A stretch of DNA of 64,000 nt from Blautia sp. GTDB lineage: Bacteria > Bacillota > Clostridia > Lachnospirales > Lachnospiraceae. The notes below the pieces were generated by a model. It saw only the letters and a list, made by a program, of their open reading frames with translations. It was not told the DNA's origin and made no database searches. Both the position numbers and the translations under genes were made by a program. Every line of letters starts with the position of its first letter. The stretch's first letter is position 1. Location: contig JAFVGK010000189.1 in the NCBI GenBank assembly GCA_017475035.1, forward strand, positions 1 to 64,000, given 5' to 3'. Shown in pieces: positions 1 to 64,000 of this stretch.

Positions 1-42
1 GATACGGATCTGTTCCATAAACGTTTCCCTGTCTGCTTTCAT
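1..42 (-). CDS. 5' end of an unidentified gene, cut by window edge
   Basis: Only the first 14 codons are visible (MKADRETFMEQIRI). The start is supported by a gaggagg ribosome binding site just upstream on the minus strand. It follows a small coiled-coil frame, which mirrors the plus-strand order of small coiled-coil frame then transposase, so it could be a second transposon-type gene. That is inference; the visible residues identify no family. Confidence 0.4.
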   Translation of the reverse strand, partial: MKADRETFMEQIRI

Positions 43-63
43 CTTTTTCCTCCTCTGTGCCGG

Positions 64-438
64 TCAGTCTGTCAGTTTCCGGCACAATTCATTAAGCATC
101 TGCAGGATTTCCTGTCTTTCTTTTTTCAAAACCCTGTTCTCGGCCTTCAGTTCCCGAACCAGGGCATCCTTCTCCTCGATGACCCGTATGTACTCGGTGA
201 TCGGCTCCATGGAACCTGCATCCTCTTTCTGCCCGGAAATACCTTTTTTTCTGCCGCTTTTCCCTGTGGGGATGATCTCTCCGGTCTTTTCATCTTCATT
301 ATCAGAGTACTCTGATAATGAAGATCCTGTTACGGGCGAAGTTGTTCCAACCAACCGCCACCAGAAACGCAAGACTGATTCCACGGGACAGTCACCGGTT
401 TCTTTCACGGTAAAAAACGACGGTGATGAGACTCGCAC
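64..438 (-). CDS. Small coiled-coil ORF, mirror partner of the ORF at 272-547
   Basis: I do not recognise the family. The C-terminal half is highly charged with heptad-like leucines (ELKAENRVLKKERQEIL) and is probably coiled coil. The segment EYSDNED-x2-TGE-x2-PT also occurs in the plus-strand ORF that diverges from the same palindrome, so the two are diverged homologues. The start is uncertain: a GTG at 438 lies on DNA that is coding on the other strand, no good ribosome binding site is seen, and the true start may lie much closer to the palindrome. It may be an accessory gene of a transposon. Confidence 0.35.
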   Translation of the reverse strand: MRVSSPSFFTVKETGDCPVESVLRFWWRLVGTTSPVTGSSLSEYSDNEDEKTGEIIPTGKSGRKKGISGQKEDAGSMEPITEYIRVIEEKDALVRELKAENRVLKKERQEILQMLNELCRKLTD

Positions 439-547
439 GGATCAGGCCAGGATCCTTGAACTGGAGGAACAGGTATCAAAACTTCAGAAGCAGAAGGAAG
501 AACTCCTGAAAGAATTGGACCTTCTGGCAGCCCGGTACAGGGATTGA
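272..547 (+). CDS. Small coiled-coil ORF upstream of transposase
   Basis: Unrecognised small protein of about 91 residues if it starts at the ATG at 272. It reads through the 34-bp palindrome and ends in a leucine/glutamate-rich coiled coil (LELEEQVSKLQKQKEELL). It precedes the transposase at 608 on the same strand by 60 bp, so it may be an accessory gene of the same element. It shares the SSLSEYSDNED and TGE-x2-PT motifs with the divergent minus-strand ORF. No convincing ribosome binding site marks the start. Confidence 0.35.
   Translation: MISPVFSSSLSEYSDNEDPVTGEVVPTNRHQKRKTDSTGQSPVSFTVKNDGDETRTDQARILELEEQVSKLQKQKEELLKELDLLAARYRD
292..325. repeat. 34-bp perfect palindrome between divergent ORFs
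   Basis: Positions 292-308 are the exact reverse complement of 309-325, with no loop. The dyad sits at the centre of two divergent homologous small frames and encodes SSLSEYSDNED on both strands. It could be an operator, a transposon end junction, or the scar of an inverted duplication. Confidence 0.85.
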
Positions 548-607
548 CTCTGTTTCCTGACGGCACAACTTTTCCGTTGATATTTGCGCCAGTGGACAAA
601 TAACAGC

Positions 608-2047
608 ATGTTCCAGCAGATCGAACAGTATCTTACACAATTCCGCTCCTGCTTTTCCAGAAAAGCAGCGTTCGGATGGTTTGTGATCGTTATTGTCGGG
701 TTTATGCTCCGCAGTGACCAGCTCGGCGTCACTTCTGTGATCCGGGATCTTTCGCTCTCGCCGGACTGTTATGAACTGCTGATCCATTTCTTCCACTCGG
801 AAGCCTGGGATCCTGAAGTGATCCGAAAAGCCTGGTGGAAGCTGCTGGCGGAAAAAGCTCCGGTCTATCGGGTGAAGAAACGCTGTATACTGATCGGCGA
901 TGGCGTCAAACAGTCAAAAGAAGCGTTCCACATGGCCGGAGTAAAGAAACTCCTGCAGGAATCAGAGAATTCTTCAAAATCACGATACATCTTCGGACAC
1001 ATGTCTGGTGCGGTAGGAATACTCATTGGCCGCAAGGGAGGAAAGTTCTGCGCGCCTTTACAAATGAACATCCAGGATGGTCTTAGGACAGTAGCATCAT
1101 GGGACGGTTCCGGTATTTCTCCAGACAGCCATGTCATGCAGATGGTTAAAAACAGCTGCGATGTGGCGAAGGTGGTCGGAACAGCTTACCTGTTACTGGA
1201 CAGATATTTTCTTTCTGTGCCGGCATTGAAGGAACTGAAAGTATACAATGATGCTGATGACACGCCACGCGTAGATATCATAACCAAAGCGAAGAGCAAC
1301 TGCAGGGCTTACCGGAAGCCCCGTGCCTGCCGCAGTCCCAAACGCGGGCGTCCCAGGCTCAAAGGAGCATCTGTATCAGTGGCTGCTCTCTTTACGGATA
1401 AAGCGTCCTGCTTTACCAGCGCCAGTGTCTATATGTATGGCGAGAAGCAGGAAGTCACCTATTACTGCACAGATCTTCTGTGGGGGCAGAAGCTGTATCA
1501 GGAACTCCGCTTCGTTCTTGTACAGTATAATGGCAGCAAGAGCATCCTTGTCAGTACGGATCTTTCACTCAGTCCCAAACGTATCATCGAATTATATGCT
1601 TACCGTTTCTCGATCGAGGAATTATTTCGCGAGTTCATGCAGCAGATCGGTGGGTTCGCCTACCATTTCTGGTCGAAGGCAGTGCCGAAGCTGAACCACT
1701 TCTCAAGAAAGGGTGATGGGGATTGCCTTGAAGCTATAATGGATATCCACGATCGAAGACGTATTCTCAGCAACATCAAGGCAATCGAAGGATTTGTATT
1801 GTTTGCCTCGATCGCCATGGGGATACTGCAACTGATTGCACTTGATGGCAGAAGCAGCAGATCCGCAATAAAGATCCGTTATTTGCGGACTGTGTCCCAG
1901 AGGTGTCCCTCGGAAGCTACGGTGATGTATTATGTCCGAAAAAACATTTATTCACTTTTGCTTCAGCACCCGGATTCCTTCATAACTCGATTTATTTGTG
2001 AAAGACAAGCGTATATTGGCGGTTCTTCAAAGAAAAAGGCTGCTTGA
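608..2047 (+). CDS. IS4-superfamily DDE transposase
   Basis: DNA transposase of 480 residues. DDE-type acidic residues are seen in ILIGDGVKQSK, in LLLDRYF, and in the YAYRFSIEELFRE stretch. The last fits the Y-x2-R-x3-E signature of IS4-like enzymes. I chose the ATG at 608; a TTG at 584 in the same frame has no ribosome binding site either. The frame is intact to its stop. No terminal inverted repeats could be delimited, so the element boundary is unknown. Its 3' end lies about 55 bp from a 5'-truncated ATPase gene, suggesting that its insertion or a linked deletion removed the ATPase 5' end. Confidence 0.8.
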   Translation: MFQQIEQYLTQFRSCFSRKAAFGWFVIVIVGFMLRSDQLGVTSVIRDLSLSPDCYELLIHFFHSEAWDPEVIRKAWWKLLAEKAPVYRVKKRCILIGDGVKQSKEAFHMAGVKKLLQESENSSKSRYIFGHMSGAVGILIGRKGGKFCAPLQMNIQDGLRTVASWDGSGISPDSHVMQMVKNSCDVAKVVGTAYLLLDRYFLSVPALKELKVYNDADDTPRVDIITKAKSNCRAYRKPRACRSPKRGRPRLKGASVSVAALFTDKASCFTSASVYMYGEKQEVTYYCTDLLWGQKLYQELRFVLVQYNGSKSILVSTDLSLSPKRIIELYAYRFSIEELFREFMQQIGGFAYHFWSKAVPKLNHFSRKGDGDCLEAIMDIHDRRRILSNIKAIEGFVLFASIAMGILQLIALDGRSSRSAIKIRYLRTVSQRCPSEATVMYYVRKNIYSLLLQHPDSFITRFICERQAYIGGSSKKKAA

Positions 2048-2102
2048 TGAACTAACGAACTTTTAACTGTCCAGTATATCAGTTATTGGCAATATTTGGT
2101 AG

Positions 2103-3206
2103 TTCAATCGCTTTTTACACTTAAAGAGTGATCTGATCGCCGCTCTCGAACACTTCTGGAACGGATGGGCAAGTACAAGAAAGGATATTGTCCTTATTAT
2201 TTGCTCCTCTGCCTCTTCCTGGGTATTGGCAAAAGTCATACATAATAAGGGCGGCTTATACAACCGTCTGACAGAAAGGATCCATCTGCAGCCCTTTGTT
2301 CTGTCCGAATGTGAAGAATACATCAAAGAAAAAGGGCTTCCATTTACCCGGCTTCAGATCCTGCAATGTTACATGATTTTTGGAGGAATACCGTATTACT
2401 GGAGTTTTTTGCAAAAAGGAAAGAGCCTTTCCCAGAATATTGACAGTCTTCTGTTTGAAGAAGATGCTCCACTTACTGATGAATTTGACCATTTATATGC
2501 CTCCCTCTTCAGAGATCCATCGGGACATGTACGTATCATCAAGGCCCTGTCTCAAAAAAAAGCCGGTATGACACGGGAAGAACTGATCTCTACTGCCGGC
2601 CTGCAGAATTCCGGCGGTCTGACACAAAAGCTGGAGGAACTGGAAAGCTGTGGATTTATCCGTAAATATCATGCTTATGGGATGAAGAAAAAAAACGCAG
2701 TATATCAGCTTATAGATTGTTTCACATTGTTCTATTATCATTTTCTGGAGAAGTCTCCGACAGACGAACACTTCTGGAGCAATCAGATCAACACGCCGGC
2801 TGTCAACACCTGGATGGGTCTTGCGTTTGAGCGAATCTGTCTGATGCATATTCAGGCGATCAAGAATAAGCTGGGTATAACCGGAGTCATCACGGAGATC
2901 AATTCCTGGTACTGTAAAGCAGATCCGGACAAAGGAATCTTCGGCTCTCAGATCGATCTCTTAATCGTCCGAAGGGATCAGGTGATCAATCTGTGCGAAA
3001 TGAAATACTCCAATTCCGATTATACTGTCACAAAAGCTGTTGATCAGGACATCCGCAGGAAAATTTACGACCTTCAGACTGCAACCGGAACCAGATACGC
3101 GATATACCCTACCCTGATAACCACGTATGGAATTGTTGATAATGCCTGTTCGGGAGATATCCAGTCCATTGTCACAATGGACGACTTATTTGCGGAAAAG
3201 AGATAA
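2103..3206 (+). pseudogene. 5'-truncated AAA ATPase with DUF234-type C-terminus
   Basis: The frame is open from a stop at 2100 and starts mid-domain. It retains the end of the ATPase core (DIVLIICSSASSW, then KVIHNKGGLYNRLTERI), the winged-helix region and the C-terminal nuclease-like DUF234 region. The P-loop and Walker B parts are missing. About 367 residues remain where whole members of this archaeal-type ATPase family have roughly 460. No ATG with a ribosome binding site lies near the 5' end. The break lies just downstream of the transposase, so loss by insertion or deletion is likely. Confidence 0.75.
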
Positions 3207-3266
3207 TACGTCATCATTTGCAAGGCGTGAGTTCGCGCCATCATAAAGCGTCGTTATAAATGAAAA

Positions 3267-3318
3267 GAGCCCTGCATATTGCATCAGAAGGTGATGCTTA
3301 TGCAAGGCTCGTTTTTTG
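3267..3318 (+). terminator. Rho-independent terminator after truncated ATPase
   Basis: A long imperfect hairpin (left arm 3267-3286, right arm 3292-3310) is followed by gttttttg. It stands 60 bp after the ATPase stop and 69 bp before the first guaA-like core. Confidence 0.75.
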
Positions 3319-3386
3319 TTTGGCTATAGGATGGAGCGTCTTGCCTTTTTCAGGCTGATGAGATTGGCCCCAAAATATCTCTTAAA

Positions 3387-3398
3387 TTATTCGTACTC
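3387..3398. other. attachment-site-like core 1 (guaA 3' end copy)
   Basis: The 12-bp ttattcgtactc equals the reverse complement of the last three codons and stop of guaA (15863-15874). It marks the left edge of segment A. The flanking bases aa differ from the gat that follows cores 2 and 3. Confidence 0.7.
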
Positions 3399-3500
3399 AA
3401 GGCTTTTTGCCTGATACTAAGCAGTTTTGTATAGGTATTGTTGATTTTTTTCGCTTCAGTTATCCTGTGTGATCTTATTTCCACACGCTATCCGAACGAA

Positions 3501-3519
3501 TGCTATCATTTTGCTATCA
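3501..3519. other. Paired direct repeats, candidate integrase arm site, left end of segment A
   Basis: tgctatca occurs at 3501-3508 and 3512-3519, exactly 11 bp apart, 103 bp inside core 1. The same repeat pair recurs at 4525-4543 near the other end of segment A. Two close direct repeats are typical of tyrosine-recombinase arm sites; function is inferred. The pair overlaps the toxin stop codon. Confidence 0.6.
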
Positions 3520-3897
3520 CTCCTTCTTTGTCTGCATTAATGACAATGTGATCTTCTTATATGCATTGTTCTTGCTGTCATTCGGATGAGGCTCTATTGC
3601 CACGATCGTTATATCTCCCTTATCTGGACCGTACGACCAGAAAATGCGGCCGGCAGCCGGCGTATTATTCTGCAGATACGAGCACCAGACTTTTGTTCCG
3701 TATCGTGATGTCAGCACTTCAATCTCATGACTCTGCAAGCCTGGATGCCTGGGATTGTTGGCCAGGAGAACCATTGCTTTGCCTATAAGGCTGTATAGCT
3801 TAACCTCACTTTTTGAGGCTTTTCCTGAGGATACTTTTTCTGTTAAAGCATTCCAGAAATCCTCCATCTCCGGAACACCCATATGGATCTCGAACAT
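3517..3897 (-). CDS. RelE/ParE-like toxin of a type II toxin-antitoxin pair
   Basis: Small 126-residue protein. Its C-terminal half (AGRIFWSYGPDKGDITIVAIEPHPND, then a KKI tail) resembles the RelE/ParE toxin fold, in which an arginine-rich strand is followed by a histidine/proline segment. Members act as ribosome-dependent mRNA interferases or gyrase poisons; which applies here is unknown. It follows its putative antitoxin by 2 bp on the same strand, an arrangement implying co-transcription and translational coupling. It is the main cargo of the short segment A. Its stop codon lies inside the candidate integrase arm site. Confidence 0.7.
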   Translation of the reverse strand: MFEIHMGVPEMEDFWNALTEKVSSGKASKSEVKLYSLIGKAMVLLANNPRHPGLQSHEIEVLTSRYGTKVWCSYLQNNTPAAGRIFWSYGPDKGDITIVAIEPHPNDSKNNAYKKITLSLMQTKKE

Positions 3898-3899
3898 AT

Positions 3900-4148
3900 T
3901 TATTCCTCGAATGCAGACAGATCAACAGCCTTGGATACTCTGCCCTGTTTCAGGTTTTCCATTGCCTGGTCCATCATAGCAAGGCTCTTTTCCGAGATCT
4001 GAAAAGGCGGAACCAGTTCACGAGGCTCCAGAACGATTCTTCCGTCATCAAATTCTTCTACATGGTAGTACTCATATAAAGCATTACGCAATGTAATACG
4101 TTTTTTCGAATCCATCTTTGCATCATATGTTTTAACTGCTGTCGGCAT
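3900..4148 (-). CDS. Antitoxin of the RelE-like pair
   Basis: An 82-residue protein with an AbrB/SpoVT-like beginning (VKTYDAKMDSKKRITLRNA), a short beta segment (DGRIVLEPRELVPPF) and an acidic C-terminal tail. The last is likely the toxin-binding part. The start ATG has a strong ggaggtgaatgc ribosome binding site. Antitoxin-first order with a 2-bp gap to the toxin is typical for type II systems, in which the antitoxin also represses its own promoter. The family call rests on context as much as sequence. Confidence 0.65.
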   Translation of the reverse strand: MPTAVKTYDAKMDSKKRITLRNALYEYYHVEEFDDGRIVLEPRELVPPFQISEKSLAMMDQAMENLKQGRVSKAVDLSAFEE

Positions 4149-4248
4149 GCATTCACCTCCGATTGTTTGTTGTGGGATTTCCCACTTATAATGTATCGCA
4201 GATCACTTCACATGTCAACTCTTTTCTCTTCAAAAAAGAAACTGCCCT

Positions 4249-4362
4249 ACCTTGAATGCACTTTATGTTATCTCCGAGGAGGAGTACAACACCTGGCGTT
4301 ATCACTTTCCTAAATTCGACAAGGGGAATATCTGGGCGGAAGTCCCGCCGGATCTGAAATAA
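4249..4362 (+). pseudogene. 3' remnant of an XRE-type regulator gene
   Basis: An open stretch of about 37 codons ending at 4362 encodes VISEEEYNTWRYHFPKFD, which matches the C-terminal TKEEYDSWRYNFSEADLP of the intact XRE regulator at 15124-15651. The DNA-binding half is absent. Its position relative to the terminator, repeat pair and core is the same as in segment C, so segment A is probably a deleted relative of the same element type. Confidence 0.6.
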
Positions 4363-4405
4363 GAAAAAGAATGAGATGAAATGATTCCTCTCAAGACACA
4401 GAAAA

Positions 4406-4450
4406 CCCTGCCGAACTGTTTTTTACATCAGTTCGGCAGGGTCGTTTTTT
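4406..4450 (+). terminator. Rho-independent terminator
   Basis: A perfect 13-bp stem (4406-4418 with 4429-4441) and 10-nt loop are followed by tcgtttttt. It lies just past the regulator remnant, as the equivalent terminator does in segment C. Confidence 0.85.
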
Positions 4451-4524
4451 AAGATCTTATAGAGCCGTTAACCCCGAAGGTCACGTATCAAATGTGCCTT
4501 CAGAATAATGGCAACAGGATAAAG

Positions 4525-4543
4525 TGCTATCAAAATGCTATCA
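4525..4543. other. Paired direct repeats, right end of segment A
   Basis: tgctatca occurs at 4525-4532 and 4536-4543, period 11 bp, ending 60 bp before core 2. It matches the left-end pair at 3501-3519, so the two ends of segment A belong together. Confidence 0.6.
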
Positions 4544-4602
4544 AAGTCACCTATGACACCCGAAAAGGCCAGTGTTTATGCGGCTTCCAGGGTTTTCCTT
4601 AA

Positions 4603-4614
4603 TTATTCGTACTC
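4603..4614. other. attachment-site-like core 2
   Basis: Second copy of ttattcgtactc, followed by gat. It is the junction between segment A on its left and segment B on its right. Confidence 0.7.
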
Positions 4615-4718
4615 GATAAGGGCCGGTATATCTTGTGTCCGCATCGTCCATTACTTGGAATATATGGTGTCTGCTTTCCACGTATTCCATGTTGTCCAGA
4701 GATTTCCCGGACTTCTTG

Positions 4719-4736
4719 GTGACATTTTATTGACAT
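4719..4736. other. Paired direct repeats, left end of segment B
   Basis: gtgacat at 4719-4725 and ttgacat at 4730-4736 have the 11-bp period of the other pairs and lie 105 bp inside core 2, but with a different word. The matching right-end pair expected near 7366-7384 was not found, so segment B is the least certain of the three. Confidence 0.45.
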
Positions 4737-4739
4737 GGT

Positions 4740-6266
4740 TCAGTGTATCGTGATGTATTTCTGCAGCCTGCTGTTAGGTTTGTCCGGTATGGTCATAGCA
4801 ATCCGACCCTGTTCGAGCAAAGGAGCCAGGTACTTTCTTACAGTTTTCTTCTCCTTATATCCCAGCCATTCTGCAATATCTAATATTCCATGAGGTTCCA
4901 CACAATACGTTAATATCTTCTCCTCTATCTGTTCCTTTCTCGAACCAGGCGCGCCTCCTTCCTCGGCTTGAATGGTTATATCTCCATCAGAGAGAGTGAC
5001 TAGGGTATTTTTACCTCCAACTGGGGTAGTAACTGGGGTATTTTTTTCTCTGACTGGGGTACTCACACTATTTACTGATGCATTTTCTCCTCTGACTGGT
5101 GCATCATTTCCCATTTCCAATCGGTCAAACAGAATCGTTACCCTGATATTGTTTTCAGAAAAACGGAAAGCATCTTTCCCGTACACATCTACGATCGCCG
5201 GTACGCCTCTCCCTGTCTGCTCACTAATATGCAGCTGAAGAATAATCCGGGCCAGTTTTTCATTTACCGGTACGGATTCACCTGCAAAGAACCCATCCAT
5301 GGTCTGTTTTGGTGGGAGCAGCCCCTTAGACAGGATCTCAATCCGATCCTGAAATACAGTAAATGCTGGCGGTCCATCCAGCCAATGATTGTGTACAAAG
5401 GCATTAATGACTGCTTCGCGGTAGGCGTCTTGATTAAACAGCGGAACCTCTTTACGTTCCACTATTCTTCCTCGTTCATCAGCCTGAGGAACATTCAAGA
5501 CTTCTCCGTATCGCAGAATCCCATCAAGTGAATATAACAGGCAATCATTTCCAAACTCCCGCACCGCGTACATTGTTGACGCTTTGGTCTTACCCTTGAA
5601 TAATCCAAACCGGATTGAAATCTGGCTGTTATCGGATAGCAACTGCGCCATAACATTAAATCTTCCATCTTCAGTCAGAAGATTCAGATTCTTCTTGAAA
5701 TTTCTCCGATTCAGCGTTATTCCTCTGGATCCATAATATGCAAACAGCTTGTTAAAGGTCAGATCCTGATACTCGGACGCTGTTTTCTCAATTGTTGGCA
5801 CTTCTCCGCGTAGAGCCATAAACAACTGCGCTTCCCGTTCCGGATAATCTATCAGATTTACTTTACCAGAGCCGATACGAAAGTACCTGGTTCTGTCAAA
5901 AGCAGTAGGAATATCTTTGGCAGCAGGGATAATCAGAACAACAACTCGGTCACCATGGAACATGGTTTCCCTGAACTCGAAGGCAAGATCCGGTTTCATC
6001 TGCCTGGCAAGATAATGCTCAAGTGGTTCATTTTTCACATCTCTATGAAAATCAAAATCCGTCCCGACGACCTGGTGTGATCCGTCTTCAATACCCCAGA
6101 CAAAAAACGCGAAATCCTGTCCCGCCATAGCAGCGGCATTTGACATACCGGAAATGTATTCTCCTAAAGCATGCGGTTCATACCAGTTCACTTTAAACTC
6201 AAACCAGTCTTCTTCATAGTCTCGGGAAATAAGATCCTCGAGAATATTATTCAAATTGTGTTCCAT
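4740..6266 (-). CDS. AlbA/Schlafen-type putative DNA-binding protein with winged-helix tail
   Basis: Protein of about 508 residues. The N-terminal 120 residues fit the Schlafen AlbA_2 domain (EDWFEFKVNWYEP, FFVWGIEDGSHQVVGTDFD, ending near GSGKVNLIDYPERE). The middle has the ATP-binding helper-like region of this family (YREAVINAFVHNHW, DRIEILSKG). The C-terminus resembles a winged helix (GILDIAEWLGYKEKKTVRKYL). A linker near residues 390-435 repeats TPV-x3-NT. I moved the start to the ATG at 6266, which has a gggag site 7 nt upstream. Relatives act as regulators or in phage defence; no specific role can be assigned. It is the only clear cargo of segment B. Confidence 0.75.
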   Translation of the reverse strand: MEHNLNNILEDLISRDYEEDWFEFKVNWYEPHALGEYISGMSNAAAMAGQDFAFFVWGIEDGSHQVVGTDFDFHRDVKNEPLEHYLARQMKPDLAFEFRETMFHGDRVVVLIIPAAKDIPTAFDRTRYFRIGSGKVNLIDYPEREAQLFMALRGEVPTIEKTASEYQDLTFNKLFAYYGSRGITLNRRNFKKNLNLLTEDGRFNVMAQLLSDNSQISIRFGLFKGKTKASTMYAVREFGNDCLLYSLDGILRYGEVLNVPQADERGRIVERKEVPLFNQDAYREAVINAFVHNHWLDGPPAFTVFQDRIEILSKGLLPPKQTMDGFFAGESVPVNEKLARIILQLHISEQTGRGVPAIVDVYGKDAFRFSENNIRVTILFDRLEMGNDAPVRGENASVNSVSTPVREKNTPVTTPVGGKNTLVTLSDGDITIQAEEGGAPGSRKEQIEEKILTYCVEPHGILDIAEWLGYKEKKTVRKYLAPLLEQGRIAMTIPDKPNSRLQKYITIH

Positions 6267-7271
6267 ACCTATTCTCCCATGTGTGACAAGCAAACGTTAA
6301 ATGAGTATAAATATGAAAATGGAGGACGCTTCGTCCCCCTGTTTGGCTATATCTGTAACTTTTATAGATACAATACAATCCTAATTCTGCAATGTCAATC
6401 CCACAATGATGCCAATTGCTTTTTCCGAGTCCAGACTACTCATTCAACCTGAATTCAACTTGTTTACGATCCGCCCCGGTTCTGGGTCTCGTAGAATACT
6501 TTTATTACGATATATAATCAAGATCCTGATGGATCGTCTTCATGGCACAGGGTGGAGTCCAGAAATCGTATTTTCTATATTGCAATATCAAGTAGTCCAG
6601 ATTTTTCCTGAATACCTATTGACCTCTGATCCTGTGAAGAATATGAACGATATATATAACCACTTTAGGATAATATGTCCTGCCACCATACCATATTCTG
6701 CTTCAGAGGACGAAAAAGAACGTATGGGGCGTGGTTAGAATTAGGTACCGGGAATTACGGATAATTGATCTTCTTCATAAAGAGCTCCTTTCTTTGTTTT
6801 ATTTCCCCACTTTCTCCCCGATTACTCCCCACTTTCTGCATTTGGGGAGTAATCGGGGAGAACCTGGGGTTTTTCTTTTCGCCAAAGTCCTTGATTTTCC
6901 TACATTTTTCCGACCTCCGTGATTTCCCCCAACTTCTCGTTCCCGATTTCCACTATGTCCAGTTACAACCCCGTTGATCGCAAAAATGACAAAAACGTTG
7001 AACGTGGAGCGAAGATAAATCAAAGCTCCAATCCGTCCCCGACGGACCGTTCATTGTCTCTTCATCATCTTTAGATCTGACAGGGTTCGGCACTCCGTAA
7101 CAGGTTTCGCACGAATGGTTCCGTCACGGAAATAATCGTGCTGCACTCCGTACGAAGTTCTGCACTGTTTAGTCCCGTTTCTTCAGCATTTACGCGGGTT
7201 TCAGGGCTTTTTAATATGTATCTGAAGTTGTTTTGATCGGGTTCGAAATTGAGTAATATGCAAGGCGAAAA
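6267..7271. other. Intergenic stretch without a supported gene
   Basis: About 1 kb between the AlbA gene and the next terminator. Frames present (for example 6406-6738 plus, 7071-7313 minus) lack family motifs, ribosome binding sites and convincing composition. The one clear structure is the hairpin at 6812-6862. It may be decayed element DNA, since segments A and C carry a regulator gene in the equivalent place. Confidence 0.5.
6812..6862. repeat. 20-bp perfect inverted repeat, 11-nt loop
   Basis: Arms 6812-6831 and 6843-6862 pair perfectly. The arms carry two cccc blocks, and the word ccccactttct is repeated at 6805 and 6827. A ggggtttttc follows on the plus strand, so it could act as a terminator, but its perfection is also compatible with a protein-bound or replication-type hairpin. 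Its role is unknown. Confidence 0.7.
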
Positions 7272-7318
7272 TAAAGAAAAAAGCCTCATGCCATGACGTT
7301 TGTCACAGCACAAGGCTT
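7272..7318 (-). terminator. Rho-independent terminator on minus strand
   Basis: An imperfect 16-bp stem (7281-7296 with 7303-7318) is followed on the minus strand by ttttttctttat. It lies left of core 3, downstream of the BrnT/BrnA pair. Confidence 0.6.
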
Positions 7319-7434
7319 GATGTTTCTATATCTCTTTTCGTGCCCGAATTCTCAGGTTACGTTCCGCACCGGCGCGCTTCATTGACGCTCAGCGAGTTTG
7401 TCACTTTCGCGACCAGGACGAGTGTAAGGGGATA

Positions 7435-7455
7435 GGCGTTTTCTTATTCGTACTC
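7435..7455. other. attachment-site-like core 3 with extended match to guaA end
   Basis: The core ttattcgtactc at 7444-7455 is preceded by ggcgttttc. The full 21-bp stretch is identical to 15854-15874, which covers the guaA stop and the 9 bp beyond it. This extended identity makes 7435 and 15854 the best-supported pair of element ends (segment C). Confidence 0.8.
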
Positions 7456-7558
7456 GATACCGGCAAAGCAATGCTTAACGTATATCAGTTAAGTTTCGTG
7501 TGCTTTCAGCCGGTTTTTTCTCTCAGTTATACTGTGTCTCTTCCCTTTCTGATCTTCT

Positions 7559-7576
7559 GTTGCCAATTTGTTGCCA
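7559..7576. other. Paired direct repeats, left end of segment C
   Basis: gttgcca occurs at 7559-7565 and 7570-7576, period 11 bp, 104 bp inside core 3. The same words recur at 15786-15803 at the other end. Confidence 0.65.
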
Positions 7577-7585
7577 GAAGACAAA

Positions 7586-7801
7586 TCACTTCCAGGCTAT
7601 TTCTAGCTTCCTTTTTGACTTCACACAATCTGCCAGATACAGATTGATCAACGTCTGATAAGGAATGCCTGTTTCCTGCGATTCGCCTTTAAAATAATCA
7701 ATTACCGAAGGAGCAATCTTGATTGTAATCTGCTTCTTTAGTTCTTTTGCATAAGGATTCGGCCTCGGATTTAATTTATCAATATCATATTCCTCTAACA
7801 T
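7586..7801 (-). CDS. brnA: BrnA-type antitoxin
   Basis: A 71-residue protein ending in a ribbon-helix-helix region (KKQITIKIAPSVIDYF, then GIPYQTLINLYL), as in BrnA antitoxins that bind BrnT and repress the operon. It overlaps the end of brnT by 17 bp in the toxin-first order usual for BrnTA. It sits directly at the left end of segment C, beside the repeat pair. Confidence 0.8.
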   Translation of the reverse strand: MLEEYDIDKLNPRPNPYAKELKKQITIKIAPSVIDYFKGESQETGIPYQTLINLYLADCVKSKRKLEIAWK

Positions 7802-8069
7802 ATCTCTGTTCCTCCTTCCTGGTTGCCTGCCTTGCGGAAATGATCCTGATCACTGTGTCTGATTCTCTGTAGCAATGACAGACTATGCAGACTTTTGCGG
7901 TTTCGCTCATTCCCAGCAGCAGGAATCGTTCTTCGTCTATAGAATGCTCAGGGTCATCAAATAAAATTGCTCTGTCATCGAAAAACACGGTGCTGGCTTC
8001 TTCAAAGGTTATTCCATGCTTTTCCAGATTAATCCTGTTCTTATTCTCGTCCCAGTCAAAATAATACAA
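7785..8069 (-). CDS. brnT: BrnT-type toxin
   Basis: A 94-residue protein with the BrnT hallmarks: FDWDENKNRINLEKHGITFEEA at the N-terminus, then an acidic DDPEHS segment and the closing IRIISARQATRKEEQRY. BrnT is a RelE-fold ribonuclease that blocks translation and is neutralised by BrnA. The start is a TTG at 8069 preceded by an aaggagggg site about 9 nt upstream. It probably stabilises the integrated element. Confidence 0.85.
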   Translation of the reverse strand: MYYFDWDENKNRINLEKHGITFEEASTVFFDDRAILFDDPEHSIDEERFLLLGMSETAKVCIVCHCYRESDTVIRIISARQATRKEEQRYVRGI

Positions 8070-8168
8070 TCAATTGCCCCTCCTTGTGTTTACGATATAA
8101 TTATACCGTATTTACCCGCATCTGTCCATAGAATTGTAAGATTTGAATCTGAGATAAAGAGCAACTCA

Positions 8169-8460
8169 TCAGCATACAACGGCCTTGGCGCACAGGATGA
8201 ATTCCTCAATCACGCTCCACTGATAGGACTGCGCTTGATATCCGAATTGAATGCAGCCCACGGTCTCCGCCCCAAGCGGGAACAGCCATACGGAATCCAT
8301 CTGCTGCGGCGTCAGCACACTCTGGACGATTTTTTGCGGGCAGACGCACGCTCCGACTCCGTAAAGACTGAGCCGCAGCAACATTCCCACATTATGCGAA
8401 GCTGCTGTGACAATGGGATTGTCAACGCCTGCCCACCTTAAAATATCACGACTGATGATT
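8169..8460 (-). pseudogene. 3' remnant of a LysR-type regulator gene
   Basis: The last 90 or so codons resemble the end of a LysR substrate-binding domain: NPIVTAASHNVGMLLRLSLYG, GVGACVCP, then a tail ending at the stop at 8169. The DNA-binding half and most of the effector domain are missing. The frame continues upstream into sequence that is coding on the other strand for an AraC remnant, so the junction lies near 8450. Confidence 0.55.
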
Positions 8461-8789
8461 TTTACTGGAAGCATGAATATTCCGCGATTCTCACTTATAT
8501 TCAGCATCACTACACGGAAGCCACCCTGGAGGACGTAAGCAGAGCGTTTCATTACAGTGCCCGTCAGATCAGCCGCATCGTTAAGAACAGTCTGGGGCTG
8601 ACCTACGCGCAGCTTGTAATGAAGCTGAAAATGGAAAAAGCCGCTGAGCTCCTTGACCGGGGGAATATTTCGATCCCCGCGATCAGCCATTTACTTGGCT
8701 ATTCAGATCCCAGCAGCTTTTATCATGCCTTTACAAGTTATTATAAGAAGACGCCGCGTACTTTTTCGGAGCGTCCGATTTCAGGTTAA
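8443..8789 (+). pseudogene. 3' remnant of an AraC-family regulator gene
   Basis: The open frame from 8443 encodes an almost complete AraC DNA-binding domain: TLEDVSRAFHYSARQISRI, LTYAQLVMKLKMEKAAELL, IPAISHLLGYSDPSSFYHAF, ending at 8789. The 5' part encoding the sensor domain is missing and no start codon with a ribosome binding site is present. It joins head-to-head with the LysR remnant, indicating a deletion, and its end overlaps the convergent rhamnosidase remnant by 9 bp. Confidence 0.75.
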
Positions 8790-10286
8790 ATATACATGTT
8801 TTCCGGAACTTACGGCCTCCCTCCAGCCATCGGGAAGTATGATTTCCGCCGTACAGTTGGGGGGAATCGTGACTGTGTGTTTCACACCATTTTGGGTCTT
8901 CTCCCACCTGCTTTTCACTTCGCCGTAGAGACTTTGATAGCTGGCCTCGGCGTATGCCAGGCCATCGCCGGGAACGGGAGCGATCATGAAATGATTCTCT
9001 CCCTCCACGCGGATCCCCGCGCAGGTGTCGAACAGCCACTGGCACACCGCACCGGGTGAATAGTGGTTGAGGCTTCCGGCGTCGCCCCTGTCAACAGCTC
9101 CCTTGCCTGTATAGCCCTCCCAGGTCTCCCAGATTGTGGTAGCGCCATGTTCAATTTCGTACAGCCAACCGGGCTTTTCCTTATTCAGGAGCACCTTGTA
9201 GGCCGTCTCGACTGCCCCGGCTTTTGTCAGCTCCGGCAGCAGGAAGGATGTGGACATAAAACCTGTACCGACACGATAATGGTAATCCTCCACCGCCTTG
9301 ACCAGTCTGATCTGTGCTTTTTTCTTGATATCACCGTCCAGCAGCCTCAGTGCCAGCGGGCGTACAAGCTTAGCCTGACGGTCGGTATCCAGTTCTGCAT
9401 ACTTCGGATAAATCGCTTTTGCCTGCTCTGCGGCTTTCTGGTACTTATCGCCGGGTTCTCCCAGCAGCGAGGCGATCTCCGCCATGGTGTTCATGGTGAG
9501 ATAGAAATAAGCCGTGCACTCCTCAGGATGTCTGGCCTTTGGGCCGTTGACCTTGTCGCGAAACTCCACCGGCTCCAGCCACTCGCCCAAGTGCATGCCT
9601 TTTTCGTAATGGCCGTCCTTCTCAGTCTTTTTCAGCAGCGTGTCTGCGTATTTTTTCATCATCGGCCAGCATTGCCGAAGCAGTTCTTTGTCGCCGAATC
9701 GTTTGTAAAATCGATACGGAACCAGATAAACAGCGTCTGCCCAGCCCACGGAACCGCCGGTAGCCTTGTACATCATCTCCACCCCGCTGAACGGAACGAC
9801 GCCGCCAACGAAGCCATCCTTGTACTGGCCGTCAGCCATGTCCCGCAGCCACTTTCTGAAGAAAGCAGCCGTGTCCATGAAATACGCGCCAGTATGGAAG
9901 AAAACCTGCGCGTCACCCGTCCATCCCAGACGTTCTCTCGTTGGACAGTCGGTGGGCACATCCAGGAAGTTGCCTTTCATGCTCCAGCGGGTGTTTTTGA
10001 CAAGCTGATTCACACGCTCATCGGAACAAAAGAAGTCGCCCGTCTGTTCCATGTCGGAGTAAACAGCAATCGCGGTAAAGTCTTCCGGCTTAAACTCCAC
10101 GTCGCCGATGATCTGGGCATAGCGGAAACCAAACACCGTAAACCTGGTCTTGTATGTATCCTCCTCGCCGGAGCAGGTAAAGATGATCTCCTGCAGCGGC
10201 GTTTCTACCGGGTCACTGACCTTTTGTGCTATGAGCTTCAGGAGCAGCTTTTGCTGTGTCCAGCCGGAAACCGGTTTGGTCTCCAC
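8781..10286 (-). pseudogene. 5'-truncated GH78 alpha-L-rhamnosidase
   Basis: About 500 residues of a glycoside hydrolase family 78 enzyme that removes terminal alpha-L-rhamnose. The family motif DCPTRERLGWTGDAQ is present, followed by the (alpha/alpha)6 barrel (VGWADAVYLVPYRFY, GATTIWETWEGY, LNHYSPGAVCQWLF) and the closing beta-sandwich. Whole enzymes of this type have about 850-950 residues, so the N-terminal carbohydrate-binding and beta domains are gone. The break joins the 5' end of a sugar-transporter gene, consistent with one deletion spanning the two genes. Activity is unlikely. Confidence 0.8.
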
Positions 10287-10449
10287 CGCCTACCACCGCG
10301 GGATTCATTTTCAGAGCATCTGTACAGTAAATCGTCACAAAGCTCAGGATAATAAAGTTGACTGCCGCCGAAGCCCCCCGGGTCTGCCAGGCAAAAAACT
10401 TACCCGCCCCGATTTTTCCGTCTGTGTTCTTCGTTTTTGTCTTTCCCAT
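10287..10449 (-). pseudogene. 5' remnant of a GPH-family (MelB-like) sugar transporter
   Basis: About 54 codons from an ATG at 10449 encode the typical start of a glycoside-pentoside-hexuronide:cation symporter (DGKIGAGKFFAWQTRGASAAV, then the first membrane helix). After KMNPAVVG the frame runs into rhamnosidase DNA out of register. It would have imported rhamnose or a rhamnoside; the remnant is not functional. Confidence 0.65.
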
Positions 10450-10665
10450 GCCGTTTCATCCTTTCCGTTGATTATAAACTTTTTGTTTTTTAATGAACTC
10501 GATGTTGATTAATTTCCTGTTTTCTATTATAATCAGCCAAGGATGAAACACAATCATCAGCATTTTCTATTTTGATATTTTTTGAACAGATCATTTGTTT
10601 CTGTTGATTTTCAGACGCATTTAATCAGACACACGGAAAAAGAAACAGAAAGGAAACCTTAAAGC

Positions 10666-11229
10666 GTGAAAAAGATCGATACGCGTGTACAGTACACGAA
10701 AGAAATGTTCCACCGGGCTCTGCTGAACCTGATGGAAACCAAGCCGATCAATAAGATTACGATCAAAGAATTGTGTGAAGCGGCTTCCCTGAACCGGGGA
10801 ACCTTTTACCTGCACTATACAGAACCGCAGGATATTCTGTATGAAATTGAAGACAGTTTTATAGAAGAAAATATGTCTTTCCTGACGAACTATCTTTTTC
10901 CAAAACATGACACGGATCCGATGGGTATCATGTTTTCCAATCTTTTAAAAAAACAGGATATCTACCGCACCATCATAGGAAAGGGAAATGATGCCGCCTT
11001 TTCGGAAAAGCTGAAAAATCTGGTAAAGCCAACCGTATTAAAAGATTGGGAACGTGATAACCCGAACTGTAAAAAAGAAGACCTGGAATTCGTGTTTGAT
11101 TTTGTCTTTGCCGGGTCCATACGGTTGATCCTCGGACTGAATCAGGACGGTGACCTGTCCATGAAGGAATTCGCCCACCGGTTAGACCGGCTGGGACACT
11201 ATTCACAGCTTGCAATTCAGGAATTTTGA
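10666..11229 (+). CDS. TetR-family transcriptional regulator
   Basis: A 187-residue protein. The N-terminal helix-turn-helix is clear (ALLNLMETKPINKITIKELCEAASLNRGTFYLHY), followed by an all-helical ligand domain. The GTG start at 10666 has an aaggaaa site about 10 nt upstream. It is divergent from the transporter/rhamnosidase remnants, so it probably once controlled that locus through the 216-bp intergenic region. The gene is intact. Its ligand is unknown. Confidence 0.8.
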   Translation: MKKIDTRVQYTKEMFHRALLNLMETKPINKITIKELCEAASLNRGTFYLHYTEPQDILYEIEDSFIEENMSFLTNYLFPKHDTDPMGIMFSNLLKKQDIYRTIIGKGNDAAFSEKLKNLVKPTVLKDWERDNPNCKKEDLEFVFDFVFAGSIRLILGLNQDGDLSMKEFAHRLDRLGHYSQLAIQEF

Positions 11230-11288
11230 GTCGGGGGACGTATCTCCCGACTCACGTCCAAAAGGGACAGAGGACGGTTCTCTGTCCC
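11228..11288. repeat. Two adjacent hairpins, REP-like
   Basis: A hairpin at 11228-11253 overlaps the TetR stop. It is followed by a perfect 9-bp stem at 11264-11272 with 11280-11288 built from gggacagag and its complement around gacggtt. The word ggacggttctctgtccc is of a kind often dispersed in bacterial genomes as REP-like elements. Only this copy was seen here. Confidence 0.55.
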
Positions 11289-11388
11289 CTACACTAAGCC
11301 CGGGCTGTATGCCGAACCGGAGCGGGCATTTTCATAAGCATCCTCAGTCTGTCTGCCAAAGATCGTTTTGCGGGAGTATTAAAGTGAA

Positions 11389-11430
11389 CCCACTGCGCGC
11401 GGCAATGGGCTCCGTCATCATAATTTCGTT
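11389..11430. repeat. 42-bp direct repeat, left copy
   Basis: It starts cccactgcgc and ends tttcgtt, and is 39/42 identical to 14226-14267. Each copy contains a hairpin (cccactgc with gcaatggg). The two copies flank the nadE-purF cassette in the same orientation. The interval 11430-11738 holds no other recognisable feature. Confidence 0.75.
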
Positions 11431-11738
11431 ATAGGATTATTCGCTAGTCCGATTTGTTAAAATGAGGATAGCGGAGGGTGGGAATTCACATGGAGCCATT
11501 GCCTGACTCCAGTATAGATCATTATTCCAATTACAACAAATACATTTTTAACCCGGTTTAAAGATCACTTCCTTACTGTAACCTTTACTTTTACTAACAA
11601 CTCGTTCTGTGCATATACTGAAACTGTGCAGTTGTGAGGATCATATGATTAGCAGTAGAGATTAAGGGCTTTCAAAACTGGCTGATAAATAACTGAAAAT
11701 GCCATCCGTCTTTCCATTTGCCGCAAACGATTTATCAC

Positions 11739-11768
11739 TTGACATCGGAAAGTACCAAAGTATATAAT
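11739..11768 (+). promoter_or_regulatory. Consensus sigma-70-type promoter of nadE-purF
   Basis: A perfect -35 ttgaca (11739-11744) and a perfect -10 tataat (11763-11768) are separated by 18 bp. Expected transcription start is near 11775. Confidence 0.85.
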
Positions 11769-11786
11769 CAGCGGTGTAAAGGCAAG

Positions 11787-11823
11787 GGCGTCTTTGAGTG
11801 AAACAACTCAGAGACGCCTTTTA
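11787..11823 (+). terminator. Leader hairpin with terminator form ahead of nadE
   Basis: A 13-bp stem with one mismatch (11787-11799 with 11806-11818) and 6-nt loop gaaaca are followed by ttttatc. It starts only about 12 nt after the predicted transcription start, so most transcripts would stop here unless the hairpin is prevented. Attenuation or processive antitermination in response to nitrogen status is a reasonable guess; no known riboswitch fold was recognised. Confidence 0.65.
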
Positions 11824-11858
11824 TCTATTAACAAAAAAATCTGATCAAAGAGGAAAAC

Positions 11859-12602
11859 ATGTTTGACGCAACAATTACAAAAGAGGAATGTGTTTTGTGG
11901 ATCCGGGAATTTTTCGAAAAGAACGGTCCGGACTGTAACGCAGTGATCGGAATCTCCGGAGGAAAGGATAGCTCTGTCGTAGCTGCTCTCTGTGCAGAAG
12001 CTTTGGGAACAGAGCGTGTGATCGGTGTCCTGATGCCAAACGGGATACAAAGCGATATCGACGCAGCACAGCTTCTGGTAAACCATCTCGGTATCAGACA
12101 TTATACAATCAACATCCGGGACTCTGTAGAAGGACTGAAAAAAAACATTCCCTTCGAACTGTCCCGTCAAAGTGAAATCAACCTTCCTGCAAGAATCCGT
12201 ATGGCAGCGCTTTATGCGGTCTCGCAAAGTAATAACGGCCGGGTCGCGAACACCTGCAATCTTTCCGAAGACTGGGTGGGCTACGCTACAAGATATGGGG
12301 ACGGGGCAGGCGATTTCAGCCCCTGCTGTCTGCTGACAGTACAGGAAGTCAAAGCAATCGGAAGAGTCCTGGGATTACCGGAGACGCTCATTGAGAAGAC
12401 TCCGATCGACGGCCTCTCCGGAAAAACGGACGAAGACAACCTCGGTTTTACCTATGAAGTGCTTGACCGGTACATCCGGACCGGTATCATTGATGATCCG
12501 CAGATACAACATCGGATCAATCTGCTTCATGCCGCAAACCTCTTTAAGCTTCAGCCCATGCCGTCATTCGATCCGCATATCAAAATGAATCTGTCCGAAT
12601 GA
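11859..12602 (+). CDS. nadE: NH3-dependent NAD+ synthetase
   Basis: Adenylates nicotinate adenine dinucleotide and amidates it with ammonia to give NAD+. The 247-residue length matches the ammonia-only form; no N-terminal glutaminase domain is present. The ATP pyrophosphatase loop SGGKDSS lies at residues 33-39. Later conserved stretches include NTCNLSEDWVGYATRYGDGAGD and KTPIDGLSGKTDED. It follows a leader terminator and is 30 bp upstream of purF, so the two are probably one transcript. This is an odd cargo for a mobile segment and could be a nitrogen-limitation paralogue. Confidence 0.9.
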   Translation: MFDATITKEECVLWIREFFEKNGPDCNAVIGISGGKDSSVVAALCAEALGTERVIGVLMPNGIQSDIDAAQLLVNHLGIRHYTINIRDSVEGLKKNIPFELSRQSEINLPARIRMAALYAVSQSNNGRVANTCNLSEDWVGYATRYGDGAGDFSPCCLLTVQEVKAIGRVLGLPETLIEKTPIDGLSGKTDEDNLGFTYEVLDRYIRTGIIDDPQIQHRINLLHAANLFKLQPMPSFDPHIKMNLSE

Positions 12603-12632
12603 GGAGGAGCATCAGGAAAAAGGAGAACTCGT

Positions 12633-14054
12633 ATGAGTATTCATGAAGAATGCGGTGTTTTCGGCGTCTTTGCTGAAAAGCTGATTAATGCGGCAAATAT
12701 CTGTTACTATGGGTTATATGCCCTGCAGCACAGAGGACAGGAAAGCTGCGGAATCGTTGTAAATGACGACGGCCTGTTTGTATCCCATAAGGATATCGGC
12801 CTGGTGAGTGAAGTATTCAGCCGGGATACACTTTCTTCCCTTCCCGAAGGCACAATGGCCGTTGCACATACACGTTATGGAACGACCGGTGGAACAAACC
12901 GGAATAACTGCCAGCCGATCGAAGTGAACCATCAAAAAGGGAGAATGGCCATTGCACACAATGGAAATCTTTCCAACGCGGCAGAACTTCGTTCGGCGCT
13001 TGAACTGTCCGGAGCCATTTTCCATACTTCCAGTGATACTGAGACCATTGCCTATATCGTCACAAAAGAACGTTTAAACGCGCCTTCTATTGAAGAAGCG
13101 CTCAGCCGTGCAATGGGTATTCTGGACGGTGCCTATTCCCTGGTGCTGATGTCTCCGCAAAAGCTGATCTGTGCCAGAGACCCTTACGGATTCCGTCCGC
13201 TCTGTTATGGAAAGACAGAAGACGGCGTATATGTAGTCGCCTCCGAAAGCTGTGCGCTCCATGCGGTCGGGGCTGAATTCATCCGGGATGTGGAGCCCGG
13301 AGAAATACTGATATTCAGTAAAGAAGGTGTTCTGTCGAGACGGGAACACTGCCGGTCGAAAAAGAAAAAGTTCTGTATCTTCGAATATATTTATTTCGCG
13401 CGTCCGGATTCTGTCATAGACGGACGGTCTGTACATGCTGCCCGCATCAATGCCGGAAAGGTTCTGGCGCGGGAACATCCTGCAGATGCGGATATCGTCA
13501 TCGGCGTTCCGGACTCCGGTCTGGATGCTGCGCTCGGTTACAGCAGAGAATCGGGTATTCCCTATGGCATAGGGCTGATCAAAAACAAATATATCGGAAG
13601 AACCTTCATTGCACCCGTCGACCGCCTGGATCAAGTGAAGATTAAATTATCTGCTGTCAAAGAAGTAGTGGAAAACAAGAGCATTGTCCTGATAGACGAC
13701 TCTATCGTCCGGGGTACGACCAGCGGCCGCATTATTTTACTGCTTCGTGAAGCAGGTGCAAAAAAGATCCATATGCGTGTTTCTGCTCCACCATTTCTAT
13801 TCCCCTGCTTTTATGGAACAGATATTGATTCCAGTGAAAATCTGATTGCCTGTCATCATACTGTTCCCGAAATTGCAGAAATCATAGGGGCGGATTCCCT
13901 CGGCTTTCTTCCGGTCAACAGCCTGGAAAGGCTTTCCGGAAACGTGGACTATTGCAGCGCATGTTTTGACGGCCATTATCCAACGAAAATACCGGCAGAT
14001 ACCAGAAAGAACCGGTTTGAACAGCGGTTGTCAGAGAAAACAAGTCTTTTATAA
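12633..14054 (+). CDS. purF: Amidophosphoribosyltransferase
   Basis: First step of purine synthesis: PRPP plus glutamine to phosphoribosylamine. The 473-residue chain has an N-terminal class II glutaminase with nucleophile Cys7 after a 6-residue propeptide (MSIHEE), and a PRPP loop at about 351-363 (VLIDDSIVRGTT). Cys248, Cys392, Cys441 and Cys444 match the four 4Fe-4S ligands of the Bacillus-type enzyme. It follows nadE by 30 bp. Placement beside nadE rather than other pur genes suggests a second copy under nitrogen-related control, which is inference. Confidence 0.93.
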   Translation: MSIHEECGVFGVFAEKLINAANICYYGLYALQHRGQESCGIVVNDDGLFVSHKDIGLVSEVFSRDTLSSLPEGTMAVAHTRYGTTGGTNRNNCQPIEVNHQKGRMAIAHNGNLSNAAELRSALELSGAIFHTSSDTETIAYIVTKERLNAPSIEEALSRAMGILDGAYSLVLMSPQKLICARDPYGFRPLCYGKTEDGVYVVASESCALHAVGAEFIRDVEPGEILIFSKEGVLSRREHCRSKKKKFCIFEYIYFARPDSVIDGRSVHAARINAGKVLAREHPADADIVIGVPDSGLDAALGYSRESGIPYGIGLIKNKYIGRTFIAPVDRLDQVKIKLSAVKEVVENKSIVLIDDSIVRGTTSGRIILLLREAGAKKIHMRVSAPPFLFPCFYGTDIDSSENLIACHHTVPEIAEIIGADSLGFLPVNSLERLSGNVDYCSACFDGHYPTKIPADTRKNRFEQRLSEKTSLL

Positions 14055-14167
14055 AAGAAACGCCGCACTTCCATAATCCTATGATCCAGCACGACATAAT
14101 ATATAACGTAGTTTTTACATATATCGGGTAGTACGGATTCTCCCCTGCCCTTGTTGATGGATAAAAT

Positions 14168-14187
14168 AAGCCCTCCGCAGAGGGCTT
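14168..14187. terminator. Weak hairpin downstream of purF
   Basis: A stem of aagccctc and its complement with a cgca loop is followed only by ttacac. It may contribute to ending the nadE-purF transcript. Confidence 0.35.
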
Positions 14188-14225
14188 TACACACTTCATC
14201 TGGTGCGTCAGCACCATGAAAAAAG

Positions 14226-14267
14226 CCCACTGCGCTTGGCAATGGGCTCCGTCATCATACTTTCGTT
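14226..14267. repeat. 42-bp direct repeat, right copy
   Basis: 39/42 identical to 11389-11430 in the same orientation. Together they bracket nadE-purF and its leader. Confidence 0.75.
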
Positions 14268-14319
14268 TCAGGTTTATGGGATAATCGGGATACGACAGAA
14301 GGTACGTCCCACTGTCATG

Positions 14320-14590
14320 TTACTTTTTGATCTTCATCGTCTTCTTAAAACCTGTTGAAGATTTGAAGAGTTTCTTATACTTCTTCATCTTTTTCTTCAG
14401 CACCTTGATGGTGGCTTTCTTCTGAATTCCCTTGATCGCATTCTTGCCGACAGACTTCAACTTGGCGGACTTGATGGTAATGGTCTTCAGCTTCTTGCAG
14501 CCTTGGAAGGCTTTCTTCCCGATCTTGGTCACATTCTTGCTGATCGTCACCTTGGTGAGGGCAGTGTTATTAGTAAATGCATTAGTTCCG
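14320..14590 (-). pseudogene. 3' remnant of a BspA-type leucine-rich-repeat protein gene
   Basis: The last 85-90 codons encode one or two BspA/LRR_5 repeats (TKVTISKNVTKIGKKAFQGC, KLKTITIKSAKLKSVGKNA) and a lysine-rich tail. Such proteins are secreted surface proteins of gut and oral bacteria. The 5' part is replaced, near 14585, by the truncated integrase gene reading on the same strand in another frame. Confidence 0.7.
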
Positions 14591-14752
14591 GTAATCGTTA
14601 CGGTTCTTCAGCATGGTCTCCCATTCCCACTGCTGAGCCTCCCGTTTGGTCTTGAAGCCGCGCTTCTGGGTCTGTTTTGGCTTCCCAGTCCAGTCTGTGT
14701 AGCGGTAGATCACCCGCCACGTGCCATTTGCTTCGTCTTTGTAAACCGCCAT
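14582..14752 (-). pseudogene. int: Tyrosine integrase, N-terminal arm-binding domain only
   Basis: About 56 residues resemble the N-terminal arm-DNA-binding domain of Tn916/ICE-type integrases (GTWRVIYRYTDWTGKPKQTQ, GFKTKREAQQWE). Whole enzymes have about 370-400 residues; the core-binding and catalytic R-H-R-Y parts are missing because the gene runs into a BspA remnant. The start overlaps the stop of the excisionase-like gene (TAATG), the usual xis-int order. Its presence near core 4 supports the reading of segment C as an integrative element that can no longer excise by itself. Confidence 0.75.
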
Positions 14753-14949
14753 TATTGCTGGTTCTCCTCTCTGCCGTGGTAACGGCATCGTTCATAAAAA
14801 TAATCCGCGTTGACTCTACCCTGAACTGTGATATAGCCCATGCCTGCAAGTTCCTCATTCAACTGCCGGATAATCTTGTAAGCTTTCTGCCTGGAAATCT
14901 GCATCTCCTTCATCACCTGTTCTGCTCTTAAGAATCCTGTTTCTTTCAA
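14752..14949 (-). CDS. Excisionase-like winged-helix protein
   Basis: A 65-residue basic protein with a helix-turn-helix (RAEQVMKEMQISRQKAYKIIRQL) followed by the short wing GYITVQGRVNADYF. It is located immediately before the integrase gene with overlapping stop and start. The TTG start at 14949 has an excellent aaaggaggtgat site. By analogy with ICE and Tn916-like modules it would bend attachment-site DNA and favour excision. With int truncated it is probably without effect. Confidence 0.7.
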   Translation of the reverse strand: MKETGFLRAEQVMKEMQISRQKAYKIIRQLNEELAGMGYITVQGRVNADYFYERCRYHGREENQQ

Positions 14950-14969
14950 GTGATCACCTCCTTTCTTAA

Positions 14970-15052
14970 CTTAACTGTTTTCAGTTATTCTTGTATTATA
15001 ATAACTCTTTTCCGTTAAGTCAACCCAATATAATAACTTTTTTTCGTTAAGT
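14970..15052. promoter_or_regulatory. Three operator-like repeats between xis-int and XRE regulator
   Basis: The pattern aataact-N6/7-(c/a)gttaag occurs at 15000-15020 and 15032-15052, and reversed at 14970-14990. The middle copy fills the spacer of the xis-int promoter, and the right copy lies next to the -35 of the XRE promoter. This fits a repressor that controls both directions. Confidence 0.65.
14995..15023 (-). promoter_or_regulatory. Promoter of excisionase-integrase genes
   Basis: Minus-strand -35 ttgact (15023-15018) and -10 tataat (15000-14995) have a 17-bp spacer that coincides with the central operator repeat. Confidence 0.75.
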
Positions 15053-15057
15053 TTCTA

Positions 15058-15086
15058 TTGAACTTGCTTTTTCTCCGTGTTATACT
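15058..15086 (+). promoter_or_regulatory. Promoter of XRE regulator
   Basis: -35 ttgaac (15058-15063), 17-bp spacer, -10 tatact (15081-15086). The third operator-like repeat lies just upstream. Confidence 0.7.
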
Positions 15087-15123
15087 GTGCTTAACAAATT
15101 TATTTAAGTCTGGAGGTCTTATC

Positions 15124-15651
15124 ATGGCATTTGGCAAACGACTCCGGTTTTTCCGGACCCGCAAAGGGCTTACCCAGAAGCAGGTCGGTGAAGCTGCCGG
15201 CTTTAAAGGAAACACGTCCGAAGTCCGCATGGCGCAATATGAAACAGAAGCCCGTACCCCCAAGGAGCCGCTGATCCGGCAGCTGTCCGAAATGTATGGC
15301 GTTTCTCCGAGGGCCATCAAAGTACCGGATATTGATTCAGAACTCGGCCTGATGCACACGCTCTTCGCGCTGGAGGACATGTACGGCTTCCGGATCGCGA
15401 ATATCGATGGTGCTCTCTGTCTGCGTCCGGCGAATACCGGCAGCGTTTCGATCACCATGTTCGACCTGTTCAGTAAGTGGTATGAACAGGCAGAAAAGGT
15501 ACATAATGGCGAGCTCACCAAAGAGGAATATGATTCCTGGCGCTACAACTTCTCCGAGGCAGACCTTCCGGGGATCCATGTGAAGGTCGCTCCCTCGCAG
15601 GAACTTAGCGATGCCCTGATCCGTATATCAAAGGAAAAAGGGGAAGATTAG
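15124..15651 (+). CDS. XRE-family regulator of the integrative element
   Basis: A 175-residue protein with an N-terminal XRE helix-turn-helix (GKRLRFFRTRKGLTQKQVGEA, then MAQYETEARTPKE) and a C-terminal domain of unknown function with EEYDSWRYNF. The ATG at 15124 follows a ggaggt site. It is divergent from xis-int across a region with three shared operator-like repeats, so it is probably the element's ImmR- or CI-like repressor. A C-terminal remnant of a homologue lies at 4249-4362 in segment A. Confidence 0.8.
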   Translation: MAFGKRLRFFRTRKGLTQKQVGEAAGFKGNTSEVRMAQYETEARTPKEPLIRQLSEMYGVSPRAIKVPDIDSELGLMHTLFALEDMYGFRIANIDGALCLRPANTGSVSITMFDLFSKWYEQAEKVHNGELTKEEYDSWRYNFSEADLPGIHVKVAPSQELSDALIRISKEKGED

Positions 15652-15691
15652 AACCCGTCCGCAGATTTCAAAATCCACATCAAGGCAAAAG

Positions 15692-15742
15692 AAAAACCTT
15701 ACCGATTCTCCAGTTTGATTCTGAAGATCAGTAAGGTTTTTT
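15692..15742 (+). terminator. Terminator after XRE regulator
   Basis: A long imperfect hairpin (aaaaacctta paired with taaggttttt) ends in a run of six T. It occupies the same relative place as the terminator at 4406-4450 in segment A. Confidence 0.8.
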
Positions 15743-15785
15743 AGATCGTATAAATGAGAGATTACGCAGTGAATATCAAAGAAAT

Positions 15786-15803
15786 GTTGCCAATCTGTTG
15801 CCA
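15786..15803. other. Paired direct repeats, right end of segment C
   Basis: gttgcca occurs at 15786-15792 and 15797-15803, period 11 bp, ending 60 bp before core 4. It pairs with 7559-7576. Confidence 0.65.
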
Positions 15804-15853
15804 GCGCTTAACGGAATTTGTTTGGAACCCGCATAAATACTGACTTCTTTTCG

Positions 15854-15874
15854 GGCGTTTTCTTATTCGTACTC
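15854..15874. other. attachment-site-like core 4 at the guaA 3' end
   Basis: The core at 15863-15874 is the last three codons plus stop of guaA. Together with the 9 bp past the gene it is identical to 7435-7455. The 3' end of guaA is a known integration site for genomic islands in Firmicutes; insertion restores the coding end. Confidence 0.8.
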
Positions 15875-16846
15875 AATCGTCGCCACCGGTTTGCTTGTCA
15901 CATCGTAAAGAACACGGTTAATTCCCTTTACTTCATGGGTAATCCGATCGGAAATATGCTCTAGCAGCTCATACGGTATGCGCTCAATCGAAGCAGTCAT
16001 GGCATCCTTGGTATTGACCGCACGAATAATGCAGGGCCACTCAAAGGATCTCTGATCATCTCTGACACCAGTGGACTTAAAGTCCGGAACAACCGTGAAA
16101 TACTGCCAGACTTTTCCTTCCAGACCATTCTTTGCAAACTCTTCCCTCAGGATCGCATCTGCCTCACGTACCGCTTCCAGACGGTCTCTTGTGATCGCGC
16201 CGGGGCAGCGTACGCCAAGTCCCGGTCCGGGGAATGGCTGACGGTAAACCATGCCGTCCGGAAGGCCCAACGCCTTGCCTACGACACGGACCTCGTCCTT
16301 AAACAGGAATTTGATCGGCTCCACCAGCTCGAACTTCATCTCTTTCGGGAGACCGCCGACATTGTGGTGAGACTTGACCGGACCGCTTTCCAGAATATCA
16401 GGGTAAATGGTGCCCTGTGCCAGAAATCCGATTCCGTCCAGCTTCGCGGCTTCATCCGCAAATACCTCAATAAACTCCTTACCGATAATCTTGCGCTTCT
16501 GTTCCGGATCAGCAACACCCGCGAGCTTATCCAGGAAACGGTCTACGGCATCCACATAAATCAGGTTCGCGTTCATCTGATTGCGGAAAACTTCGATGAC
16601 CTGCTCCGGCTCACCTTTGCGGAGAAGGCCGTGATTGACATGTACGCACACCAGCTGCTGTCCCACTGCCTTAATCAACAGTGCGGCAACGACAGAAGAA
16701 TCCACGCCGCCAGACAAAGCAAGGAGTACTTTTTTGTCCCCGATCTGTGCCTGAAGAGCCTCCACCTGTTCCTTAATAAACGCCTCTGCCTGCGCAGCGG
16801 TCTCAATCCTCTCCATGTTCTCCGGACGCTTATTTGTATCGCTCAT
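15863..16846 (-). CDS. guaA: GMP synthase, ATP-pyrophosphatase subunit without glutaminase domain
   Basis: Converts XMP to GMP through an adenylyl intermediate. The 327-residue chain contains the PP-loop SGGVDSS (about 45-51), the XMP-binding and dimerisation region PFPGPGLGVRCPGAIT and the usual C-terminus VATIEYE. A normal bacterial GuaA has about 510-525 residues with an N-terminal class I glutaminase of about 190 residues, which is absent here. The chain has its own gggaggag ribosome binding site and promoter, so this is a stand-alone subunit rather than a fragment. It needs ammonia or a separate glutaminase subunit, and none lies in the window. Its 3' end carries the attachment site. Confidence 0.9.
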   Translation of the reverse strand: MSDTNKRPENMERIETAAQAEAFIKEQVEALQAQIGDKKVLLALSGGVDSSVVAALLIKAVGQQLVCVHVNHGLLRKGEPEQVIEVFRNQMNANLIYVDAVDRFLDKLAGVADPEQKRKIIGKEFIEVFADEAAKLDGIGFLAQGTIYPDILESGPVKSHHNVGGLPKEMKFELVEPIKFLFKDEVRVVGKALGLPDGMVYRQPFPGPGLGVRCPGAITRDRLEAVREADAILREEFAKNGLEGKVWQYFTVVPDFKSTGVRDDQRSFEWPCIIRAVNTKDAMTASIERIPYELLEHISDRITHEVKGINRVLYDVTSKPVATIEYE

Positions 16847-16853
16847 CGTATGC

Positions 16854-16950
16854 TCTCCTCCCGAAACGAAGTTTTTTTAGGGTGACTCAATGATCACGGA
16901 TAACTATTCTGCAGCCATGTCTGCAAAAAGCGCAGCCGTGGGCAAAATAT
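16854..16950 (-). ncRNA. Structured 5' leader of guaA, inverted copy of 17171-17262
   Basis: The leader contains an outer cacgg/ccgtg pairing and an inner stem-loop around ttttgcag, then cattgagtca and aacttcgtttcgggagg next to the start codon. A similar sequence of about 90 nt lies in opposite orientation at 17171-17262. It does not match the purine riboswitch pattern. Whether it is a regulatory RNA or a repeat is open. Confidence 0.4.
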
Positions 16951-16981
16951 GTCTCCTCTCGCTGAATTTTTTGATTCTGAT

Positions 16982-17011
16982 ACTATAGCCTGTTTGCTCT
17001 GCATTTGTCAA
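16982..17011 (-). promoter_or_regulatory. guaA promoter
   Basis: Minus-strand -35 ttgaca (17011-17006), 18-bp spacer, -10 tatagt (16987-16982). The resulting leader of about 130 nt includes the structured repeat. Confidence 0.75.
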
Positions 17012-17170
17012 GACAACATTGACAGAAACATTGTCTTTTTTTGCTTTTCGTGTTACATTAAAATCCTGATTTATACTCGGTAACGTAAACATTTCCCGTT
17101 CTGCCCGGCATATAACGTGTGAACAGGCTCACCCATTCATACGCGTACAGCAGCCCATGCAGGCATGTGA

Positions 17171-17262
17171 ATGCCCACGGCTGCGTTTTTTGCAGGCGTG
17201 ACTGCAAAAAAGCCATCCGTGACCATTGAGTCAACGTACAAAACTTCGTTTTGGGAAGAGTA
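17171..17262 (+). repeat. Inverted partner of the guaA leader
   Basis: It aligns over about 90 nt, with roughly three quarters of bases identical, to the minus-strand guaA leader, including cccacggctgcg, atccgtga, cattgagtca and aacttcgttt. The inner stem is better paired here than in the leader itself. No gene starts directly after it; the next start is at 17412. The rest of 17012-17411 shows nothing recognisable. Confidence 0.6.
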
Positions 17263-17411
17263 AACCGGAGGAATAGACAGACTGGATGCATGCGTATTCC
17301 GGGTGGCCGTAGAATCGCGAGAGCGGCTTCGCTGCAAAGCGCCTCGCAGAATCAGGTTTTTGTCGATGCCATCACATCATGATGCATATGAGCTCTGGAA
17401 AGGAACGAGAT

Positions 17412-18488
17412 ATGGAAAATTATTCCGTCATTATCCCATCTTATACTGTTGGACCCGAAGCCTATAAAGAAATTCCCCGTTATTGTCGTCTCTATGGCAG
17501 AACTGCCGTTGTAATCGGGGGCACGAAGGCCATGGCTGCTGCCAGAGAAAAGCTCCTGCAGGCAGTGGATGGCTCAGATCTTTCCATCACCGGTTTCTTC
17601 CTGTATGGAAACGAAGCAACCTATGAAGCTGCCGCTGTTCTGGAGGATACCAGGCAGGTGAAAGAAGCGGATATGATCTTTGCCGTCGGCGGAGGCAAGG
17701 CGATTGATACCGCAAAGCTTGCTGCCCTTCATCTGGGAAAGCCCTTTTTTACTTTTCCTACCATCGCCTCAAACTGTGCTTCCGCCTCTTCCGTGGCGAT
17801 TATCTATCACCCGGACGGTTCCTTTCGGGAGTTTGTCCATTACCTGGACACGACAAAACATATTTTCATCGACACGAATATCATAGCCCATGCGCCTTGG
17901 GACTATCTCTTTGCAGGCATCGGCGATACCTGCGCGAAATATTACGAAGTCAGCATTTCCGCCCGCGGAGAAACGCCGGAGCACTATCTGGCAATGGGCG
18001 TCACCCTGAGCCGCATGTGCATGGAACCTCTTGTCCTTTATGGAGAAAAAGCCCTGGCGGATAATAAGGCACACATTCCTTCTTACGAGCTGGAACAATG
18101 CGCCCTCGCCATCATCGTCACCACCGGCTGGGTTTCCATGCTGGTCTCGAGAGAACACAACATGCTTTACAATGGCGGCGTTGCCCATGCTCTCTTTTAC
18201 AGCCTCTGTGAACTGCCCGGCTTTGACGCCACGCATATCCACGGCGTTGTGGTTGGCTTTGGCATCCTTCTGCAGCTTTTGATTGACCGGGACTATGAAG
18301 AGTACGAAAAGCTCCGTGCCTTCAATCAGAAAATAGGCCTCCCGGTCAGCTTTGCCGAAATCGGCGTCACTATGGAGGAGCTCGAAAAAGTCGTCGACCG
18401 TCTGATCGTTGACGAGGATGTTGAACACTTCCCCTACCGCCTCACCCATGAACAGATTATGGAGGCGGCAAGAAAGCTTGCAGATTAA
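17412..18488 (+). CDS. Iron-containing alcohol dehydrogenase, glycerol-dehydrogenase type
   Basis: A 358-residue NAD(P)-linked dehydrogenase with the Rossmann-like FAVGGGKAIDTAKLAA, the glycerol-dehydrogenase-like FPTIASNCASASSVAIIY, and histidines of the metal region (REHNMLYNGGVAHALFYSL and the later THIHG). This fold oxidises polyols or reduces ketones using Fe2+ or Zn2+. The start was set at the ATG at 17412 with aaaggaa upstream. It stands alone between guaA and a convergent metallo-hydrolase gene, so the substrate cannot be inferred from context. Confidence 0.8.
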   Translation: MENYSVIIPSYTVGPEAYKEIPRYCRLYGRTAVVIGGTKAMAAAREKLLQAVDGSDLSITGFFLYGNEATYEAAAVLEDTRQVKEADMIFAVGGGKAIDTAKLAALHLGKPFFTFPTIASNCASASSVAIIYHPDGSFREFVHYLDTTKHIFIDTNIIAHAPWDYLFAGIGDTCAKYYEVSISARGETPEHYLAMGVTLSRMCMEPLVLYGEKALADNKAHIPSYELEQCALAIIVTTGWVSMLVSREHNMLYNGGVAHALFYSLCELPGFDATHIHGVVVGFGILLQLLIDRDYEEYEKLRAFNQKIGLPVSFAEIGVTMEELEKVVDRLIVDEDVEHFPYRLTHEQIMEAARKLAD

Positions 18489-18518
18489 GCATAACAAACC
18501 GGTCAGTATGACGGCTGA

Positions 18519-19313
18519 TCAGCAGAAAATCAACTCTGATTTTCTGCTGTCAAAAACCAATACCTGTTCCGGACAGGGGGCAGCTTCCTTTGTGATCACA
18601 TGGTAAGCAGCCCCCGTATCTGTTTCTCTCGCATTTTTCAATGCTTCATCTGTTAAACCGTAAAGAAATGCCTCCAGATCTTCCCTGTGATATAAGCTGC
18701 CACGATGCGAACAGATCACATTCTCAAAGGGAATTTCCAGGAGCTTTTTCATATTTGAAAGATATTCCTTAACCGGCAGTGCTTCCGGAAAGAAAAGCCA
18801 GGTGCAGGGATTCCAGTTGTCTCCCGTCAGCAGCAGCTTTCTTTCCGGTACATAAATCACCGCGGACCCCGGCGTATGTCCGGGACACAGAATCGCCTGG
18901 CAGGAAAGGCCTCCCAGATCCATCGTTCCCGCATGAAGCGGCTGCACAGCAGGGATCGGCGCTGTCAGATATGACTCCTGCTCCACTTCTATCCCTGCCG
19001 CTTTTGCGCTTTCCAGAACCTTCCTCCTGTACTTCTCTCCCGTATAGGTCTTTAAAACCTCAAAATCTTCCGGAAAAATCTCCACCTCATTAAACCAGCG
19101 CATTCCCAGCGCATGGTCATGATGCCCGTGAGTCAGAAGTACGGTAACGGATTTTTGGGTCAGCTGCCGCACGAAAGCGCCGACATCCTCCAGTCCGTAA
19201 CCCGTATCTGCCAGCAGCGCTTTATTTTCCCCCACCAATAAGGTCATGCTGACCCCCAGTGCATCTGTAATTTGAAAGATATCCGGAAGAAGCTGCCTAT
19301 ATAAAAAGCCCAT
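18519..19313 (-). CDS. MBL-fold metallo-hydrolase
   Basis: About 264 residues with the metallo-beta-lactamase motif THGHHDHALG, further ligands in LCPGHTPGSAVIY and LTGDNW, and a late SHRG. The fold hydrolyses esters, thioesters or phosphodiesters; members like this are commonly glyoxalase-II- or lactonase-like. I set the start at the second ATG (19313), which has gaggag at a proper distance, rather than 19319 where it is only 2 nt away. A perfect 13-bp inverted repeat (18520-18532 with 18537-18549) lies within its last codons. Confidence 0.8.
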   Translation of the reverse strand: MGFLYRQLLPDIFQITDALGVSMTLLVGENKALLADTGYGLEDVGAFVRQLTQKSVTVLLTHGHHDHALGMRWFNEVEIFPEDFEVLKTYTGEKYRRKVLESAKAAGIEVEQESYLTAPIPAVQPLHAGTMDLGGLSCQAILCPGHTPGSAVIYVPERKLLLTGDNWNPCTWLFFPEALPVKEYLSNMKKLLEIPFENVICSHRGSLYHREDLEAFLYGLTDEALKNARETDTGAAYHVITKEAAPCPEQVLVFDSRKSELIFC

Positions 19314-19506
19314 TTTCATTTCTCCTCGATAATAAACTGTTGAATTTCTGATGATCAGACTTCATAATATGATTCAGACGGCAAAAGGTCATGCAAAAAG
19401 GAGCTTGCTTAATTTTGCATGAGATCGGGTCATAGACCATGATTTTGTCAATGTAATCATAAGAATGTGCAAATATAAGCTGTGGTTAAGAAAGGTTTGA
19501 TTTCAC

Positions 19507-20142
19507 ATGAAAAAACTGATTTGTTTTGGCGACAGTATCACTGACTGCGGAAGATTGTGGGATGATCCGCCTCTGGGAGCCGGCTATGTCTCAATACTGG
19601 AAAAAAGATTAAAGGAAACCTCCTCCGGGCCCTGGTCCTTTTTAAATTGCGGCGTAGACGGTTTTACTGCAGCCCGGGTCCTGGAGCAGGCACAGCGCTT
19701 TCCCGCAGGCAGACTCTCCGATCCGTCAGCGGACGTCTGGGTTTCCCTCCTCGTAGGAATCAATGATATTTACCAGATGCTTCACACGAATCGTACACCG
19801 AAGCAGCAAGAGGAAATGATGCTGCGGTTTCGCGAAACCTATGACCGTCTTTTATCACTCCTGGAAGCCTTCCTTTCCGGCAAAGGACAGCTGCTGATCA
19901 TGGAACCCTTCGCATTCCCGGTTCCTGAAAGCAACCTGCTCTGGTTTCCCTGGCTTTCTCAGATGAGCAAAATGATCCGGGAGCTTTCTGACCTTCATCA
20001 TGGCAGGTGGATTCCCCTGCAGAACGATCTTCTGAAGGAAGCCAAAAGCCAGGGCTTTGGAAATATCACGCTCGACGGTGTTCATCTCACAAAAGACGGT
20101 CACCGGATCCTTGCTCAGAAAATGTATGATTTGTTAATCTGA
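19507..20142 (+). CDS. SGNH/GDSL hydrolase
   Basis: A 211-residue serine esterase or acetylhydrolase. Block I is CFGDSITDCG, the block III asparagine lies in LLVGINDIYQM, and the block V Asp-x2-His pair lies in LDGVHLTKDGH. No signal peptide is visible, so it is probably cytoplasmic and could deacetylate imported oligosaccharides. It is followed 57 bp downstream by tadA on the same strand. Confidence 0.85.
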   Translation: MKKLICFGDSITDCGRLWDDPPLGAGYVSILEKRLKETSSGPWSFLNCGVDGFTAARVLEQAQRFPAGRLSDPSADVWVSLLVGINDIYQMLHTNRTPKQQEEMMLRFRETYDRLLSLLEAFLSGKGQLLIMEPFAFPVPESNLLWFPWLSQMSKMIRELSDLHHGRWIPLQNDLLKEAKSQGFGNITLDGVHLTKDGHRILAQKMYDLLI

Positions 20143-20198
20143 AGATTATCTCCAAAAATCTGAAACAGAAAATAATACACAGGAAGGATCATCTTAAA

Positions 20199-20688
20199 TT
20201 GTACACAGATCAGGAAAAATATATGAAGGAAGCTCTTAGGCAGGCAAAAAAGGCTGCCGCTTTGGATGAGGTACCGATCGGCTGCGTGATCGTACAGGGC
20301 GGAAAGATTATCGCCAGAGGGTATAACCGCAGGAATACCGACAAAAATACGCTTGCCCATGCGGAGCTTGCCGCGATCCGCAGAGCCAGCAAAAAACTGG
20401 GCGACTGGAGACTGGAGGGCTGCACCATGTACGTTACCCTCGAGCCCTGCCAGATGTGTGCCGGCGCCCTCGTCCAGTCCCGCATCGATGAGGTCGTGAT
20501 CGGCTGTATGAATCCGAAAGCCGGGATGCGCCGGCTCTGTCCTGAATCTTCTGCAGGACGAACGGTTCAATCATCAGGTAATCGTCACAAAAGGAGTTTT
20601 GGAGGAAGAATGCTCCTCTATGCTTTCAAACTTCTTTTCCCGTCTGCGGGAAAAAAAGAAAGCGCAGAAGCTCTCGTCTCCTGATTGA
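20199..20688 (+). pseudogene. tadA: tRNA adenosine deaminase with a +1 frameshift
   Basis: TadA deaminates A34 of tRNA-Arg to inosine. The zinc site is intact: HAELAAI with the catalytic glutamate and PCQMCAGALV with two cysteines. After MNPKAG the annotated frame leaves the family sequence. One extra base in the gggatg stretch at 20523-20526 explains this: removing it restores CAGSVLNLLQDERFNHQ and a normal tail ending at 20688. As read, the protein ends at 20684 with an unrelated C-terminus. TadA is normally essential, so a sequencing error or a frameshift tolerated at the C-terminus should be considered. The TTG start at 20199 gives the usual N-terminus. Confidence 0.8.
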
Positions 20689-20690
20689 TG

Positions 20691-21689
20691 TTACATCTCA
20701 GCGACAATTTCGTCGATCCTGGCCAGCTCCTCCTCACAAAACGGTGTTCTGTTAACGATCCCGATGTTATCCAGAATCTGTTCCGGCCTGGACGCTCCAA
20801 CCAGCACCGTCGTGACTTCATCATCCTTCAGGATCCAGTTTAAGGCCATCTGTGCGAGACTCTGTCCCCGCTGCCCGGCCAGCTCGTTCAGCTTTCGCAG
20901 TCCGTTCACCACTGCTTCTGTCAGACGCTCTTCCTTTAAGAATCTTCCGTCTGTGCGTATGCGGCTGTCCTGGGGAATTCCTTCCAGATAACGGTTGGTG
21001 AGCATCCCCTGGGCAAGAGGACTGAACGTAATAATCCCCTTTCCTTCCGCCATGGCCGCCTTTTTTAATCCGTTTTTCTCAATCGACCTGTCCAGTATGG
21101 AATACCGGTTCTGGTTGATAATAAAGGGACAGTGCAGCTCCCGCAGGATCGCGGCAGCCTTTTCCATATGCTCACCATCGTAATTTGACAGACCCGCATA
21201 TAAAGCTTTACCGCTCTTCACGATATCCGCCAGTGCCGTCATGGTCTCTTCCAGAGGCGTTTCGGGATCCATGCGGTGATGGTAAAAGATATCCACATAC
21301 TCCAGTCCCATACGCCTGAGACTCTGATCCAGGCTTGCCATCAGATACTTCCGGCTGCCCCAGTCTCCATAAGGACCGTCCCACATCAGATATCCTGCCT
21401 TCGTGCTGATAATCAATTCATCACGGTATATCCCCAGATCTTCACGAAGGATTTTCCCAAAATTACGCTCCGCGCTTCCCGGCTCCGGTCCATAATTATT
21501 CGCAAGATCAAAATGCGTAATCCCGTGATCAAAGGCTGTAAACAGCATTTCCTTCATCCTTTGGATCTCACCGGTATCCCCGAAATTATGCCACAGCCCA
21601 AAAGAAACCACGGGAAGCTTCAATCCGCTTCTGCCGCATCTGCGGTATTCCATAGTTCCATATCTGTTGTCTGCTGCCTGATAGCTCAT
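20691..21689 (-). CDS. Aldo/keto reductase, YghZ/GPR-like
   Basis: A 332-residue NADPH-dependent reductase beginning MSYQAADNRYGTMEYRRCGRSG, which is typical of the L-glyceraldehyde 3-phosphate reductase group. Catalytic-type positions are seen in DLANNYGP (Asp, Tyr), TKAGYLMWDGPYG (Lys) and DIFYHHR (His). The start at 21689 has a gggaggggg site; the longer frame to 21728 lacks one. It is the last gene of the minus-strand sugar operon and may detoxify aldehydes or reduce the short sugars made by the isomerase/kinase pathway. Confidence 0.85.
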   Translation of the reverse strand: MSYQAADNRYGTMEYRRCGRSGLKLPVVSFGLWHNFGDTGEIQRMKEMLFTAFDHGITHFDLANNYGPEPGSAERNFGKILREDLGIYRDELIISTKAGYLMWDGPYGDWGSRKYLMASLDQSLRRMGLEYVDIFYHHRMDPETPLEETMTALADIVKSGKALYAGLSNYDGEHMEKAAAILRELHCPFIINQNRYSILDRSIEKNGLKKAAMAEGKGIITFSPLAQGMLTNRYLEGIPQDSRIRTDGRFLKEERLTEAVVNGLRKLNELAGQRGQSLAQMALNWILKDDEVTTVLVGASRPEQILDNIGIVNRTPFCEEELARIDEIVAEM

Positions 21690-21743
21690 CTGATGATGCC
21701 CCCTCCCGAAGCGAAGTTTTATCTGCAAATTTACAGGCTGTCC

Positions 21744-22382
21744 TTAATATCCCAGTGTCTCCCCCACCAGAATCACCTTGATCCGGTCCGGGATTCTTGA
21801 AAATCTGGTGATGACAGTCTGGCAGCAGATCGTATTGGGCAGGCAATTGCCGCAGCGTCCTGTTTTCGCGCACGGCGTATCACAGTTGAGCCGCACTGTA
21901 TTTGGCGGGGCGGCAGCCAGGTGAACCCTGCTGATTCCTTCCTCAACATTCGTGACAACCTTATTCATGCCCGCGACGACGATCACCTGCTCCGGCCCGA
22001 AGATCAGGAAGGAAACCCTGTTGCCCCTTCCGTCGATATTCACCAGCTCTCCGTCCAGCGTGACGGCGTTGGTACTCATCAGGAAGGTATCCGCGTTTAC
22101 CTGCAGGCTCTTGCAGATCTTTTGCTCCTCTGGTGTCTTGTAGTTTTCCCGGATGATCAGCTCATGTCCTGCCGCCGCGATGCGGTCCTTGATCTTCATG
22201 TCGTCGATGGTCATTGAGCCGCCGTAGGCTACGCTTTTCCTGCCTTCGCCGATCAGGTCCATGATCAGATCCGCTGCGGCGGCCTGATCCGGACAGTAAT
22301 ATCCCTTCATATTGCGAAGCGCAAGCTTCCGGATAATGCCGGCGGCCTGGTTCTCGTAAAAAATCTGCATAGGTGCTGCCAT
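21744..22382 (-). CDS. LUD-domain (LutC/DUF162-like) protein
   Basis: A 212-residue protein of the lactate-utilisation LUD family. It has SVAYGGSMTIDDMKI, TFLMSTNAVTLDGELVNIDGRGNRVS and VVAGMNKVV, plus a C-terminal cysteine cluster CDTPCAKTGRCGNC that could bind an iron-sulfur cluster. Single-domain members like this occur widely in Clostridia without an established reaction. It lies 36 bp after the AEC carrier gene and 55 bp before the reductase gene, in one probable transcript. Confidence 0.8.
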   Translation of the reverse strand: MAAPMQIFYENQAAGIIRKLALRNMKGYYCPDQAAAADLIMDLIGEGRKSVAYGGSMTIDDMKIKDRIAAAGHELIIRENYKTPEEQKICKSLQVNADTFLMSTNAVTLDGELVNIDGRGNRVSFLIFGPEQVIVVAGMNKVVTNVEEGISRVHLAAAPPNTVRLNCDTPCAKTGRCGNCLPNTICCQTVITRFSRIPDRIKVILVGETLGY

Positions 22383-22417
22383 CGTTCATGATTCCTTTCT
22401 TTTCAAAATCAAAACTG

Positions 22418-23353
22418 TTACATAAAAATCATCTGGTACAGCAAGATGATCAGGGGCATCGTAATCACGCACAGAAACGTTCCCAGTACATTATAGATCC
22501 CCGCCTTAATCGGCTGTACGTCATAAACCACAGCCAGCTGGGAAATCGTGGAGGACGGCGGCGCGCACAATGACAGCAGCGTAACCATCAAAGCCGGGAT
22601 CACCTGCGGATATCTTCCCGCAATGCCGCTGACATACAAAAGCCCCATCGCAAGCATCGGATACGCAATGAGACGCCCGAAGAGAATGAGATAAGCACGC
22701 TTGAACAGCAATACGTCCTTGATCTTACTGTCTGCGATCACGACGCCAACCACCAGCATCGACATTGGCCCCAGCATCGAGGCAAAGCCGGATACGGAGG
22801 TATCTATCACCTCAGGAAGGCGAACGCCGGCAAACAGCATGACAAGTCCTGCCAGCAGCGCGATCATATTGGAATTCCTGAGCATCCGTTTCACATCGAT
22901 GCCTCGTGTTCCCCGGATCGTGGACAGGCCATGGGTCCAGATAAACAGATTAAAGGGAATCTGGATCGCGCTGCCATAAAAAACCATCTCCTCGCCCAGC
23001 ACCATGCTGATCAGAGGAAGCACAAGATTTCCCACATTACTGTAAACAAGGGTATCTTCATCCACTCCGTCCAGACGCAGAGGTTTTTTCAGTACTTTGG
23101 AAACCAGAATCCATACCATGTATGCTGAAAAGGAAAAAATCAGACAGGCGACAAAGCCCTGCATACGTTCATGTGTCAGCTCGATCTCCATTGCGTGGAT
23201 AATGATACAGGGCTGCAGTACCCAGACGGTAATCCTGGAAAGGAGCACGCTGTCGCTCGAACGCAGAAAGCCTGCCCGTACCAGGACAAACCCCAGCACC
23301 ACATATAACATCATTGAAGTAAGCTTGCTTAACAACACCATCGATAATTCCAT
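22418..23353 (-). CDS. AEC-family (auxin efflux carrier-like) permease
   Basis: A 311-residue membrane protein with about ten hydrophobic helices. The family features NVGNLVLPLISMVLG in the first half and APPSSTISQLAVVY in the second half correspond to the broken-helix transport motifs. AEC carriers in Firmicutes move organic acids such as malate or other small carboxylates. It sits between the isomerase gene and the LUD protein gene, so it may export or import an organic acid linked to sugar breakdown. Confidence 0.85.
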   Translation of the reverse strand: MELSMVLLSKLTSMMLYVVLGFVLVRAGFLRSSDSVLLSRITVWVLQPCIIIHAMEIELTHERMQGFVACLIFSFSAYMVWILVSKVLKKPLRLDGVDEDTLVYSNVGNLVLPLISMVLGEEMVFYGSAIQIPFNLFIWTHGLSTIRGTRGIDVKRMLRNSNMIALLAGLVMLFAGVRLPEVIDTSVSGFASMLGPMSMLVVGVVIADSKIKDVLLFKRAYLILFGRLIAYPMLAMGLLYVSGIAGRYPQVIPALMVTLLSLCAPPSSTISQLAVVYDVQPIKAGIYNVLGTFLCVITMPLIILLYQMIFM

Positions 23354-23385
23354 GTGAATCGGTTTCCTTTCTTTTCTTTACACAA

Positions 23386-23424
23386 CAGCCGAGGCTGCCC
23401 GTTCAAGAAAGGCAGCCCCGGCTG
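23386..23424. terminator. Hairpin between isomerase and AEC carrier genes
   Basis: A 14-bp stem with one mismatch (cagccgaggctgcc paired with ggcagccccggctg) lies in the 139-bp gap. No strong T run follows, so it may be a partial terminator or processing signal setting expression of the downstream genes. Confidence 0.45.
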
Positions 23425-23492
23425 TAAAAATCACCTGCCGGTACCAAAGCGCAAGGCTTCAGGTACTGAATGTATCGATATTTCCTTTTATC

Positions 23493-24974
23493 TTACGCAA
23501 ACGGATTTTCCGTCGGGTACGGAAGGCTCTTCGGCTGGTTGTATGCGATATCCTTAACTCCAAGGAACTTAAAGACTTCAAAGAGATATTTGCCCACATG
23601 CGCGAAGGCTACGGCGCCGTGATGCGGATAATGCTTCTGGACCAGGACATGGCGATAGAAGCGACCCATCTCCTTGATCGCGAATACGCCGATACCACCG
23701 AAGGAACGTGTCGGCACGTCGAGGACTTCGCCCTCTGCGATGTAGGAACGAAGAACGCCTTCGGAATCGCACTGGAGACGATAGAAGGTGATGTCGCTGG
23801 CAGCGATGTCTCCCTCAAGGGTGCCGCGGGTGAAGTCCGGCTCGGATCCTTCCGGCTCAAGCAGACGATGCTGGATCAGCTGATACTTGATCGCGCGGTC
23901 AGAGCACATCTTGCACTCCGGAGTATTTCCGCAATGGAAGCCCATGAAGGTGTCGGTCAGGGAGTAGTCGAACTTGCCCTTGATATCCTCATCATAGATA
24001 TACTGCGGTACAGAGTTATTAATGTCAAGCAGGGTAACGGCATCTGCGGATACGCAAAGTCCGATATACTCGCTCAGCGCGCCATAAATGTCGACCTCAC
24101 AGGATACCGGGATGCCGCGGCTGCACAGACGGGAATTGACATAGCAGGGCTCAAAGCCAAACTGGCTCGGGAAAGCAGGCCAGCATTTGTCAGCGAAAGC
24201 GACATATTTGCGGGAGCCCTTGTGATTCTCTGCCCAGTCAAGCAGGGTCACTTCAAACTGTGCCATGCGGGCATTGAGAGACTCATAATATTTGCCCTCG
24301 CCCATCTCGGCTGCCATTTCCTTGCAGATCTCCGGGATGCGGGGATCATTCTCATGCTCCTGATAAGAAACGAGAAGGTCAAGCTCGGAATTCTCCTCGA
24401 TCTCGACACCAAGTTCATACAGACCCTTGATCGGAGCGTTGCAGGCGAAGAAATCCTGAGGACGCGGGCCGAAGGTAATGATCTTCAGATTGCGTACGCC
24501 GATGATCGCGCGCGCGATCGGTACGAAATCAGCGATCATCTTTGTCATCTCTTCCGCGGTGCCGATCGGATATTCGGGAATATAGCCATCCAGATGACGC
24601 ATGCCAAGATTGTAGGAGCAGTTCAGCATACCGCAATATGCATCGCCGCGGCCGTTGATCATATCGCCGTCGCCCTCTGCAGCCGCCACGAACATGCAGG
24701 GTCCGTCAAAATATTTCGCGATCAGGGTCTCCGGTGTCTCCGGTCCGAAGTTGCCGAGGAAAACGACCAGGGCATTGCACTCGGCCTTCTTTACATCCTC
24801 AACAGCCTTCAGCATATCTTTTTCATTCTCAACCGTGATCGGACATTCATAGAGGTCACCCTTATAAGCGGCAACGATGTTTTTCCTGCGCTGCGTGGAA
24901 AGTGCGATCGGGAAGCAGTCACGGGATACTGCGATAATACCAAGCTTCACTTCCGGAATATTGTTTCCTAACAT
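23493..24974 (-). CDS. L-fucose/L-arabinose isomerase-family protein
   Basis: A 493-residue protein of the FucI/AraA fold. Recognisable parts are VVFLGNFGPETPETLIAKYF, CYVNSRLCSRGIPVSCEVDIYGALSEYI with the metal-site glutamate and aspartate, and the C-terminal VQKHYPHHGAVAFAHVG. The ggaggattttt site supports the start. Members convert aldoses to ketoses (fucose, arabinose, or unknown deoxysugars); the exact substrate is not readable. The kinase gene directly upstream phosphorylates a ketose, giving a plausible isomerase-kinase pair. Confidence 0.8.
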   Translation of the reverse strand: MLGNNIPEVKLGIIAVSRDCFPIALSTQRRKNIVAAYKGDLYECPITVENEKDMLKAVEDVKKAECNALVVFLGNFGPETPETLIAKYFDGPCMFVAAAEGDGDMINGRGDAYCGMLNCSYNLGMRHLDGYIPEYPIGTAEEMTKMIADFVPIARAIIGVRNLKIITFGPRPQDFFACNAPIKGLYELGVEIEENSELDLLVSYQEHENDPRIPEICKEMAAEMGEGKYYESLNARMAQFEVTLLDWAENHKGSRKYVAFADKCWPAFPSQFGFEPCYVNSRLCSRGIPVSCEVDIYGALSEYIGLCVSADAVTLLDINNSVPQYIYDEDIKGKFDYSLTDTFMGFHCGNTPECKMCSDRAIKYQLIQHRLLEPEGSEPDFTRGTLEGDIAASDITFYRLQCDSEGVLRSYIAEGEVLDVPTRSFGGIGVFAIKEMGRFYRHVLVQKHYPHHGAVAFAHVGKYLFEVFKFLGVKDIAYNQPKSLPYPTENPFA

Positions 24975-25119
24975 CTCAAAAATCCTCCTTCTTAAGCCTT
25001 TTTCTTATGTCCTTTATTTTTATTGATTTTGATGCCTGACTGCCAGATGCATCTTCCGGATTGTTTCGCACAGAGCGCTTTGGCAATCCGGACCGATACA
25101 GATTAATGTTCAAAAGGTA

Positions 25120-26595
25120 TTACAGTATCTCCGGAAATACCGGCTTCAGTGCCGGATAAATCTTTGTGTACTGCTGATATCTTTCCTCATACCTTGCCAC
25201 AATCTCAGGATCCGGCTCTACCGCATCCACTACCTTGACCAGCGCGTCACAGACTGCCTTCACACTCGGATAGGTGCCGTCCGCTACCATGGCCAGCATC
25301 GCGCCGCCCATGCCGGGGCCTTGTTCGGACTCCAGGATATCCAGACGGACATTCAGGATATTGGCAAACATCTTTTTCCACAACGGGCTCTTTGCGCCGC
25401 CGCCGCAGATCTTGCTCGCCTTAATCTCGATCCCCTGCGATCTGGCGATCTCCAGGCTGTCACGGATCGCGAAAGCGACGCCTTCCAGTACGGCCTGGGT
25501 CAGGTCTGCCCTGGTGGTATCCATCGTGATGCCGGTAAACGTGCCTCTGGCGTTGGTATCATTGATCGGGCTTCTTTCACCCATCAGATAGGGAAGGAAA
25601 TAAACATGGTTCCTGCCCAGCTTCTCATCGGTGATCGGCTCCTGCTCCGCGCCGTAATCCTTGGTCTGGAAGATATCCTCCATCAGCCACTTATTGCAGC
25701 TGGCTGCGGAGAGCATGCATGCCATCAGATGGTAATACCCGTCCGCATGGGCAAAGGAATGAAGGCCGTTTTTCTCATCCACGCCGAATTTCTCGCTGGA
25801 GATAAACAGGGTACCGCTGGTACCAAGGGAAAGGTTGCAGGCTCCCTCGCCCACCGTACCGGTGCCGACCGCTGCCGCGGCGTTGTCGCCGGCTCCTGCC
25901 GCAATCACACAGTCCTTGGAGATGCCGAGCTTTTCAGCCATCTCCGGCAGGATCCTGCCGACAGCTTCGTAGGATTCGAAAATCTTAGCCATCTGGCTTT
26001 CCTTCACGCCGACGATATCCAGCATTTCTTTTGACCAGCATTTTTTCTTTACGTCAAACAGAAGCATGCCGGATGCATCCGACACATCCGTGCAGTGTAC
26101 GCCGGAGAGACGGTAATTGATGAAATCCTTGGGGAGCATGATCTTTGCGATCTTTGCAAAAAGCTCCGGCTCGTTTTCCTTCATCCACAGAAGCTTCGGC
26201 GCGGTAAAACCGGCGAAAGCGATGTTTGCGGTATACTCGCTCAGCTTTTCCTTGCCGATCTCATTGTTCAGATAATCCACCTGCTTCGCGGTACGGCCGT
26301 CATTCCAAAGGATGGCGGGACGGATGACCTGATCCTGATCGTCCAGGACAACCAGTCCATGCATCTGGCCGCCTGCGCCAATGCCTGCGACCTGGCTCCC
26401 GTCATAGCCCTGCAGCAGCTCCGGAACGCCCTCCTCTACAGCCTTCATCCAATCCTCAGGATTCTGCTGGCTCCAGCCCGGATGAGGAAACTCCAGCGGA
26501 TACTCCTTGGAAACGATGTTCTTGATTTCACCCTTTTCATCCATCAGGAGAAACTTACAAGCACTCGTCCCTAAGTCAATGCCAATATAAAGCAT
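25120..26595 (-). CDS. xylB: Xylulokinase (FGGY family)
   Basis: Phosphorylates D-xylulose, or a similar ketose, at O5 for entry to the pentose phosphate pathway. The 491-residue protein has the phosphate loop YIGIDLGTSACKF, the xylulokinase stretch GAGGQMHGLV, the catalytic-base region GAGDNAAAAVGTG, and LPYLMGERSP. The start at 26595 with aaaggag upstream is preferred over 26640. It is the first gene of the minus-strand sugar operon; the gap of about 145 bp to the isomerase contains a weak inverted repeat (tccggattg and complement). A xylose isomerase is not present here, so the true sugar may differ. Confidence 0.88.
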   Translation of the reverse strand: MLYIGIDLGTSACKFLLMDEKGEIKNIVSKEYPLEFPHPGWSQQNPEDWMKAVEEGVPELLQGYDGSQVAGIGAGGQMHGLVVLDDQDQVIRPAILWNDGRTAKQVDYLNNEIGKEKLSEYTANIAFAGFTAPKLLWMKENEPELFAKIAKIMLPKDFINYRLSGVHCTDVSDASGMLLFDVKKKCWSKEMLDIVGVKESQMAKIFESYEAVGRILPEMAEKLGISKDCVIAAGAGDNAAAAVGTGTVGEGACNLSLGTSGTLFISSEKFGVDEKNGLHSFAHADGYYHLMACMLSAASCNKWLMEDIFQTKDYGAEQEPITDEKLGRNHVYFLPYLMGERSPINDTNARGTFTGITMDTTRADLTQAVLEGVAFAIRDSLEIARSQGIEIKASKICGGGAKSPLWKKMFANILNVRLDILESEQGPGMGGAMLAMVADGTYPSVKAVCDALVKVVDAVEPDPEIVARYEERYQQYTKIYPALKPVFPEIL

Positions 26596-26746
26596 AGCCT
26601 GCTCCTTTCTGAAACTCTTTTTCATATTCATATTTTCCAAACAGGAAGAAGATACAGTTTCTCTTTTATACAGTTTAACCCAAATAGTTCGTTTTGTCTA
26701 CATGAACTTTTATGGTTTTTACCCTGTCAAAATGCTGTTGACATTC

Positions 26747-28141
26747 CTAATCATAGATTCCTTTTCCCATACAGCACTGTTTAAATTTCCTGCCGCTGCC
26801 GCAAGGACAGGGATCATTCCTGCCGATCTTTTTCTTCTCCCGGACATAGGTTTCCATTCCTGTCGCCACCTGTGTCCCAAAGATCGCCTTCTTTTCCTCG
26901 GGATACGCCTTAAGGAACAGGCTTTCACTGTCGTCCCAGCTGGCAAGGGATCTGCCCAGATCCCGCAAAAGCTCTGATTTCTTAATTTCTGACTTTTTGT
27001 TATCTGACAGAAGTTCGAAAAAGCTCTCTGCGTTTTGATACATAAAAGGATATTCCTTCTCGACCATCGAGCGGTCGCTAAGTACCTGTTCCCGCTCTTT
27101 TAAAGCAAACAGCTGCGCCTCCCTGAACGCTTTTTTTGACAGTTTATCTTTCGCGTTCATTGCCACAATCAGGTTAATTGTATGTTCATTGAGTCTGTAA
27201 TCTGAATCCAGAATATGCGACAGCAGTTCCCAAACGTCCTGGTCCATTTCCCCATATAGTTTATAAATGCCCCTGCCTATAGCCGCCAAAGCAGTACTGA
27301 CCTCCCTGCTGATCTCTTCTTTCTTTCCTGTCGGTGAAGCGGCATCCATCAGCTGATAAGCGCAGTTATAACATGAGCCCTTCCAATTTTGCAAAATCCA
27401 GATATTAGAGGCGACAAAATCAGCAAATTCCGAGATTACCGGAATCAAGTCCTTTTGAGGAACAAACCTTGCCGTAGATCCGGTGACACGATACAGCCTG
27501 ACACCACTGTTGATATTTTCCCTGTTCCATCTTTTTGCCCTTCCCTGCAGACCTTCTGCAGCAGTTTGAAAGGCTCTTTCATAATATCTCCTCTCCTTGT
27601 TCAGTTCCGCATATTCACATAAAAACTCCAGAGAACGGTTTCCTGCCTGATAGGCCTTTTCGAAAGCGGCTACAGCTTTATTATTGTATCCGTTTTTATT
27701 ATTTGCCCGTCCCAGCTGCTCCAGATACCATTTATTATCAGGCTCTCGTTTTACCAGCTCCTCCGCATTTTTGATTGCCTTCCGATAATTACCGCAGGAG
27801 ATCTGCGCCAACACAAGCTGATATAGAAAGTATGTGGTTTGCGGAAACTGGTCATAGGCTTCCTGTGCTTTATCTCTCCAGGCTGCCGTTCGGTGATTTG
27901 CCCGTAAGGTTTCGATCTGCTCATAAAAAAGCTTTTGGAACCCCTCTTCCACAGGCGCAAAAGAAGCTTCTTCATCTTGCGGATCTGTCTGAGTGAGCTT
28001 TTCATAAGCATCACGGATTTTGCGGAAACCTTCCGGATCCTTTTCCGGCGTATGAAGACGGATCTGCCTGACATAAGCCCGTTTCAGTTCCTTTTCCGAA
28101 GCTCCCTTCTCAATTCCCAGTATCGCGTAATATTGCTCCAT
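26747..28141 (-). CDS. J-like domain, TPR and SEC-C protein of an accessory Hsp70 system
   Basis: A 464-residue protein in three parts. Residues 1-55 resemble a J domain ([31 protein letters not shown]), but the HPD tripeptide is replaced by HTPEKDP. Residues 85-250 are tetratricopeptide-like helical pairs ([19 protein letters not shown]). The C-terminus is a SEC-C zinc motif, [18 protein letters not shown], the module SecA uses to bind SecB or ribosomes. Following a GrpE-like and a DnaK-like gene, it is the likely co-chaperone. Without HPD it may bind the Hsp70 but not stimulate it in the usual way. Confidence 0.75.
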
Positions 28142-28359
28142 GATGACCCTTTCCTGATCGTACGTTGATCGAGTACAGTACCTCTTCTGTACAGCCTGCC
28201 CTTAGGATCTGTGCATAAATAACCTTTACATCCGGCGTGTCTAAATCCGCACGGGCTGCATTGCTGTCATTCGCCGCAGCCCGCCGCGGCTCCTTCCGTC
28301 GCCTTGCCTGGACGGATTTTATCCTGCACCATCTGTTTAGGTCGTTTTTGCACAGCTCC

Positions 28360-30237
28360 TTACGCATCTGTCTCCTCAATAAGATCCAGCATCATTAAAA
28401 TCGAGCGTTCACACATATCATAAACCGGAGTTGTTCCCAGGCAAATCGCTGCCTTCAAATTGTAAATTGCATCATTCAAAAGATGATGCTGTTCCCCTTT
28501 TGGATCCAGCTTTGACAATGTCCTTTCCGCTCTGCGGATCAACGCGCGATATGCAGATGCGTCCTTTTTTGACTTCCAGTCGGAAACATCCACCGGAGGT
28601 TCCTCCTCTTCATCTTCATCATCTCCCAGCTCATCCATATCAAAAACGTCTTTCATAAAGTCAGCGATATCATCTTCATCAAAATCATCATCAGCGCCAA
28701 ATACTGTATCTAAATAGTCCATCCAGCTATCCAGGTCACGGGAATATGGATTTATTTCCTTTTTCTTCTTCTGTTTCTTGACCTCAGACATATTAATCTG
28801 AATCGAAGCATTTTTTCCTGTGGAAACGATTGTCGCGGTAACGGAGAGCATGCCATTGAGGTCATAGGCAAAGTCTACCAGGATCTGCTCTTTTCCTGCG
28901 GCTTTTCTCGGGATGCCGGTGACCGTAAATTCCCCAAGGAAATTATTGTTCGTCGCGACAGAGCTTTCGCCCTGAAACACCTCAATAGCAGCTTGCGTCT
29001 GATTATCCGCCGCGGTGGTATAAATCTCATTTCTGGATGTCGGAATCGTTACGTTGCGGGGAATGATTACGCTCATGATATCATCGTCATTATATCCATC
29101 CACCACGCGGACTCCCAGAGTATAGGGATTGACATCGGTAATGATCAGCCCCTCTGCAGCATCAATTCTTCCATCAATGATTGCGGCCTGCACAGCCGCG
29201 CCTTCCGCCACGGCATAGTCCGGGTTTACTGCCTCTGCCGGCTTTTGATGAAGGAAAGCTTCGATATCCTTCGCGACCATAGGCATCCTGGTGGAACCGC
29301 CTACGAGAATGATCTTATCAATCTGATCTTGTGTAAGACCGGAATCCTGCAGTACTACTTCTATCGGATGATGCGTACGTTCAATCAGCTCTTTCGTCAG
29401 GTTTTCAAACATCTCCCTCGTGATGGTTTCCTCCATTGCCAGAGGCGTTTTGCCCTTTTTTGCGATCATCGGAATCAGGATCTGATAAGAATCCTGCGTA
29501 GAAAGAGCCATCTTGCAGCTTTCCGCCTCCGCTTTAAGCTTCATCATCGCGTAATGGTCAGAGGCAAGATCGACACTGTTTTTCCGTTGAAATTGCCGGA
29601 TAAGATAATCCATGAGCTTCTCATCAAAATCCTTGCCTCCAAGCTGATTGTCCCCGCTGCTCGCCTTAACCTCGAGTACTCCCTCAAACATCTCAAGGAG
29701 CGTAACATCAAAGGTTCCGCCTCCAAGATCATACACCAGGATATGGCTTTCCTCGTCCATGTGATCCAGTCCATAGCTTAAAGCGGCTGCCGTCGGCTCA
29801 TTCAGAATCCGGTCCACCTCAAAACCGGCTTTCCTTCCGGCCTGGACTGTTTCCTGTCTTTGGATATCATTAAAATAAGCCGGCACGGAAATAACGGCAC
29901 GAGTTACTTTCTCACCTAAAGCTTTGGACACATATTTCCTGACATGCCTCAACAGCTTTGCCGAAAGATCCTGGGCGGTATAATCCTTTCCGTCAACAGT
30001 GATCTTCTCTCCTGTCCCGATCTTCCGTTTGACTTCCATGGCTGTTTTTTCCGGATACAAAAGAGCCTGTGCTTTCGCATCCTCTCCGATTATCCATTTT
30101 CCGTCCGGATTAATTCCGAGAACAGAAGGTGTAATGACATTTCCGGAAAAATTCACGATCATCTCGGTATGGCCGTCTACATAGACAGCAGCTTCAGTTG
30201 TGGAAGTGCCTAAATCGATTCCGATTACTGCAGCCAT
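28360..30237 (-). CDS. DnaK-like Hsp70 paralogue
   Basis: A 625-residue Hsp70-family ATPase. The nucleotide-binding domain is well conserved (GIDLGTSTTEAAVY, VISVPAYFNDIQRQET, LVYDLGGGTFDVTLLE, IILVGGSTRMP). The substrate-binding beta domain is present (NPYTLGVRVVDG, TIPTSRNEIYTTAADNQTQA). The lid is replaced by a lysine-rich stretch, a very acidic linker (DDDFDEDDIADFM, then GDDEDEEEEPP), and a short helical tail. It differs from housekeeping DnaK, whose conserved EEVD/KK-type tail and CIRCE control are absent. It is flanked by GrpE-like and J-like genes, forming a self-contained chaperone set. Confidence 0.85.
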   Translation of the reverse strand: MAAVIGIDLGTSTTEAAVYVDGHTEMIVNFSGNVITPSVLGINPDGKWIIGEDAKAQALLYPEKTAMEVKRKIGTGEKITVDGKDYTAQDLSAKLLRHVRKYVSKALGEKVTRAVISVPAYFNDIQRQETVQAGRKAGFEVDRILNEPTAAALSYGLDHMDEESHILVYDLGGGTFDVTLLEMFEGVLEVKASSGDNQLGGKDFDEKLMDYLIRQFQRKNSVDLASDHYAMMKLKAEAESCKMALSTQDSYQILIPMIAKKGKTPLAMEETITREMFENLTKELIERTHHPIEVVLQDSGLTQDQIDKIILVGGSTRMPMVAKDIEAFLHQKPAEAVNPDYAVAEGAAVQAAIIDGRIDAAEGLIITDVNPYTLGVRVVDGYNDDDIMSVIIPRNVTIPTSRNEIYTTAADNQTQAAIEVFQGESSVATNNNFLGEFTVTGIPRKAAGKEQILVDFAYDLNGMLSVTATIVSTGKNASIQINMSEVKKQKKKKEINPYSRDLDSWMDYLDTVFGADDDFDEDDIADFMKDVFDMDELGDDEDEEEEPPVDVSDWKSKKDASAYRALIRRAERTLSKLDPKGEQHHLLNDAIYNLKAAICLGTTPVYDMCERSILMMLDLIEETDA

Positions 30238-30251
30238 GGTATTCCTCCTTT

Positions 30252-30914
30252 TTACATGTGCCTGTATGCGGCTACCTTTGCTTTACAATATACCTCTCCC
30301 AGATAAATAAATCCGGTTTCATAAACCCTGGCCACCGTCGCCTGCTGACCCGGATCATCCGTCGGGACAATTTCCATCACCTCATGTGCTTTCAGATCAA
30401 TGGCTTCCCCCTCCCGTCCGATCAAAGAAATGCCGGCCTGCCGCCGTACAGCTTCCGTTTTCTGAATGATCAGCTGAAACTGCCTCGCCCAGCCGTCTTC
30501 TTTGTCAAGCATCTGGCCTAACTGGTCCAGTTGAAGCTGATAAGTATGCGCCAGGGTTAACAGTCTTTGTTCTCTGGCCTTTGCTTCATCCAGCTGCTGC
30601 TTCTTCTCATTCTGTAAAACCGCTTCATAGGCTGTCTGAAAAGAAGCAATGATCTTGTCTGCTTCTGCCGATTTTTCGTCCCAGATGTCCAGCATATCCT
30701 CAATTGCCATATCATGACGGTTCTGTTTCTCAGACAGCTTTGACATCTCCTCCAGAATTTTATCCGCGGCAGCAGAAGATGAGGCTTCCAGTTCTTTTAA
30801 AGCTGTCGGGAGCGATTCTCCTGAGTTTTTTTCCTCTGATAACTTCTCTGTAATGTCACGCAGCCTCTGATCCAGGCTGCCTAACAAATCTATAATTTTT
30901 TTTCGTAAAAACAT
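30252..30914 (-). CDS. GrpE-like nucleotide exchange factor with long coiled coil
   Basis: A 220-residue protein. Residues 10-140 are coiled coil rich in E, K, Q and A. Residues 165-218 (DLKAHEVMEIVPTDDPGQQA, then ETGFIYLGEVYCKAKVAAY) fit the GrpE beta domain, whose histidine/glutamate start and glycine-rich end are recognisable. It would release ADP from the DnaK-like protein encoded 14 bp downstream. No CIRCE box or other heat-shock operator was seen in the 100 bp upstream. Confidence 0.65.
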   Translation of the reverse strand: MFLRKKIIDLLGSLDQRLRDITEKLSEEKNSGESLPTALKELEASSSAAADKILEEMSKLSEKQNRHDMAIEDMLDIWDEKSAEADKIIASFQTAYEAVLQNEKKQQLDEAKAREQRLLTLAHTYQLQLDQLGQMLDKEDGWARQFQLIIQKTEAVRRQAGISLIGREGEAIDLKAHEVMEIVPTDDPGQQATVARVYETGFIYLGEVYCKAKVAAYRHM

Positions 30915-31015
30915 TTCTATTCCTCGTCTTCGTTATACTCATGAACGCAATGAACTGCCGTTTCCCCGCCATCCCGCAAAATACAAACCCGCTCAGCCCC
31001 CGCTTTCTCTCTGCG

Positions 31016-31058
31016 ATAAAAACCGGGTTCTCTTTTATGGTAAAAGGAGAACCCGGTA
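31016..31058 (-). terminator. Terminator of the 2451-residue surface protein gene
   Basis: A stem of 15-16 bp (accgggttctc with its complement, tgg-type loop) is followed on the minus strand by gguuuuu-type sequence. Confidence 0.8.
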
Positions 31059-31096
31059 GATCAATTATTTTTTCACGTCTCAGGCTTTGACCTTCA

Positions 31097-34000
31097 TCAT
31101 CTGACTTTACGTTTCTTCCTGCAAACGATCTCTGCCGTCACGATTGCGCTCAGGCCAAGAAGCCACAGATACAAAGCGGTCGGGCTGTCGTCCGCCGTCC
31201 GGACCGCCTCGGCTGGTACAGCCTGTTGCTGCAGTTGCTGCTGGCTCTGGGTCGTTGTGGTGGTATTTGTCGTTGTGTTCACCGTTGTTGTTCCTCCGGT
31301 CGTTCCTGTAGTCCTGTAGGTATATACTGTTCCGTCACCCGGCAGGTAGTAAGTCGTCGGGGTTACGGAAATGACGAACGGAGTCGGCGTGACCGTCACG
31401 GTAATCGGGGTAGGCGTCACAGTAACGGTAATCGGAGTAGGCGTTACTGTAATTGGCGTCGGCGTCACTGTCGTATCGATCGGCGTTGGTGTCGGTGTTG
31501 TCATCTCGATCGGAGTCGGCGTCGGCGTATCCGGACCAGGAGCTTCCGTCGGCGTCGGTGAAACAGTGATGATCGGCGGCTCGCCAGTCATCTGATTGGT
31601 GATCACCACGACCTGCGTCTCGGTATCATCCAGCGAAACGGTCACAACGCCATCGTTTGAGATAGAAGGAATATAAGCGTCCTCCTCTGCATCTTCCGGC
31701 AGCATTTCAAAGATATAGAAGGTCAGCTCCGGTTCTTCCGGCGTCAGGTACACAGGGAATTCCACATAAGCGGATGAATTCCCGTTCATTTCCAGCATCA
31801 CTTCCGCATCAGGAACATAATCCACCGCAAACTCTTCCATATCCTCGTCCATATACAATTCTGCGGCAAAGGTATCATCCACTCCCACAGGATTGCCGTT
31901 CACGTCCACGACAAGTTTTTCGATCCTCAGCCTTCCCTCAAAGTAATACCCATACGGCCATTCGTGATAGGTGTTTGTAAACTCTACAAACGCCGTATCT
32001 CCCTCCTTTACGGTAATCACATGGCGTCCATCATAGAGGTCTGTGGTATACTCATCGCTGGTCACAAACACCCCGTCTTCATCTGTCTCCGCCAGATAAT
32101 AGGTGCCCGGAGTAATATTCGTAAAGGTTGCGCTTGCTGTAGACGCATGTTCATAAGTCATCTCCAGGATCGGAGTATCTACCGACTTTGCGCCTACCGC
32201 CGCTGTAGCCGCAAGCTCTTCATAATCCTCGTCCATAAAGAGCGAGACATAGGCTGTCTCATCAATGGCTGACATCGGTGAGCCATCATCCGCCCAGATC
32301 AGGTTTCTGGTCACATGAAGCGTCGCCTTATCAGAGGCAGGCGGCATCGTCGGTTCCGGCGTATTGGTCGGCGTCGCGGTTGGGGTTATGGTTGGCGTCA
32401 CATTCTCATCATAAGCGAGAGATTTAAAGGTTGTCGGGATATGCCCTTCTGTCTCAGTGATGATCCACTTGCTGCCGTTCCAGGTATAGAGACGGAAGAA
32501 AACGTACATCGTAAACTCTCCGTCACGATTCAGACCGTTCTTGACACCGATCTTCCAGTTCCCTTCTTTTTGATCTTCTGTCGGTTTTTCTCTCATGGAC
32601 CAGTAGGCAGGTACCCATCTGCCGTCCCCGACGACAAGAGGTGAGTACTTGTCCGCAGCGCTCACTCCATGTGCCTCGAAAGGATGGTACACGCCCGGGC
32701 GGAATTCCAGCGGCTCCTCCAGACCGGTTACGGTACAGTCGGTAACCGGGGGGATATATGCGGCACGTACGCTTGGGGTAACTGTCGGCGATGGCGTTGC
32801 CGTCGGTGATACCGTAACTGTCGGGCTTACCGTCGGCGATATCGTAACTGCAGGCGCTGCCGTCGGCGTCACTGTCGCGCGCGGTGAAGGCGTCGGCGTT
32901 TTCGTTACCGTCACGACAGGAGTCGGCGTTTTCGTCGGCAGAATCGGCGTCGCTGTAGGCACAGGGGTGAATGTCGGCGTCGGAGTGACGACCCGCTGCC
33001 TGTAAACGACATAACCGCCGTCAGCTGTATTAAAGCTCCACTGAGAAATATCAAAGCCATCCACTGCCAGAGAATCTCTGTCAAGCGTCAGTTGAGTATA
33101 GGAAGTATTGTAAGAAACCGGAACGTCCTTAAAGACCCCTGTGTAATCTCCTTCCTTTGTCAGCTTCAGCTCTATGATCTCATCTTCCCGGCTGCGCCAG
33201 GTCTCCGGTTCTGAATTCGTATTCTGACCGGCTTCATGATTATATCCATACACTCTGCCCTGTAATTTCACCGTCACCTGATCCGGGAGGATACTCTTAT
33301 CCGTAATATCATTTCCTGCCGTATCCCGCCATACCGCGCGGAACGGGAACTCGATCAGCCTGTCCCGGTATACGCGGATCAGAAGAGGCCTCTGAGGTGT
33401 ACCGAAATTGCGATAATCTCCTGAACAGAGATGGAAGCCTCTCATCGGTTCTTCATTCGTTCCATAAGTAACTCTGGCGTCCTCGTCATCCCAGAATACC
33501 AGGTCCGGAATGCTTCCAACCCATCCGTCACTCTTTTTCAGCTGAATGGAAAGAGGATTTCCATTGCTGTCCTTCAAATCCAGATAACTTTGATTGCCGT
33601 TTTTATACGTGTACGCGGAAAGATATACCGTCGCCGTATCCGGGATGAAATCCTCCTGCCCTGTCAGTTCTTTTCCTTCTTCGTCATACCAGAGCTGTCT
33701 GATGACCAGCGTCCCGGTTCTTCTCAGATTATCAATCTGGATCTGAATCTGATTCCCTGAACCGGAACGGCTGATCTGTGAAAACATAAACGGATCCTGA
33801 TTCTCTTCTTTGAACTTATAGAAGATATTGTCGCCATTAGCCCTTTTGGCCGGCAGACGGCTGATCTCGCCCACCCAGCCGGCCGGATCCTTCCCGGACA
33901 GGCTGATGATATAGGGATCCCCGTTCCGATCTGTACTTTCTGTATAATCATCGGCCTGCTCACTATGGTAATTATCCGGAGAATTATATTCCGTCAGAAT

Positions 34001-37000
34001 CAATTGTACATTCTTCGGCAGATCCTTGTTTGCCCGGATATTCCGTCCGTCGTACTCCCACCAGGCAAGGTGAGCCTTAACCGTCCGATAATCCGCCCGG
34101 AATACCACCCGGAGAGGGTGATTCTCATCATATTTGTTTTTTGAACCTATATATTCATAGATGCGCTGGGAAGTATAGGTCACAAGGCTGTTATTTCCAC
34201 GGTACGCGGCAGAACAGGCCGGAAGCTCAAGCCAGAAGCCGCCGGTCCATCGAATATCATGGATCGTCCCTTTCCAGCTGTCGGAAGCTGTGACTGTCAG
34301 ATCTTCAATGCGGCTCGGGACAATCCTGTCAAGCTTTACCTGAGCCGGCAGCTCCGGCCAGTCCTCTTCCAGTTCTATCCCGTTTTCATCAACGAACACA
34401 ACCTGAACCGGGATGTCGAAGGTTTGCTTCCGGATTGTGATTTTCGTACTGTGTGTCAGGCCATCCGCCTTATCCTCATACGTCACGGAATAATCAGATG
34501 AATTATATACATTATTTGCCGAAACATTCGCGAGACGGAAATAATACACATAATTCGCGTAAGAATCTGCCGCCTGTAAGCGGTTTACCGTCTCCGCCCA
34601 GTTCTTTGACTTCGCGGCAAAAACGGTTTGTGTGCCGGAAACACTTCCCCCGTTTTCATACTTTGCCTGCAGAATAAGCTCCAGCCGGTCCGGAAGTTCT
34701 TCCTCCGGCATCACATTTCCTTTACTGTCCAGCCAGGTGACCGTAACCGCGGCCGTCACGTTATCATCCTGCGTATATGCCGGCATCGGGGTCGGGGTCG
34801 GTGTCGGCGTCACGGTTGACTGCGCAGCAGGCGTCGGCGTCGCGGTCGGCAGCGGTGTGGGAGTGGCAGCCGGCGTATCTCTCACATAGGTCACGATAAA
34901 TCCCTGTCCGTCCGATGTCCTCTCATAGCTTCCGGTAAAGCCCTCGATCCTCTCCAGCTCCAAAGCAGGGATCACATCTGAGGGAGCGGGTATATACCCC
35001 TGTCTGTCGAGATCCACATAAACCATCTCGCCGATCTCATTTATATAAATCTTCTGGGAGGTCACATTACCATCCGCGTCCGTCTCTGCTACCGCCAGAA
35101 AAACTCGCGCGGTACCCGGGGACTGGGTTCGCAGCGGACTCCCATCCATTTCCACAAAGCGCAGGGTAACCGGAATCCTGCGGACCGCGTTTTTCGTATT
35201 ATAGATGGTAACCTTCTGTGTCAGCCCGCTCATGTCGGATCCGTAAGTCGTCGTATATCCCAGCTGCATTTCCTCGGTGAGCTGATATGTAATCGCCGTA
35301 CCTTCGTCATCTGCCTGTAAAAGGCTGTCAAGGGAAGCCTTCCAGCCGGTTGCGGCATTTGCCGTAATCTTTACGAGGCTCCCGTCTGCATTTAAAACAT
35401 CCTCAAAGCCGCCGTTTCCCACCTTTTTCTGCAGGATAAACACAGCCTCTTTATCCGCAACTTCAGCCTCCGGCACAGCCGTCTTGCCGTCAGATTCGTA
35501 CCAGATCTTCTCTGCCTCTATGCGCAGACGGTCGTAACGATACGTAATCGTTGTCACCCCGTCCTCCTGTTTTTGGGAGACAAACGCATAGCCTTCGGCA
35601 AGACCCTGTGTGACGGTAAGGGTTACCGGATAATAATATTCATTTTCTGCAGGAATCCCGTCCACGACAGTTTTCCAGCCTGATGCAGCATCCATCGTGA
35701 CATCCCAGGACTTACCTGCCATGGCGTTTCCGTTCACATAAGCCTGAATATGCGCGGTCACGCTCTGAGGAAGCTCTTTTGTCGTCGGCGTAGTTCCGTC
35801 CGCTTCTACCCAGTTGATCTGAACCGTATGCTGCACGGGTTTTTTCACATTCCTGGTGTAGGTAACAACAAAACCGCCGTTGCCGTCCTCTTCGATGGCT
35901 GCCGTAAAGTCCTCGAACTCCTCCGGCTCTACTGTGAATACCGTGCCCGGCTCTCTCACGGGCACATCCTTAAACGTATTTCTCCAGCTCTCAGAACTCC
36001 GGATCGTCGCCCGGAACTCTTTCTCTGCGTCATCCTTCACAGGAAGATAGGATAGCTGCCCTTCTCCCCGGATCGCGTACAGCAAAGCCACGGATACACC
36101 CTGCACCGGGATCAGGGAAGAGCGCAGGGATTCGCCGTTCGTATTCACCCATTTTATCTGAACCGGGATATCCGTCTCATTTCTGCGGTTCCGCAGAATG
36201 AAGGATATTTCGCCGTCACCCACAGTCTTTTCGACTGTCCAGCCGTAATCCTCGACCTTATCCTGCTCCAGTGTATATTCCATGCCGGCTGCAGGAGCGG
36301 GAACCGAATAGATCTTTCTCCTCCAATAAAAAGATTCAAACTCACCGTGATCATTATACTGTGAATCATAAAAAATCGAAAATTTCTCGTTCCCGCTGAC
36401 CGGCACCGCCTCCCAGTCCTCATCTCCCTCCGTGCCCTGCATCAGCGAAGCATAGACGGTGCTTGCAGGTCTCGTTTTTTTAATCTGCGTTCCTTCCGCA
36501 TCCTCCCAGATCACCTCGACATTGAGAAGGATCCTGGTACGGGTGCAGACCACCGTAACTCCATCGGTCAGAAGCTTCTCCGGCTCGACCGGCAAAACCT
36601 CGACCGTGTAGTCGCTTCTTGATCTTCTGCTTAGCGACAGACTGGTCTCTATCATGACTGAGGAGAGATTTTCCGGGTCTGCCTGTACCACGGAAAACTG
36701 CCCTTCCGAACCGGTGGAAGATGAAAACGTAAACGATTTCGTCTTCAGATTCTCCTCGGAGGTACCCGTTTTTAAATCCACTCTGACAGAATAAAAATTA
36801 TATTCATAGAAATCAGACGGCTCACTGATCTCATTTCCCTTCTCATCCACCCATTTCATATGGACGGGAACATTGATCGCGGTATTGGTAAAGACAAACG
36901 TACCGTCGTCGTCTTTTTCACTCGTACAGGTATAGCCGGGAATCGGATCCTGCTTCACGACAAAAACCGTTCCCGGTTCATCAACCGGAATATCCGTGAT

Positions 37001-38452
37001 CGTGCCGGTTCCCTCTTCGCCGGATATGGAGAAGCTTTTTTTCACCTGGTTCCCGCCGGCATTCAGCACAGGCACTTCCGAAACGGAGCCGTCCGCACCC
37101 ACAGCCTCTTTCCACACGGAGCACGTAACCATTACGGAACCAGCTCCGGAAGGCTTTCCTTCCATCTTCACCTTCACCGGAAGTGAAGTGCGGGAACTGA
37201 TCATGACATACGTGATCCCCTCGGTAAACAGGTGAGCCAGGTTATATTCTGTTTTCCACAGACGGAATCCATTCCCTGTCATCGTCGGATCAAATGTCAT
37301 ATCTGCAGGATCCGCCGGAAGGGGATTATTTATAAGCCAATCAATGGAACCCTTCCAGTCATCACTTTTGTATATCGCAGCATTTCGAGTCCTTCTCGTA
37401 CCATCCCCTGTTGTCACAGCGAGATCTGCCGTCACAGAGCTGTCGCTGCAGACAGTTTCTTTTTCATTGATATCCAGCCACCGGACCTGTACGGGAATAT
37501 CGCCGGCAACCTGCTGCAGGCTGACTTCAAGCGTATCTCCCGTACGCCTGGAGCCCGCAATCCTGAATTTGCTTAAGGAATCAGGTTCTGCCGTATAAAC
37601 ATATTCCTCTCCGTTATAGTGTGCCCGGTTTAAAGAGGGCATTGTAACTTCCCATCCGCTTTCTTTTCTCACGGTAGGGGTATAGTAATATCGATATCCC
37701 GCCTTAGGGGCTTCCTGATAAATCCTTAGCCGATAGGTCGTAAATGTTGTGTCGGGAAGCTCTGTCGTTCCGTCGTAGTCATAGAACCTGAGCTTTATAG
37801 TCAGATCAAAGGTTTCGGATGCATTCGCTCTTACCGCTTCAGCGGAACCATCATCCTCCTGTGCCTGCTCAAACGTCTCCTCCTGCTCCGCTTCACTCAC
37901 CGGCGTACTGGTAAAGAGATCCGCAAAACTGTCTCCTGCATCCGATACCGGAAGGTCATACTCCGGCTGTGCGGGAATCTCGACAGGGAGAATCACAGAC
38001 TGCCCCTCGGAATTACCCTCTTCCGGCCGGATCTCTTCAAAGGAAGGCTCTGTCCACACGTCCGTATTCCAGGACGTATCCTCCTGAGAATCATCATCGT
38101 CTGAACTGGCGGAATCTTCCCCGCTGGCATCCCCTTCGCTTCCGATCCACTCATCGTAGGACCATTCCTCGAACCCATAGTCCTCCCAGGTCTCTTCCTC
38201 GACGGGATCCTGCCAGCCGTCGGTTCCCTCTTCATAGCCGGCTCCGTCTGACGGGTCATACTCCCAGTACTCACCCTGGTCTTCATCACCGGTTTCATCA
38301 TAGACCTCTTCAAAATCAAATTCTCCCTTTGCGGCGGAATAGCTCTCCCCTCCAAAGACCTGCGCTGTCCGGCCTGCAAGCTGCTGAGACAACATGGTTG
38401 TCAGAATCAGAACCGCTAAAAGTGTTCGCAGCCATCGATGATTTTTTCCCAT
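31097..38452 (-). CDS. Giant Cna_B-repeat surface protein (surface protein 1)
   Basis: A secreted, wall-linked protein of 2451 residues. Residues 1-30 are a signal peptide (KNHRWLRTLLAVLILTTMLS). Residues 40-200 are acidic and low in complexity. Then come about 13 repeats of roughly 110 residues built like Cna_B domains (for example IPVQIKWVNTNGES, AAVTVTWLDSKGNV), two threonine/proline linkers ([10 protein letters not shown] type), one [15 protein letters not shown] domain shared with surface protein 2, and two SpaA/Cna_B-like domains ([25 protein letters not shown]). The C-terminus is a sorting-like tail: [20 protein letters not shown], hydrophobic helix, CRKKRKVR. TADD replaces the LPxTG or VxTGD seen in sortase substrates. 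It likely forms a stalk or adhesin. It has its own promoter behind the RiPP precursors. Confidence 0.85.
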   Translation of the reverse strand: MGKNHRWLRTLLAVLILTTMLSQQLAGRTAQVFGGESYSAAKGEFDFEEVYDETGDEDQGEYWEYDPSDGAGYEEGTDGWQDPVEEETWEDYGFEEWSYDEWIGSEGDASGEDSASSDDDDSQEDTSWNTDVWTEPSFEEIRPEEGNSEGQSVILPVEIPAQPEYDLPVSDAGDSFADLFTSTPVSEAEQEETFEQAQEDDGSAEAVRANASETFDLTIKLRFYDYDGTTELPDTTFTTYRLRIYQEAPKAGYRYYYTPTVRKESGWEVTMPSLNRAHYNGEEYVYTAEPDSLSKFRIAGSRRTGDTLEVSLQQVAGDIPVQVRWLDINEKETVCSDSSVTADLAVTTGDGTRRTRNAAIYKSDDWKGSIDWLINNPLPADPADMTFDPTMTGNGFRLWKTEYNLAHLFTEGITYVMISSRTSLPVKVKMEGKPSGAGSVMVTCSVWKEAVGADGSVSEVPVLNAGGNQVKKSFSISGEEGTGTITDIPVDEPGTVFVVKQDPIPGYTCTSEKDDDGTFVFTNTAINVPVHMKWVDEKGNEISEPSDFYEYNFYSVRVDLKTGTSEENLKTKSFTFSSSTGSEGQFSVVQADPENLSSVMIETSLSLSRRSRSDYTVEVLPVEPEKLLTDGVTVVCTRTRILLNVEVIWEDAEGTQIKKTRPASTVYASLMQGTEGDEDWEAVPVSGNEKFSIFYDSQYNDHGEFESFYWRRKIYSVPAPAAGMEYTLEQDKVEDYGWTVEKTVGDGEISFILRNRRNETDIPVQIKWVNTNGESLRSSLIPVQGVSVALLYAIRGEGQLSYLPVKDDAEKEFRATIRSSESWRNTFKDVPVREPGTVFTVEPEEFEDFTAAIEEDGNGGFVVTYTRNVKKPVQHTVQINWVEADGTTPTTKELPQSVTAHIQAYVNGNAMAGKSWDVTMDAASGWKTVVDGIPAENEYYYPVTLTVTQGLAEGYAFVSQKQEDGVTTITYRYDRLRIEAEKIWYESDGKTAVPEAEVADKEAVFILQKKVGNGGFEDVLNADGSLVKITANAATGWKASLDSLLQADDEGTAITYQLTEEMQLGYTTTYGSDMSGLTQKVTIYNTKNAVRRIPVTLRFVEMDGSPLRTQSPGTARVFLAVAETDADGNVTSQKIYINEIGEMVYVDLDRQGYIPAPSDVIPALELERIEGFTGSYERTSDGQGFIVTYVRDTPAATPTPLPTATPTPAAQSTVTPTPTPTPMPAYTQDDNVTAAVTVTWLDSKGNVMPEEELPDRLELILQAKYENGGSVSGTQTVFAAKSKNWAETVNRLQAADSYANYVYYFRLANVSANNVYNSSDYSVTYEDKADGLTHSTKITIRKQTFDIPVQVVFVDENGIELEEDWPELPAQVKLDRIVPSRIEDLTVTASDSWKGTIHDIRWTGGFWLELPACSAAYRGNNSLVTYTSQRIYEYIGSKNKYDENHPLRVVFRADYRTVKAHLAWWEYDGRNIRANKDLPKNVQLILTEYNSPDNYHSEQADDYTESTDRNGDPYIISLSGKDPAGWVGEISRLPAKRANGDNIFYKFKEENQDPFMFSQISRSGSGNQIQIQIDNLRRTGTLVIRQLWYDEEGKELTGQEDFIPDTATVYLSAYTYKNGNQSYLDLKDSNGNPLSIQLKKSDGWVGSIPDLVFWDDEDARVTYGTNEEPMRGFHLCSGDYRNFGTPQRPLLIRVYRDRLIEFPFRAVWRDTAGNDITDKSILPDQVTVKLQGRVYGYNHEAGQNTNSEPETWRSREDEIIELKLTKEGDYTGVFKDVPVSYNTSYTQLTLDRDSLAVDGFDISQWSFNTADGGYVVYRQRVVTPTPTFTPVPTATPILPTKTPTPVVTVTKTPTPSPRATVTPTAAPAVTISPTVSPTVTVSPTATPSPTVTPSVRAAYIPPVTDCTVTGLEEPLEFRPGVYHPFEAHGVSAADKYSPLVVGDGRWVPAYWSMREKPTEDQKEGNWKIGVKNGLNRDGEFTMYVFFRLYTWNGSKWIITETEGHIPTTFKSLAYDENVTPTITPTATPTNTPEPTMPPASDKATLHVTRNLIWADDGSPMSAIDETAYVSLFMDEDYEELAATAAVGAKSVDTPILEMTYEHASTASATFTNITPGTYYLAETDEDGVFVTSDEYTTDLYDGRHVITVKEGDTAFVEFTNTYHEWPYGYYFEGRLRIEKLVVDVNGNPVGVDDTFAAELYMDEDMEEFAVDYVPDAEVMLEMNGNSSAYVEFPVYLTPEEPELTFYIFEMLPEDAEEDAYIPSISNDGVVTVSLDDTETQVVVITNQMTGEPPIITVSPTPTEAPGPDTPTPTPIEMTTPTPTPIDTTVTPTPITVTPTPITVTVTPTPITVTVTPTPFVISVTPTTYYLPGDGTVYTYRTTGTTGGTTTVNTTTNTTTTTQSQQQLQQQAVPAEAVRTADDSPTALYLWLLGLSAIVTAEIVCRKKRKVR

Positions 38453-38590
38453 TTCCCGTCTCCTCTCAAGCTCCTTTATGCTTTTTTTTTACTGCAGTTT
38501 TTATACCTTTTCCGGCAATATTTATTCGATCAGGAATCAAACGAATACACGTTACCCGGAATTTTGGGCAATTCTCCGATTTTGTGGATT

Positions 38591-38619
38591 ATTATAGCAA
38601 ATCCAATCTTAGAATGCTA
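38591..38619 (-). promoter_or_regulatory. Promoter of surface protein 1
   Basis: Minus-strand tagcat (38619-38614), 17-bp spacer, tataat (38596-38591). The same tagcat-N17-tataat layout precedes surface protein 2. The -35 is far from consensus, so an activator or alternative sigma factor is possible. The leader is about 130 nt and ends in gaggagacggg. Confidence 0.6.
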
Positions 38620-38718
38620 TACTTTATCTTTCCTTATTTGAAATTTTTCTTAATTACTTATTACAATTTTGTTATGTAAGATTCTGGTGACATTGTCGTT
38701 TGGGCGGATTGGGGATAA

Positions 38719-38756
38719 GAAAAAGTCCTGTCTTTGAACCAGCCAAAGACAGGACT
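38719..38756 (-). terminator. Terminator after the RiPP precursor genes
   Basis: A perfect 13-bp stem (38724-38736 with 38744-38756) and 7-nt loop are followed on the minus strand by tttttc. It separates the precursor operon from surface protein 1. Confidence 0.85.
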
Positions 38757-38828
38757 TCTCATCATTCAAAAAAATCCGGGGCAGACGCACATTTTGTCCG
38801 CCTTGTATCCGTTTTTTACAGCAAAGTT

Positions 38829-39242
38829 TTATACCTTGGTAGCACAGGCTTCTGCCATACAAAAATAGCCCCCGCAATCTGCCGCACAAGAATACAACGG
38901 GCAAGGTCCTGCCGCGCCACAAGAATACGTCGTGCAGGGTGGTTTATAAACATAACCAGGACAGCCCCATGCATGGCAGAATAATTCAGGACATTGTTCA
39001 TCATATGTCGAGCATATTATTAAGTTCAGGCCGCCTGTTACTTTTTCCGCTGCTTCATCTCCAAGCTCTCCTGGCTCAACCATTTCCAGCTGAAATCCTT
39101 CCGGCAGTTTACGGTCCGCCAGCTTTTCCAAAGCAGCTTTTACATCCTGCCTGGCTTCCTTCCGAAATTCTCCGTCTTCCTTCGCTTTCTGGTTTGCCTT
39201 CTGAAAAAGCTCCTCTAATTCTTCCTTTGTCCACTTTTCCAT
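38829..39242 (-). CDS. NHLP-leader RiPP precursor peptide, copy 1
   Basis: A 137-residue precursor. The 71-residue leader (MEKWTKEELEELFQKANQKA... ending KVTGG) fits the nitrile-hydratase-like leader peptide family: a helical EEFRKEA...LEKLA.RKLPEGF pattern and a double-glycine cleavage site. The 66-residue core has 11 Cys at core positions 6, 13, 18, 23, 32, 37, 43, 48, 52, 57 and 62, mostly five apart. The start is the ATG after tggaggagacgct; the longer frame to 39266 is not needed. It is the last of four precursors in the operon, probably modified by the radical SAM enzymes upstream and cut by the C39 peptidase transporter. Confidence 0.85.
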   Translation of the reverse strand: MEKWTKEELEELFQKANQKAKEDGEFRKEARQDVKAALEKLADRKLPEGFQLEMVEPGELGDEAAEKVTGGLNLIICSTYDEQCPELFCHAWGCPGYVYKPPCTTYSCGAAGPCPLYSCAADCGGYFCMAEACATKV

Positions 39243-39377
39243 AGCGTCTCCTCCATAAGGGTCCATCCGTAAATAAACGGATCAATCTTCTGGTCTTTTG
39301 TCCGGCTGCACGTATCAAAAAAGTTCACATAGACCTTCGACAGCAATCAGGTCGGAAGGCAGGACGGAAGAAAACCA

Positions 39378-39803
39378 TTATGCCAATGCGGCGCATATAT
39401 CTGCTGTGCAAAAATCCGCGACGCAAAATGCAGCGCAGGGTACTGTGTATGCAGCACAGGGTCCTATGCTCTCCAGCAGGCAGGGAGCTTTTGCGGCGCA
39501 CATATAACCACCGCAGCTCCATAAAGCACAAAATTCAGGACAGCCCTCATACTTGGGGAAAATTAAATCAATAAGGCAATTATCACTCTGACCGCCTGCT
39601 GCTTTTTCCGCTGCCTCATCGTCAAGCTCCCCGGACGCAACCATTTCCAGCTGCATTCCTTCCGGCAGTTCCCGTCCCGCCAGCTTTTCCAAAGCAGCCT
39701 TTAAATCCTGTTTCGCTTCTTTTCTAAATTCTTCATCTTCCTTTGCTTTCTGGTTAGCCTTCTGAAAAAGCTCTTCCAATTCTTCCTTTGTCCATTTTTC
39801 CAT
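39378..39803 (-). CDS. NHLP-leader RiPP precursor peptide, copy 2
   Basis: A 141-residue precursor with a leader almost identical to copies 1 and 3, ending KAAGG at residue 71. The 70-residue core differs in sequence but keeps 11 Cys (positions 5, 17, 21, 26, 31, 37, 45, 52, 56, 61, 66) and the pentad-like ending CVADFCTADICAALA. The ribosome binding region tggaggaaacgct is identical to that of copy 3. The spacer to copy 1 repeats words of the spacer to copy 3 (ttttgtccggctgcac), showing tandem duplication of the whole unit. Confidence 0.85.
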   Translation of the reverse strand: MEKWTKEELEELFQKANQKAKEDEEFRKEAKQDLKAALEKLAGRELPEGMQLEMVASGELDDEAAEKAAGGQSDNCLIDLIFPKYEGCPEFCALWSCGGYMCAAKAPCLLESIGPCAAYTVPCAAFCVADFCTADICAALA

Positions 39804-39872
39804 AGCGTTTCCTCCATAAGGATCCATCCGTAAATAAATAGATCAATCTGCCGGGCTTTTTGTCCGGCTGCA

Positions 39873-39922
39873 CCTGTCAAAAAAAGTTCACACAGCACTC
39901 TATGCCCGCTTTTTTGACAGGC
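39873..39922. repeat. Inverted repeat between precursor copies 2 and 3
   Basis: A 12-bp stem (cctgtcaaaaaa with ttttttgacagg) encloses about 26 nt. It may stabilise or trim the transcript between precursor genes. Confidence 0.45.
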
Positions 39923-40063
39923 ACATCCGAACAAAAATCCTCAGCAGCCTGTTCCTTTTATTTTCGCCCGGTTCCTAAATGATTCAAATCCAGAAGGTCA
40001 TAAAAACACAGAGACAACAAACAGCTGTAAGTTACTGCCGGAGGGCAAGGCGGGAGAAAATCA

Positions 40064-40483
40064 TTAAGCATGTGCAGCGCATATTACTGCTCCGCAAATA
40101 TCAAATCCGCATATATCCGCACTGCAGGGTGCCGGGGCTACGTGTGTGGCACAGATTTGCGGCGGACAAAAATAAACATGACCGTAAGTGGGGCAGCCCC
40201 ATGCACCACATAAGTCAGGACAGCCCTCATACTTGGGGAAATTTATATCAATAATGCAATTTTCGCTCTGACCGCCTGCCGCTTTTTCCGCTGCCTCATC
40301 GTCAAGCGCTCCGGACGCAATCATTTCCAGCTGAAATCCTTCCGGCAGTTCCCGTCCTGCCAGTTTTTCCAAAGCAGCCTTTATATCCTGCTTAGCTTCC
40401 TTCCGGAATTCTTCGTCCTCCTTCGCTTTCTGGTTAGCTTTCTGAAAAAGCTCTTCCAATTCTTCTCTTGTCCATTTTTCCAT
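40064..40483 (-). CDS. NHLP-leader RiPP precursor peptide, copy 3
   Basis: A 139-residue precursor: 71-residue NHLP leader ending KAAGG, then a 68-residue core with 10 Cys at positions 5, 17, 21, 26, 35, 40, 49, 54, 59 and 64. The core end CSADICGFDICGAVICAAHA has a strict five-residue Cys register that resembles a pentapeptide repeat (xADIC). Its first 25 core residues (SEN C IIDINFPKYEGCP) resemble those of copy 2, so the two are closest relatives. The start ATG follows tggaggaaacgct. Confidence 0.85.
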   Translation of the reverse strand: MEKWTREELEELFQKANQKAKEDEEFRKEAKQDIKAALEKLAGRELPEGFQLEMIASGALDDEAAEKAAGGQSENCIIDINFPKYEGCPDLCGAWGCPTYGHVYFCPPQICATHVAPAPCSADICGFDICGAVICAAHA

Positions 40484-40530
40484 AGCGTTTCCTCCATAAA
40501 GAACAATATGAAACGAATCATTCCCGGGTC

Positions 40531-40576
40531 AAAGCCTGTTCCCGCTGAAAGCTTGTCTGCTGTGGGAGCAGGCTTT
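40531..40576. terminator. Hairpin between large and small precursor genes
   Basis: A 13-bp stem with one mismatch (40531-40543 with 40564-40576) is followed on the minus strand only by ttgaccc. It may reduce read-through or protect the upstream message, and so set the ratio of large to small precursors. The rest of the 213-bp gap shows no clear promoter. Confidence 0.45.
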
Positions 40577-40696
40577 TGACAAGGCTCGATACGGGCAGAT
40601 ACATGGGCAGATCCCTCATGAAATGATCGTATCGAACCGGACCATCAGAGTACCGTCCGCAAAATAATCCGAGGGGATTATTTTGATCCGCAATCA

Positions 40697-41647
40697 TTAA
40701 TTGCCGCTGAACAGACCGTCAGCTCCACACTCATTTCCGTCGCAGTTGCCGTCATACCAGCTGATATTGGCTCCGCAAAGATCTCCGGCGCACTCTAAGT
40801 TCGCCAGGCAGCCTGCAACTGAGCAGATTGCCGCCGCGCAGAACAGGTCAGCCGCGCAGGCGCCAAGGCCGGTCACATTTCCAACGCAGGCGCCATCAGC
40901 CGCGCAGGCTGCTGCTCCACAGGCATCACCCGTACAGAAGCCCTCTGCCGCACAGGCTGCCGCACCGCAGGCTGCCGCAGAACAAACTCCGGCCGCAGCG
41001 CAGGCCGCAGCTCCACAGGCATCCGCGATACAAGCCGCCTGCGCTCCACAGGCTGCTCCGCCGCAGGCTGCCGCGCCGCATCCTCCTGCGGCTCCACACC
41101 CATCAGCTCCACAGACCTCTCCCAGGCATCCGGCATTCGCCGCACAGGCATCACCGCCGCAGGCATCCGCAGCACACCCGCCAAAGGCTGCGCAAGCCTT
41201 TGCGGCGCAGGCTGCCGCAGCACAGGCATCCGCCGGGCAGGCTGCCGCAGCGCAAACGTCTGCCGGACAGCCGCCAATCTGGCCGGCTGCAGCACAGACA
41301 CTGACAATCAATGCGATGGAAATAGATACCTCGTCACCGTTTACGTCATCCTTGCAGGAAGATCCGCTGGTAAACCCATCGATGTCGCTTCCGCCGGCAA
41401 CGGACTGAAGACCCTTCAGATCAATTTCATCTCCCGTGAAATTCGGCAGCACATACGCGGCAGCATACGCATTCTCACCTTCAACAAACCTGAGCTGGAA
41501 GCCTTCCGGAAGCTTCCGTCCGGCTATCTTTTCCAGTGTTCCGATCTGATCCGCCATCAGTTCCTTACGGAATTCCGGATCAGACAACGCCATCTCGTTT
41601 ACTTTCTTGTACAGCTCTTCAAGCTCTTTTTGTGTCCATTTTTCCAC
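40697..41647 (-). CDS. Large NHLP-leader precursor with a 230-residue Cys/Ala/Gly core
   Basis: A 316-residue precursor. I set the start at the GTG at 41647, which gives VEKWTQKELEELYKK aligned to the MEKWT starts of the small precursors and has aaggggga 7 nt upstream. The leader runs to GG at residues 85-86 (LKGLQSVAGG). The 230-residue core contains 35 Cys, nearly all in the spacing C-x4-C-x4-C-x5, a 16-residue register repeated from about core residue 60 to 170, with x4 spacing before it. Between Cys stand mostly Ala, Gly, Asp. I know of no natural product with this pattern. It may be a substrate of the adjacent SPASM and PoyD-like enzymes, or a carrier-like structural protein. Confidence 0.8.
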   Translation of the reverse strand: MEKWTQKELEELYKKVNEMALSDPEFRKELMADQIGTLEKIAGRKLPEGFQLRFVEGENAYAAAYVLPNFTGDEIDLKGLQSVAGGSDIDGFTSGSSCKDDVNGDEVSISIALIVSVCAAAGQIGGCPADVCAAAACPADACAAAACAAKACAAFGGCAADACGGDACAANAGCLGEVCGADGCGAAGGCGAAACGGAACGAQAACIADACGAAACAAAGVCSAAACGAAACAAEGFCTGDACGAAACAADGACVGNVTGLGACAADLFCAAAICSVAGCLANLECAGDLCGANISWYDGNCDGNECGADGLFSGN

Positions 41648-41661
41648 AGTGTAGTCCCCCT

Positions 41662-42966
41662 TCAGATATTGATTACATACCCTTTCTGGAACATCTGGTT
41701 CAGAAATTCCCATAAGGCAGTTTTCCATGAATCCGTCAACCCTGTTCCTCTTATTATTTCCTCAAACATCCCTCCTTTCTTCAAAGCGGAAATCATACAT
41801 TCATTATACATATTTCTGGGAATCCGATATCCGACCCCGTCCCCTTTCAGGTAAAGAAAGTCCTCTGATGGTTCTATCTGAATATACGGATGAAGTATCA
41901 GCTTTTCCTCGTCAGGAAGCCGTTCACATGCGTGGCGCCGGTACAGACCTGCCAGTTTTTCCGCAAATTCCCTCTGATCCGCAAAAGAAACGCTCTCCCT
42001 GATACGGTACCCACATGGATGCTCCTCATCCGGAAGCACAGGCTCCAGAAAGATCATCCGGCGTGTTGCAAGATTTACCTTCACGCCTGATACACAACAG
42101 ATGCTGTACCGTATCTTTTTCCTTCCTTCCAGAGGACGGTTTCTGCCCGAATCAGAAGCCGCGATCAGAGACTCCTTGTTATTCGGAAGCAGCTCCACGT
42201 TTGCCAGCTCCTCCGGAGAGAATTCCTGAGAAATCCGACGAAACTGGCCGATGGAGCGAACGCTCAGCCGCAGCCGTGCCTGACCTGCAAGCCTTTCTTC
42301 CCCCAGGAATCTTATCAGAGAGTGAATCCTTTCCTCTTCTCTGTCTGCCACAGCCGTCGTAGTCTGGGGCACCTCCCCCAGTACCTCATCCATATCCATA
42401 AGAAACCGCTCGTAATCCGGATGATCCAGAGGCTCTGTGGCAAAATAGCATGGCGCATCTCCGGCAATACCTCCAAGGTACTCCCCGGCAGCCGCCAGGA
42501 TATCCTTCCAGAAAGCCTGCTCATAGGGCGCATCCTTTACCCATCGCTCCGCCATCAGGCCGCAAAAGCTGCAGCCGACACGGCAGCCCTGGCTTAGTTC
42601 GAAAGCCAGAGGATAATAAAAAATATTAGGATGCTGACGGATAGCGGAAGATTCCAGTCTGCACCGATTCCGGATCCGCTGCAGGTAGGCATACATCTGA
42701 GGTTCCCGAAAAGAAGACGGGCTGACTCTTTGCTCGACATATCCGGAAACCCTGCGATTCCGTTCCCGAAATTCGCAAAAATATATGTTTCCTCCCAACT
42801 CTGAGAATCTCCCCTTACCCATCTCAAGGATCGCCTCCCGCATAAGACGCTCCTCACCTGCCGGAAACATTCCGGGAATCTGTTCCTCTGCGTCTTTGCG
42901 AAAAGCCGGGTCAATCTGATAGGTTTCCCAGAGTCTTTTAAAGCGGCCATAACGCCCGTCATCCAT
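41662..42966 (-). CDS. PoyD-like radical SAM peptide epimerase
   Basis: A 434-residue radical SAM enzyme of the PoyD type, which converts L- to D-amino acids in RiPP precursors carrying an NHLP leader. The 4Fe-4S motif C-x3-C-x2-C is at Cys128, Cys132 and Cys135 in the family setting HPNIFYYPLAFELSQGCR. The N-terminal region (FKRLWETYQIDPAFRKDAEE) resembles the leader-like segment often seen in this family. It overlaps the SPASM gene by 8 bp upstream and is 14 bp from the large precursor downstream. Which residues it epimerises is unknown. Confidence 0.85.
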   Translation of the reverse strand: MDDGRYGRFKRLWETYQIDPAFRKDAEEQIPGMFPAGEERLMREAILEMGKGRFSELGGNIYFCEFRERNRRVSGYVEQRVSPSSFREPQMYAYLQRIRNRCRLESSAIRQHPNIFYYPLAFELSQGCRVGCSFCGLMAERWVKDAPYEQAFWKDILAAAGEYLGGIAGDAPCYFATEPLDHPDYERFLMDMDEVLGEVPQTTTAVADREEERIHSLIRFLGEERLAGQARLRLSVRSIGQFRRISQEFSPEELANVELLPNNKESLIAASDSGRNRPLEGRKKIRYSICCVSGVKVNLATRRMIFLEPVLPDEEHPCGYRIRESVSFADQREFAEKLAGLYRRHACERLPDEEKLILHPYIQIEPSEDFLYLKGDGVGYRIPRNMYNECMISALKKGGMFEEIIRGTGLTDSWKTALWEFLNQMFQKGYVINI

Positions 42967-44293
42967 TCTGCTCTTTCCTTCCCGCCTGCTGCCTGCTCAT
43001 CTTATATTCGTAGAAAAGCTCCAGGAGGTTTTCCAGATTTCCTTTAAAATATACACAGGAGCTTTGTTTTTCTTCCGCACGAAGGTTTTTCTGGCGGATC
43101 CGATGGCAGCCGCCGCCGCAGACAGGGAAATAAAAGCATTCTTTACATTCCGGATCATCCAGGAAGCTGCATCCTGTCATGCCTTCCGCGATCAGCCCCA
43201 TATTCCAGTTGTCAAAGCGATCTACCGTGCCGACCACGCGTTCCTTGATGCCTACGTCGTCCCAGCATTTGTAAAGCTCACCTTCCGGCCCTATGACAAA
43301 TCCGTTGCGCTTCGTGAGCACGCAGGCCGGAGACATGCGCTGCGGATAAATATTCAGAGGAGCGATCTGGTATTTCTCCATCATGTCGGCAATGAATTCA
43401 CCCTGCTGGACCGGATCGAAAAAGCACCCGCGATCAGGATGGCTGTCTCCCTTGACGAAACCCGGATAAACCGTGATCCGCCGTCCGAAGTCCTTCGGAT
43501 ACTTTTCCTGCATCATTTTATAGACATAGGCAAACTCTTCGCTGTTTCTGCCGTCTACATTTACGCGCACATGCAGCTTTCCTTTAAAGTTCGTCTGCAT
43601 CAGGCCCTCGATATTCTCAAGGATACGGTCATACGTGGGCAGCCCTCCCGTCAGATAACGCCTTGCGTCGTGGGTTTCCTTCTTCCCGTCCAGGGTAATC
43701 TGCAGATACGTAATATTCAGGTCGTTTAATTTTGCCGCGCGCTCCTTCGTCAGCAGATATCCGTTTGTGATCATGCCGGCGTCATACTTCTTGCCCATAT
43801 CATTTAAACGTCTGGTAATGCTGCAGATCCTGTCAAAGGCCAGCAGCGGTTCCCCGCCGTACCAGGTAATATGCAGCACGTCTGAGTTGAAGTGCCGGAT
43901 GAAGTTCATGACCTTATCCTCGACCTCCTGAGACATCCCATGTCCCTTATGGCTGGTTTCAAAACAATAGCTGCAGTCAAAATTACAGGCCGTTGTGATC
44001 GCGAAGGTCAACGTCAGTGCCCTGTCCGCGTAAAGATTGGTGAGATGACGCATCTTCGTAATATTATATAATTCCTCATCCTTGCCGTCTTCCACCAGAA
44101 AGCCATACGCCCTGAGCTGCATGTAAAGCATGGGAACATCGGTATAATCGTACCCTTCCGGATCCTCCATGATTCCCCGTATCACAGGAAGCTCGTCGTC
44201 CTTTACGCACATAAAGGCTCTTGACGCCGATGAAAATAACATCCATCCGTTTCTCTTCGACTTAAACAACTTGCTGTACCTGGACCATTTCAT
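42959..44293 (-). CDS. SPASM-domain radical SAM peptide maturase
   Basis: A 444-residue enzyme. The radical SAM motif CNFDCSYC lies at residues 103-110, followed by WYGGEPLL and the barrel. The C-terminal SPASM region has cysteines for extra iron-sulfur clusters (PACVLTKRNGFVIGPEGELY, then KCWDDVG, ECKECFYFPVCGGGCH). Relatives build thioether bonds from Cys to alpha, beta or gamma carbons in sactipeptides and ranthipeptides, or other carbon crosslinks. With Cys-rich cores in the same operon, thioether formation is a sensible guess. It overlaps the preceding ABC transporter gene by 32 bp and has its own aggaaagggg site. Confidence 0.88.
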   Translation of the reverse strand: MKWSRYSKLFKSKRNGWMLFSSASRAFMCVKDDELPVIRGIMEDPEGYDYTDVPMLYMQLRAYGFLVEDGKDEELYNITKMRHLTNLYADRALTLTFAITTACNFDCSYCFETSHKGHGMSQEVEDKVMNFIRHFNSDVLHITWYGGEPLLAFDRICSITRRLNDMGKKYDAGMITNGYLLTKERAAKLNDLNITYLQITLDGKKETHDARRYLTGGLPTYDRILENIEGLMQTNFKGKLHVRVNVDGRNSEEFAYVYKMMQEKYPKDFGRRITVYPGFVKGDSHPDRGCFFDPVQQGEFIADMMEKYQIAPLNIYPQRMSPACVLTKRNGFVIGPEGELYKCWDDVGIKERVVGTVDRFDNWNMGLIAEGMTGCSFLDDPECKECFYFPVCGGGCHRIRQKNLRAEEKQSSCVYFKGNLENLLELFYEYKMSRQQAGRKEQNG

Positions 44294-46847
44294 AAAATTT
44301 CCCCTTTCCTTCGATCAATTTATCATAACTGCCTTGTTCTATGATGCGTCCCTGATCCATGACCAGGATCCGGTCACAATTCTGTAGTGTAGAAAGCCGA
44401 TGGGCTACGGCCACCCGTGTTGCCGAAAGACTGTTAAGGCTCTGGATGACTTTTTCCTGGGTGACGTTATCCAATGCGCTGGTAGCCTCATCAAAAATCA
44501 GTATTTTGGGGTTTGCCACTATTGCTCTGGCAATCAGGATCCTCTGTTTTTGTCCCCCGGACAAGGTCTGTCCCTCCTCCGATACCGGTGTCATAAGTCC
44601 CAGCGGCATCGCCTGAATATCGTCCTTCATCCCTGCCTTCTCCAGGGCGTTCCAGACTTCTTCTTCTGTCGCTTCCGAATTTACGATCTTAATATTCTGC
44701 AAAATCGTTCCGGTTAACAGACTTCCGTCCTGCAAAACGCAGCCGATCCTTCTTCTTAATACGGTTAAGTCCAGTCGATTCAACGGTACTCCGTCAATAT
44801 AAATCTGTCCCATATCCGGTTTTGCAAAACCCAGAAGCAGACGGATCAGCGTTGACTTTCCGCAGCCGGAAGGACCCGCGATCCCGATATATTCTCCCGG
44901 CTGGATATGCACAGAAATATCCCGGAGAATTTTATTGTTTTTATCATACCCATAAGATACATGTGAAAATACAATATCTCCTGATATATTTTTCAGGATC
45001 TGCCCTTTACCGGGCTTTTCAGGAATTTCCCTCAGAACCCCTACCGAGTCCTTCACGATCGGAATCATTGCCGCAAGGGAAACCATATCCGTGGTCACTT
45101 TCAATACCGCTCCGGCAAACAGACTGTTCGCGGTCAGGAAAGCCAGAAAAGCACCCTGGCTCATCTTCATCCTGCTGCCCATGGTTCCGTAAAATAAGAT
45201 CAGCCCCGCGCCGTTTAAAAACGCCATTAACATACCGACGGTGCGGGCAAGATCATCGGTCTGGCGCCGGGTCTGGCCAAGCTCGGTTTCCTTTTCCATA
45301 TAGCGGCCAAGGGCATGTGTCTGTGCTCCGCCGGCTCTGAGAGTGGAAATTCCCCCAAGGCTTTGATATAAGAAAGAGCGGACATCTGTCAGAATACCGA
45401 TCCTCTTTATCGAATATCTTCTGGCCAGGATGCTTTGCACCGCTGTTACAGCGATCTCCAGCCCGGCCAGACCCAGACCGATCCACGCCAGTTCCGAAGA
45501 ATAATCAAACATCCTCTTCACATAGAGCAGGGAAAACAGTGTCTGTACAAGGATCTGGAAACCGTTGCGGATCACGGAAACGTACATTTCCGAGAGATGA
45601 AAAATACGATATGCCGTTGCCGCCTTTTCCTGCCCTCTGAAATAATACTCCGGCATATGAAAGGTTCTGTCATATACCGCCCCCTGAATGGCGTAAGTAA
45701 CCCTTCCGGCAATTCTTGCCATGGCAAGATTCTGCGCGACAGAAAACAGAAAATTAGCGATCATCAGCACAAGGAAGATCGAGCACATGGCATATGCCAG
45801 GGAAATATCTCCCATGGGAATGGCTCTGTCATAGATAATCCGGTTGAGATTGGATAAGCCCAGCCCTACTTCCGTTACCAGAAACATCGCAAACAACCAA
45901 AGGCAGACATCTGTATATGATACCTCATCCTTGCAATACAAAAGCACACTCTTTAAATCTACAGCCTCAGTGGAAAAAGGACGCAGTACTTCCCAGGCTG
46001 TCCCACCAAAAGCTGACTCCTCTTTTTTTGACATTGCACGGATATTTCTCTTTTCCGGATCAAAAAGATAGAGTCTTCCAAAACGGCGAAAGCAGACCAC
46101 ATATGCGTCTTTTTCTTCTTTCTCGGCAGAAAGGGTACCCAGAAGAGGCTGATACAGGTTTTTTTTCCAATCCGGGGGCAAATCTACCTCACGGCATATA
46201 AAGCCGGACATCCTTGCAATATTCTGCATCGACATCTCACCCTGGCCGCTTTCGCGGATTTTAGAAGGTGAGGCGATCGGTATATGACGGCGCTTACAAA
46301 GAAAAGCCAATGCATCATATAAAGCTTCCCCGCTTCGTTCAATGGATGAAATTTCATACGTCAGCCTGCCGCCCAGCATATTTCTGATACGTTCCGCGGT
46401 CTCTTTCTCCAAAGCTGCTTTCTGATCCGCAAGCTCTGTAATGGTATCCTGTCTTTCGGCGCACCATTCCTCATAACGGGAAAAAACGGTTTTCCAGAAA
46501 TCTGTCTTTCCTACATGCAGCTGTGCCAGACCGAATTCTCTTCCCAGGGTGAAAACGGAATCTTCCACATAAGCGGCATAGAATTTACTTTTGCCGGCAA
46601 GATTAACTCTGTCCACTACAGTAGATTCTCCGGGTACACATACAAGCACACATCGCTGTTCCGCCTCCGCAGGCGGAGCAGGTATCACGTCTCCTACCAG
46701 CGCTTCTCCCAGATGCATCAGCCTCAGAGGCTTATTCCCATCACGAGGAGAGAGAAATACATGAACACATCCTGATTTGACGAATCTGTCATCATCTCCT
46801 GCCGCAAGCAGAAATTGCTCCCTTACAGGCAGCGGCTTTTTCTCCAT
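44262..46847 (-). CDS. NHLM-type ABC transporter, ATP-binding/permease, second subunit
   Basis: A 861-residue protein. The N-terminal 370 residues hold a cyclic-nucleotide-binding-like and variable region without the C39 cysteine-histidine pair. Then come six membrane helices and an ABC ATPase with Walker A GPSGCGKST, signature LSGGQ, and ILIFDEATSALD. The architecture matches the second transporter of NHLM bacteriocin export systems, which pairs with the peptidase-containing one. The start at 46847 follows the stop of the upstream gene by 1 bp. Confidence 0.87.
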   Translation of the reverse strand: MEKKPLPVREQFLLAAGDDDRFVKSGCVHVFLSPRDGNKPLRLMHLGEALVGDVIPAPPAEAEQRCVLVCVPGESTVVDRVNLAGKSKFYAAYVEDSVFTLGREFGLAQLHVGKTDFWKTVFSRYEEWCAERQDTITELADQKAALEKETAERIRNMLGGRLTYEISSIERSGEALYDALAFLCKRRHIPIASPSKIRESGQGEMSMQNIARMSGFICREVDLPPDWKKNLYQPLLGTLSAEKEEKDAYVVCFRRFGRLYLFDPEKRNIRAMSKKEESAFGGTAWEVLRPFSTEAVDLKSVLLYCKDEVSYTDVCLWLFAMFLVTEVGLGLSNLNRIIYDRAIPMGDISLAYAMCSIFLVLMIANFLFSVAQNLAMARIAGRVTYAIQGAVYDRTFHMPEYYFRGQEKAATAYRIFHLSEMYVSVIRNGFQILVQTLFSLLYVKRMFDYSSELAWIGLGLAGLEIAVTAVQSILARRYSIKRIGILTDVRSFLYQSLGGISTLRAGGAQTHALGRYMEKETELGQTRRQTDDLARTVGMLMAFLNGAGLILFYGTMGSRMKMSQGAFLAFLTANSLFAGAVLKVTTDMVSLAAMIPIVKDSVGVLREIPEKPGKGQILKNISGDIVFSHVSYGYDKNNKILRDISVHIQPGEYIGIAGPSGCGKSTLIRLLLGFAKPDMGQIYIDGVPLNRLDLTVLRRRIGCVLQDGSLLTGTILQNIKIVNSEATEEEVWNALEKAGMKDDIQAMPLGLMTPVSEEGQTLSGGQKQRILIARAIVANPKILIFDEATSALDNVTQEKVIQSLNSLSATRVAVAHRLSTLQNCDRILVMDQGRIIEQGSYDKLIEGKGKFYEMVQVQQVV

Positions 46848-46848
46848 A

Positions 46849-49011
46849 TCACGTTTCCTTTCCCGCATAAAGCCGGGCGTACAGCCCCTGATCTGAACAC
46901 AGCTTCTCATGGGTTCCGGCTTCTGCCACCACCCCGTTTTCCATCACCAGGATCAGGTCACAATCCCGGATCGTTGACAGACGATGTGCGACAATCAGAC
47001 AGGAACAGCCCCTGTTTCGAAGATGGCTCATGATTTTTTTCTCATTCCAGACATCCATCGCGGAAGTCGCTTCATCCAGTATCAGGATCGACGGATGCTT
47101 AACCAACGCCCTGGCGATAGCCAGCTGCTGCAGCTGGCCTCCGGAAAAATTCTTTCCTCCTTCTTCCAGCCTGTACTCCATTCCTCCCGGTAAAGCATTC
47201 ACCATCCCAAGGGCTTCCGCGTCCGAAAGGGCCCAAAACAGATCTTCTTCCTTGGCAGCCTGATTCCACAGCGTCAGATTATCCCGGATGGATCCGGAAA
47301 AAAAGGCTTCTTTTTGTGAAACTACAGCGATGCACGAGCAACGAACCTCTTCGGGAATTTCTTCGAGCTTCACATCATCAAAGAGTATTTCTCCGTCCCA
47401 TGGTGTCAAAAGACCTGTCACCAATTTCGCTACCGTACTTTTTCCGCATCCGGAAGCCCCCACAATTCCTATTCTGCTGCCTGGTGACATACGAAACGAA
47501 ATATCCCGGACAACCAGCTTATTTTTCATATAGCCAAAGCTGAGATGTCTGGCTTCGATCGCTCCTTCCAGCGGCACATATGAGGCCTTCTCCTGATTCT
47601 CCGGGAAATAAGGATCATCAAGAGCTTCATGAATATCCTGCACAATTTCCATATCCGCTTTCAGCAGCTGCAGCTGCCGTTCCATAGACAACAGCTGACG
47701 AATAGGAGAAAGGAAAGAGCCAAGCACCTGGGTAAAGGCTGTCAGCATACCGATCGTCATTTCACCATTGATCACCAGGCCGCTGCCAACCATCAAAACC
47801 GTAACCGTAACCATCTGGAACATGGTCTGCGGCAATGCCCCCAGGATTTCACCGGAATAAGACAGGCGTGTCTCACTTTTTGTCGTAGCCGCATACTGAT
47901 CCACCAGCATGGAAAGATACTCATTTTCACAGCCGCTGGCTTTCACCGTGCCGAAAACCGAAAGACCGGCACACAGCATACCCATCATCCGGTTTTTGTC
48001 CTGGTTCTGTTTCATTGCCAGATCCCCCAGACGCCGCATCACGGTACTTAAAACAAACACACTTAAAAATGCGGCAAAGAGACTTAAGGCAGTCAGCTTT
48101 CTGCTGTACAGAAGCATGAGCAGGAAAAAGACCAGCGCCTGAAATACGTTTTGCGCCACATCGATCAGGCTGCCGTCGATAAATTCGTAAATCCTGCCCA
48201 CCGCTTCTTCCCTCTGGGCAAGATCTCCCGCATAACGCTGATCAAAAAAAGCCAGCGGCAGCCGAAACATCTTTCGAAGCAAATCCTGATTTGCCTCCAG
48301 CGTCTGCTCCACCTTCATGCGGGAAAGGATCCCGTTCCGCATATAATTCAGCCCCATCTGGCAAAGGGTAATCGTTGCAAGTCCCAAAAGAACGACACTC
48401 AGCCAGCTTCGGGCGGAAGCAAGCAATACGTGATCCAGGAAAATCTGAGTCAGGATGGGACTTAAAAGTCCGGGAATCACCAACACGATACCCGCCAGAA
48501 TAAGGAAAATCCAGTTACTTTTGAAATTCCTGAAGTTTTCCCCCATCTTCTCCTGGATGGGACGCTTTGCCTGTACCTTACGGAAGGCAAAACCAGGCTT
48601 AAAAACCAGGACCACCCCGGTAAAAATCTCTTCCAGGTCTGTTTGGGAAATCCTCCTGTGTCCAACCGCCGGATCATTGATCAAAGCAGAGTTCTTCTTA
48701 AACCCTTCCAGGACGACAAAGTGATTTCCATTCCAATGTAAAATACAGGGAAACGGCATTTCCCTGAGTCTCTCCATCGTGCAGCGATACCCCGAAGAGA
48801 GAAGGCCATACTCCCTTGCAGCCATTACGATCCCCGCCGCATTGCATCCGTCTCTGGAAACGCCGCACGCTGCTCTGACCTCTTCCATAGGAACATGGCA
48901 GCCATAATACCGCAGTATCATCAACAGGCTCGCCGCCCCGCACTCTGCGGCTTCCATCTGAAAAACAGCAGGAGTTTTCACATGGCGTTTTCTTCGTTCC
49001 TTTACTTTCAT
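46849..49011 (-). CDS. NHLM-type peptidase-containing ABC transporter
   Basis: A 720-residue bifunctional exporter. The N-terminal C39 protease has the catalytic Cys24 (QMEAAECGAASL), His97 (HWNGNHFVVLEG) and Asp113 (INDPAVGH), which cut after double-glycine leaders like those of the four precursors. Then come six membrane helices and an ATPase with GASGCGKST, FSGGQ and ILILDEATSAMD. It is paired with the second ABC protein downstream and an HlyD-like protein upstream. It should release core peptides from the GG sites during export. Confidence 0.92.
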   Translation of the reverse strand: MKVKERRKRHVKTPAVFQMEAAECGAASLLMILRYYGCHVPMEEVRAACGVSRDGCNAAGIVMAAREYGLLSSGYRCTMERLREMPFPCILHWNGNHFVVLEGFKKNSALINDPAVGHRRISQTDLEEIFTGVVLVFKPGFAFRKVQAKRPIQEKMGENFRNFKSNWIFLILAGIVLVIPGLLSPILTQIFLDHVLLASARSWLSVVLLGLATITLCQMGLNYMRNGILSRMKVEQTLEANQDLLRKMFRLPLAFFDQRYAGDLAQREEAVGRIYEFIDGSLIDVAQNVFQALVFFLLMLLYSRKLTALSLFAAFLSVFVLSTVMRRLGDLAMKQNQDKNRMMGMLCAGLSVFGTVKASGCENEYLSMLVDQYAATTKSETRLSYSGEILGALPQTMFQMVTVTVLMVGSGLVINGEMTIGMLTAFTQVLGSFLSPIRQLLSMERQLQLLKADMEIVQDIHEALDDPYFPENQEKASYVPLEGAIEARHLSFGYMKNKLVVRDISFRMSPGSRIGIVGASGCGKSTVAKLVTGLLTPWDGEILFDDVKLEEIPEEVRCSCIAVVSQKEAFFSGSIRDNLTLWNQAAKEEDLFWALSDAEALGMVNALPGGMEYRLEEGGKNFSGGQLQQLAIARALVKHPSILILDEATSAMDVWNEKKIMSHLRNRGCSCLIVAHRLSTIRDCDLILVMENGVVAEAGTHEKLCSDQGLYARLYAGKET

Positions 49012-49060
49012 GTCATTTCCCCTGTGATCATCCGTGTTTTACTCTCTCACATAAACTTTT

Positions 49061-49663
49061 TCAGAGTCCCATCATTTCTCCAAGCTGAGGAATTCCTAAT
49101 GAAATCGGTCTTACCTTCTTCAGCGTAATAATAACAGAGGCATACGTCAGATCATAAATATGCAGCTTATTCCCTTCGGAGCCGGACCAATAATACCCGT
49201 TTTCCGAAGCTTTGTCCTTGCGCAGACGGACCCTCACCGCTATGACAGGACCATTCTGGATAAAAGGACTGATGATCGTATCATCCGGAAGAAGCGTCCG
49301 CATTTCCTGCAGGGTCGTCAGTTCCTTATCCACATAAATGATTTTTCCTTCCATATGACCATACTGTTGATAATCATAGCCGGTAAGGATCACACTTGCG
49401 TCCATTCCTTCTTCCAAAAGCTTTCCCGTACTGATCGGAACCAGTGCGATCAGCTCACCATCCAGTCCGTCTATGGGATGATAGACTCCTGTCACGGTTA
49501 CCGTTTTCGCCAGCGTTCCGAAAAAAGCCCAAAAAAGAAGAGAACCTAAAACAAGAAGAATTCCGGCAAAAAGTCCGATATAAAAGCGTGGAATCAGACT
49601 GATCATCTGTTTTGGAACCTGCTTCCCGAAGGAATGCTTCACCTGTTTTTCTGATTGTTCCAT
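49061..49663 (-). CDS. HlyD-like secretion accessory protein of the NHLM exporter
   Basis: About 200 residues: one N-terminal membrane helix (YIGLFAGILLVLGSLLFWAFF) followed by a beta-rich extracytoplasmic part (TVTVTGVYHPIDG, VPISTGKLLEEGMDASVIL). It lacks the long coiled-coil hairpin of Gram-negative HlyD and is somewhat short for the family. The start was chosen at the ATG at 49663, which has gaggaa 6 nt upstream; other ATGs at 49669 and a TTG at 49687 exist. It follows the radical SAM gene with close overlap and precedes the transporter by 50 bp. Confidence 0.8.
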   Translation of the reverse strand: MEQSEKQVKHSFGKQVPKQMISLIPRFYIGLFAGILLVLGSLLFWAFFGTLAKTVTVTGVYHPIDGLDGELIALVPISTGKLLEEGMDASVILTGYDYQQYGHMEGKIIYVDKELTTLQEMRTLLPDDTIISPFIQNGPVIAVRVRLRKDKASENGYYWSGSEGNKLHIYDLTYASVIITLKKVRPISLGIPQLGEMMGL

Positions 49664-49673
49664 CTTCATTTCC

Positions 49674-51554
49674 TCATGAGTCGCCAAGTGTCGCTAAAGT
49701 CAGTGCCATGCCATCCGGGCAGATCACATACATACTGTCTAAGAGATAAGTAAAGGCATTGGTTATCTCCTCTTGCGCGTAGGTTTCCAGAAGTATTCTC
49801 TCCATCCGTGCATAGGCTGTTCCATGGTTACAGAACAGACAGATGTCTCTCGCGGCTCCTGTCAGGAATGACAGCGCCGTTTTTCTGCAAGGCCGGGTAT
49901 CCGCCATCACAAGGTAATCACCCCTGTCCGTCATAACAAGATGGCACCCATCCTTTCGGCTGTAAACCCTCTTCCACTCTTGTATCTGCCCGATCAGCCT
50001 GTCATGCCAGGACTTCATACTGCGGAGCCGCAGAGATGCGTCTCCGTCCAGATCCTCATAATAAAGCGCCATAGCCTTGATGATTTCTTCGTTCTCTCCG
50101 AAACAATACCGATAATATCTGTCCGGAGCCAATTCCAGTCCATACTGTTCCGGATGCGAAACATAACAGCTTCCCCGCTCGAATAAAATTCTGGAAAACC
50201 CTGTCGGCGGGGGCAGATGGAACAGCTTCGGGAGCAGGTTGATCAGCATCTCGTAATCCTCCTGTTCCTCTCCCGGAATCCTGTAAAGAAAATTCCAAAG
50301 CGGAATCAGGCCGCTGCGCCTGCAATATTTCAGGAACGCGATATGACCCGCTACTGTATTGCCTTTTCCCATCAGGCGCATCAGATGCCCGTTCAGACTT
50401 TCCAGACCGGACTGTACATAGCGGAATCCCGCGGCTTTCAAGGCAAAAATCTCCTCCTCCTTCAGATTCGGCTTTACCTCCGCCATACAGACCAGATGTC
50501 GGCCGGCGGCCTTCATCATCGGTAAAAGCTCCCTGATCGCATCATTGGAAAGGACATTGTCTGTAAATTCCACAAAAAGGGTCTCGTATTTTTCCGTCTG
50601 ATCCATGAGCTCTTTGAATATCCGGCCTGGAGATTTCGTTCGATAAACATTATGCTCTCCGTTCAAGGCGCAGAATGTGCACGGATGCTTTTCTCCCCAC
50701 CAGCATCCCCGGCTTCCTTCAATCAGGATCACCATCTGACACTTTTTTCCGTAATACTGATTTATGATCGGACGTAAGCCGTCAGAAGCCCGGGATAACT
50801 GTGCTAATACCGGAAGGAAATCATCAAACTGCGGAATCGGCATAGTATCCATATCCTTTGTCAGCCGATAAGGGATCATTTCCAGAGAATCCCTCTCTTC
50901 TTTCCGTACCACGCCATAGGGCAGAGGCGCATCTTCAATCAAAGCCTTTACGGCTTCTCCAAAAACCTCATCTCCCTCTCCGAAAAAGACCGCATCCACC
51001 TGAGGATAATACTTCAGCAGGATCTTTCCCGCCATCCCCGCGCAATTCGGTCCGCCCATCATTGTTTTTACTTCAGGCAAAAGCTCCTTTACCCTTTTCA
51101 GAATTGCCAGCGATGCATTCTGCTGGGCGAACAGCGAGGACGCTGCCAGTACTTTAGGTGAAAGGAGGCTGATTTCCTGCGCCGTCTCTTCCACAATTTC
51201 CCTGGCGGCACGAATGCCTTGCGTGATCAGATACCGGTAATGATCCGGATCCAGATCCGGGATACGGAAAGACGCCAGGGAGATATATTCATCCAGATCA
51301 GAATAATCCTTTTGTCCTGTCAGACCGGAAAACAGATACTCTCCGTGCAGGGTAATATCCGTTAACTGCAGAAATCCCCGAAGGACGTCCTCGCCCATCA
51401 GTTCGCACATGCGCATCATGGGATACACGATCTTTACAGCAAAACCAGCTTCCTCGAGAAGAGGCTGAAAAAGAGATAAAGCCAGGGAGGGTCTCGGAGG
51501 AAAATCATAAGGCGCAGAAAGAAGCACCACATCCATTATATTCTCTTTCACCAT
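49674..51554 (-). CDS. B12-type radical SAM RiPP maturase (putative C-methyltransferase)
   Basis: A 626-residue protein. Residues 1-210 resemble a cobalamin-binding domain (VVLLSAPYDFPPRPSLALSL, VLAASSLFAQQNASLA, MMGGPNCAG, FFGEGDEVF), but the DxHxxG cobalt-ligand motif is not seen. The radical SAM motif is C-x7-C-x2-C (Cys284, Cys292, Cys295 in GCWWGEKHPCTFCALNGE), as in the RiPP maturation radical SAM protein 1 family that includes proteusin C-methyltransferases. The C-terminal 150 residues are peptide-recognition-like and unassigned. It starts 31 bp after the stop of surface protein 2, with no terminator between. Confidence 0.85.
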   Translation of the reverse strand: MVKENIMDVVLLSAPYDFPPRPSLALSLFQPLLEEAGFAVKIVYPMMRMCELMGEDVLRGFLQLTDITLHGEYLFSGLTGQKDYSDLDEYISLASFRIPDLDPDHYRYLITQGIRAAREIVEETAQEISLLSPKVLAASSLFAQQNASLAILKRVKELLPEVKTMMGGPNCAGMAGKILLKYYPQVDAVFFGEGDEVFGEAVKALIEDAPLPYGVVRKEERDSLEMIPYRLTKDMDTMPIPQFDDFLPVLAQLSRASDGLRPIINQYYGKKCQMVILIEGSRGCWWGEKHPCTFCALNGEHNVYRTKSPGRIFKELMDQTEKYETLFVEFTDNVLSNDAIRELLPMMKAAGRHLVCMAEVKPNLKEEEIFALKAAGFRYVQSGLESLNGHLMRLMGKGNTVAGHIAFLKYCRRSGLIPLWNFLYRIPGEEQEDYEMLINLLPKLFHLPPPTGFSRILFERGSCYVSHPEQYGLELAPDRYYRYCFGENEEIIKAMALYYEDLDGDASLRLRSMKSWHDRLIGQIQEWKRVYSRKDGCHLVMTDRGDYLVMADTRPCRKTALSFLTGAARDICLFCNHGTAYARMERILLETYAQEEITNAFTYLLDSMYVICPDGMALTLATLGDS

Positions 51555-51585
51555 AACCTCTTCCTCGTTTCCTTATACATGTTCG

Positions 51586-54500
51586 TTATTCATTCCTGTA
51601 TTTCTTTTTGCATATTGTGACTGTCATCGCTGTCAGACTGAGCCCAAGCAGCCACAGATAAAAGGCGCCATGCGTGTCATCCGCCGTACGGGCTGCTTCA
51701 GTTGTCACGGTCTGCGGCTGTCCATTCTGTGTCGTTGTGGTATTAGTCGTGGTAGTTGTATTTTGCGTATATGTGCCGTTCACCGTTCCGCCGGAAGTCT
51801 GATTTGTATAGACTGTACCATCTCCGGGAAGGGAATACGGTATTCTTGTAATCACATATGCCGGGGTCACTGTCACCGTTATCCTGATCGGTGTCGGCGT
51901 CACGGTAACTGTCATCGGCGTCGGCGTCGGGGTTCCCGGCCTCGATGTCGGCGTCGGAGTTCCTGGTCTTGGTGTCGGCGTCGGAGTTCCTGGTCTCGGC
52001 GTCGGCGTCGGGGTGTCTGGCCTGGGCGTCGGTGTAGCCGGCCTTGGCGTCGGTGTTGCGGTACCCGGAATCCGATTACCGATCCACTGATTCGTTATGA
52101 CAACAACCGGTGTCTCGATATCATCCATCGATACCGTTACCGCTCCATCATTGGAGATTGTCGGAACATACTCGCCGTCATCTGTTTCGTCCGGAACCAG
52201 TTCGCTGATATAAAATGTCAGCTCCGGGCTCTCATCCGTCAGATAAACGGTCAGGTCAGCGCTGGTCGATGAATTTCCTTCCATTCCCAGCATAACCTCC
52301 GGTTCAGATACATATTCATCGGCGTATTCCATCATATCCTCATCCAGATATAATTCCGCCGCAAATGTATCGTCCACAGGAAGCGGAGCCCCATTTTCGT
52401 CAACCACATACTTCTCAATCCTGAGACGGCCTTCGATATAGTATCCATATGGCCATGTAATATATGTGTTGGTATATTCTACAGCCCCCTGATCCCCGGC
52501 CTGTACCTTAATGACATGCCTTCCGTCATACAGATCTGTCGTATATTCGTCACTTTCCATGATAACACCATCTTCATCTGTCTCAGCAAGATAATAGGTG
52601 CCTGGAGATATATTCGTGAACATAACCGAAGCTTCGGAAACATTCAGATAAATCATTTCCAGGGTCGACGCGTCTACCGTTTTCGCTTTGACTGCAGCTG
52701 TTGCCGCCAGATTATCAAAATTCTCATCCGTGAACAGGGAAACATAAGCGACTTCATCCATGGCACACAAAGGTCTGTGGTTCTCTCCCCATTCCAGCTT
52801 TCTGGTGACCAGAAGAGTCGCTGTATCAGTCTCTGGTCCCTGTGTCGGTACCGGTGTCGCAGTAACCTCCGGTCCTGGTGTCAAGGAAGGAGTCGGCGTG
52901 ACAGTCTCTTCGGCTGATGGCGTTATGGAAGGTGTTGGTGTGACAGTTTCTTCGGCTGATGGTGTTATGGAAGGAGTCGGCGTGACAGTTTCTTCGGCTG
53001 ATGGCGTTATGGAAGGTGCCGGTGAGGTCTCCTCATAGGATGCTGCTTTGAAAGGTACGGAAATATGCTCTTCCCGATTCGTAATAACCCATTCTGAACC
53101 GTTCCAGGTAAACAGACGGAAGAAAACATACATCGTAAACTCGGCGTCACGATTCATACCGTCTTCTACACCGATTTTCCAGGCTGTCTCTTTCTTTCCT
53201 TCGACTTCCCTCATGGACCAATAAGCCGGCACCCATCTGCCGTCTCCTGCAATCAAAGGAGAATATTTATCCTCTGCGCTTGCGCCGTTTGCCTGGAATT
53301 CATGGAACACATTCGGGCGGAACTCAAGAGGCTCTTCCAGCCCTGTCACGGTACAATCTGTGATCGGCGGAATATACGGCCTGCGCGGCCCGGGAGTCTC
53401 CGTCGGCGTTACGGTCACGGTGGTCCCGGGTGTTATGGTCGGCGTCGTCTCCGGCACTGCCGTTGGTGTTGTCTCCGGCGTCACGGTCGGCGTCGCTTCC
53501 GGGACTGTCGTCGGCGCTGCGGTCGGCGTTGTCTCGGGAACTGTCGTCGGTGTTGTGGTCGGTGTTGCCTCGGGGACTGTTGTCGGCGCTGCGGTCGGTG
53601 TTGTCTCGGGAACTATCGTCGGTGCTGTGGTCGGTGTTGCCTCAGGGACTGTTGTCGGCGCTGCGGTCGGTGTTGTCTCGGGAACTGTCGTCGGTGACAC
53701 TGTTGGAGTCAGAATATAAGAAACCGTCTTGAATGTCGCAGGGATATACCCTTCATTATTTGTTATAATCCAATTGGATCCGTCCCAGGTAAACAAGCGG
53801 AAAAACACATACATCGTAAATTCCGCATCCCGGTTGATTCCGTTTGCTGCCGCTATTTTCCAGTTTGTTTCCTTGCTTCCTCCGGACGGACTCATGGACC
53901 AGTAAGCCGGTACCCATCTTCCATCACCCTGAACCAATACAGGATAATAATCGGCAGCGCTCACTCCGTGAGGTTCAAAATTATGGAACACGCCAGGCCG
54001 GAACTCCAAAGGCTCTTCAAAGCCTGTCACCGTACAATCTTTTATCGGAGGAATAAAGGCCTCGCGCTGCGTCGGTACCGGCGTCACTGTCATTACTTGC
54101 CCGGGTATCACAGTCGGCGTTGCCTCAGGGGCTGTCGTCGGCGTGCTTGTCGCCGTTGGCGACGGTGTATTCGTCGGCGTCGGCGTTGGTGTCGGCGTGT
54201 TTGTCGGCGTTGGCGTCGGCGTCGGTGTATTCGTCGGCGTCGGCGTCGGTGTATTCGTCGGCGTTGGCGTCGGCGTGTTCGTCGGCGTCGGCGTCGGGGT
54301 ATTCGTCGGGGTCGGCGTCGGCGTGTTCGTCGGCGTCGGGGTCGGCGTGTTTGTCGGAGTCGGCGTCGGCGTGTTCGTCGGAGTCGGGGTCGGTGTGTTC
54401 GTCGGAGTCGGCGTCGGCGTGTTTGTCGGGGTCGGCGTCGGTGTATTCGTAGGCGTCGGCGTTGGCGTCGGCGTGTTTGTCGGGGTCGGCGTCGGTGTAT

Positions 54501-56757
54501 TCGTAGGCGTTGGCGTCGGTGTATTCGTAGGCGTTGGCGTCGGCGTGTTCGTAGGCGTTGGCGTCGGCGTGTTTGTCGGCGTCGGCGTTACAACATAGGA
54601 TTTCGTCTTGAGGGTTGTCTGAATACGTCCTTCCGTACTGGTCATGATCCAGTCAGAACCGTTCCAGATATAGAGCGTGAAAAATACATAAATCCGAAAT
54701 TTCGAATCCTCATTGATTCCATTGGGTGCCGAAATTCTCCAAATTGTCTGTTTATTCTCCCCGGTTTGGTTCATCGACCAATAAGCCGGCACCCATTTGC
54801 CATCCCCTGGAATTAATGGTATATAAATATCTTCCGTGCTCACTCCATGAGCTTCAAACTCATGATAAACGCCCGGACGAAACTCCAGAGGCTCCTCCAG
54901 ACCTGTCACCGTGCAATCATTAATGGGCGGAATATAAGCTTCCCGAGGAATCGGTGTCGGCGTAAGTGTAGGAGCGATACTTTCATCATATTTGCGAGTC
55001 TTAAAGGTGGCAAGAATATTGTCTATCTTGTCACTCGCAATCCATCCGCCTCCTCCCATCTCTGTCCACTTATAAAGCTGAAAAAAGACATAGAAACCAT
55101 ATTCTGCATCACGATTGATACCCTCATTCGATCCGATTTTCCATCCGTAATTTTTCTGTGCCGCATCCTGTCTGGTTGACCAGTAAACCGGAATCCACCT
55201 GCCGTCTCCTTCAACCAAAACATCATATGTGTCTGCGGCACTTGCACCGTGAGGTACGAAATCATATACAGCGCCGGGACGAAACTCAAGCGGTTCTTCC
55301 AGACCTGTCACCGTGCACTCTTCTATAGGAGGAATGTAAGCAAGATCACTGGGTTCCGGAGCAGGAACGGCAGTATAGGCGATACTGCTGAAACTCGTGG
55401 TAATATGACTGACCACGCCGGTCTTTTCCCAATCACTGCCATTCCAGGTATAAAGACGGAAAAAGACATAAAGTCTATATTCCTGTGTCTGGTTAACACC
55501 GCTTGACGATCCGATCCACCACGTCGTTATCCCGTTCTGTCCGTCCTCTCTTAATGACCAGAACTCCGGAACCCATTTACCGTCACCGGGAACCAAAGAG
55601 GAATATTTCTGCTCCGCGCTTGCGCCCTGACCTTCAAAATCATGGAATAAGTTCGGCCGTAACTCTAAAGGGTTTTCCAGTCCGGTCACAGTGCAGTCCA
55701 AAACCGGAGGAACATAAGGATTCCTCTCTCCTTCCGATACCGATGACAGATCTGTTTCGGGAAAGGGTTCAGAAGTAAATAACTCCGTTTCCGGCATCTG
55801 TGTTTCCTCAGCCGTTAATGCCGTACGGTCAGCCCCTGTCCCCGTCCCTGTCCGGGATTCGCTCTCGAAATCATCTGTTTCCGGCACAAGGCGACAGCTT
55901 ACATCTATTGTGTCTCCCGTCAGAATCAGATCAAATACGACAAACTTCTCGTTTTCTTCTAATTGTACGGTATACACATATGGATTGCCGTCCGGATCAT
56001 AGCGAAGCAATCCCCGGAACGGTGATTCCCATTTGTCAGCGACATTGAAGATCTGTCTCCCGATCAGGGCGCTCGAGGAAGCGCTCACTTCTTTTTGGTA
56101 TAAACAAACAGAATAAGAATGTTCTGTCGGTTCTATTTCCGTTACCTCATCGGAGTCATAAAAATGCAGCTTTACCGTCAGGTCAAAGGTTTCCGGGATT
56201 TCGTTTTCCTGCTCCGGCATCTCTGACGGTTCCACGGAATCATTCCCATCATCCTGCGTATATTCATTTGACGGGGTGCTGCTGAAAAGATCTGAAACAT
56301 CCTCCTCGTCCTCAGGCATGGAATCTCCGCCTGTCTGGTCATACTCTTCGTAAGTACTGTCATCCCAAAGATTGTCTGTCCGGTCATCATTCTCCCGGAA
56401 ACTGGCATCGGTAAAAACCGGAGCATCTCCATTGGCCTCATCCGATTGCTCGCTATAAGGAAACTCCTCAAATACATCCTCTGCCGAATCATTTTCCCGG
56501 ATCTCATCATCCCGGGTATCCTCCGATTCTTCAAAGGTGAAGTATGAATCCTGTTCAGATGCGGTTTCCTCTCTGTTTGTTTCTTCTTCATCGTAAACTT
56601 CATCGAATAATATCTCGCTGAAATCCTCATCCTGAAAAGAATAGCTCTCCTCACCGAAAACAAAGGCGTCCTTCTCCACAAATTGCCGGGACAACATTGT
56701 TATGAGTATGAGAATTACCAAAAAGGCCTGAAACCACCGATGACTGTTTCTTCTCAT
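51586..56757 (-). CDS. Giant repeat surface protein 2, first gene of the RiPP operon
   Basis: A 1723-residue secreted protein; start at the ATG at 56757 with ggaggaggaaagg upstream. After a signal peptide ([17 protein letters not shown]) and an acidic region of about 180 residues come five copies of a roughly 115-residue domain marked by [15 protein letters not shown] and WVPAYWSM. They are separated by threonine/proline linkers: TPTPTNTP units (about 54143-54598), [10 protein letters not shown]-type units (53400-53720) and [13 protein letters not shown] units (52890-53040). Two Cna_B/SpaA-like domains close to those of surface protein 1 follow, then the tail [19 protein letters not shown], a helix and KKKYRNE. 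Only 31 bp separate it from the radical SAM gene, so it is probably co-transcribed with the RiPP genes. Confidence 0.85.
54143..54598. repeat. In-frame 24-bp tandem repeats in surface protein 2
   Basis: About 18 units encode TPTPTNTP on the minus strand, with a few extra TP pairs. Near-identical units allow length change by slippage or recombination without loss of frame. Confidence 0.9.
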
Positions 56758-56884
56758 TTCCTTTCCTCCTCCTGAACTGCAATCTGCTGCCAACAGCAGC
56801 CCCTTGCCAATGTATTTTCTGGCATTTATAACACATGCTTTATCTTTCTTTGTAACATATAGGGTTATTCGTTTATACGATCCC

Positions 56885-56918
56885 ATTATATTATATCAAA
56901 CTCGATAAAAGAATGCTA
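56885..56918 (-). promoter_or_regulatory. Promoter of surface protein 2 and the RiPP operon
   Basis: Minus-strand tagcat (56918-56913), 17-bp spacer, tataat (56895-56890); a second overlapping tataat lies at 56890-56885. The layout matches the surface protein 1 promoter. The leader is about 125 nt. Confidence 0.6.
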
Positions 56919-57061
56919 TCGTTTCTGTCCGGAAAATGAAAAAAACACAAAAGAATGAAATCCCCATAAGTATATCCTTGGCAAAATCTTGTGGAAATAC
57001 CCTGATCTATGTTATGATGCAGGCGAAAAAAAAGCATGCAAATCTTTCTGTACAAGATCAA

Positions 57062-57090
57062 TTGAAAAATAGCCAAAGTTAAGGTATAAT
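57062..57090 (+). promoter_or_regulatory. Promoter of the lipoprotein gene
   Basis: -35 ttgaaa (57062-57067), 17-bp spacer, -10 tataat (57085-57090), about 36 bp before the start codon. Confidence 0.75.
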
Positions 57091-57132
57091 AGAGTTGATA
57101 TTATTTCCAATTTGACAAATGGGGATACTAAC

Positions 57133-58311
57133 ATGAAAAGAAAATGCTTCAGATACGGCACAGGCTTCGTCCTTGCTTTTTTATGTGTCTGCCTCTTCCC
57201 GGGCTGTTCCCCGGGAAAAGTCGTGGAGCACGTCATCGGCAGCGGGGATACAAGGCCTGAACCTCCGCCCACGGGAGTTCCCTCACACAAGAAGAACAGA
57301 GTATATATGGATGAAGTGCAGGGCAGACTGGTTTTTTTTGATGGAACCACCCTCAGATTAAAGGTGGGAGAAGATTCTTATCTCTTTGATGTTTCTCACG
57401 CAAATATCGAATGCAAACGGGGAATGCTCACCAATGATGATGTGAGCGTAATCTATGAAGGAAAACTGGATGGGACGAATACCCGGACCGTCAGTGCGCT
57501 TAAAGTTACAGACGCGATGCACAAAAAAGACAGGCTGCGTGAAAATACCCTGACCGGAACCCTGACCATGATCAGTCCTTATGCCGCCACCATTCAGAAT
57601 TCCGAAGGACAGACGATCGTCTGTCCGATCATCGGAAAGCCTGCCTGTTTTTTGGGAGGCCTGCATCTTGGATCTCCTGTTACTGTTCATTATTTCGGCA
57701 AGCTTCCTAATCCTTCGAATGAAAATGCCTCGGAACCGGGACGCTATCTCTTCGATGTCCTGAGTATTTCCGATACCGACCCCTTTACTCTTCCCAGCTT
57801 TCCTGAAGCACAGATTACTCCGGCGGAAGGAACGGCTGAAAACACTGTCACACCCATCCGCTGCACTTTGGAACAGCTGAACGGCCAGCTGATCCGTCTC
57901 CATCCTGTGGGCTATAATTCTGTCATCGAAATGAACCTTGGCGACTACCCGGTCTATCTTCCCAGCGGCTTCCTTCCGGGAACCAGTCTGGCGATCTATG
58001 CAAAGGGCAGCTTCAACGGTCAGGATCTTTCCGGGCTGACGATCCAGCATCTGCAGGGTACGGATCCTGCCGGCATCCGTACCGGAGAGGTAGCGAGCTT
58101 TGTTACCGGCGTGATCACAGGGACAACCGCCAATACCCTGACAATCCGTACACAGGATCAGGTTCTGTTTACCTGCTATACCAGCCATGTCATCGATGAA
58201 TCCACACAGGAACGCAGGATCGGTTCTTCAATCAGGATCACCCTGCAGCCTGCCGATACACAAGGGACAAATATCTATACAGTACTGAAATTTGAAGATG
58301 CAATCAGCTAA
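57133..58311 (+). CDS. Lipoprotein of unknown function
   Basis: A 392-residue protein with a lipoprotein signal peptide: KRKCF, hydrophobic stretch, lipobox LFPGC. The rest is beta-rich and consists of three or four similar modules of about 80 residues, each opening like VQGRLVFFDGTTLRLKVG, LTGTLTMISPYAATIQNSEGQ, LNGQLIRLHPVGYNSVIEM and VTGVITGTTANTLTIRTQDQ. This suggests a repeated OB- or DUF5666-like fold. The start ATG at 57133 has gggg 8 nt upstream. It is divergent from surface protein 2 and might act at the same cell surface, but no function can be assigned. Confidence 0.75.
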   Translation: MKRKCFRYGTGFVLAFLCVCLFPGCSPGKVVEHVIGSGDTRPEPPPTGVPSHKKNRVYMDEVQGRLVFFDGTTLRLKVGEDSYLFDVSHANIECKRGMLTNDDVSVIYEGKLDGTNTRTVSALKVTDAMHKKDRLRENTLTGTLTMISPYAATIQNSEGQTIVCPIIGKPACFLGGLHLGSPVTVHYFGKLPNPSNENASEPGRYLFDVLSISDTDPFTLPSFPEAQITPAEGTAENTVTPIRCTLEQLNGQLIRLHPVGYNSVIEMNLGDYPVYLPSGFLPGTSLAIYAKGSFNGQDLSGLTIQHLQGTDPAGIRTGEVASFVTGVITGTTANTLTIRTQDQVLFTCYTSHVIDESTQERRIGSSIRITLQPADTQGTNIYTVLKFEDAIS

Positions 58312-58326
58312 GCATCTCTTACCTCT

Positions 58327-58420
58327 CCCCGAGCCGCCCGTCACCGACAGGTGACATCTTCCTTTGGGCGGCTCGGGGATAATATAAAAAAGGACGGTTC
58401 CGAAGAACCGTCCTTTTTAT
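58327..58420. terminator. Two hairpins between convergent lipoprotein and uxuA genes
   Basis: A 13-bp stem (ccccgagccgccc with its complement, 58327-58378) is followed by a perfect 10-bp stem (58391-58414) with T runs on both sides. The second works in both directions. Confidence 0.85.
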
Positions 58421-58475
58421 TATTTTATTATGGCTGAGATGCCTTGAAATCTGTCACCCAACGGGAGACAGCGTC

Positions 58476-59567
58476 TTACTTCTTTCCTTCTTCTTTGTCC
58501 ATCAGATCCCAGGCTCCAAGCATATACATGATGCCAAGGGCACGGTCATAAAGTCCATAGCCCGGACGGACATTTCCGGGTTTTTCATCCCAGAGATGAC
58601 GTCCGTGATCCGGACGGATATACCCTTCAAACCCACAGTCATGATAAGCACGAAGAATATCCAGAATTCCCGTCTCACCGTCGCAGTCGCGATGGCTCGC
58701 TTCTGAGAAGTCGCCATTCGGGAAATGCCTGATATTACGGATATGGGCAAATGCAATCCGGTCGCAATGCCTGCGCACGATAGCCGCGACGTTATTGTCC
58801 GGATTTGCGTTCAGGCTTCCGGAGCATAACGTCAGACAGTTATAAGGATCATCCACCATCGTAAGAAAACGCTCAATACTCGGCTCGTCAACCATCAGAC
58901 GAGGCAGACCGAAGATATCCCATGGCGGATCATCCATGTGGATCGCCATCTTGATATCACATTCATGACAGACAGGCATGAGAGCTTCGAGGAAATATTT
59001 CAGATTCTCCCACAGCTTTTCCTTGGTTACATCCTTATAAGCCACAAAAAGCTCATCCAGCTTTGCCATACGCTCCGGCTCCCAGCCCGGGAAGGTCATA
59101 TGGTATTTTTCGGTAAAGGACATGACATAATCCGCCATCTCCTTAGGATTATCCTGGATCAGGCTGGCCTCATAGAAAAGAGCCGTGGAACCATCCCCAA
59201 CCGGATGAAACAGATTGGTACGTGTCCAGTCGAAAATCGGCATGAAATTGTAGCAGATTACTTTAACACCAAAAGGCGCCAGATTACGGATCGTCTGAAT
59301 ATAATTCCCGATATATTTATCGCGGGTCGGAAGGCCGATCTTAATGTCATCATGGACATTCACGGACTCCACCACATCCATATTGAAGCCATAAGGCTCG
59401 AGCTGCTTCTGAACAGCCGCAATTTCTTCAGGCTGCCAGATCTCTCCGGGCATCTTGTCATGCAGCGCCCAGACGATGGTACTCACGCCGGGAATCTGCT
59501 TGATGTCCGCCAGTGAAATCTTGTCATTTCCTTCGCCATACCAGCGAAAACCCATTTGCATAGCCAT
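58476..59567 (-). CDS. uxuA: Mannonate dehydratase
   Basis: Converts D-mannonate to 2-keto-3-deoxygluconate in glucuronate breakdown, using Mn2+ or Fe2+. The 363-residue length and landmarks fit UxuA: GFRWYGEGNDKISLADIKQI at the start, VICYNFMPIFDWTRT, the metal-site stretch MAIHMDDPP, TLCSGSLNANPDN, AFAHIRNIR, and YIRPDHGRHLW. The aaaggagg site supports the start. It stands alone between terminators, not beside uxuB or uxaC, so other pathway genes must lie elsewhere. Confidence 0.95.
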   Translation of the reverse strand: MAMQMGFRWYGEGNDKISLADIKQIPGVSTIVWALHDKMPGEIWQPEEIAAVQKQLEPYGFNMDVVESVNVHDDIKIGLPTRDKYIGNYIQTIRNLAPFGVKVICYNFMPIFDWTRTNLFHPVGDGSTALFYEASLIQDNPKEMADYVMSFTEKYHMTFPGWEPERMAKLDELFVAYKDVTKEKLWENLKYFLEALMPVCHECDIKMAIHMDDPPWDIFGLPRLMVDEPSIERFLTMVDDPYNCLTLCSGSLNANPDNNVAAIVRRHCDRIAFAHIRNIRHFPNGDFSEASHRDCDGETGILDILRAYHDCGFEGYIRPDHGRHLWDEKPGNVRPGYGLYDRALGIMYMLGAWDLMDKEEGKK

Positions 59568-59830
59568 CTTACTCCTCCTTTCCTGTTACAAAAACGACTG
59601 CTGCCGTCATGCAGAAAGACTGATCCCATACCTGATTTTCAGCCTGATTCCTGTAACTGATTCCTCTGATATTGAATCATGATGCTATTATAACAGATAT
59701 TATCAGGCATTGCACGATAATTCTTGAATTCCGTATCAAAAAATCTGCTTTCACATAACAGTTCAGATTTAAACTTGTTGCTCAGCTTTCACTGAGCAGG
59801 AAGAAGCCTGACCTCTTTTCAAAGCTCTGA

Positions 59831-61003
59831 TCAGAGTTTCTGAAAGAACTCGCGGATCTTCTCCTCCCCCGCTGTCACCTGTCCCTGAACAAAGAAGGGT
59901 TTCCCGCCCCCTCTTCCTGACAATGCCTGATTCATATCCTTAACCAACGCACGCAGATCGCCGCCTGCCTGTCCCATGGCGTACATAAAGGTTCCATCTG
60001 CCTTTTTGGAAAAAACGGCACACCGGCCTCCGCAGCTTTGCATCACGGTATCCGCAAGCCTGCGCACGCTGTCTGCTTCCAGCCCTTCCTCAAACAACAG
60101 GACATCTCCCTTGCCTGAATAGTCTCCGGCAAGCCGGGCAAACTCCTTTGCCTCCAGCCTTGCGATCTGTCCCCTGAGTTCAAAGTTCTCCTGTCCCAGT
60201 CTTTCTACGGCTTTCGCTGTCTGATCAGGCTTTGCGGACAGTCTCACACTGATAAGATGATTCTGGCCGGCTATGACACGGATCCAGTCCAGAACCCTGC
60301 TGCCGGAAATCATCTCCACTCTCACGCCTTCCCGGAATTTCACGACGGAAAGCAGCTTTACCACGCCGATCTCTCCCGCTCTTTTCACGTGCGTACCACA
60401 GCAGGCGCAGGTATCCCCGCCTGGAAACCGCACAATGCGCACCTTTCCGGTCAGTTCCTTTTTACTGCGATATTCCAGCTCTTTTAATTCCTCCGGATCA
60501 GGAAAGAAAATCTCCGTCAAAGCATTCGAAACGATCACCTGATTCGCTTCTCTCTCGATCAGCTGCAGATCCTCCTCCATCAGCAGACCGTTAAAATCAA
60601 TGGTGATCACGTCGCTTCCCATATGAAAGCCCACATTATCATATCCGAAACGATTGTGAACCAATCCGCTGACAATGTGTTCTCCTGAATGCTGCTGCAT
60701 CAGATCAAACCGACGTTCCCAGTCAATTTTTCCGATAACGGCTGTCCCTGTATCCAAAGGGCGGTCTACATAATGCCAGACCTTTCCCTCCTTTTCATGA
60801 ACATCCTCTACCCGGGCAGACTCCGGCGAAGAAACCGGCGTAATCATACCCTGATCAGCCGGCTGGCCGCCTCCCTCCGGATAGAAAGCGGTACGGTCCA
60901 GCTCAACTGCCCAGCCATTTTTCCTCTCCCGGCAATCCACAACGACCGCCGTAAATTCCCTTAGATATGCATCCTCTTCATAAAGCTTTCGGGTTGCGTC
61001 CAT
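59831..61003 (-). CDS. Alanyl-tRNA editing protein, AlaX-L type
   Basis: Removes wrongly attached serine or glycine from tRNA-Ala. The 390-residue protein has the AlaRS editing motifs HSGEH (105-109) and CCGTH (Cys201/202, His205), and the glycine-rich N-terminal FYPEGGGQPADQG. The C-terminal extension (helical LEAKEFARLAGDY, then GGGKPFFVQGQVTAGEEKI) is DHHA1-like as in the long AlaX form. It follows the small membrane protein gene by 2 bp, so translation is probably coupled. Confidence 0.92.
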   Translation of the reverse strand: MDATRKLYEEDAYLREFTAVVVDCRERKNGWAVELDRTAFYPEGGGQPADQGMITPVSSPESARVEDVHEKEGKVWHYVDRPLDTGTAVIGKIDWERRFDLMQQHSGEHIVSGLVHNRFGYDNVGFHMGSDVITIDFNGLLMEEDLQLIEREANQVIVSNALTEIFFPDPEELKELEYRSKKELTGKVRIVRFPGGDTCACCGTHVKRAGEIGVVKLLSVVKFREGVRVEMISGSRVLDWIRVIAGQNHLISVRLSAKPDQTAKAVERLGQENFELRGQIARLEAKEFARLAGDYSGKGDVLLFEEGLEADSVRRLADTVMQSCGGRCAVFSKKADGTFMYAMGQAGGDLRALVKDMNQALSGRGGGKPFFVQGQVTAGEEKIREFFQKL

Positions 61004-61005
61004 AC

Positions 61006-61503
61006 TTACCCCTCTCCAAGCCTTTCATCCACGATATCCTGATATTCCTGCGCCACATCAAGAGTCGCGCGCCCGATCCGCTCCATTTTTTCGACGCCGC
61101 CCAGCTCATAAGGAGGTTCCTCCCCTTTCATCTCACCGTCTCCATAGACTCGGACCATATCTCCATAATCCAGGACATCTCCCCGGATCAGAACACCGTT
61201 GCGGTTAAAGATCCCCTCCCTCGGAACCTCGCAGGAAAAGATCTGATCTGTCTCCATATCAACAAAAACAGTCTTTTTCAGCATCTCACCATAGGTCAGG
61301 ACGATAGCCTCCACGGCCTGTTCTCTCCTCAGCCTCTCTGCCTCTTTGTCCTTTTCGGCATTGATCGCGACGATACGCCAGAAATTCCCGCCGATGAAAA
61401 CCATTACGGCAATCAGAATCACCATACCGACAATGAATTTTACATCCCGCTCGCCAGAGGGAGGAGCTTTCGCGCTGTTTTCTTCTCTGTTTTCTTCCAT
61501 CAT
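61006..61503 (-). CDS. Single-pass membrane protein of unknown function
   Basis: About 165 residues: a short charged N-terminus, one membrane helix (FIVGMVILIAVMVFIGGNFW), a charged helix, and a mixed alpha/beta outer part (IFSCEVPREGIFNRNGVL, GDVLDYGDMVRVYGDGEM). The start ATG overlaps the glf stop (ATGA), and the gene ends 2 bp before the AlaX gene. The family was not recognised. Confidence 0.75.
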   Translation of the reverse strand: MMEENREENSAKAPPSGERDVKFIVGMVILIAVMVFIGGNFWRIVAINAEKDKEAERLRREQAVEAIVLTYGEMLKKTVFVDMETDQIFSCEVPREGIFNRNGVLIRGDVLDYGDMVRVYGDGEMKGEEPPYELGGVEKMERIGRATLDVAQEYQDIVDERLGEG

Positions 61504-62621
61504 CCCAATTCTTTCCCGCAAAGCACAAGCGCGCTCTCGATCACGGCATCCATATCATAATACTTATATTCGCCAAGCCTTCCGCCGAAAATCACGTCTT
61601 TTTCCGAAGCGGAAAGCTCTTTATACCTGGCATACAGAGCCTGGTTCTTCTCATCGTTAACAGGATAGTAAGGCTCGTCCCCTTGTTTCCACTCGGAGGA
61701 ATACTCCCTGGAAATCACCGTCTTCGGAAGGTCATTCCCCTCCGCGTCCTTACCGAACTCAAACCATTTATGTTCGATAATCCTCGTCCAGGGCGTCTCG
61801 GCATCCGTATAATTCACGGCGGCATTTCCCTGAAAGTTCGGCATATCAAGAACCTCTGTCTCAAAGCGTACGGACCGATACTCCAATAAACCCAGAGAAT
61901 AATCAAAGTACGCATCAATCGGGCCGGTATAAATCACCTTCTCCGCCAGTGCATCCAGCTCCTGCTTCTTTTCCAGATAATCAACGCCCAGACGCACTTC
62001 GATATCCCCCAGCAGATTCTGCACCAGCTTTGTATATCCTCCGATCGGAATTCCCTGATATAAAGCGTTAAAATAATTATTGTCAAACGTCAGCCGCACC
62101 GGAAGCCGGCGAATAATAAAAGCGGGCAGTTCCCTGCATGGACGTCCCCATTGTTTCTGGGTATAGCCCTTGATCAGTTTTTCGTAGATATCCGTGCCGA
62201 CCAGGGAAATAGCCTGCTCCTCCAGATTTTTCGGTTCCGTGATGCCTGCTGCCTTCCGCTGCTCTTCAATCCGCGCAGCTGCCTCCTGGGGCGTAACGAC
62301 TCCCCACATGCGGTTAAAGGTATACATATTAAAGGGAAGGGAATATAACTCCCCATGATAATTGGCCACCGGAGAATTGGTAAACCGGTTAAACGCGGAA
62401 AACCGGTTTACATACTCCCACACTCTCCTGTTATTCGTGTGAAAGATATGCGCCCCGTACTTATGCACATGAATCCCTTCTATATCCTCTGTATAGACAT
62501 TCCCGGCTATATTCGGACGCTTGTCAATCACCAGGACTTTCTTTCCCTTCTCCTTTGCCTCATGGGCAAATACAGCCCCAAACAAGCCGCTGCCTACAAC
62601 CAAGTAATCATATTTTTTCAT
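61500..62621 (-). CDS. glf: UDP-galactopyranose mutase
   Basis: FAD enzyme converting UDP-galactopyranose to UDP-galactofuranose for surface glycans. The 373-residue chain begins with the dinucleotide fold YLVVGSGLFGAVFAHEA. Conserved stretches are RPNIAGNVYTEDIEGIHVHKYGAHIFHT, PFNMYTFNRMWG, TQKQWG, and the C-terminal RLGEYKYYDMDAVI. The start at 62621 has aaaggggt upstream; the frame to 62693 runs past it without support. No other galactofuran gene is near. Confidence 0.95.
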   Translation of the reverse strand: MKKYDYLVVGSGLFGAVFAHEAKEKGKKVLVIDKRPNIAGNVYTEDIEGIHVHKYGAHIFHTNNRRVWEYVNRFSAFNRFTNSPVANYHGELYSLPFNMYTFNRMWGVVTPQEAAARIEEQRKAAGITEPKNLEEQAISLVGTDIYEKLIKGYTQKQWGRPCRELPAFIIRRLPVRLTFDNNYFNALYQGIPIGGYTKLVQNLLGDIEVRLGVDYLEKKQELDALAEKVIYTGPIDAYFDYSLGLLEYRSVRFETEVLDMPNFQGNAAVNYTDAETPWTRIIEHKWFEFGKDAEGNDLPKTVISREYSSEWKQGDEPYYPVNDEKNQALYARYKELSASEKDVIFGGRLGEYKYYDMDAVIESALVLCGKELG

Positions 62622-62647
62622 ATTTACCCCTTTAAGAGCCATCCGCT

Positions 62648-63285
62648 TTACTTTTCCACGCCATATTTCCCGCAGACATCCGCGAGGCAGCACCTGTCAC
62701 AAAAAGGATGTGTCCTCGCCGTGCATACTGCCCGCCCGTGCTCCACAAAGCGATGGCAAAGACCGTTGCCCTCCTCGGGAGGGACGATCTTCCATAAAGC
62801 CATCTCCACTTTTTTCGGATCCTTAAGCTCCCTTACCAATCCGATTCGGTTAGAGAGGCGGATACAGTGTGTATCCGTCACAATCGCCGGCTTCTGAAAC
62901 ACATCTCCCATGATCAGGTTCGCGCTTTTCCGCCCCACCCCCGGCAGATCCAGGAGTGACTGAAAATCATCCGGAACCTGGTCATGGTAATCCTCATGGA
63001 GAACCTTCATGCACCTGGAAATATCCCTCGCCTTGCTTTTTCCCAGGCCGCAGGGCCGGATGATTTCTTCGATACCGGATACCTCAGCCTCAGCCAAAGC
63101 CTCTATGGTCGGATACTTTTCGTAAAGCAGCGGGACAATCTCATTCACTCTCTCATCCGTACACTGCGCTGCCAGGCGGACACTGACCAGAAGCTTCCAC
63201 GCCTCGTCATAAGATAATGTACAGTCCGCATCCGGGTATTCCTGCTTCAATCGTTCTATTACGATAAGAGCGAGATCTGCTTCTT

Positions 63286-63289
<4 letters not shown>
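62648..63289 (-). CDS. nth: Endonuclease III
   Basis: DNA glycosylase/AP lyase that removes oxidised pyrimidines. The 213-residue protein has the helix-hairpin-helix LPGVGRKSANLI with catalytic lysine 121, the catalytic aspartate in IVTDTHC, and a C-terminal four-cysteine cluster (CTARTHPFCDRCCLADVC) for 4Fe-4S. The start at 63289 overlaps the stop of the upstream Tex-like gene by 4 bp (ATGA). The longer frame to 63412 runs into that gene and is rejected. Confidence 0.95.

Positions 63290-64000
<711 letters not shown>

Follow-up and report, generated by a model that had tools for sequence, protein, structure and literature searches.

A rare, conserved family of predicted proteusin-type RiPP systems with cysteine-pentad cores and a SPASM maturase

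A contig of Blautia sp. carries, within the 64,000-nucleotide stretch that we analyzed (the window), an operon in which Cys-rich precursors lie beside radical SAM enzymes, raising the question of what kind of peptide it would make and whether that kind has been described. All ten ORFs listed in a first-pass annotation of this DNA were found again on the minus strand between positions 38829 and 51554, and NCBIfam and Pfam matches bear out the classes given there: four NHLP-leader precursors (P1 to P4), a PoyD-like epimerase, two further radical SAM enzymes of the SPASM and B12 types, and three export proteins of NHLP type (Table 1). The results support the description of a proteusin-like (NHLP-leader) RiPP operon in a Clostridia-type genome, even though the NHLP leader model and all but one of the six models for enzymes and transporters were missed at their cut-offs. 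LanM and cyclodehydratase had been said to be lacking, in line with the Pfam search (E up to 0.1), in which no LanC or YcaO domain appeared across the ten ORFs; a lanthipeptide or azole peptide was rejected on this ground. The description of overlaps or short gaps holds for the enzymes; the precursors lie 213 (P4-P3), 260 (P3-P2) and 135 (P2-P1) bases apart. The hairpin at the operon end (-24.9 kcal/mol, z -5.59) was matched by 0 of 200 shuffles and is absent from the output of simple terminator scans. Giant surface proteins flank the operon, the upstream one stopping 31 bases short of the B12 gene; since no blastp relative of them was found among the ORFs kept from 21 related loci, they were left out of the analysis.

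Table 1. Features of the operon, in window coordinates
Feature	Coordinates	Strand	Evidence
B12-binding radical SAM C-methyltransferase (predicted; RiPP maturation, TIGR03975)	49674..51554	-	TIGR03975, B12-binding and Radical_SAM domains
Short HlyD-like secretion protein, 208 aa	49061..49687	-	C-terminal part of TIGR03794
C39 peptidase / ABC exporter (NHLP ABC1-like)	46849..49011	-	TIGR03796, Peptidase_C39
Second NHLP-type ABC transporter permease/ATPase (ABC2-like)	44262..46910	-	TIGR03797
SPASM radical SAM maturase, kin of CefB / TIGR04463 / Clo7bot maturases	42959..44293	-	NF038107, TIGR04463, TIGR04334
PoyD-like radical SAM epimerase	41662..42966	-	TIGR04517
P4, precursor with hydrophobic module	40697..41647	-	NHLP leader, CefA core model, GTG start
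P4 core stretch, uninterrupted 5-5-6 Cys spacing (Cys 142 to Cys 254)	40886..41224	-	Spacing list; coordinates by hand
P3, precursor without hydrophobic module	40064..40483	-	TIGR03793 below cut-off, own leader profile
P2, precursor without hydrophobic module	39378..39803	-	TIGR03793 below cut-off, own leader profile
P1, precursor without hydrophobic module	38829..39242	-	TIGR03793 below cut-off, own leader profile
Likely intrinsic terminator, operon end	38718..38775	-	18-pair hairpin into U run

The longest ORFs of P1, P2 and P4 begin too early; Shine-Dalgarno-like sites place the starts at 39242 (P1), 39803 (P2) and, as a GTG preceded by AAGGGGG, 41647 (P4), and leave P3 unchanged at 40483. 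P4 then has an 86-residue NHLP leader ending in GG and a core of 230 residues with 35 Cys and only 2 Lys/Arg (20.5 kDa unmodified). P1 (137 aa), P2 (141 aa) and P3 (139 aa) have cores of 66, 70 and 68 aa with 11, 11 and 10 Cys, respectively, and GG closes the leader in all four precursors. With the NHLP leader model TIGR03793 all four stay below the cut-off of 50.9 bits (P4 35.1 bits, E 8.9e-9; P2 23.4, E 3.8e-5; P3 22.9, E 5.7e-5; P1 18.9, E 0.001), and one relative, L054, passes with 57.5 bits. Our own leader profile, whose seeds were the four precursors of the window plus 18 relatives, matched P3, P2 and P1, themselves among the seeds, at E 6.1e-23, 5.6e-22 and 5.9e-22. Moreover, a profile of P4 (first row) and six relatives matched the solved NHLP leader 9cjx (E 1.1e-17), and AlphaFold2 built the leader, the sole part modeled with any confidence, from helices and strands. 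These matches suggest that the precursors have the nitrile-hydratase-like leader of proteusins, although the curated cut-off alone misses it, and the pairing of GG sites with a predicted C39 peptidase transporter points to the same class. In 20 of the 22 loci described below, a hydrophobic module was found in exactly one precursor (P4 in the window), by a pattern drawn up post hoc from the sequences (stricter form 17 of 44 precursors, looser form 20). None of the NCBIfam matches that the four precursors gave at E up to 0.1 was a SCIFF family, and a reading as SCIFF ranthipeptides was rejected for this reason.

The best model for the SPASM enzyme is CefB (NF038107; 211.5 bits, cut-off 600), with TIGR04463 (205.4) and TIGR04334 (189.9) also below their cut-offs, so that the enzyme is related to CefB without being a member; for the same reason, we rejected the whole system as a CefA/CefB member. 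Its Cys 103, 107 and 110 and eight more (290, 324, 343, 383, 386, 392, 396 and 413) are invariant in 14 aligned sequences including the window's. Among eight solved sequences, the closest by profile was 5wgg/5why, which we take to be CteB, a thioether-forming maturase. The PoyD-like protein scored 291.2 bits (E 1.4e-86) with TIGR04517, short of the cut-off of 325; its Cys 128, 132 and 135 are invariant, as is Cys 291, also against two distant copies, one of which passes TIGR04517. By analogy with PoyD, Cys 291 may be the hydrogen donor. The B12 enzyme passes TIGR03975 (477.9 bits, cut-off 281.85), contains PF02310 B12-binding and Radical_SAM domains, and has Cys 284, 292 and 295 invariant in seven aligned sequences including the window's; by this model, it would be a RiPP radical SAM C-methyltransferase. 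The export proteins have as top models, each below its cut-off, TIGR03796 for the ABC1-like protein (807.4 of 853.3 bits; Peptidase_C39, E 1.5e-37), TIGR03797 for the ABC2-like protein (588.8 of 709.4) and the C-terminal part of TIGR03794 for the HlyD-like protein (79.2 of 156.2). The short HlyD-like form (201-210 aa) recurs in L040, L041, L043, L044 and L058; the window's protein is probably anchored in the membrane by an N-terminal stretch that is hydrophobic as judged by eye.

The claim that Cys recurs about every five residues holds, and the pattern is sharper than had been stated: most Cys spacings in P4 and in three relatives (L041, L042 and L058) run 5-5-6, forming a 16-residue superrepeat. 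This order was reached in 1 of 20000 permutations for P4 and in 0 of 20000 for each of the three relatives, and a 48-bp tandem period lies at 40951-41075, inside the P4 core. Spacings of 10 and 15 in L040, L043 and L044 agree with a unit of 15 residues in which some Cys positions are vacant. Together with leader dN/dS of 0.08-0.15 among P1-P3 and the existence of relatives with the same genes, the permutation counts argue against chance as the source of the operon and its Cys pattern. Cores in the family range from about 14 residues with two Cys up to 30 or more Cys. To describe the short end, we used 32 distinct cores of precursors up to 135 aa, window excluded, several of them mutually close (identical cores were counted once, and one was cut at a too early GG with no effect on Cys counts). 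Among their 33 five-apart Cys pairs, the residue at C+3 is N in 14, D in 10, K in 4, E in 3, and F and Y in one each, so that C-x-x-[N/D]-x-C occurs in 24 of 33.

A contig scan with two short peptide patterns contributed to a set of 22 loci with the window included; patterns of this kind miss more distant relatives. The SPASM enzyme, a PoyD-like gene and NHLP precursors occur together in 19 of the 22. Two loci (L055 and L056) have a SPASM gene and an NHLP precursor with no PoyD-like gene within the stretch examined; L026 and L027, which are the same places, were omitted from the precursor counts. Among the 22 loci, some of which lie on cut contigs, a B12 enzyme of the window's kind is present in 12, suggesting that methylation is not essential to this kind of system. 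In a Mantel test on 12 loci, near copies excluded, the distance matrices of the SPASM and PoyD-like proteins correlated at r 0.90 (0 of 5000 permutations), those of SPASM and ABC1 at 0.46 (82 of 5000) and those of PoyD and ABC1 at 0.33 (336 of 5000). The six long-core SPASM rows form one clade, on one side of a single branch with support 100/100; in the PoyD tree, the long-core loci form one clade in 22% of bootstrap trees, so the co-evolution of the two enzymes appears close, not strict.

At E 1e-90, with the own genome counted and at most four candidates scored per genome, so that undercounts are possible, matches occur in at least 2 of 397 genomes of the family, 2 of 392 of the order and 1 of 398 of the phylum. 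In the class, the precursor search yielded two of 291 genomes, the own one and G1226. PoyD-like genes were found in 2 of 295 genomes of the order, again including the own; the other, G156, has two in tandem, and our leader profile detected no precursor there. SPASM matches at E 1e-30 occur in 13 of 194 related genomes, own included; the best beyond the own are two in G185, of the same order (45% and 43% identity), the rest being at most 36% identical, and none of 11 stretches around such matches held a PoyD-like gene. As judged from the sequences, this is a conserved, rare family of proteusin-type RiPP systems, of which the window holds one member, and its scatter indicates that it has probably moved horizontally. 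An origin from a mobile element was rejected: no close SPASM relative turned up in plasmids (at E 1e-40, two records with 30.9% and 29.3% identity) or in phages (at E 1e-20, three records, none above 34.0%), and viral contigs gave no match.

How does this family relate to named systems? The combination of proteusin enzyme classes with a SPASM enzyme and Cys-pentad cores had been called new; NCBIfam already names peptides with Cys at every fifth position and their SPASM maturase, as CefA/CefB (NF038108/NF038107), so this spacing alone is not. P4 passes the CefA model as a stretch of core (32.3 bits, cut-off 30), whereas single stretches in a six-frame genome search stay below it; among relatives, L041 (49.7) and L058 (48.0) pass, and L043 (27.4) and L040 (22.6) miss. 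Another contig of the own genome has a weak CefA match (E 0.00115, below cut-off, internal stop), around which none of the operon's genes was found. Besides these likenesses in core and enzyme there are differences: the CefA peptide of L038 has no NHLP leader, no PoyD-like neighbor in its stretch and spacings of 6-6 followed by 5s, not the 5-5-6 register. With PoyD-type proteusins such as polytheonamide and landornamide the window shares the NHLP leader, GG, PoyD-like epimerase, NHLP-type export and B12 methyltransferase; it differs in its SPASM enzyme of a Cys-peptide kind and its Cys-pentad cores of up to 230 residues, and no LanC-like or YcaO domain was reported in its ten ORFs. In the cyanobacterial plp cluster, a PoyD-type epimerase is reportedly accompanied by another radical SAM enzyme, so that the pairing of an epimerase with SPASM is not as such a novelty. 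Ranthipeptides (freyrasin/PapB, SCIFF, NxxC) resemble the system in maturase family and in regular Cys with Asp/Asn nearby, but the window has C-x-x-[N/D], an NHLP leader and added PoyD-like and B12 enzymes. PapB recognizes Cys-X3-Asp/Glu, forms Cys-Asp thioethers across spacers of 0-6 residues and tolerates D residues (PMC9413430); Asn, Thr and Asp are the acceptors in known cases (PMC8326336). Selidamides, which are proteusins with a GNAT (PMC9505594), recall the GNAT-like gene near the SPASM gene in 13 of 15 loci outside the long-core group (of six such proteins scanned, Pfam recognized a GNAT domain in three); neither in the window nor in the remaining six long-core loci was such a gene found. 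The union of Cys-every-fifth cores with NHLP leaders, PoyD and a 16-residue register was not found in the literature searched (open PubMed Central, outside which lie most subscription papers and all preprints), nor was a compound of such a kind, in agreement with the earlier statement that none is described. Relative to that literature, the conserved family and the 5-5-6 register are new, and both go beyond the first-pass annotation.

On balance, we favor the reading of a conserved, rare, probably horizontally moved proteusin-type RiPP system, with inferred thioether rings, D residues, C-methyls and C39 export. The predicted product is most likely a set of secreted peptides that are thioether cross-linked, partly D-configured and C-methylated. 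The SPASM enzyme would connect Cys with a neighboring residue, most probably the one at C+3 (C-x-x-[N/D]), to give a series of small thioether rings like those of ranthipeptides or sactipeptides; not every P4 Cys fits this idea, as D/N/E stands at C+3 for 18 of the 33 Cys after the module and 15 lack it, 12 of those having Ala. The PoyD-like enzyme would convert certain residues in the hydrophobic module and in the Ala/Val-rich pentads to the D form, the B12 enzyme would place methyl groups onto carbon, and the C39 ABC transporter would cleave after GG and export the cores. The long P4-type core, tied to one SPASM clade, may stem from pentads growing into the 16-residue 5-5-6 unit.

The Cys without a partner at C+3, together with the abundance of Cys and scarcity of Lys/Arg in the P4 core, would also suit free thiols or disulfides binding metal or soft ligands, with the SPASM enzyme installing a different modification (a carbon-carbon bond or an altered backbone, for instance) and P4 serving as a secreted metallothionein-like protein or thiol-rich matrix. 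That 0 of 31 Cys changed between L041 and L042 agrees with this weakly, since only 17 residues differ in all. We consider such a function unlikely: C-x-x-[N/D]-x-C is retained even where cores are short and hold few Cys, a motif for which a metal store would have no use, and the nearest NCBIfam models are maturases of Cys-rich peptides. Far less probable still is a decayed or silent relic, a reading that would suit the rarity of the system; every frame is open, the gene order is compact and ends in a likely terminator, the leader dN/dS is low and the cluster-binding Cys are invariant.

The register itself could instead be structural, with three pentads per turn of a three-sided beta-solenoid, Cys in three columns and modification locking the coil. 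The 5-5-6 order of P4, L041, L042 and L058 and the 15-residue unit of L040, L043 and L044 would fit, as would a side preference of the residues at C+3, seen in the near copies L041 and L042 (0 of 5000 permutations each) and in L058 (72 of 5000); a precedent exists in models of bacterial ice nucleation proteins, which place one 16-residue repeat per beta-helix loop (PMC3196904). Against such a coil, the C+3 preference is not significant in P4 (794 of 5000), none at C+1 or C+2 is significant in any of the four (16 tests overall), the short relatives are not long enough to coil, and AlphaFold2 gave no solenoid for the P4 and L058 cores (pLDDT about 26-38; alignments of 7 and 5 sequences). We regard the coil as improbable. 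A bolder version, which we think distinctly doubtful, holds that the long precursors are RiPPs with a giant repeat-protein core, whose 16-residue three-Cys units, once cross-linked and partly D, would coil into a three-sided rod with three continuous sulfur columns and acidic, Asn/Lys and His/Gln/aromatic faces, a rigid structure that would carry thioethers or metal and be exported as such. We know of no RiPP resembling it.

Under the favored reading of a proteusin-type system, a family of radical-enzyme peptides occurs in scattered, mostly metagenome-derived bacteria and unites two RiPP branches, proteusin epimerization and SPASM maturation of Cys peptides. Its range of core sizes with related enzymes offers a way to ask how a single SPASM enzyme copes with many repeats of its site, for which the short relatives should be convenient bench substrates, and the long cores make it testable whether a radical maturase can act on a repeat protein.

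The first-pass annotation had described four precursors, PoyD-like, SPASM and B12-type radical SAM enzymes, two ABC transporters and an HlyD-like protein on one strand, and this set is indeed present in the window, as a ten-gene operon (see the table). Among NCBIfam models, curated cut-offs were passed only by the B12 enzyme (TIGR03975, a C-methyltransferase model) and by the 230-residue Cys-rich core of P4, the long precursor, which passed the Cys-every-fifth peptide model CefA (NF038108). The remaining proteins matched the expected models below cut-off, strongly for the enzymes and ABC transporters and weakly for the nitrile-hydratase-like (NHLP) leaders of the other three precursors, P1-P3. 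The start codons of P1, P2 and P4 were shifted inwards to MEKWT-type starts downstream of purine-rich sites, that of P4 being GTG. At the operon end, a hairpin of -24.9 kcal/mol extends into a U run and is a likely terminator of the operon, although it is not among the predictions of a simple terminator scanner. Two giant surface-type proteins flank the operon; the upstream one ends 31 bases ahead of the B12 gene, and the longer one carries a Cna_B domain.

Coordinates and properties of the operon and of further features, in the window and in other genomic stretches (L-numbers)
Feature	Location	Strand	Remarks
Operon	window 38829-51554	minus	transcription order: B12 radical SAM, short HlyD-like, C39 ABC transporter (ABC1), second ABC transporter, SPASM, PoyD-like, P4, P3, P2, P1
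Two giant surface-type proteins	window 51586-56886 and 31097-38452	minus	flank operon; TPTPT linkers and a common 19-residue segment, by eye
GrpE, Hsp70 and DnaJ/TPR/SEC-C protein in a row	window 26747-30914	minus	
CefA peptide	L038:12008-12268		63.2 bits; neighbouring genes encode several radical SAM proteins and ABC transporters
Two tandem PoyD-like genes	L072:8238-11270		340.5 and 322.1 bits; no precursor by leader profile
Open frame with VADVADVACTSC-type repeat	L033:1922-2224		near two SPASM-like genes; may be the shadow of an opposite-strand feature

The annotation had proposed searching genomes for NHLP precursors with Cys-pentad cores; the searches made here recovered relatives, giving 22 loci with the window included. 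Genome contigs were scanned with two peptide patterns derived by aligning three SPASM proteins, which yielded 20 loci, and a separate genome search added L066. The 20 carry the labels Lachnospiraceae, Bacillota, Ruminococcaceae, Streptococcaceae, Lactobacillales, Treponema, Defluviitaleaceae, Prevotellaceae and Chloroflexi; every one comes from a metagenome-assembled genome, with the rumen given as source for one, and isolate names suggest a gut origin for most of the others. The closest relative, L040 (SPASM 82%), lies on a contig labelled Chloroflexi, against mostly Bacillota elsewhere, which may reflect a mislabelled assembly or a transfer. A SPASM-type enzyme 34% identical to that of the window is also found in an unverified faecal phage scaffold (MT836101.1, 9864-11060). 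At E 1e-90 this kind of gene cluster is rare: counting its own genome each time, it was found in 2 of 397 family, 2 of 392 order and 1 of 398 phylum-sample genomes, in samples that overlap and with few candidates scored per genome.

A PoyD-like gene is present in 19 of the 22 loci, the exceptions in the stretches examined being L055, L056 and L059, the last of which ends inside the SPASM gene. A B12 enzyme of the TIGR03975 kind occurs in 12 of 22, leaving a 31-bit match in L056 out of the count. SPASM and PoyD distances are closely correlated (r 0.90, n=12; 0 of 5000 permutations); the values were 0.46 for SPASM and ABC1 (n=10; 82 of 5000) and 0.33 for PoyD and ABC1 (336 of 5000). Finally, a GNAT-like gene, roughly 300-370 codons long, stands close to the SPASM gene in 13 of 22 loci (L045-L054, L057, L059 and L066). 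Six of the encoded proteins were scanned with Pfam, which detected a GNAT domain in three. The Lys ends of several short cores in these loci might suggest, by analogy, acylation as in selidamides.

Using a leader profile built from 22 precursor seeds, we found 44 distinct precursors across the 22 loci. In 20 of these loci, the exceptions being L055 and L056, exactly one precursor harbors the module SxxLIxSxCAAA or a near form, placed immediately after GG or behind a short insert; in the window this is P4, and P1-P3 have no module. Ahead of GG, 40 of 44 precursors display a motif resembling the LxxxxL reported for proteusin leaders (PMC10858898, consulted in part), with I and M also permitted; the four that lack it include P1 and P2. 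Among P1-P3, dN/dS was 0.08-0.15 for the leaders, and it was 1.41 for P2 versus P3 over their first 20 core codons, a small sample. A short relative in L048 has the core GTCIGNACGAHGEK.

Seven loci (the window, L040-L044 and L058) encode long cores, in all of which the module Cys lies 9 residues from the first pentad Cys. The annotation's description of Cys about every five residues holds for the pentads, and in four of these cores it sharpens into a 5-5-6 register. Beyond the module, the P4 spacings run 5 5 5 5 5 6 5 5 6 5 5 6 5 5 6 5 5 6 5 5 6 5 5 6 and are less regular thereafter, such that 22 of 32 three-spacing windows hold two 5s and one 6 (1 of 20000 permutations as good). The count was 24 of 28 in both L041 and L042 and 27 of 28 in L058 (0 of 20000 each), 9 of 28 in L043 (3 of 20000), 8 of 27 in L044 (94 of 20000) and 0 of 9 in L040, whose spacings are 5 and 15. 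Across 38 full repeats, 16 of them from the near copies L041 and L042, the residue at C+3 is side-specific, giving N-rich, D-rich and H/Q/F/Y-rich sides. Within-protein permutation gave 0 of 5000 for L041 and L042 each, a weaker 72 of 5000 for L058 and a nonsignificant 794 of 5000 for P4; C+1 and C+2 displayed no side preference by this test, and the values for C+4 were 129 of 5000 (P4) and 215 of 5000 (L058), with 16 tests made in all. In the SPASM tree, six long-core rows (L042 left out as a near copy of L041) fall on one side of a single branch (support 100/100); in the PoyD tree the long-core loci form one clade in only 22% of bootstrap trees. GNAT-like genes occur in 13 of the 15 loci outside the long-core group and in 0 of the 7 within it.

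A 16-residue beta-helix loop, modelled for bacterial ice nucleation proteins (in the part of PMC3196904 consulted), offers a precedent for such a repeat. AF2 predicted helices and strands in the P4 leader (block pLDDT 72-81 over residues 1-50); the P4 core, like that of L058, had a pLDDT of about 26-38, with shallow alignments of 7 and 5 rows. These low model values count against a self-folding solenoid, and would neither demonstrate nor exclude order in the matured peptide.

Novelty was upheld in part: the union of features seen in the operon is without report in the literature searched, but a Cys-every-fifth peptide and its maturase (CefB, NF038107) are already named in NCBIfam. No paper using the name was found in that literature, nor one on the CefA/CefB pair among the matches listed by one search. 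The CefA peptide of L038, in a genome of the window's own genus, has no NHLP leader, unlike the window precursors. Contig 19 of the window's own genome (L001, L037) holds a weak CefA-model match (E 0.00115, below cut-off) with an internal stop, distant from the operon. Nearest in kind are proteusins with PoyD-type epimerases, ranthipeptides and GNAT-bearing selidamides.

As for the chemistry, Cys 291 of the PoyD-like enzyme is kept in two distant copies, and one of these two scores above the cut-off of the epimerase model TIGR04517; sequence alone does not reveal which residues are epimerised or methylated. The SPASM enzyme harbors three radical SAM Cys and eight more, invariant in 14 aligned sequences, the eight fitting, as expected, putative auxiliary clusters. 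The short cores are the cleanest of its putative substrates, and Asn or Asp lies three past the first Cys in 24 of their 33 five-spaced Cys pairs. In P4, 15 of 33 Cys sites fall outside C-x-x-[N/D/E], 12 of them with Ala at C+3, and may be linked elsewhere, linked at the alpha carbon, or free. Given the residues at C+3 in the short cores, the Asp, Asn or Thr acceptors of known radical thioether peptides (PMC8326336) and the 0 to 6 residues spanned by the Cys-Asp linkage of PapB (PMC9413430), both sources consulted in part, our leading idea is that the SPASM enzyme would form C-x-x-[N/D] rings in the short cores, as well as at 18 of 33 P4 sites, Glu included.
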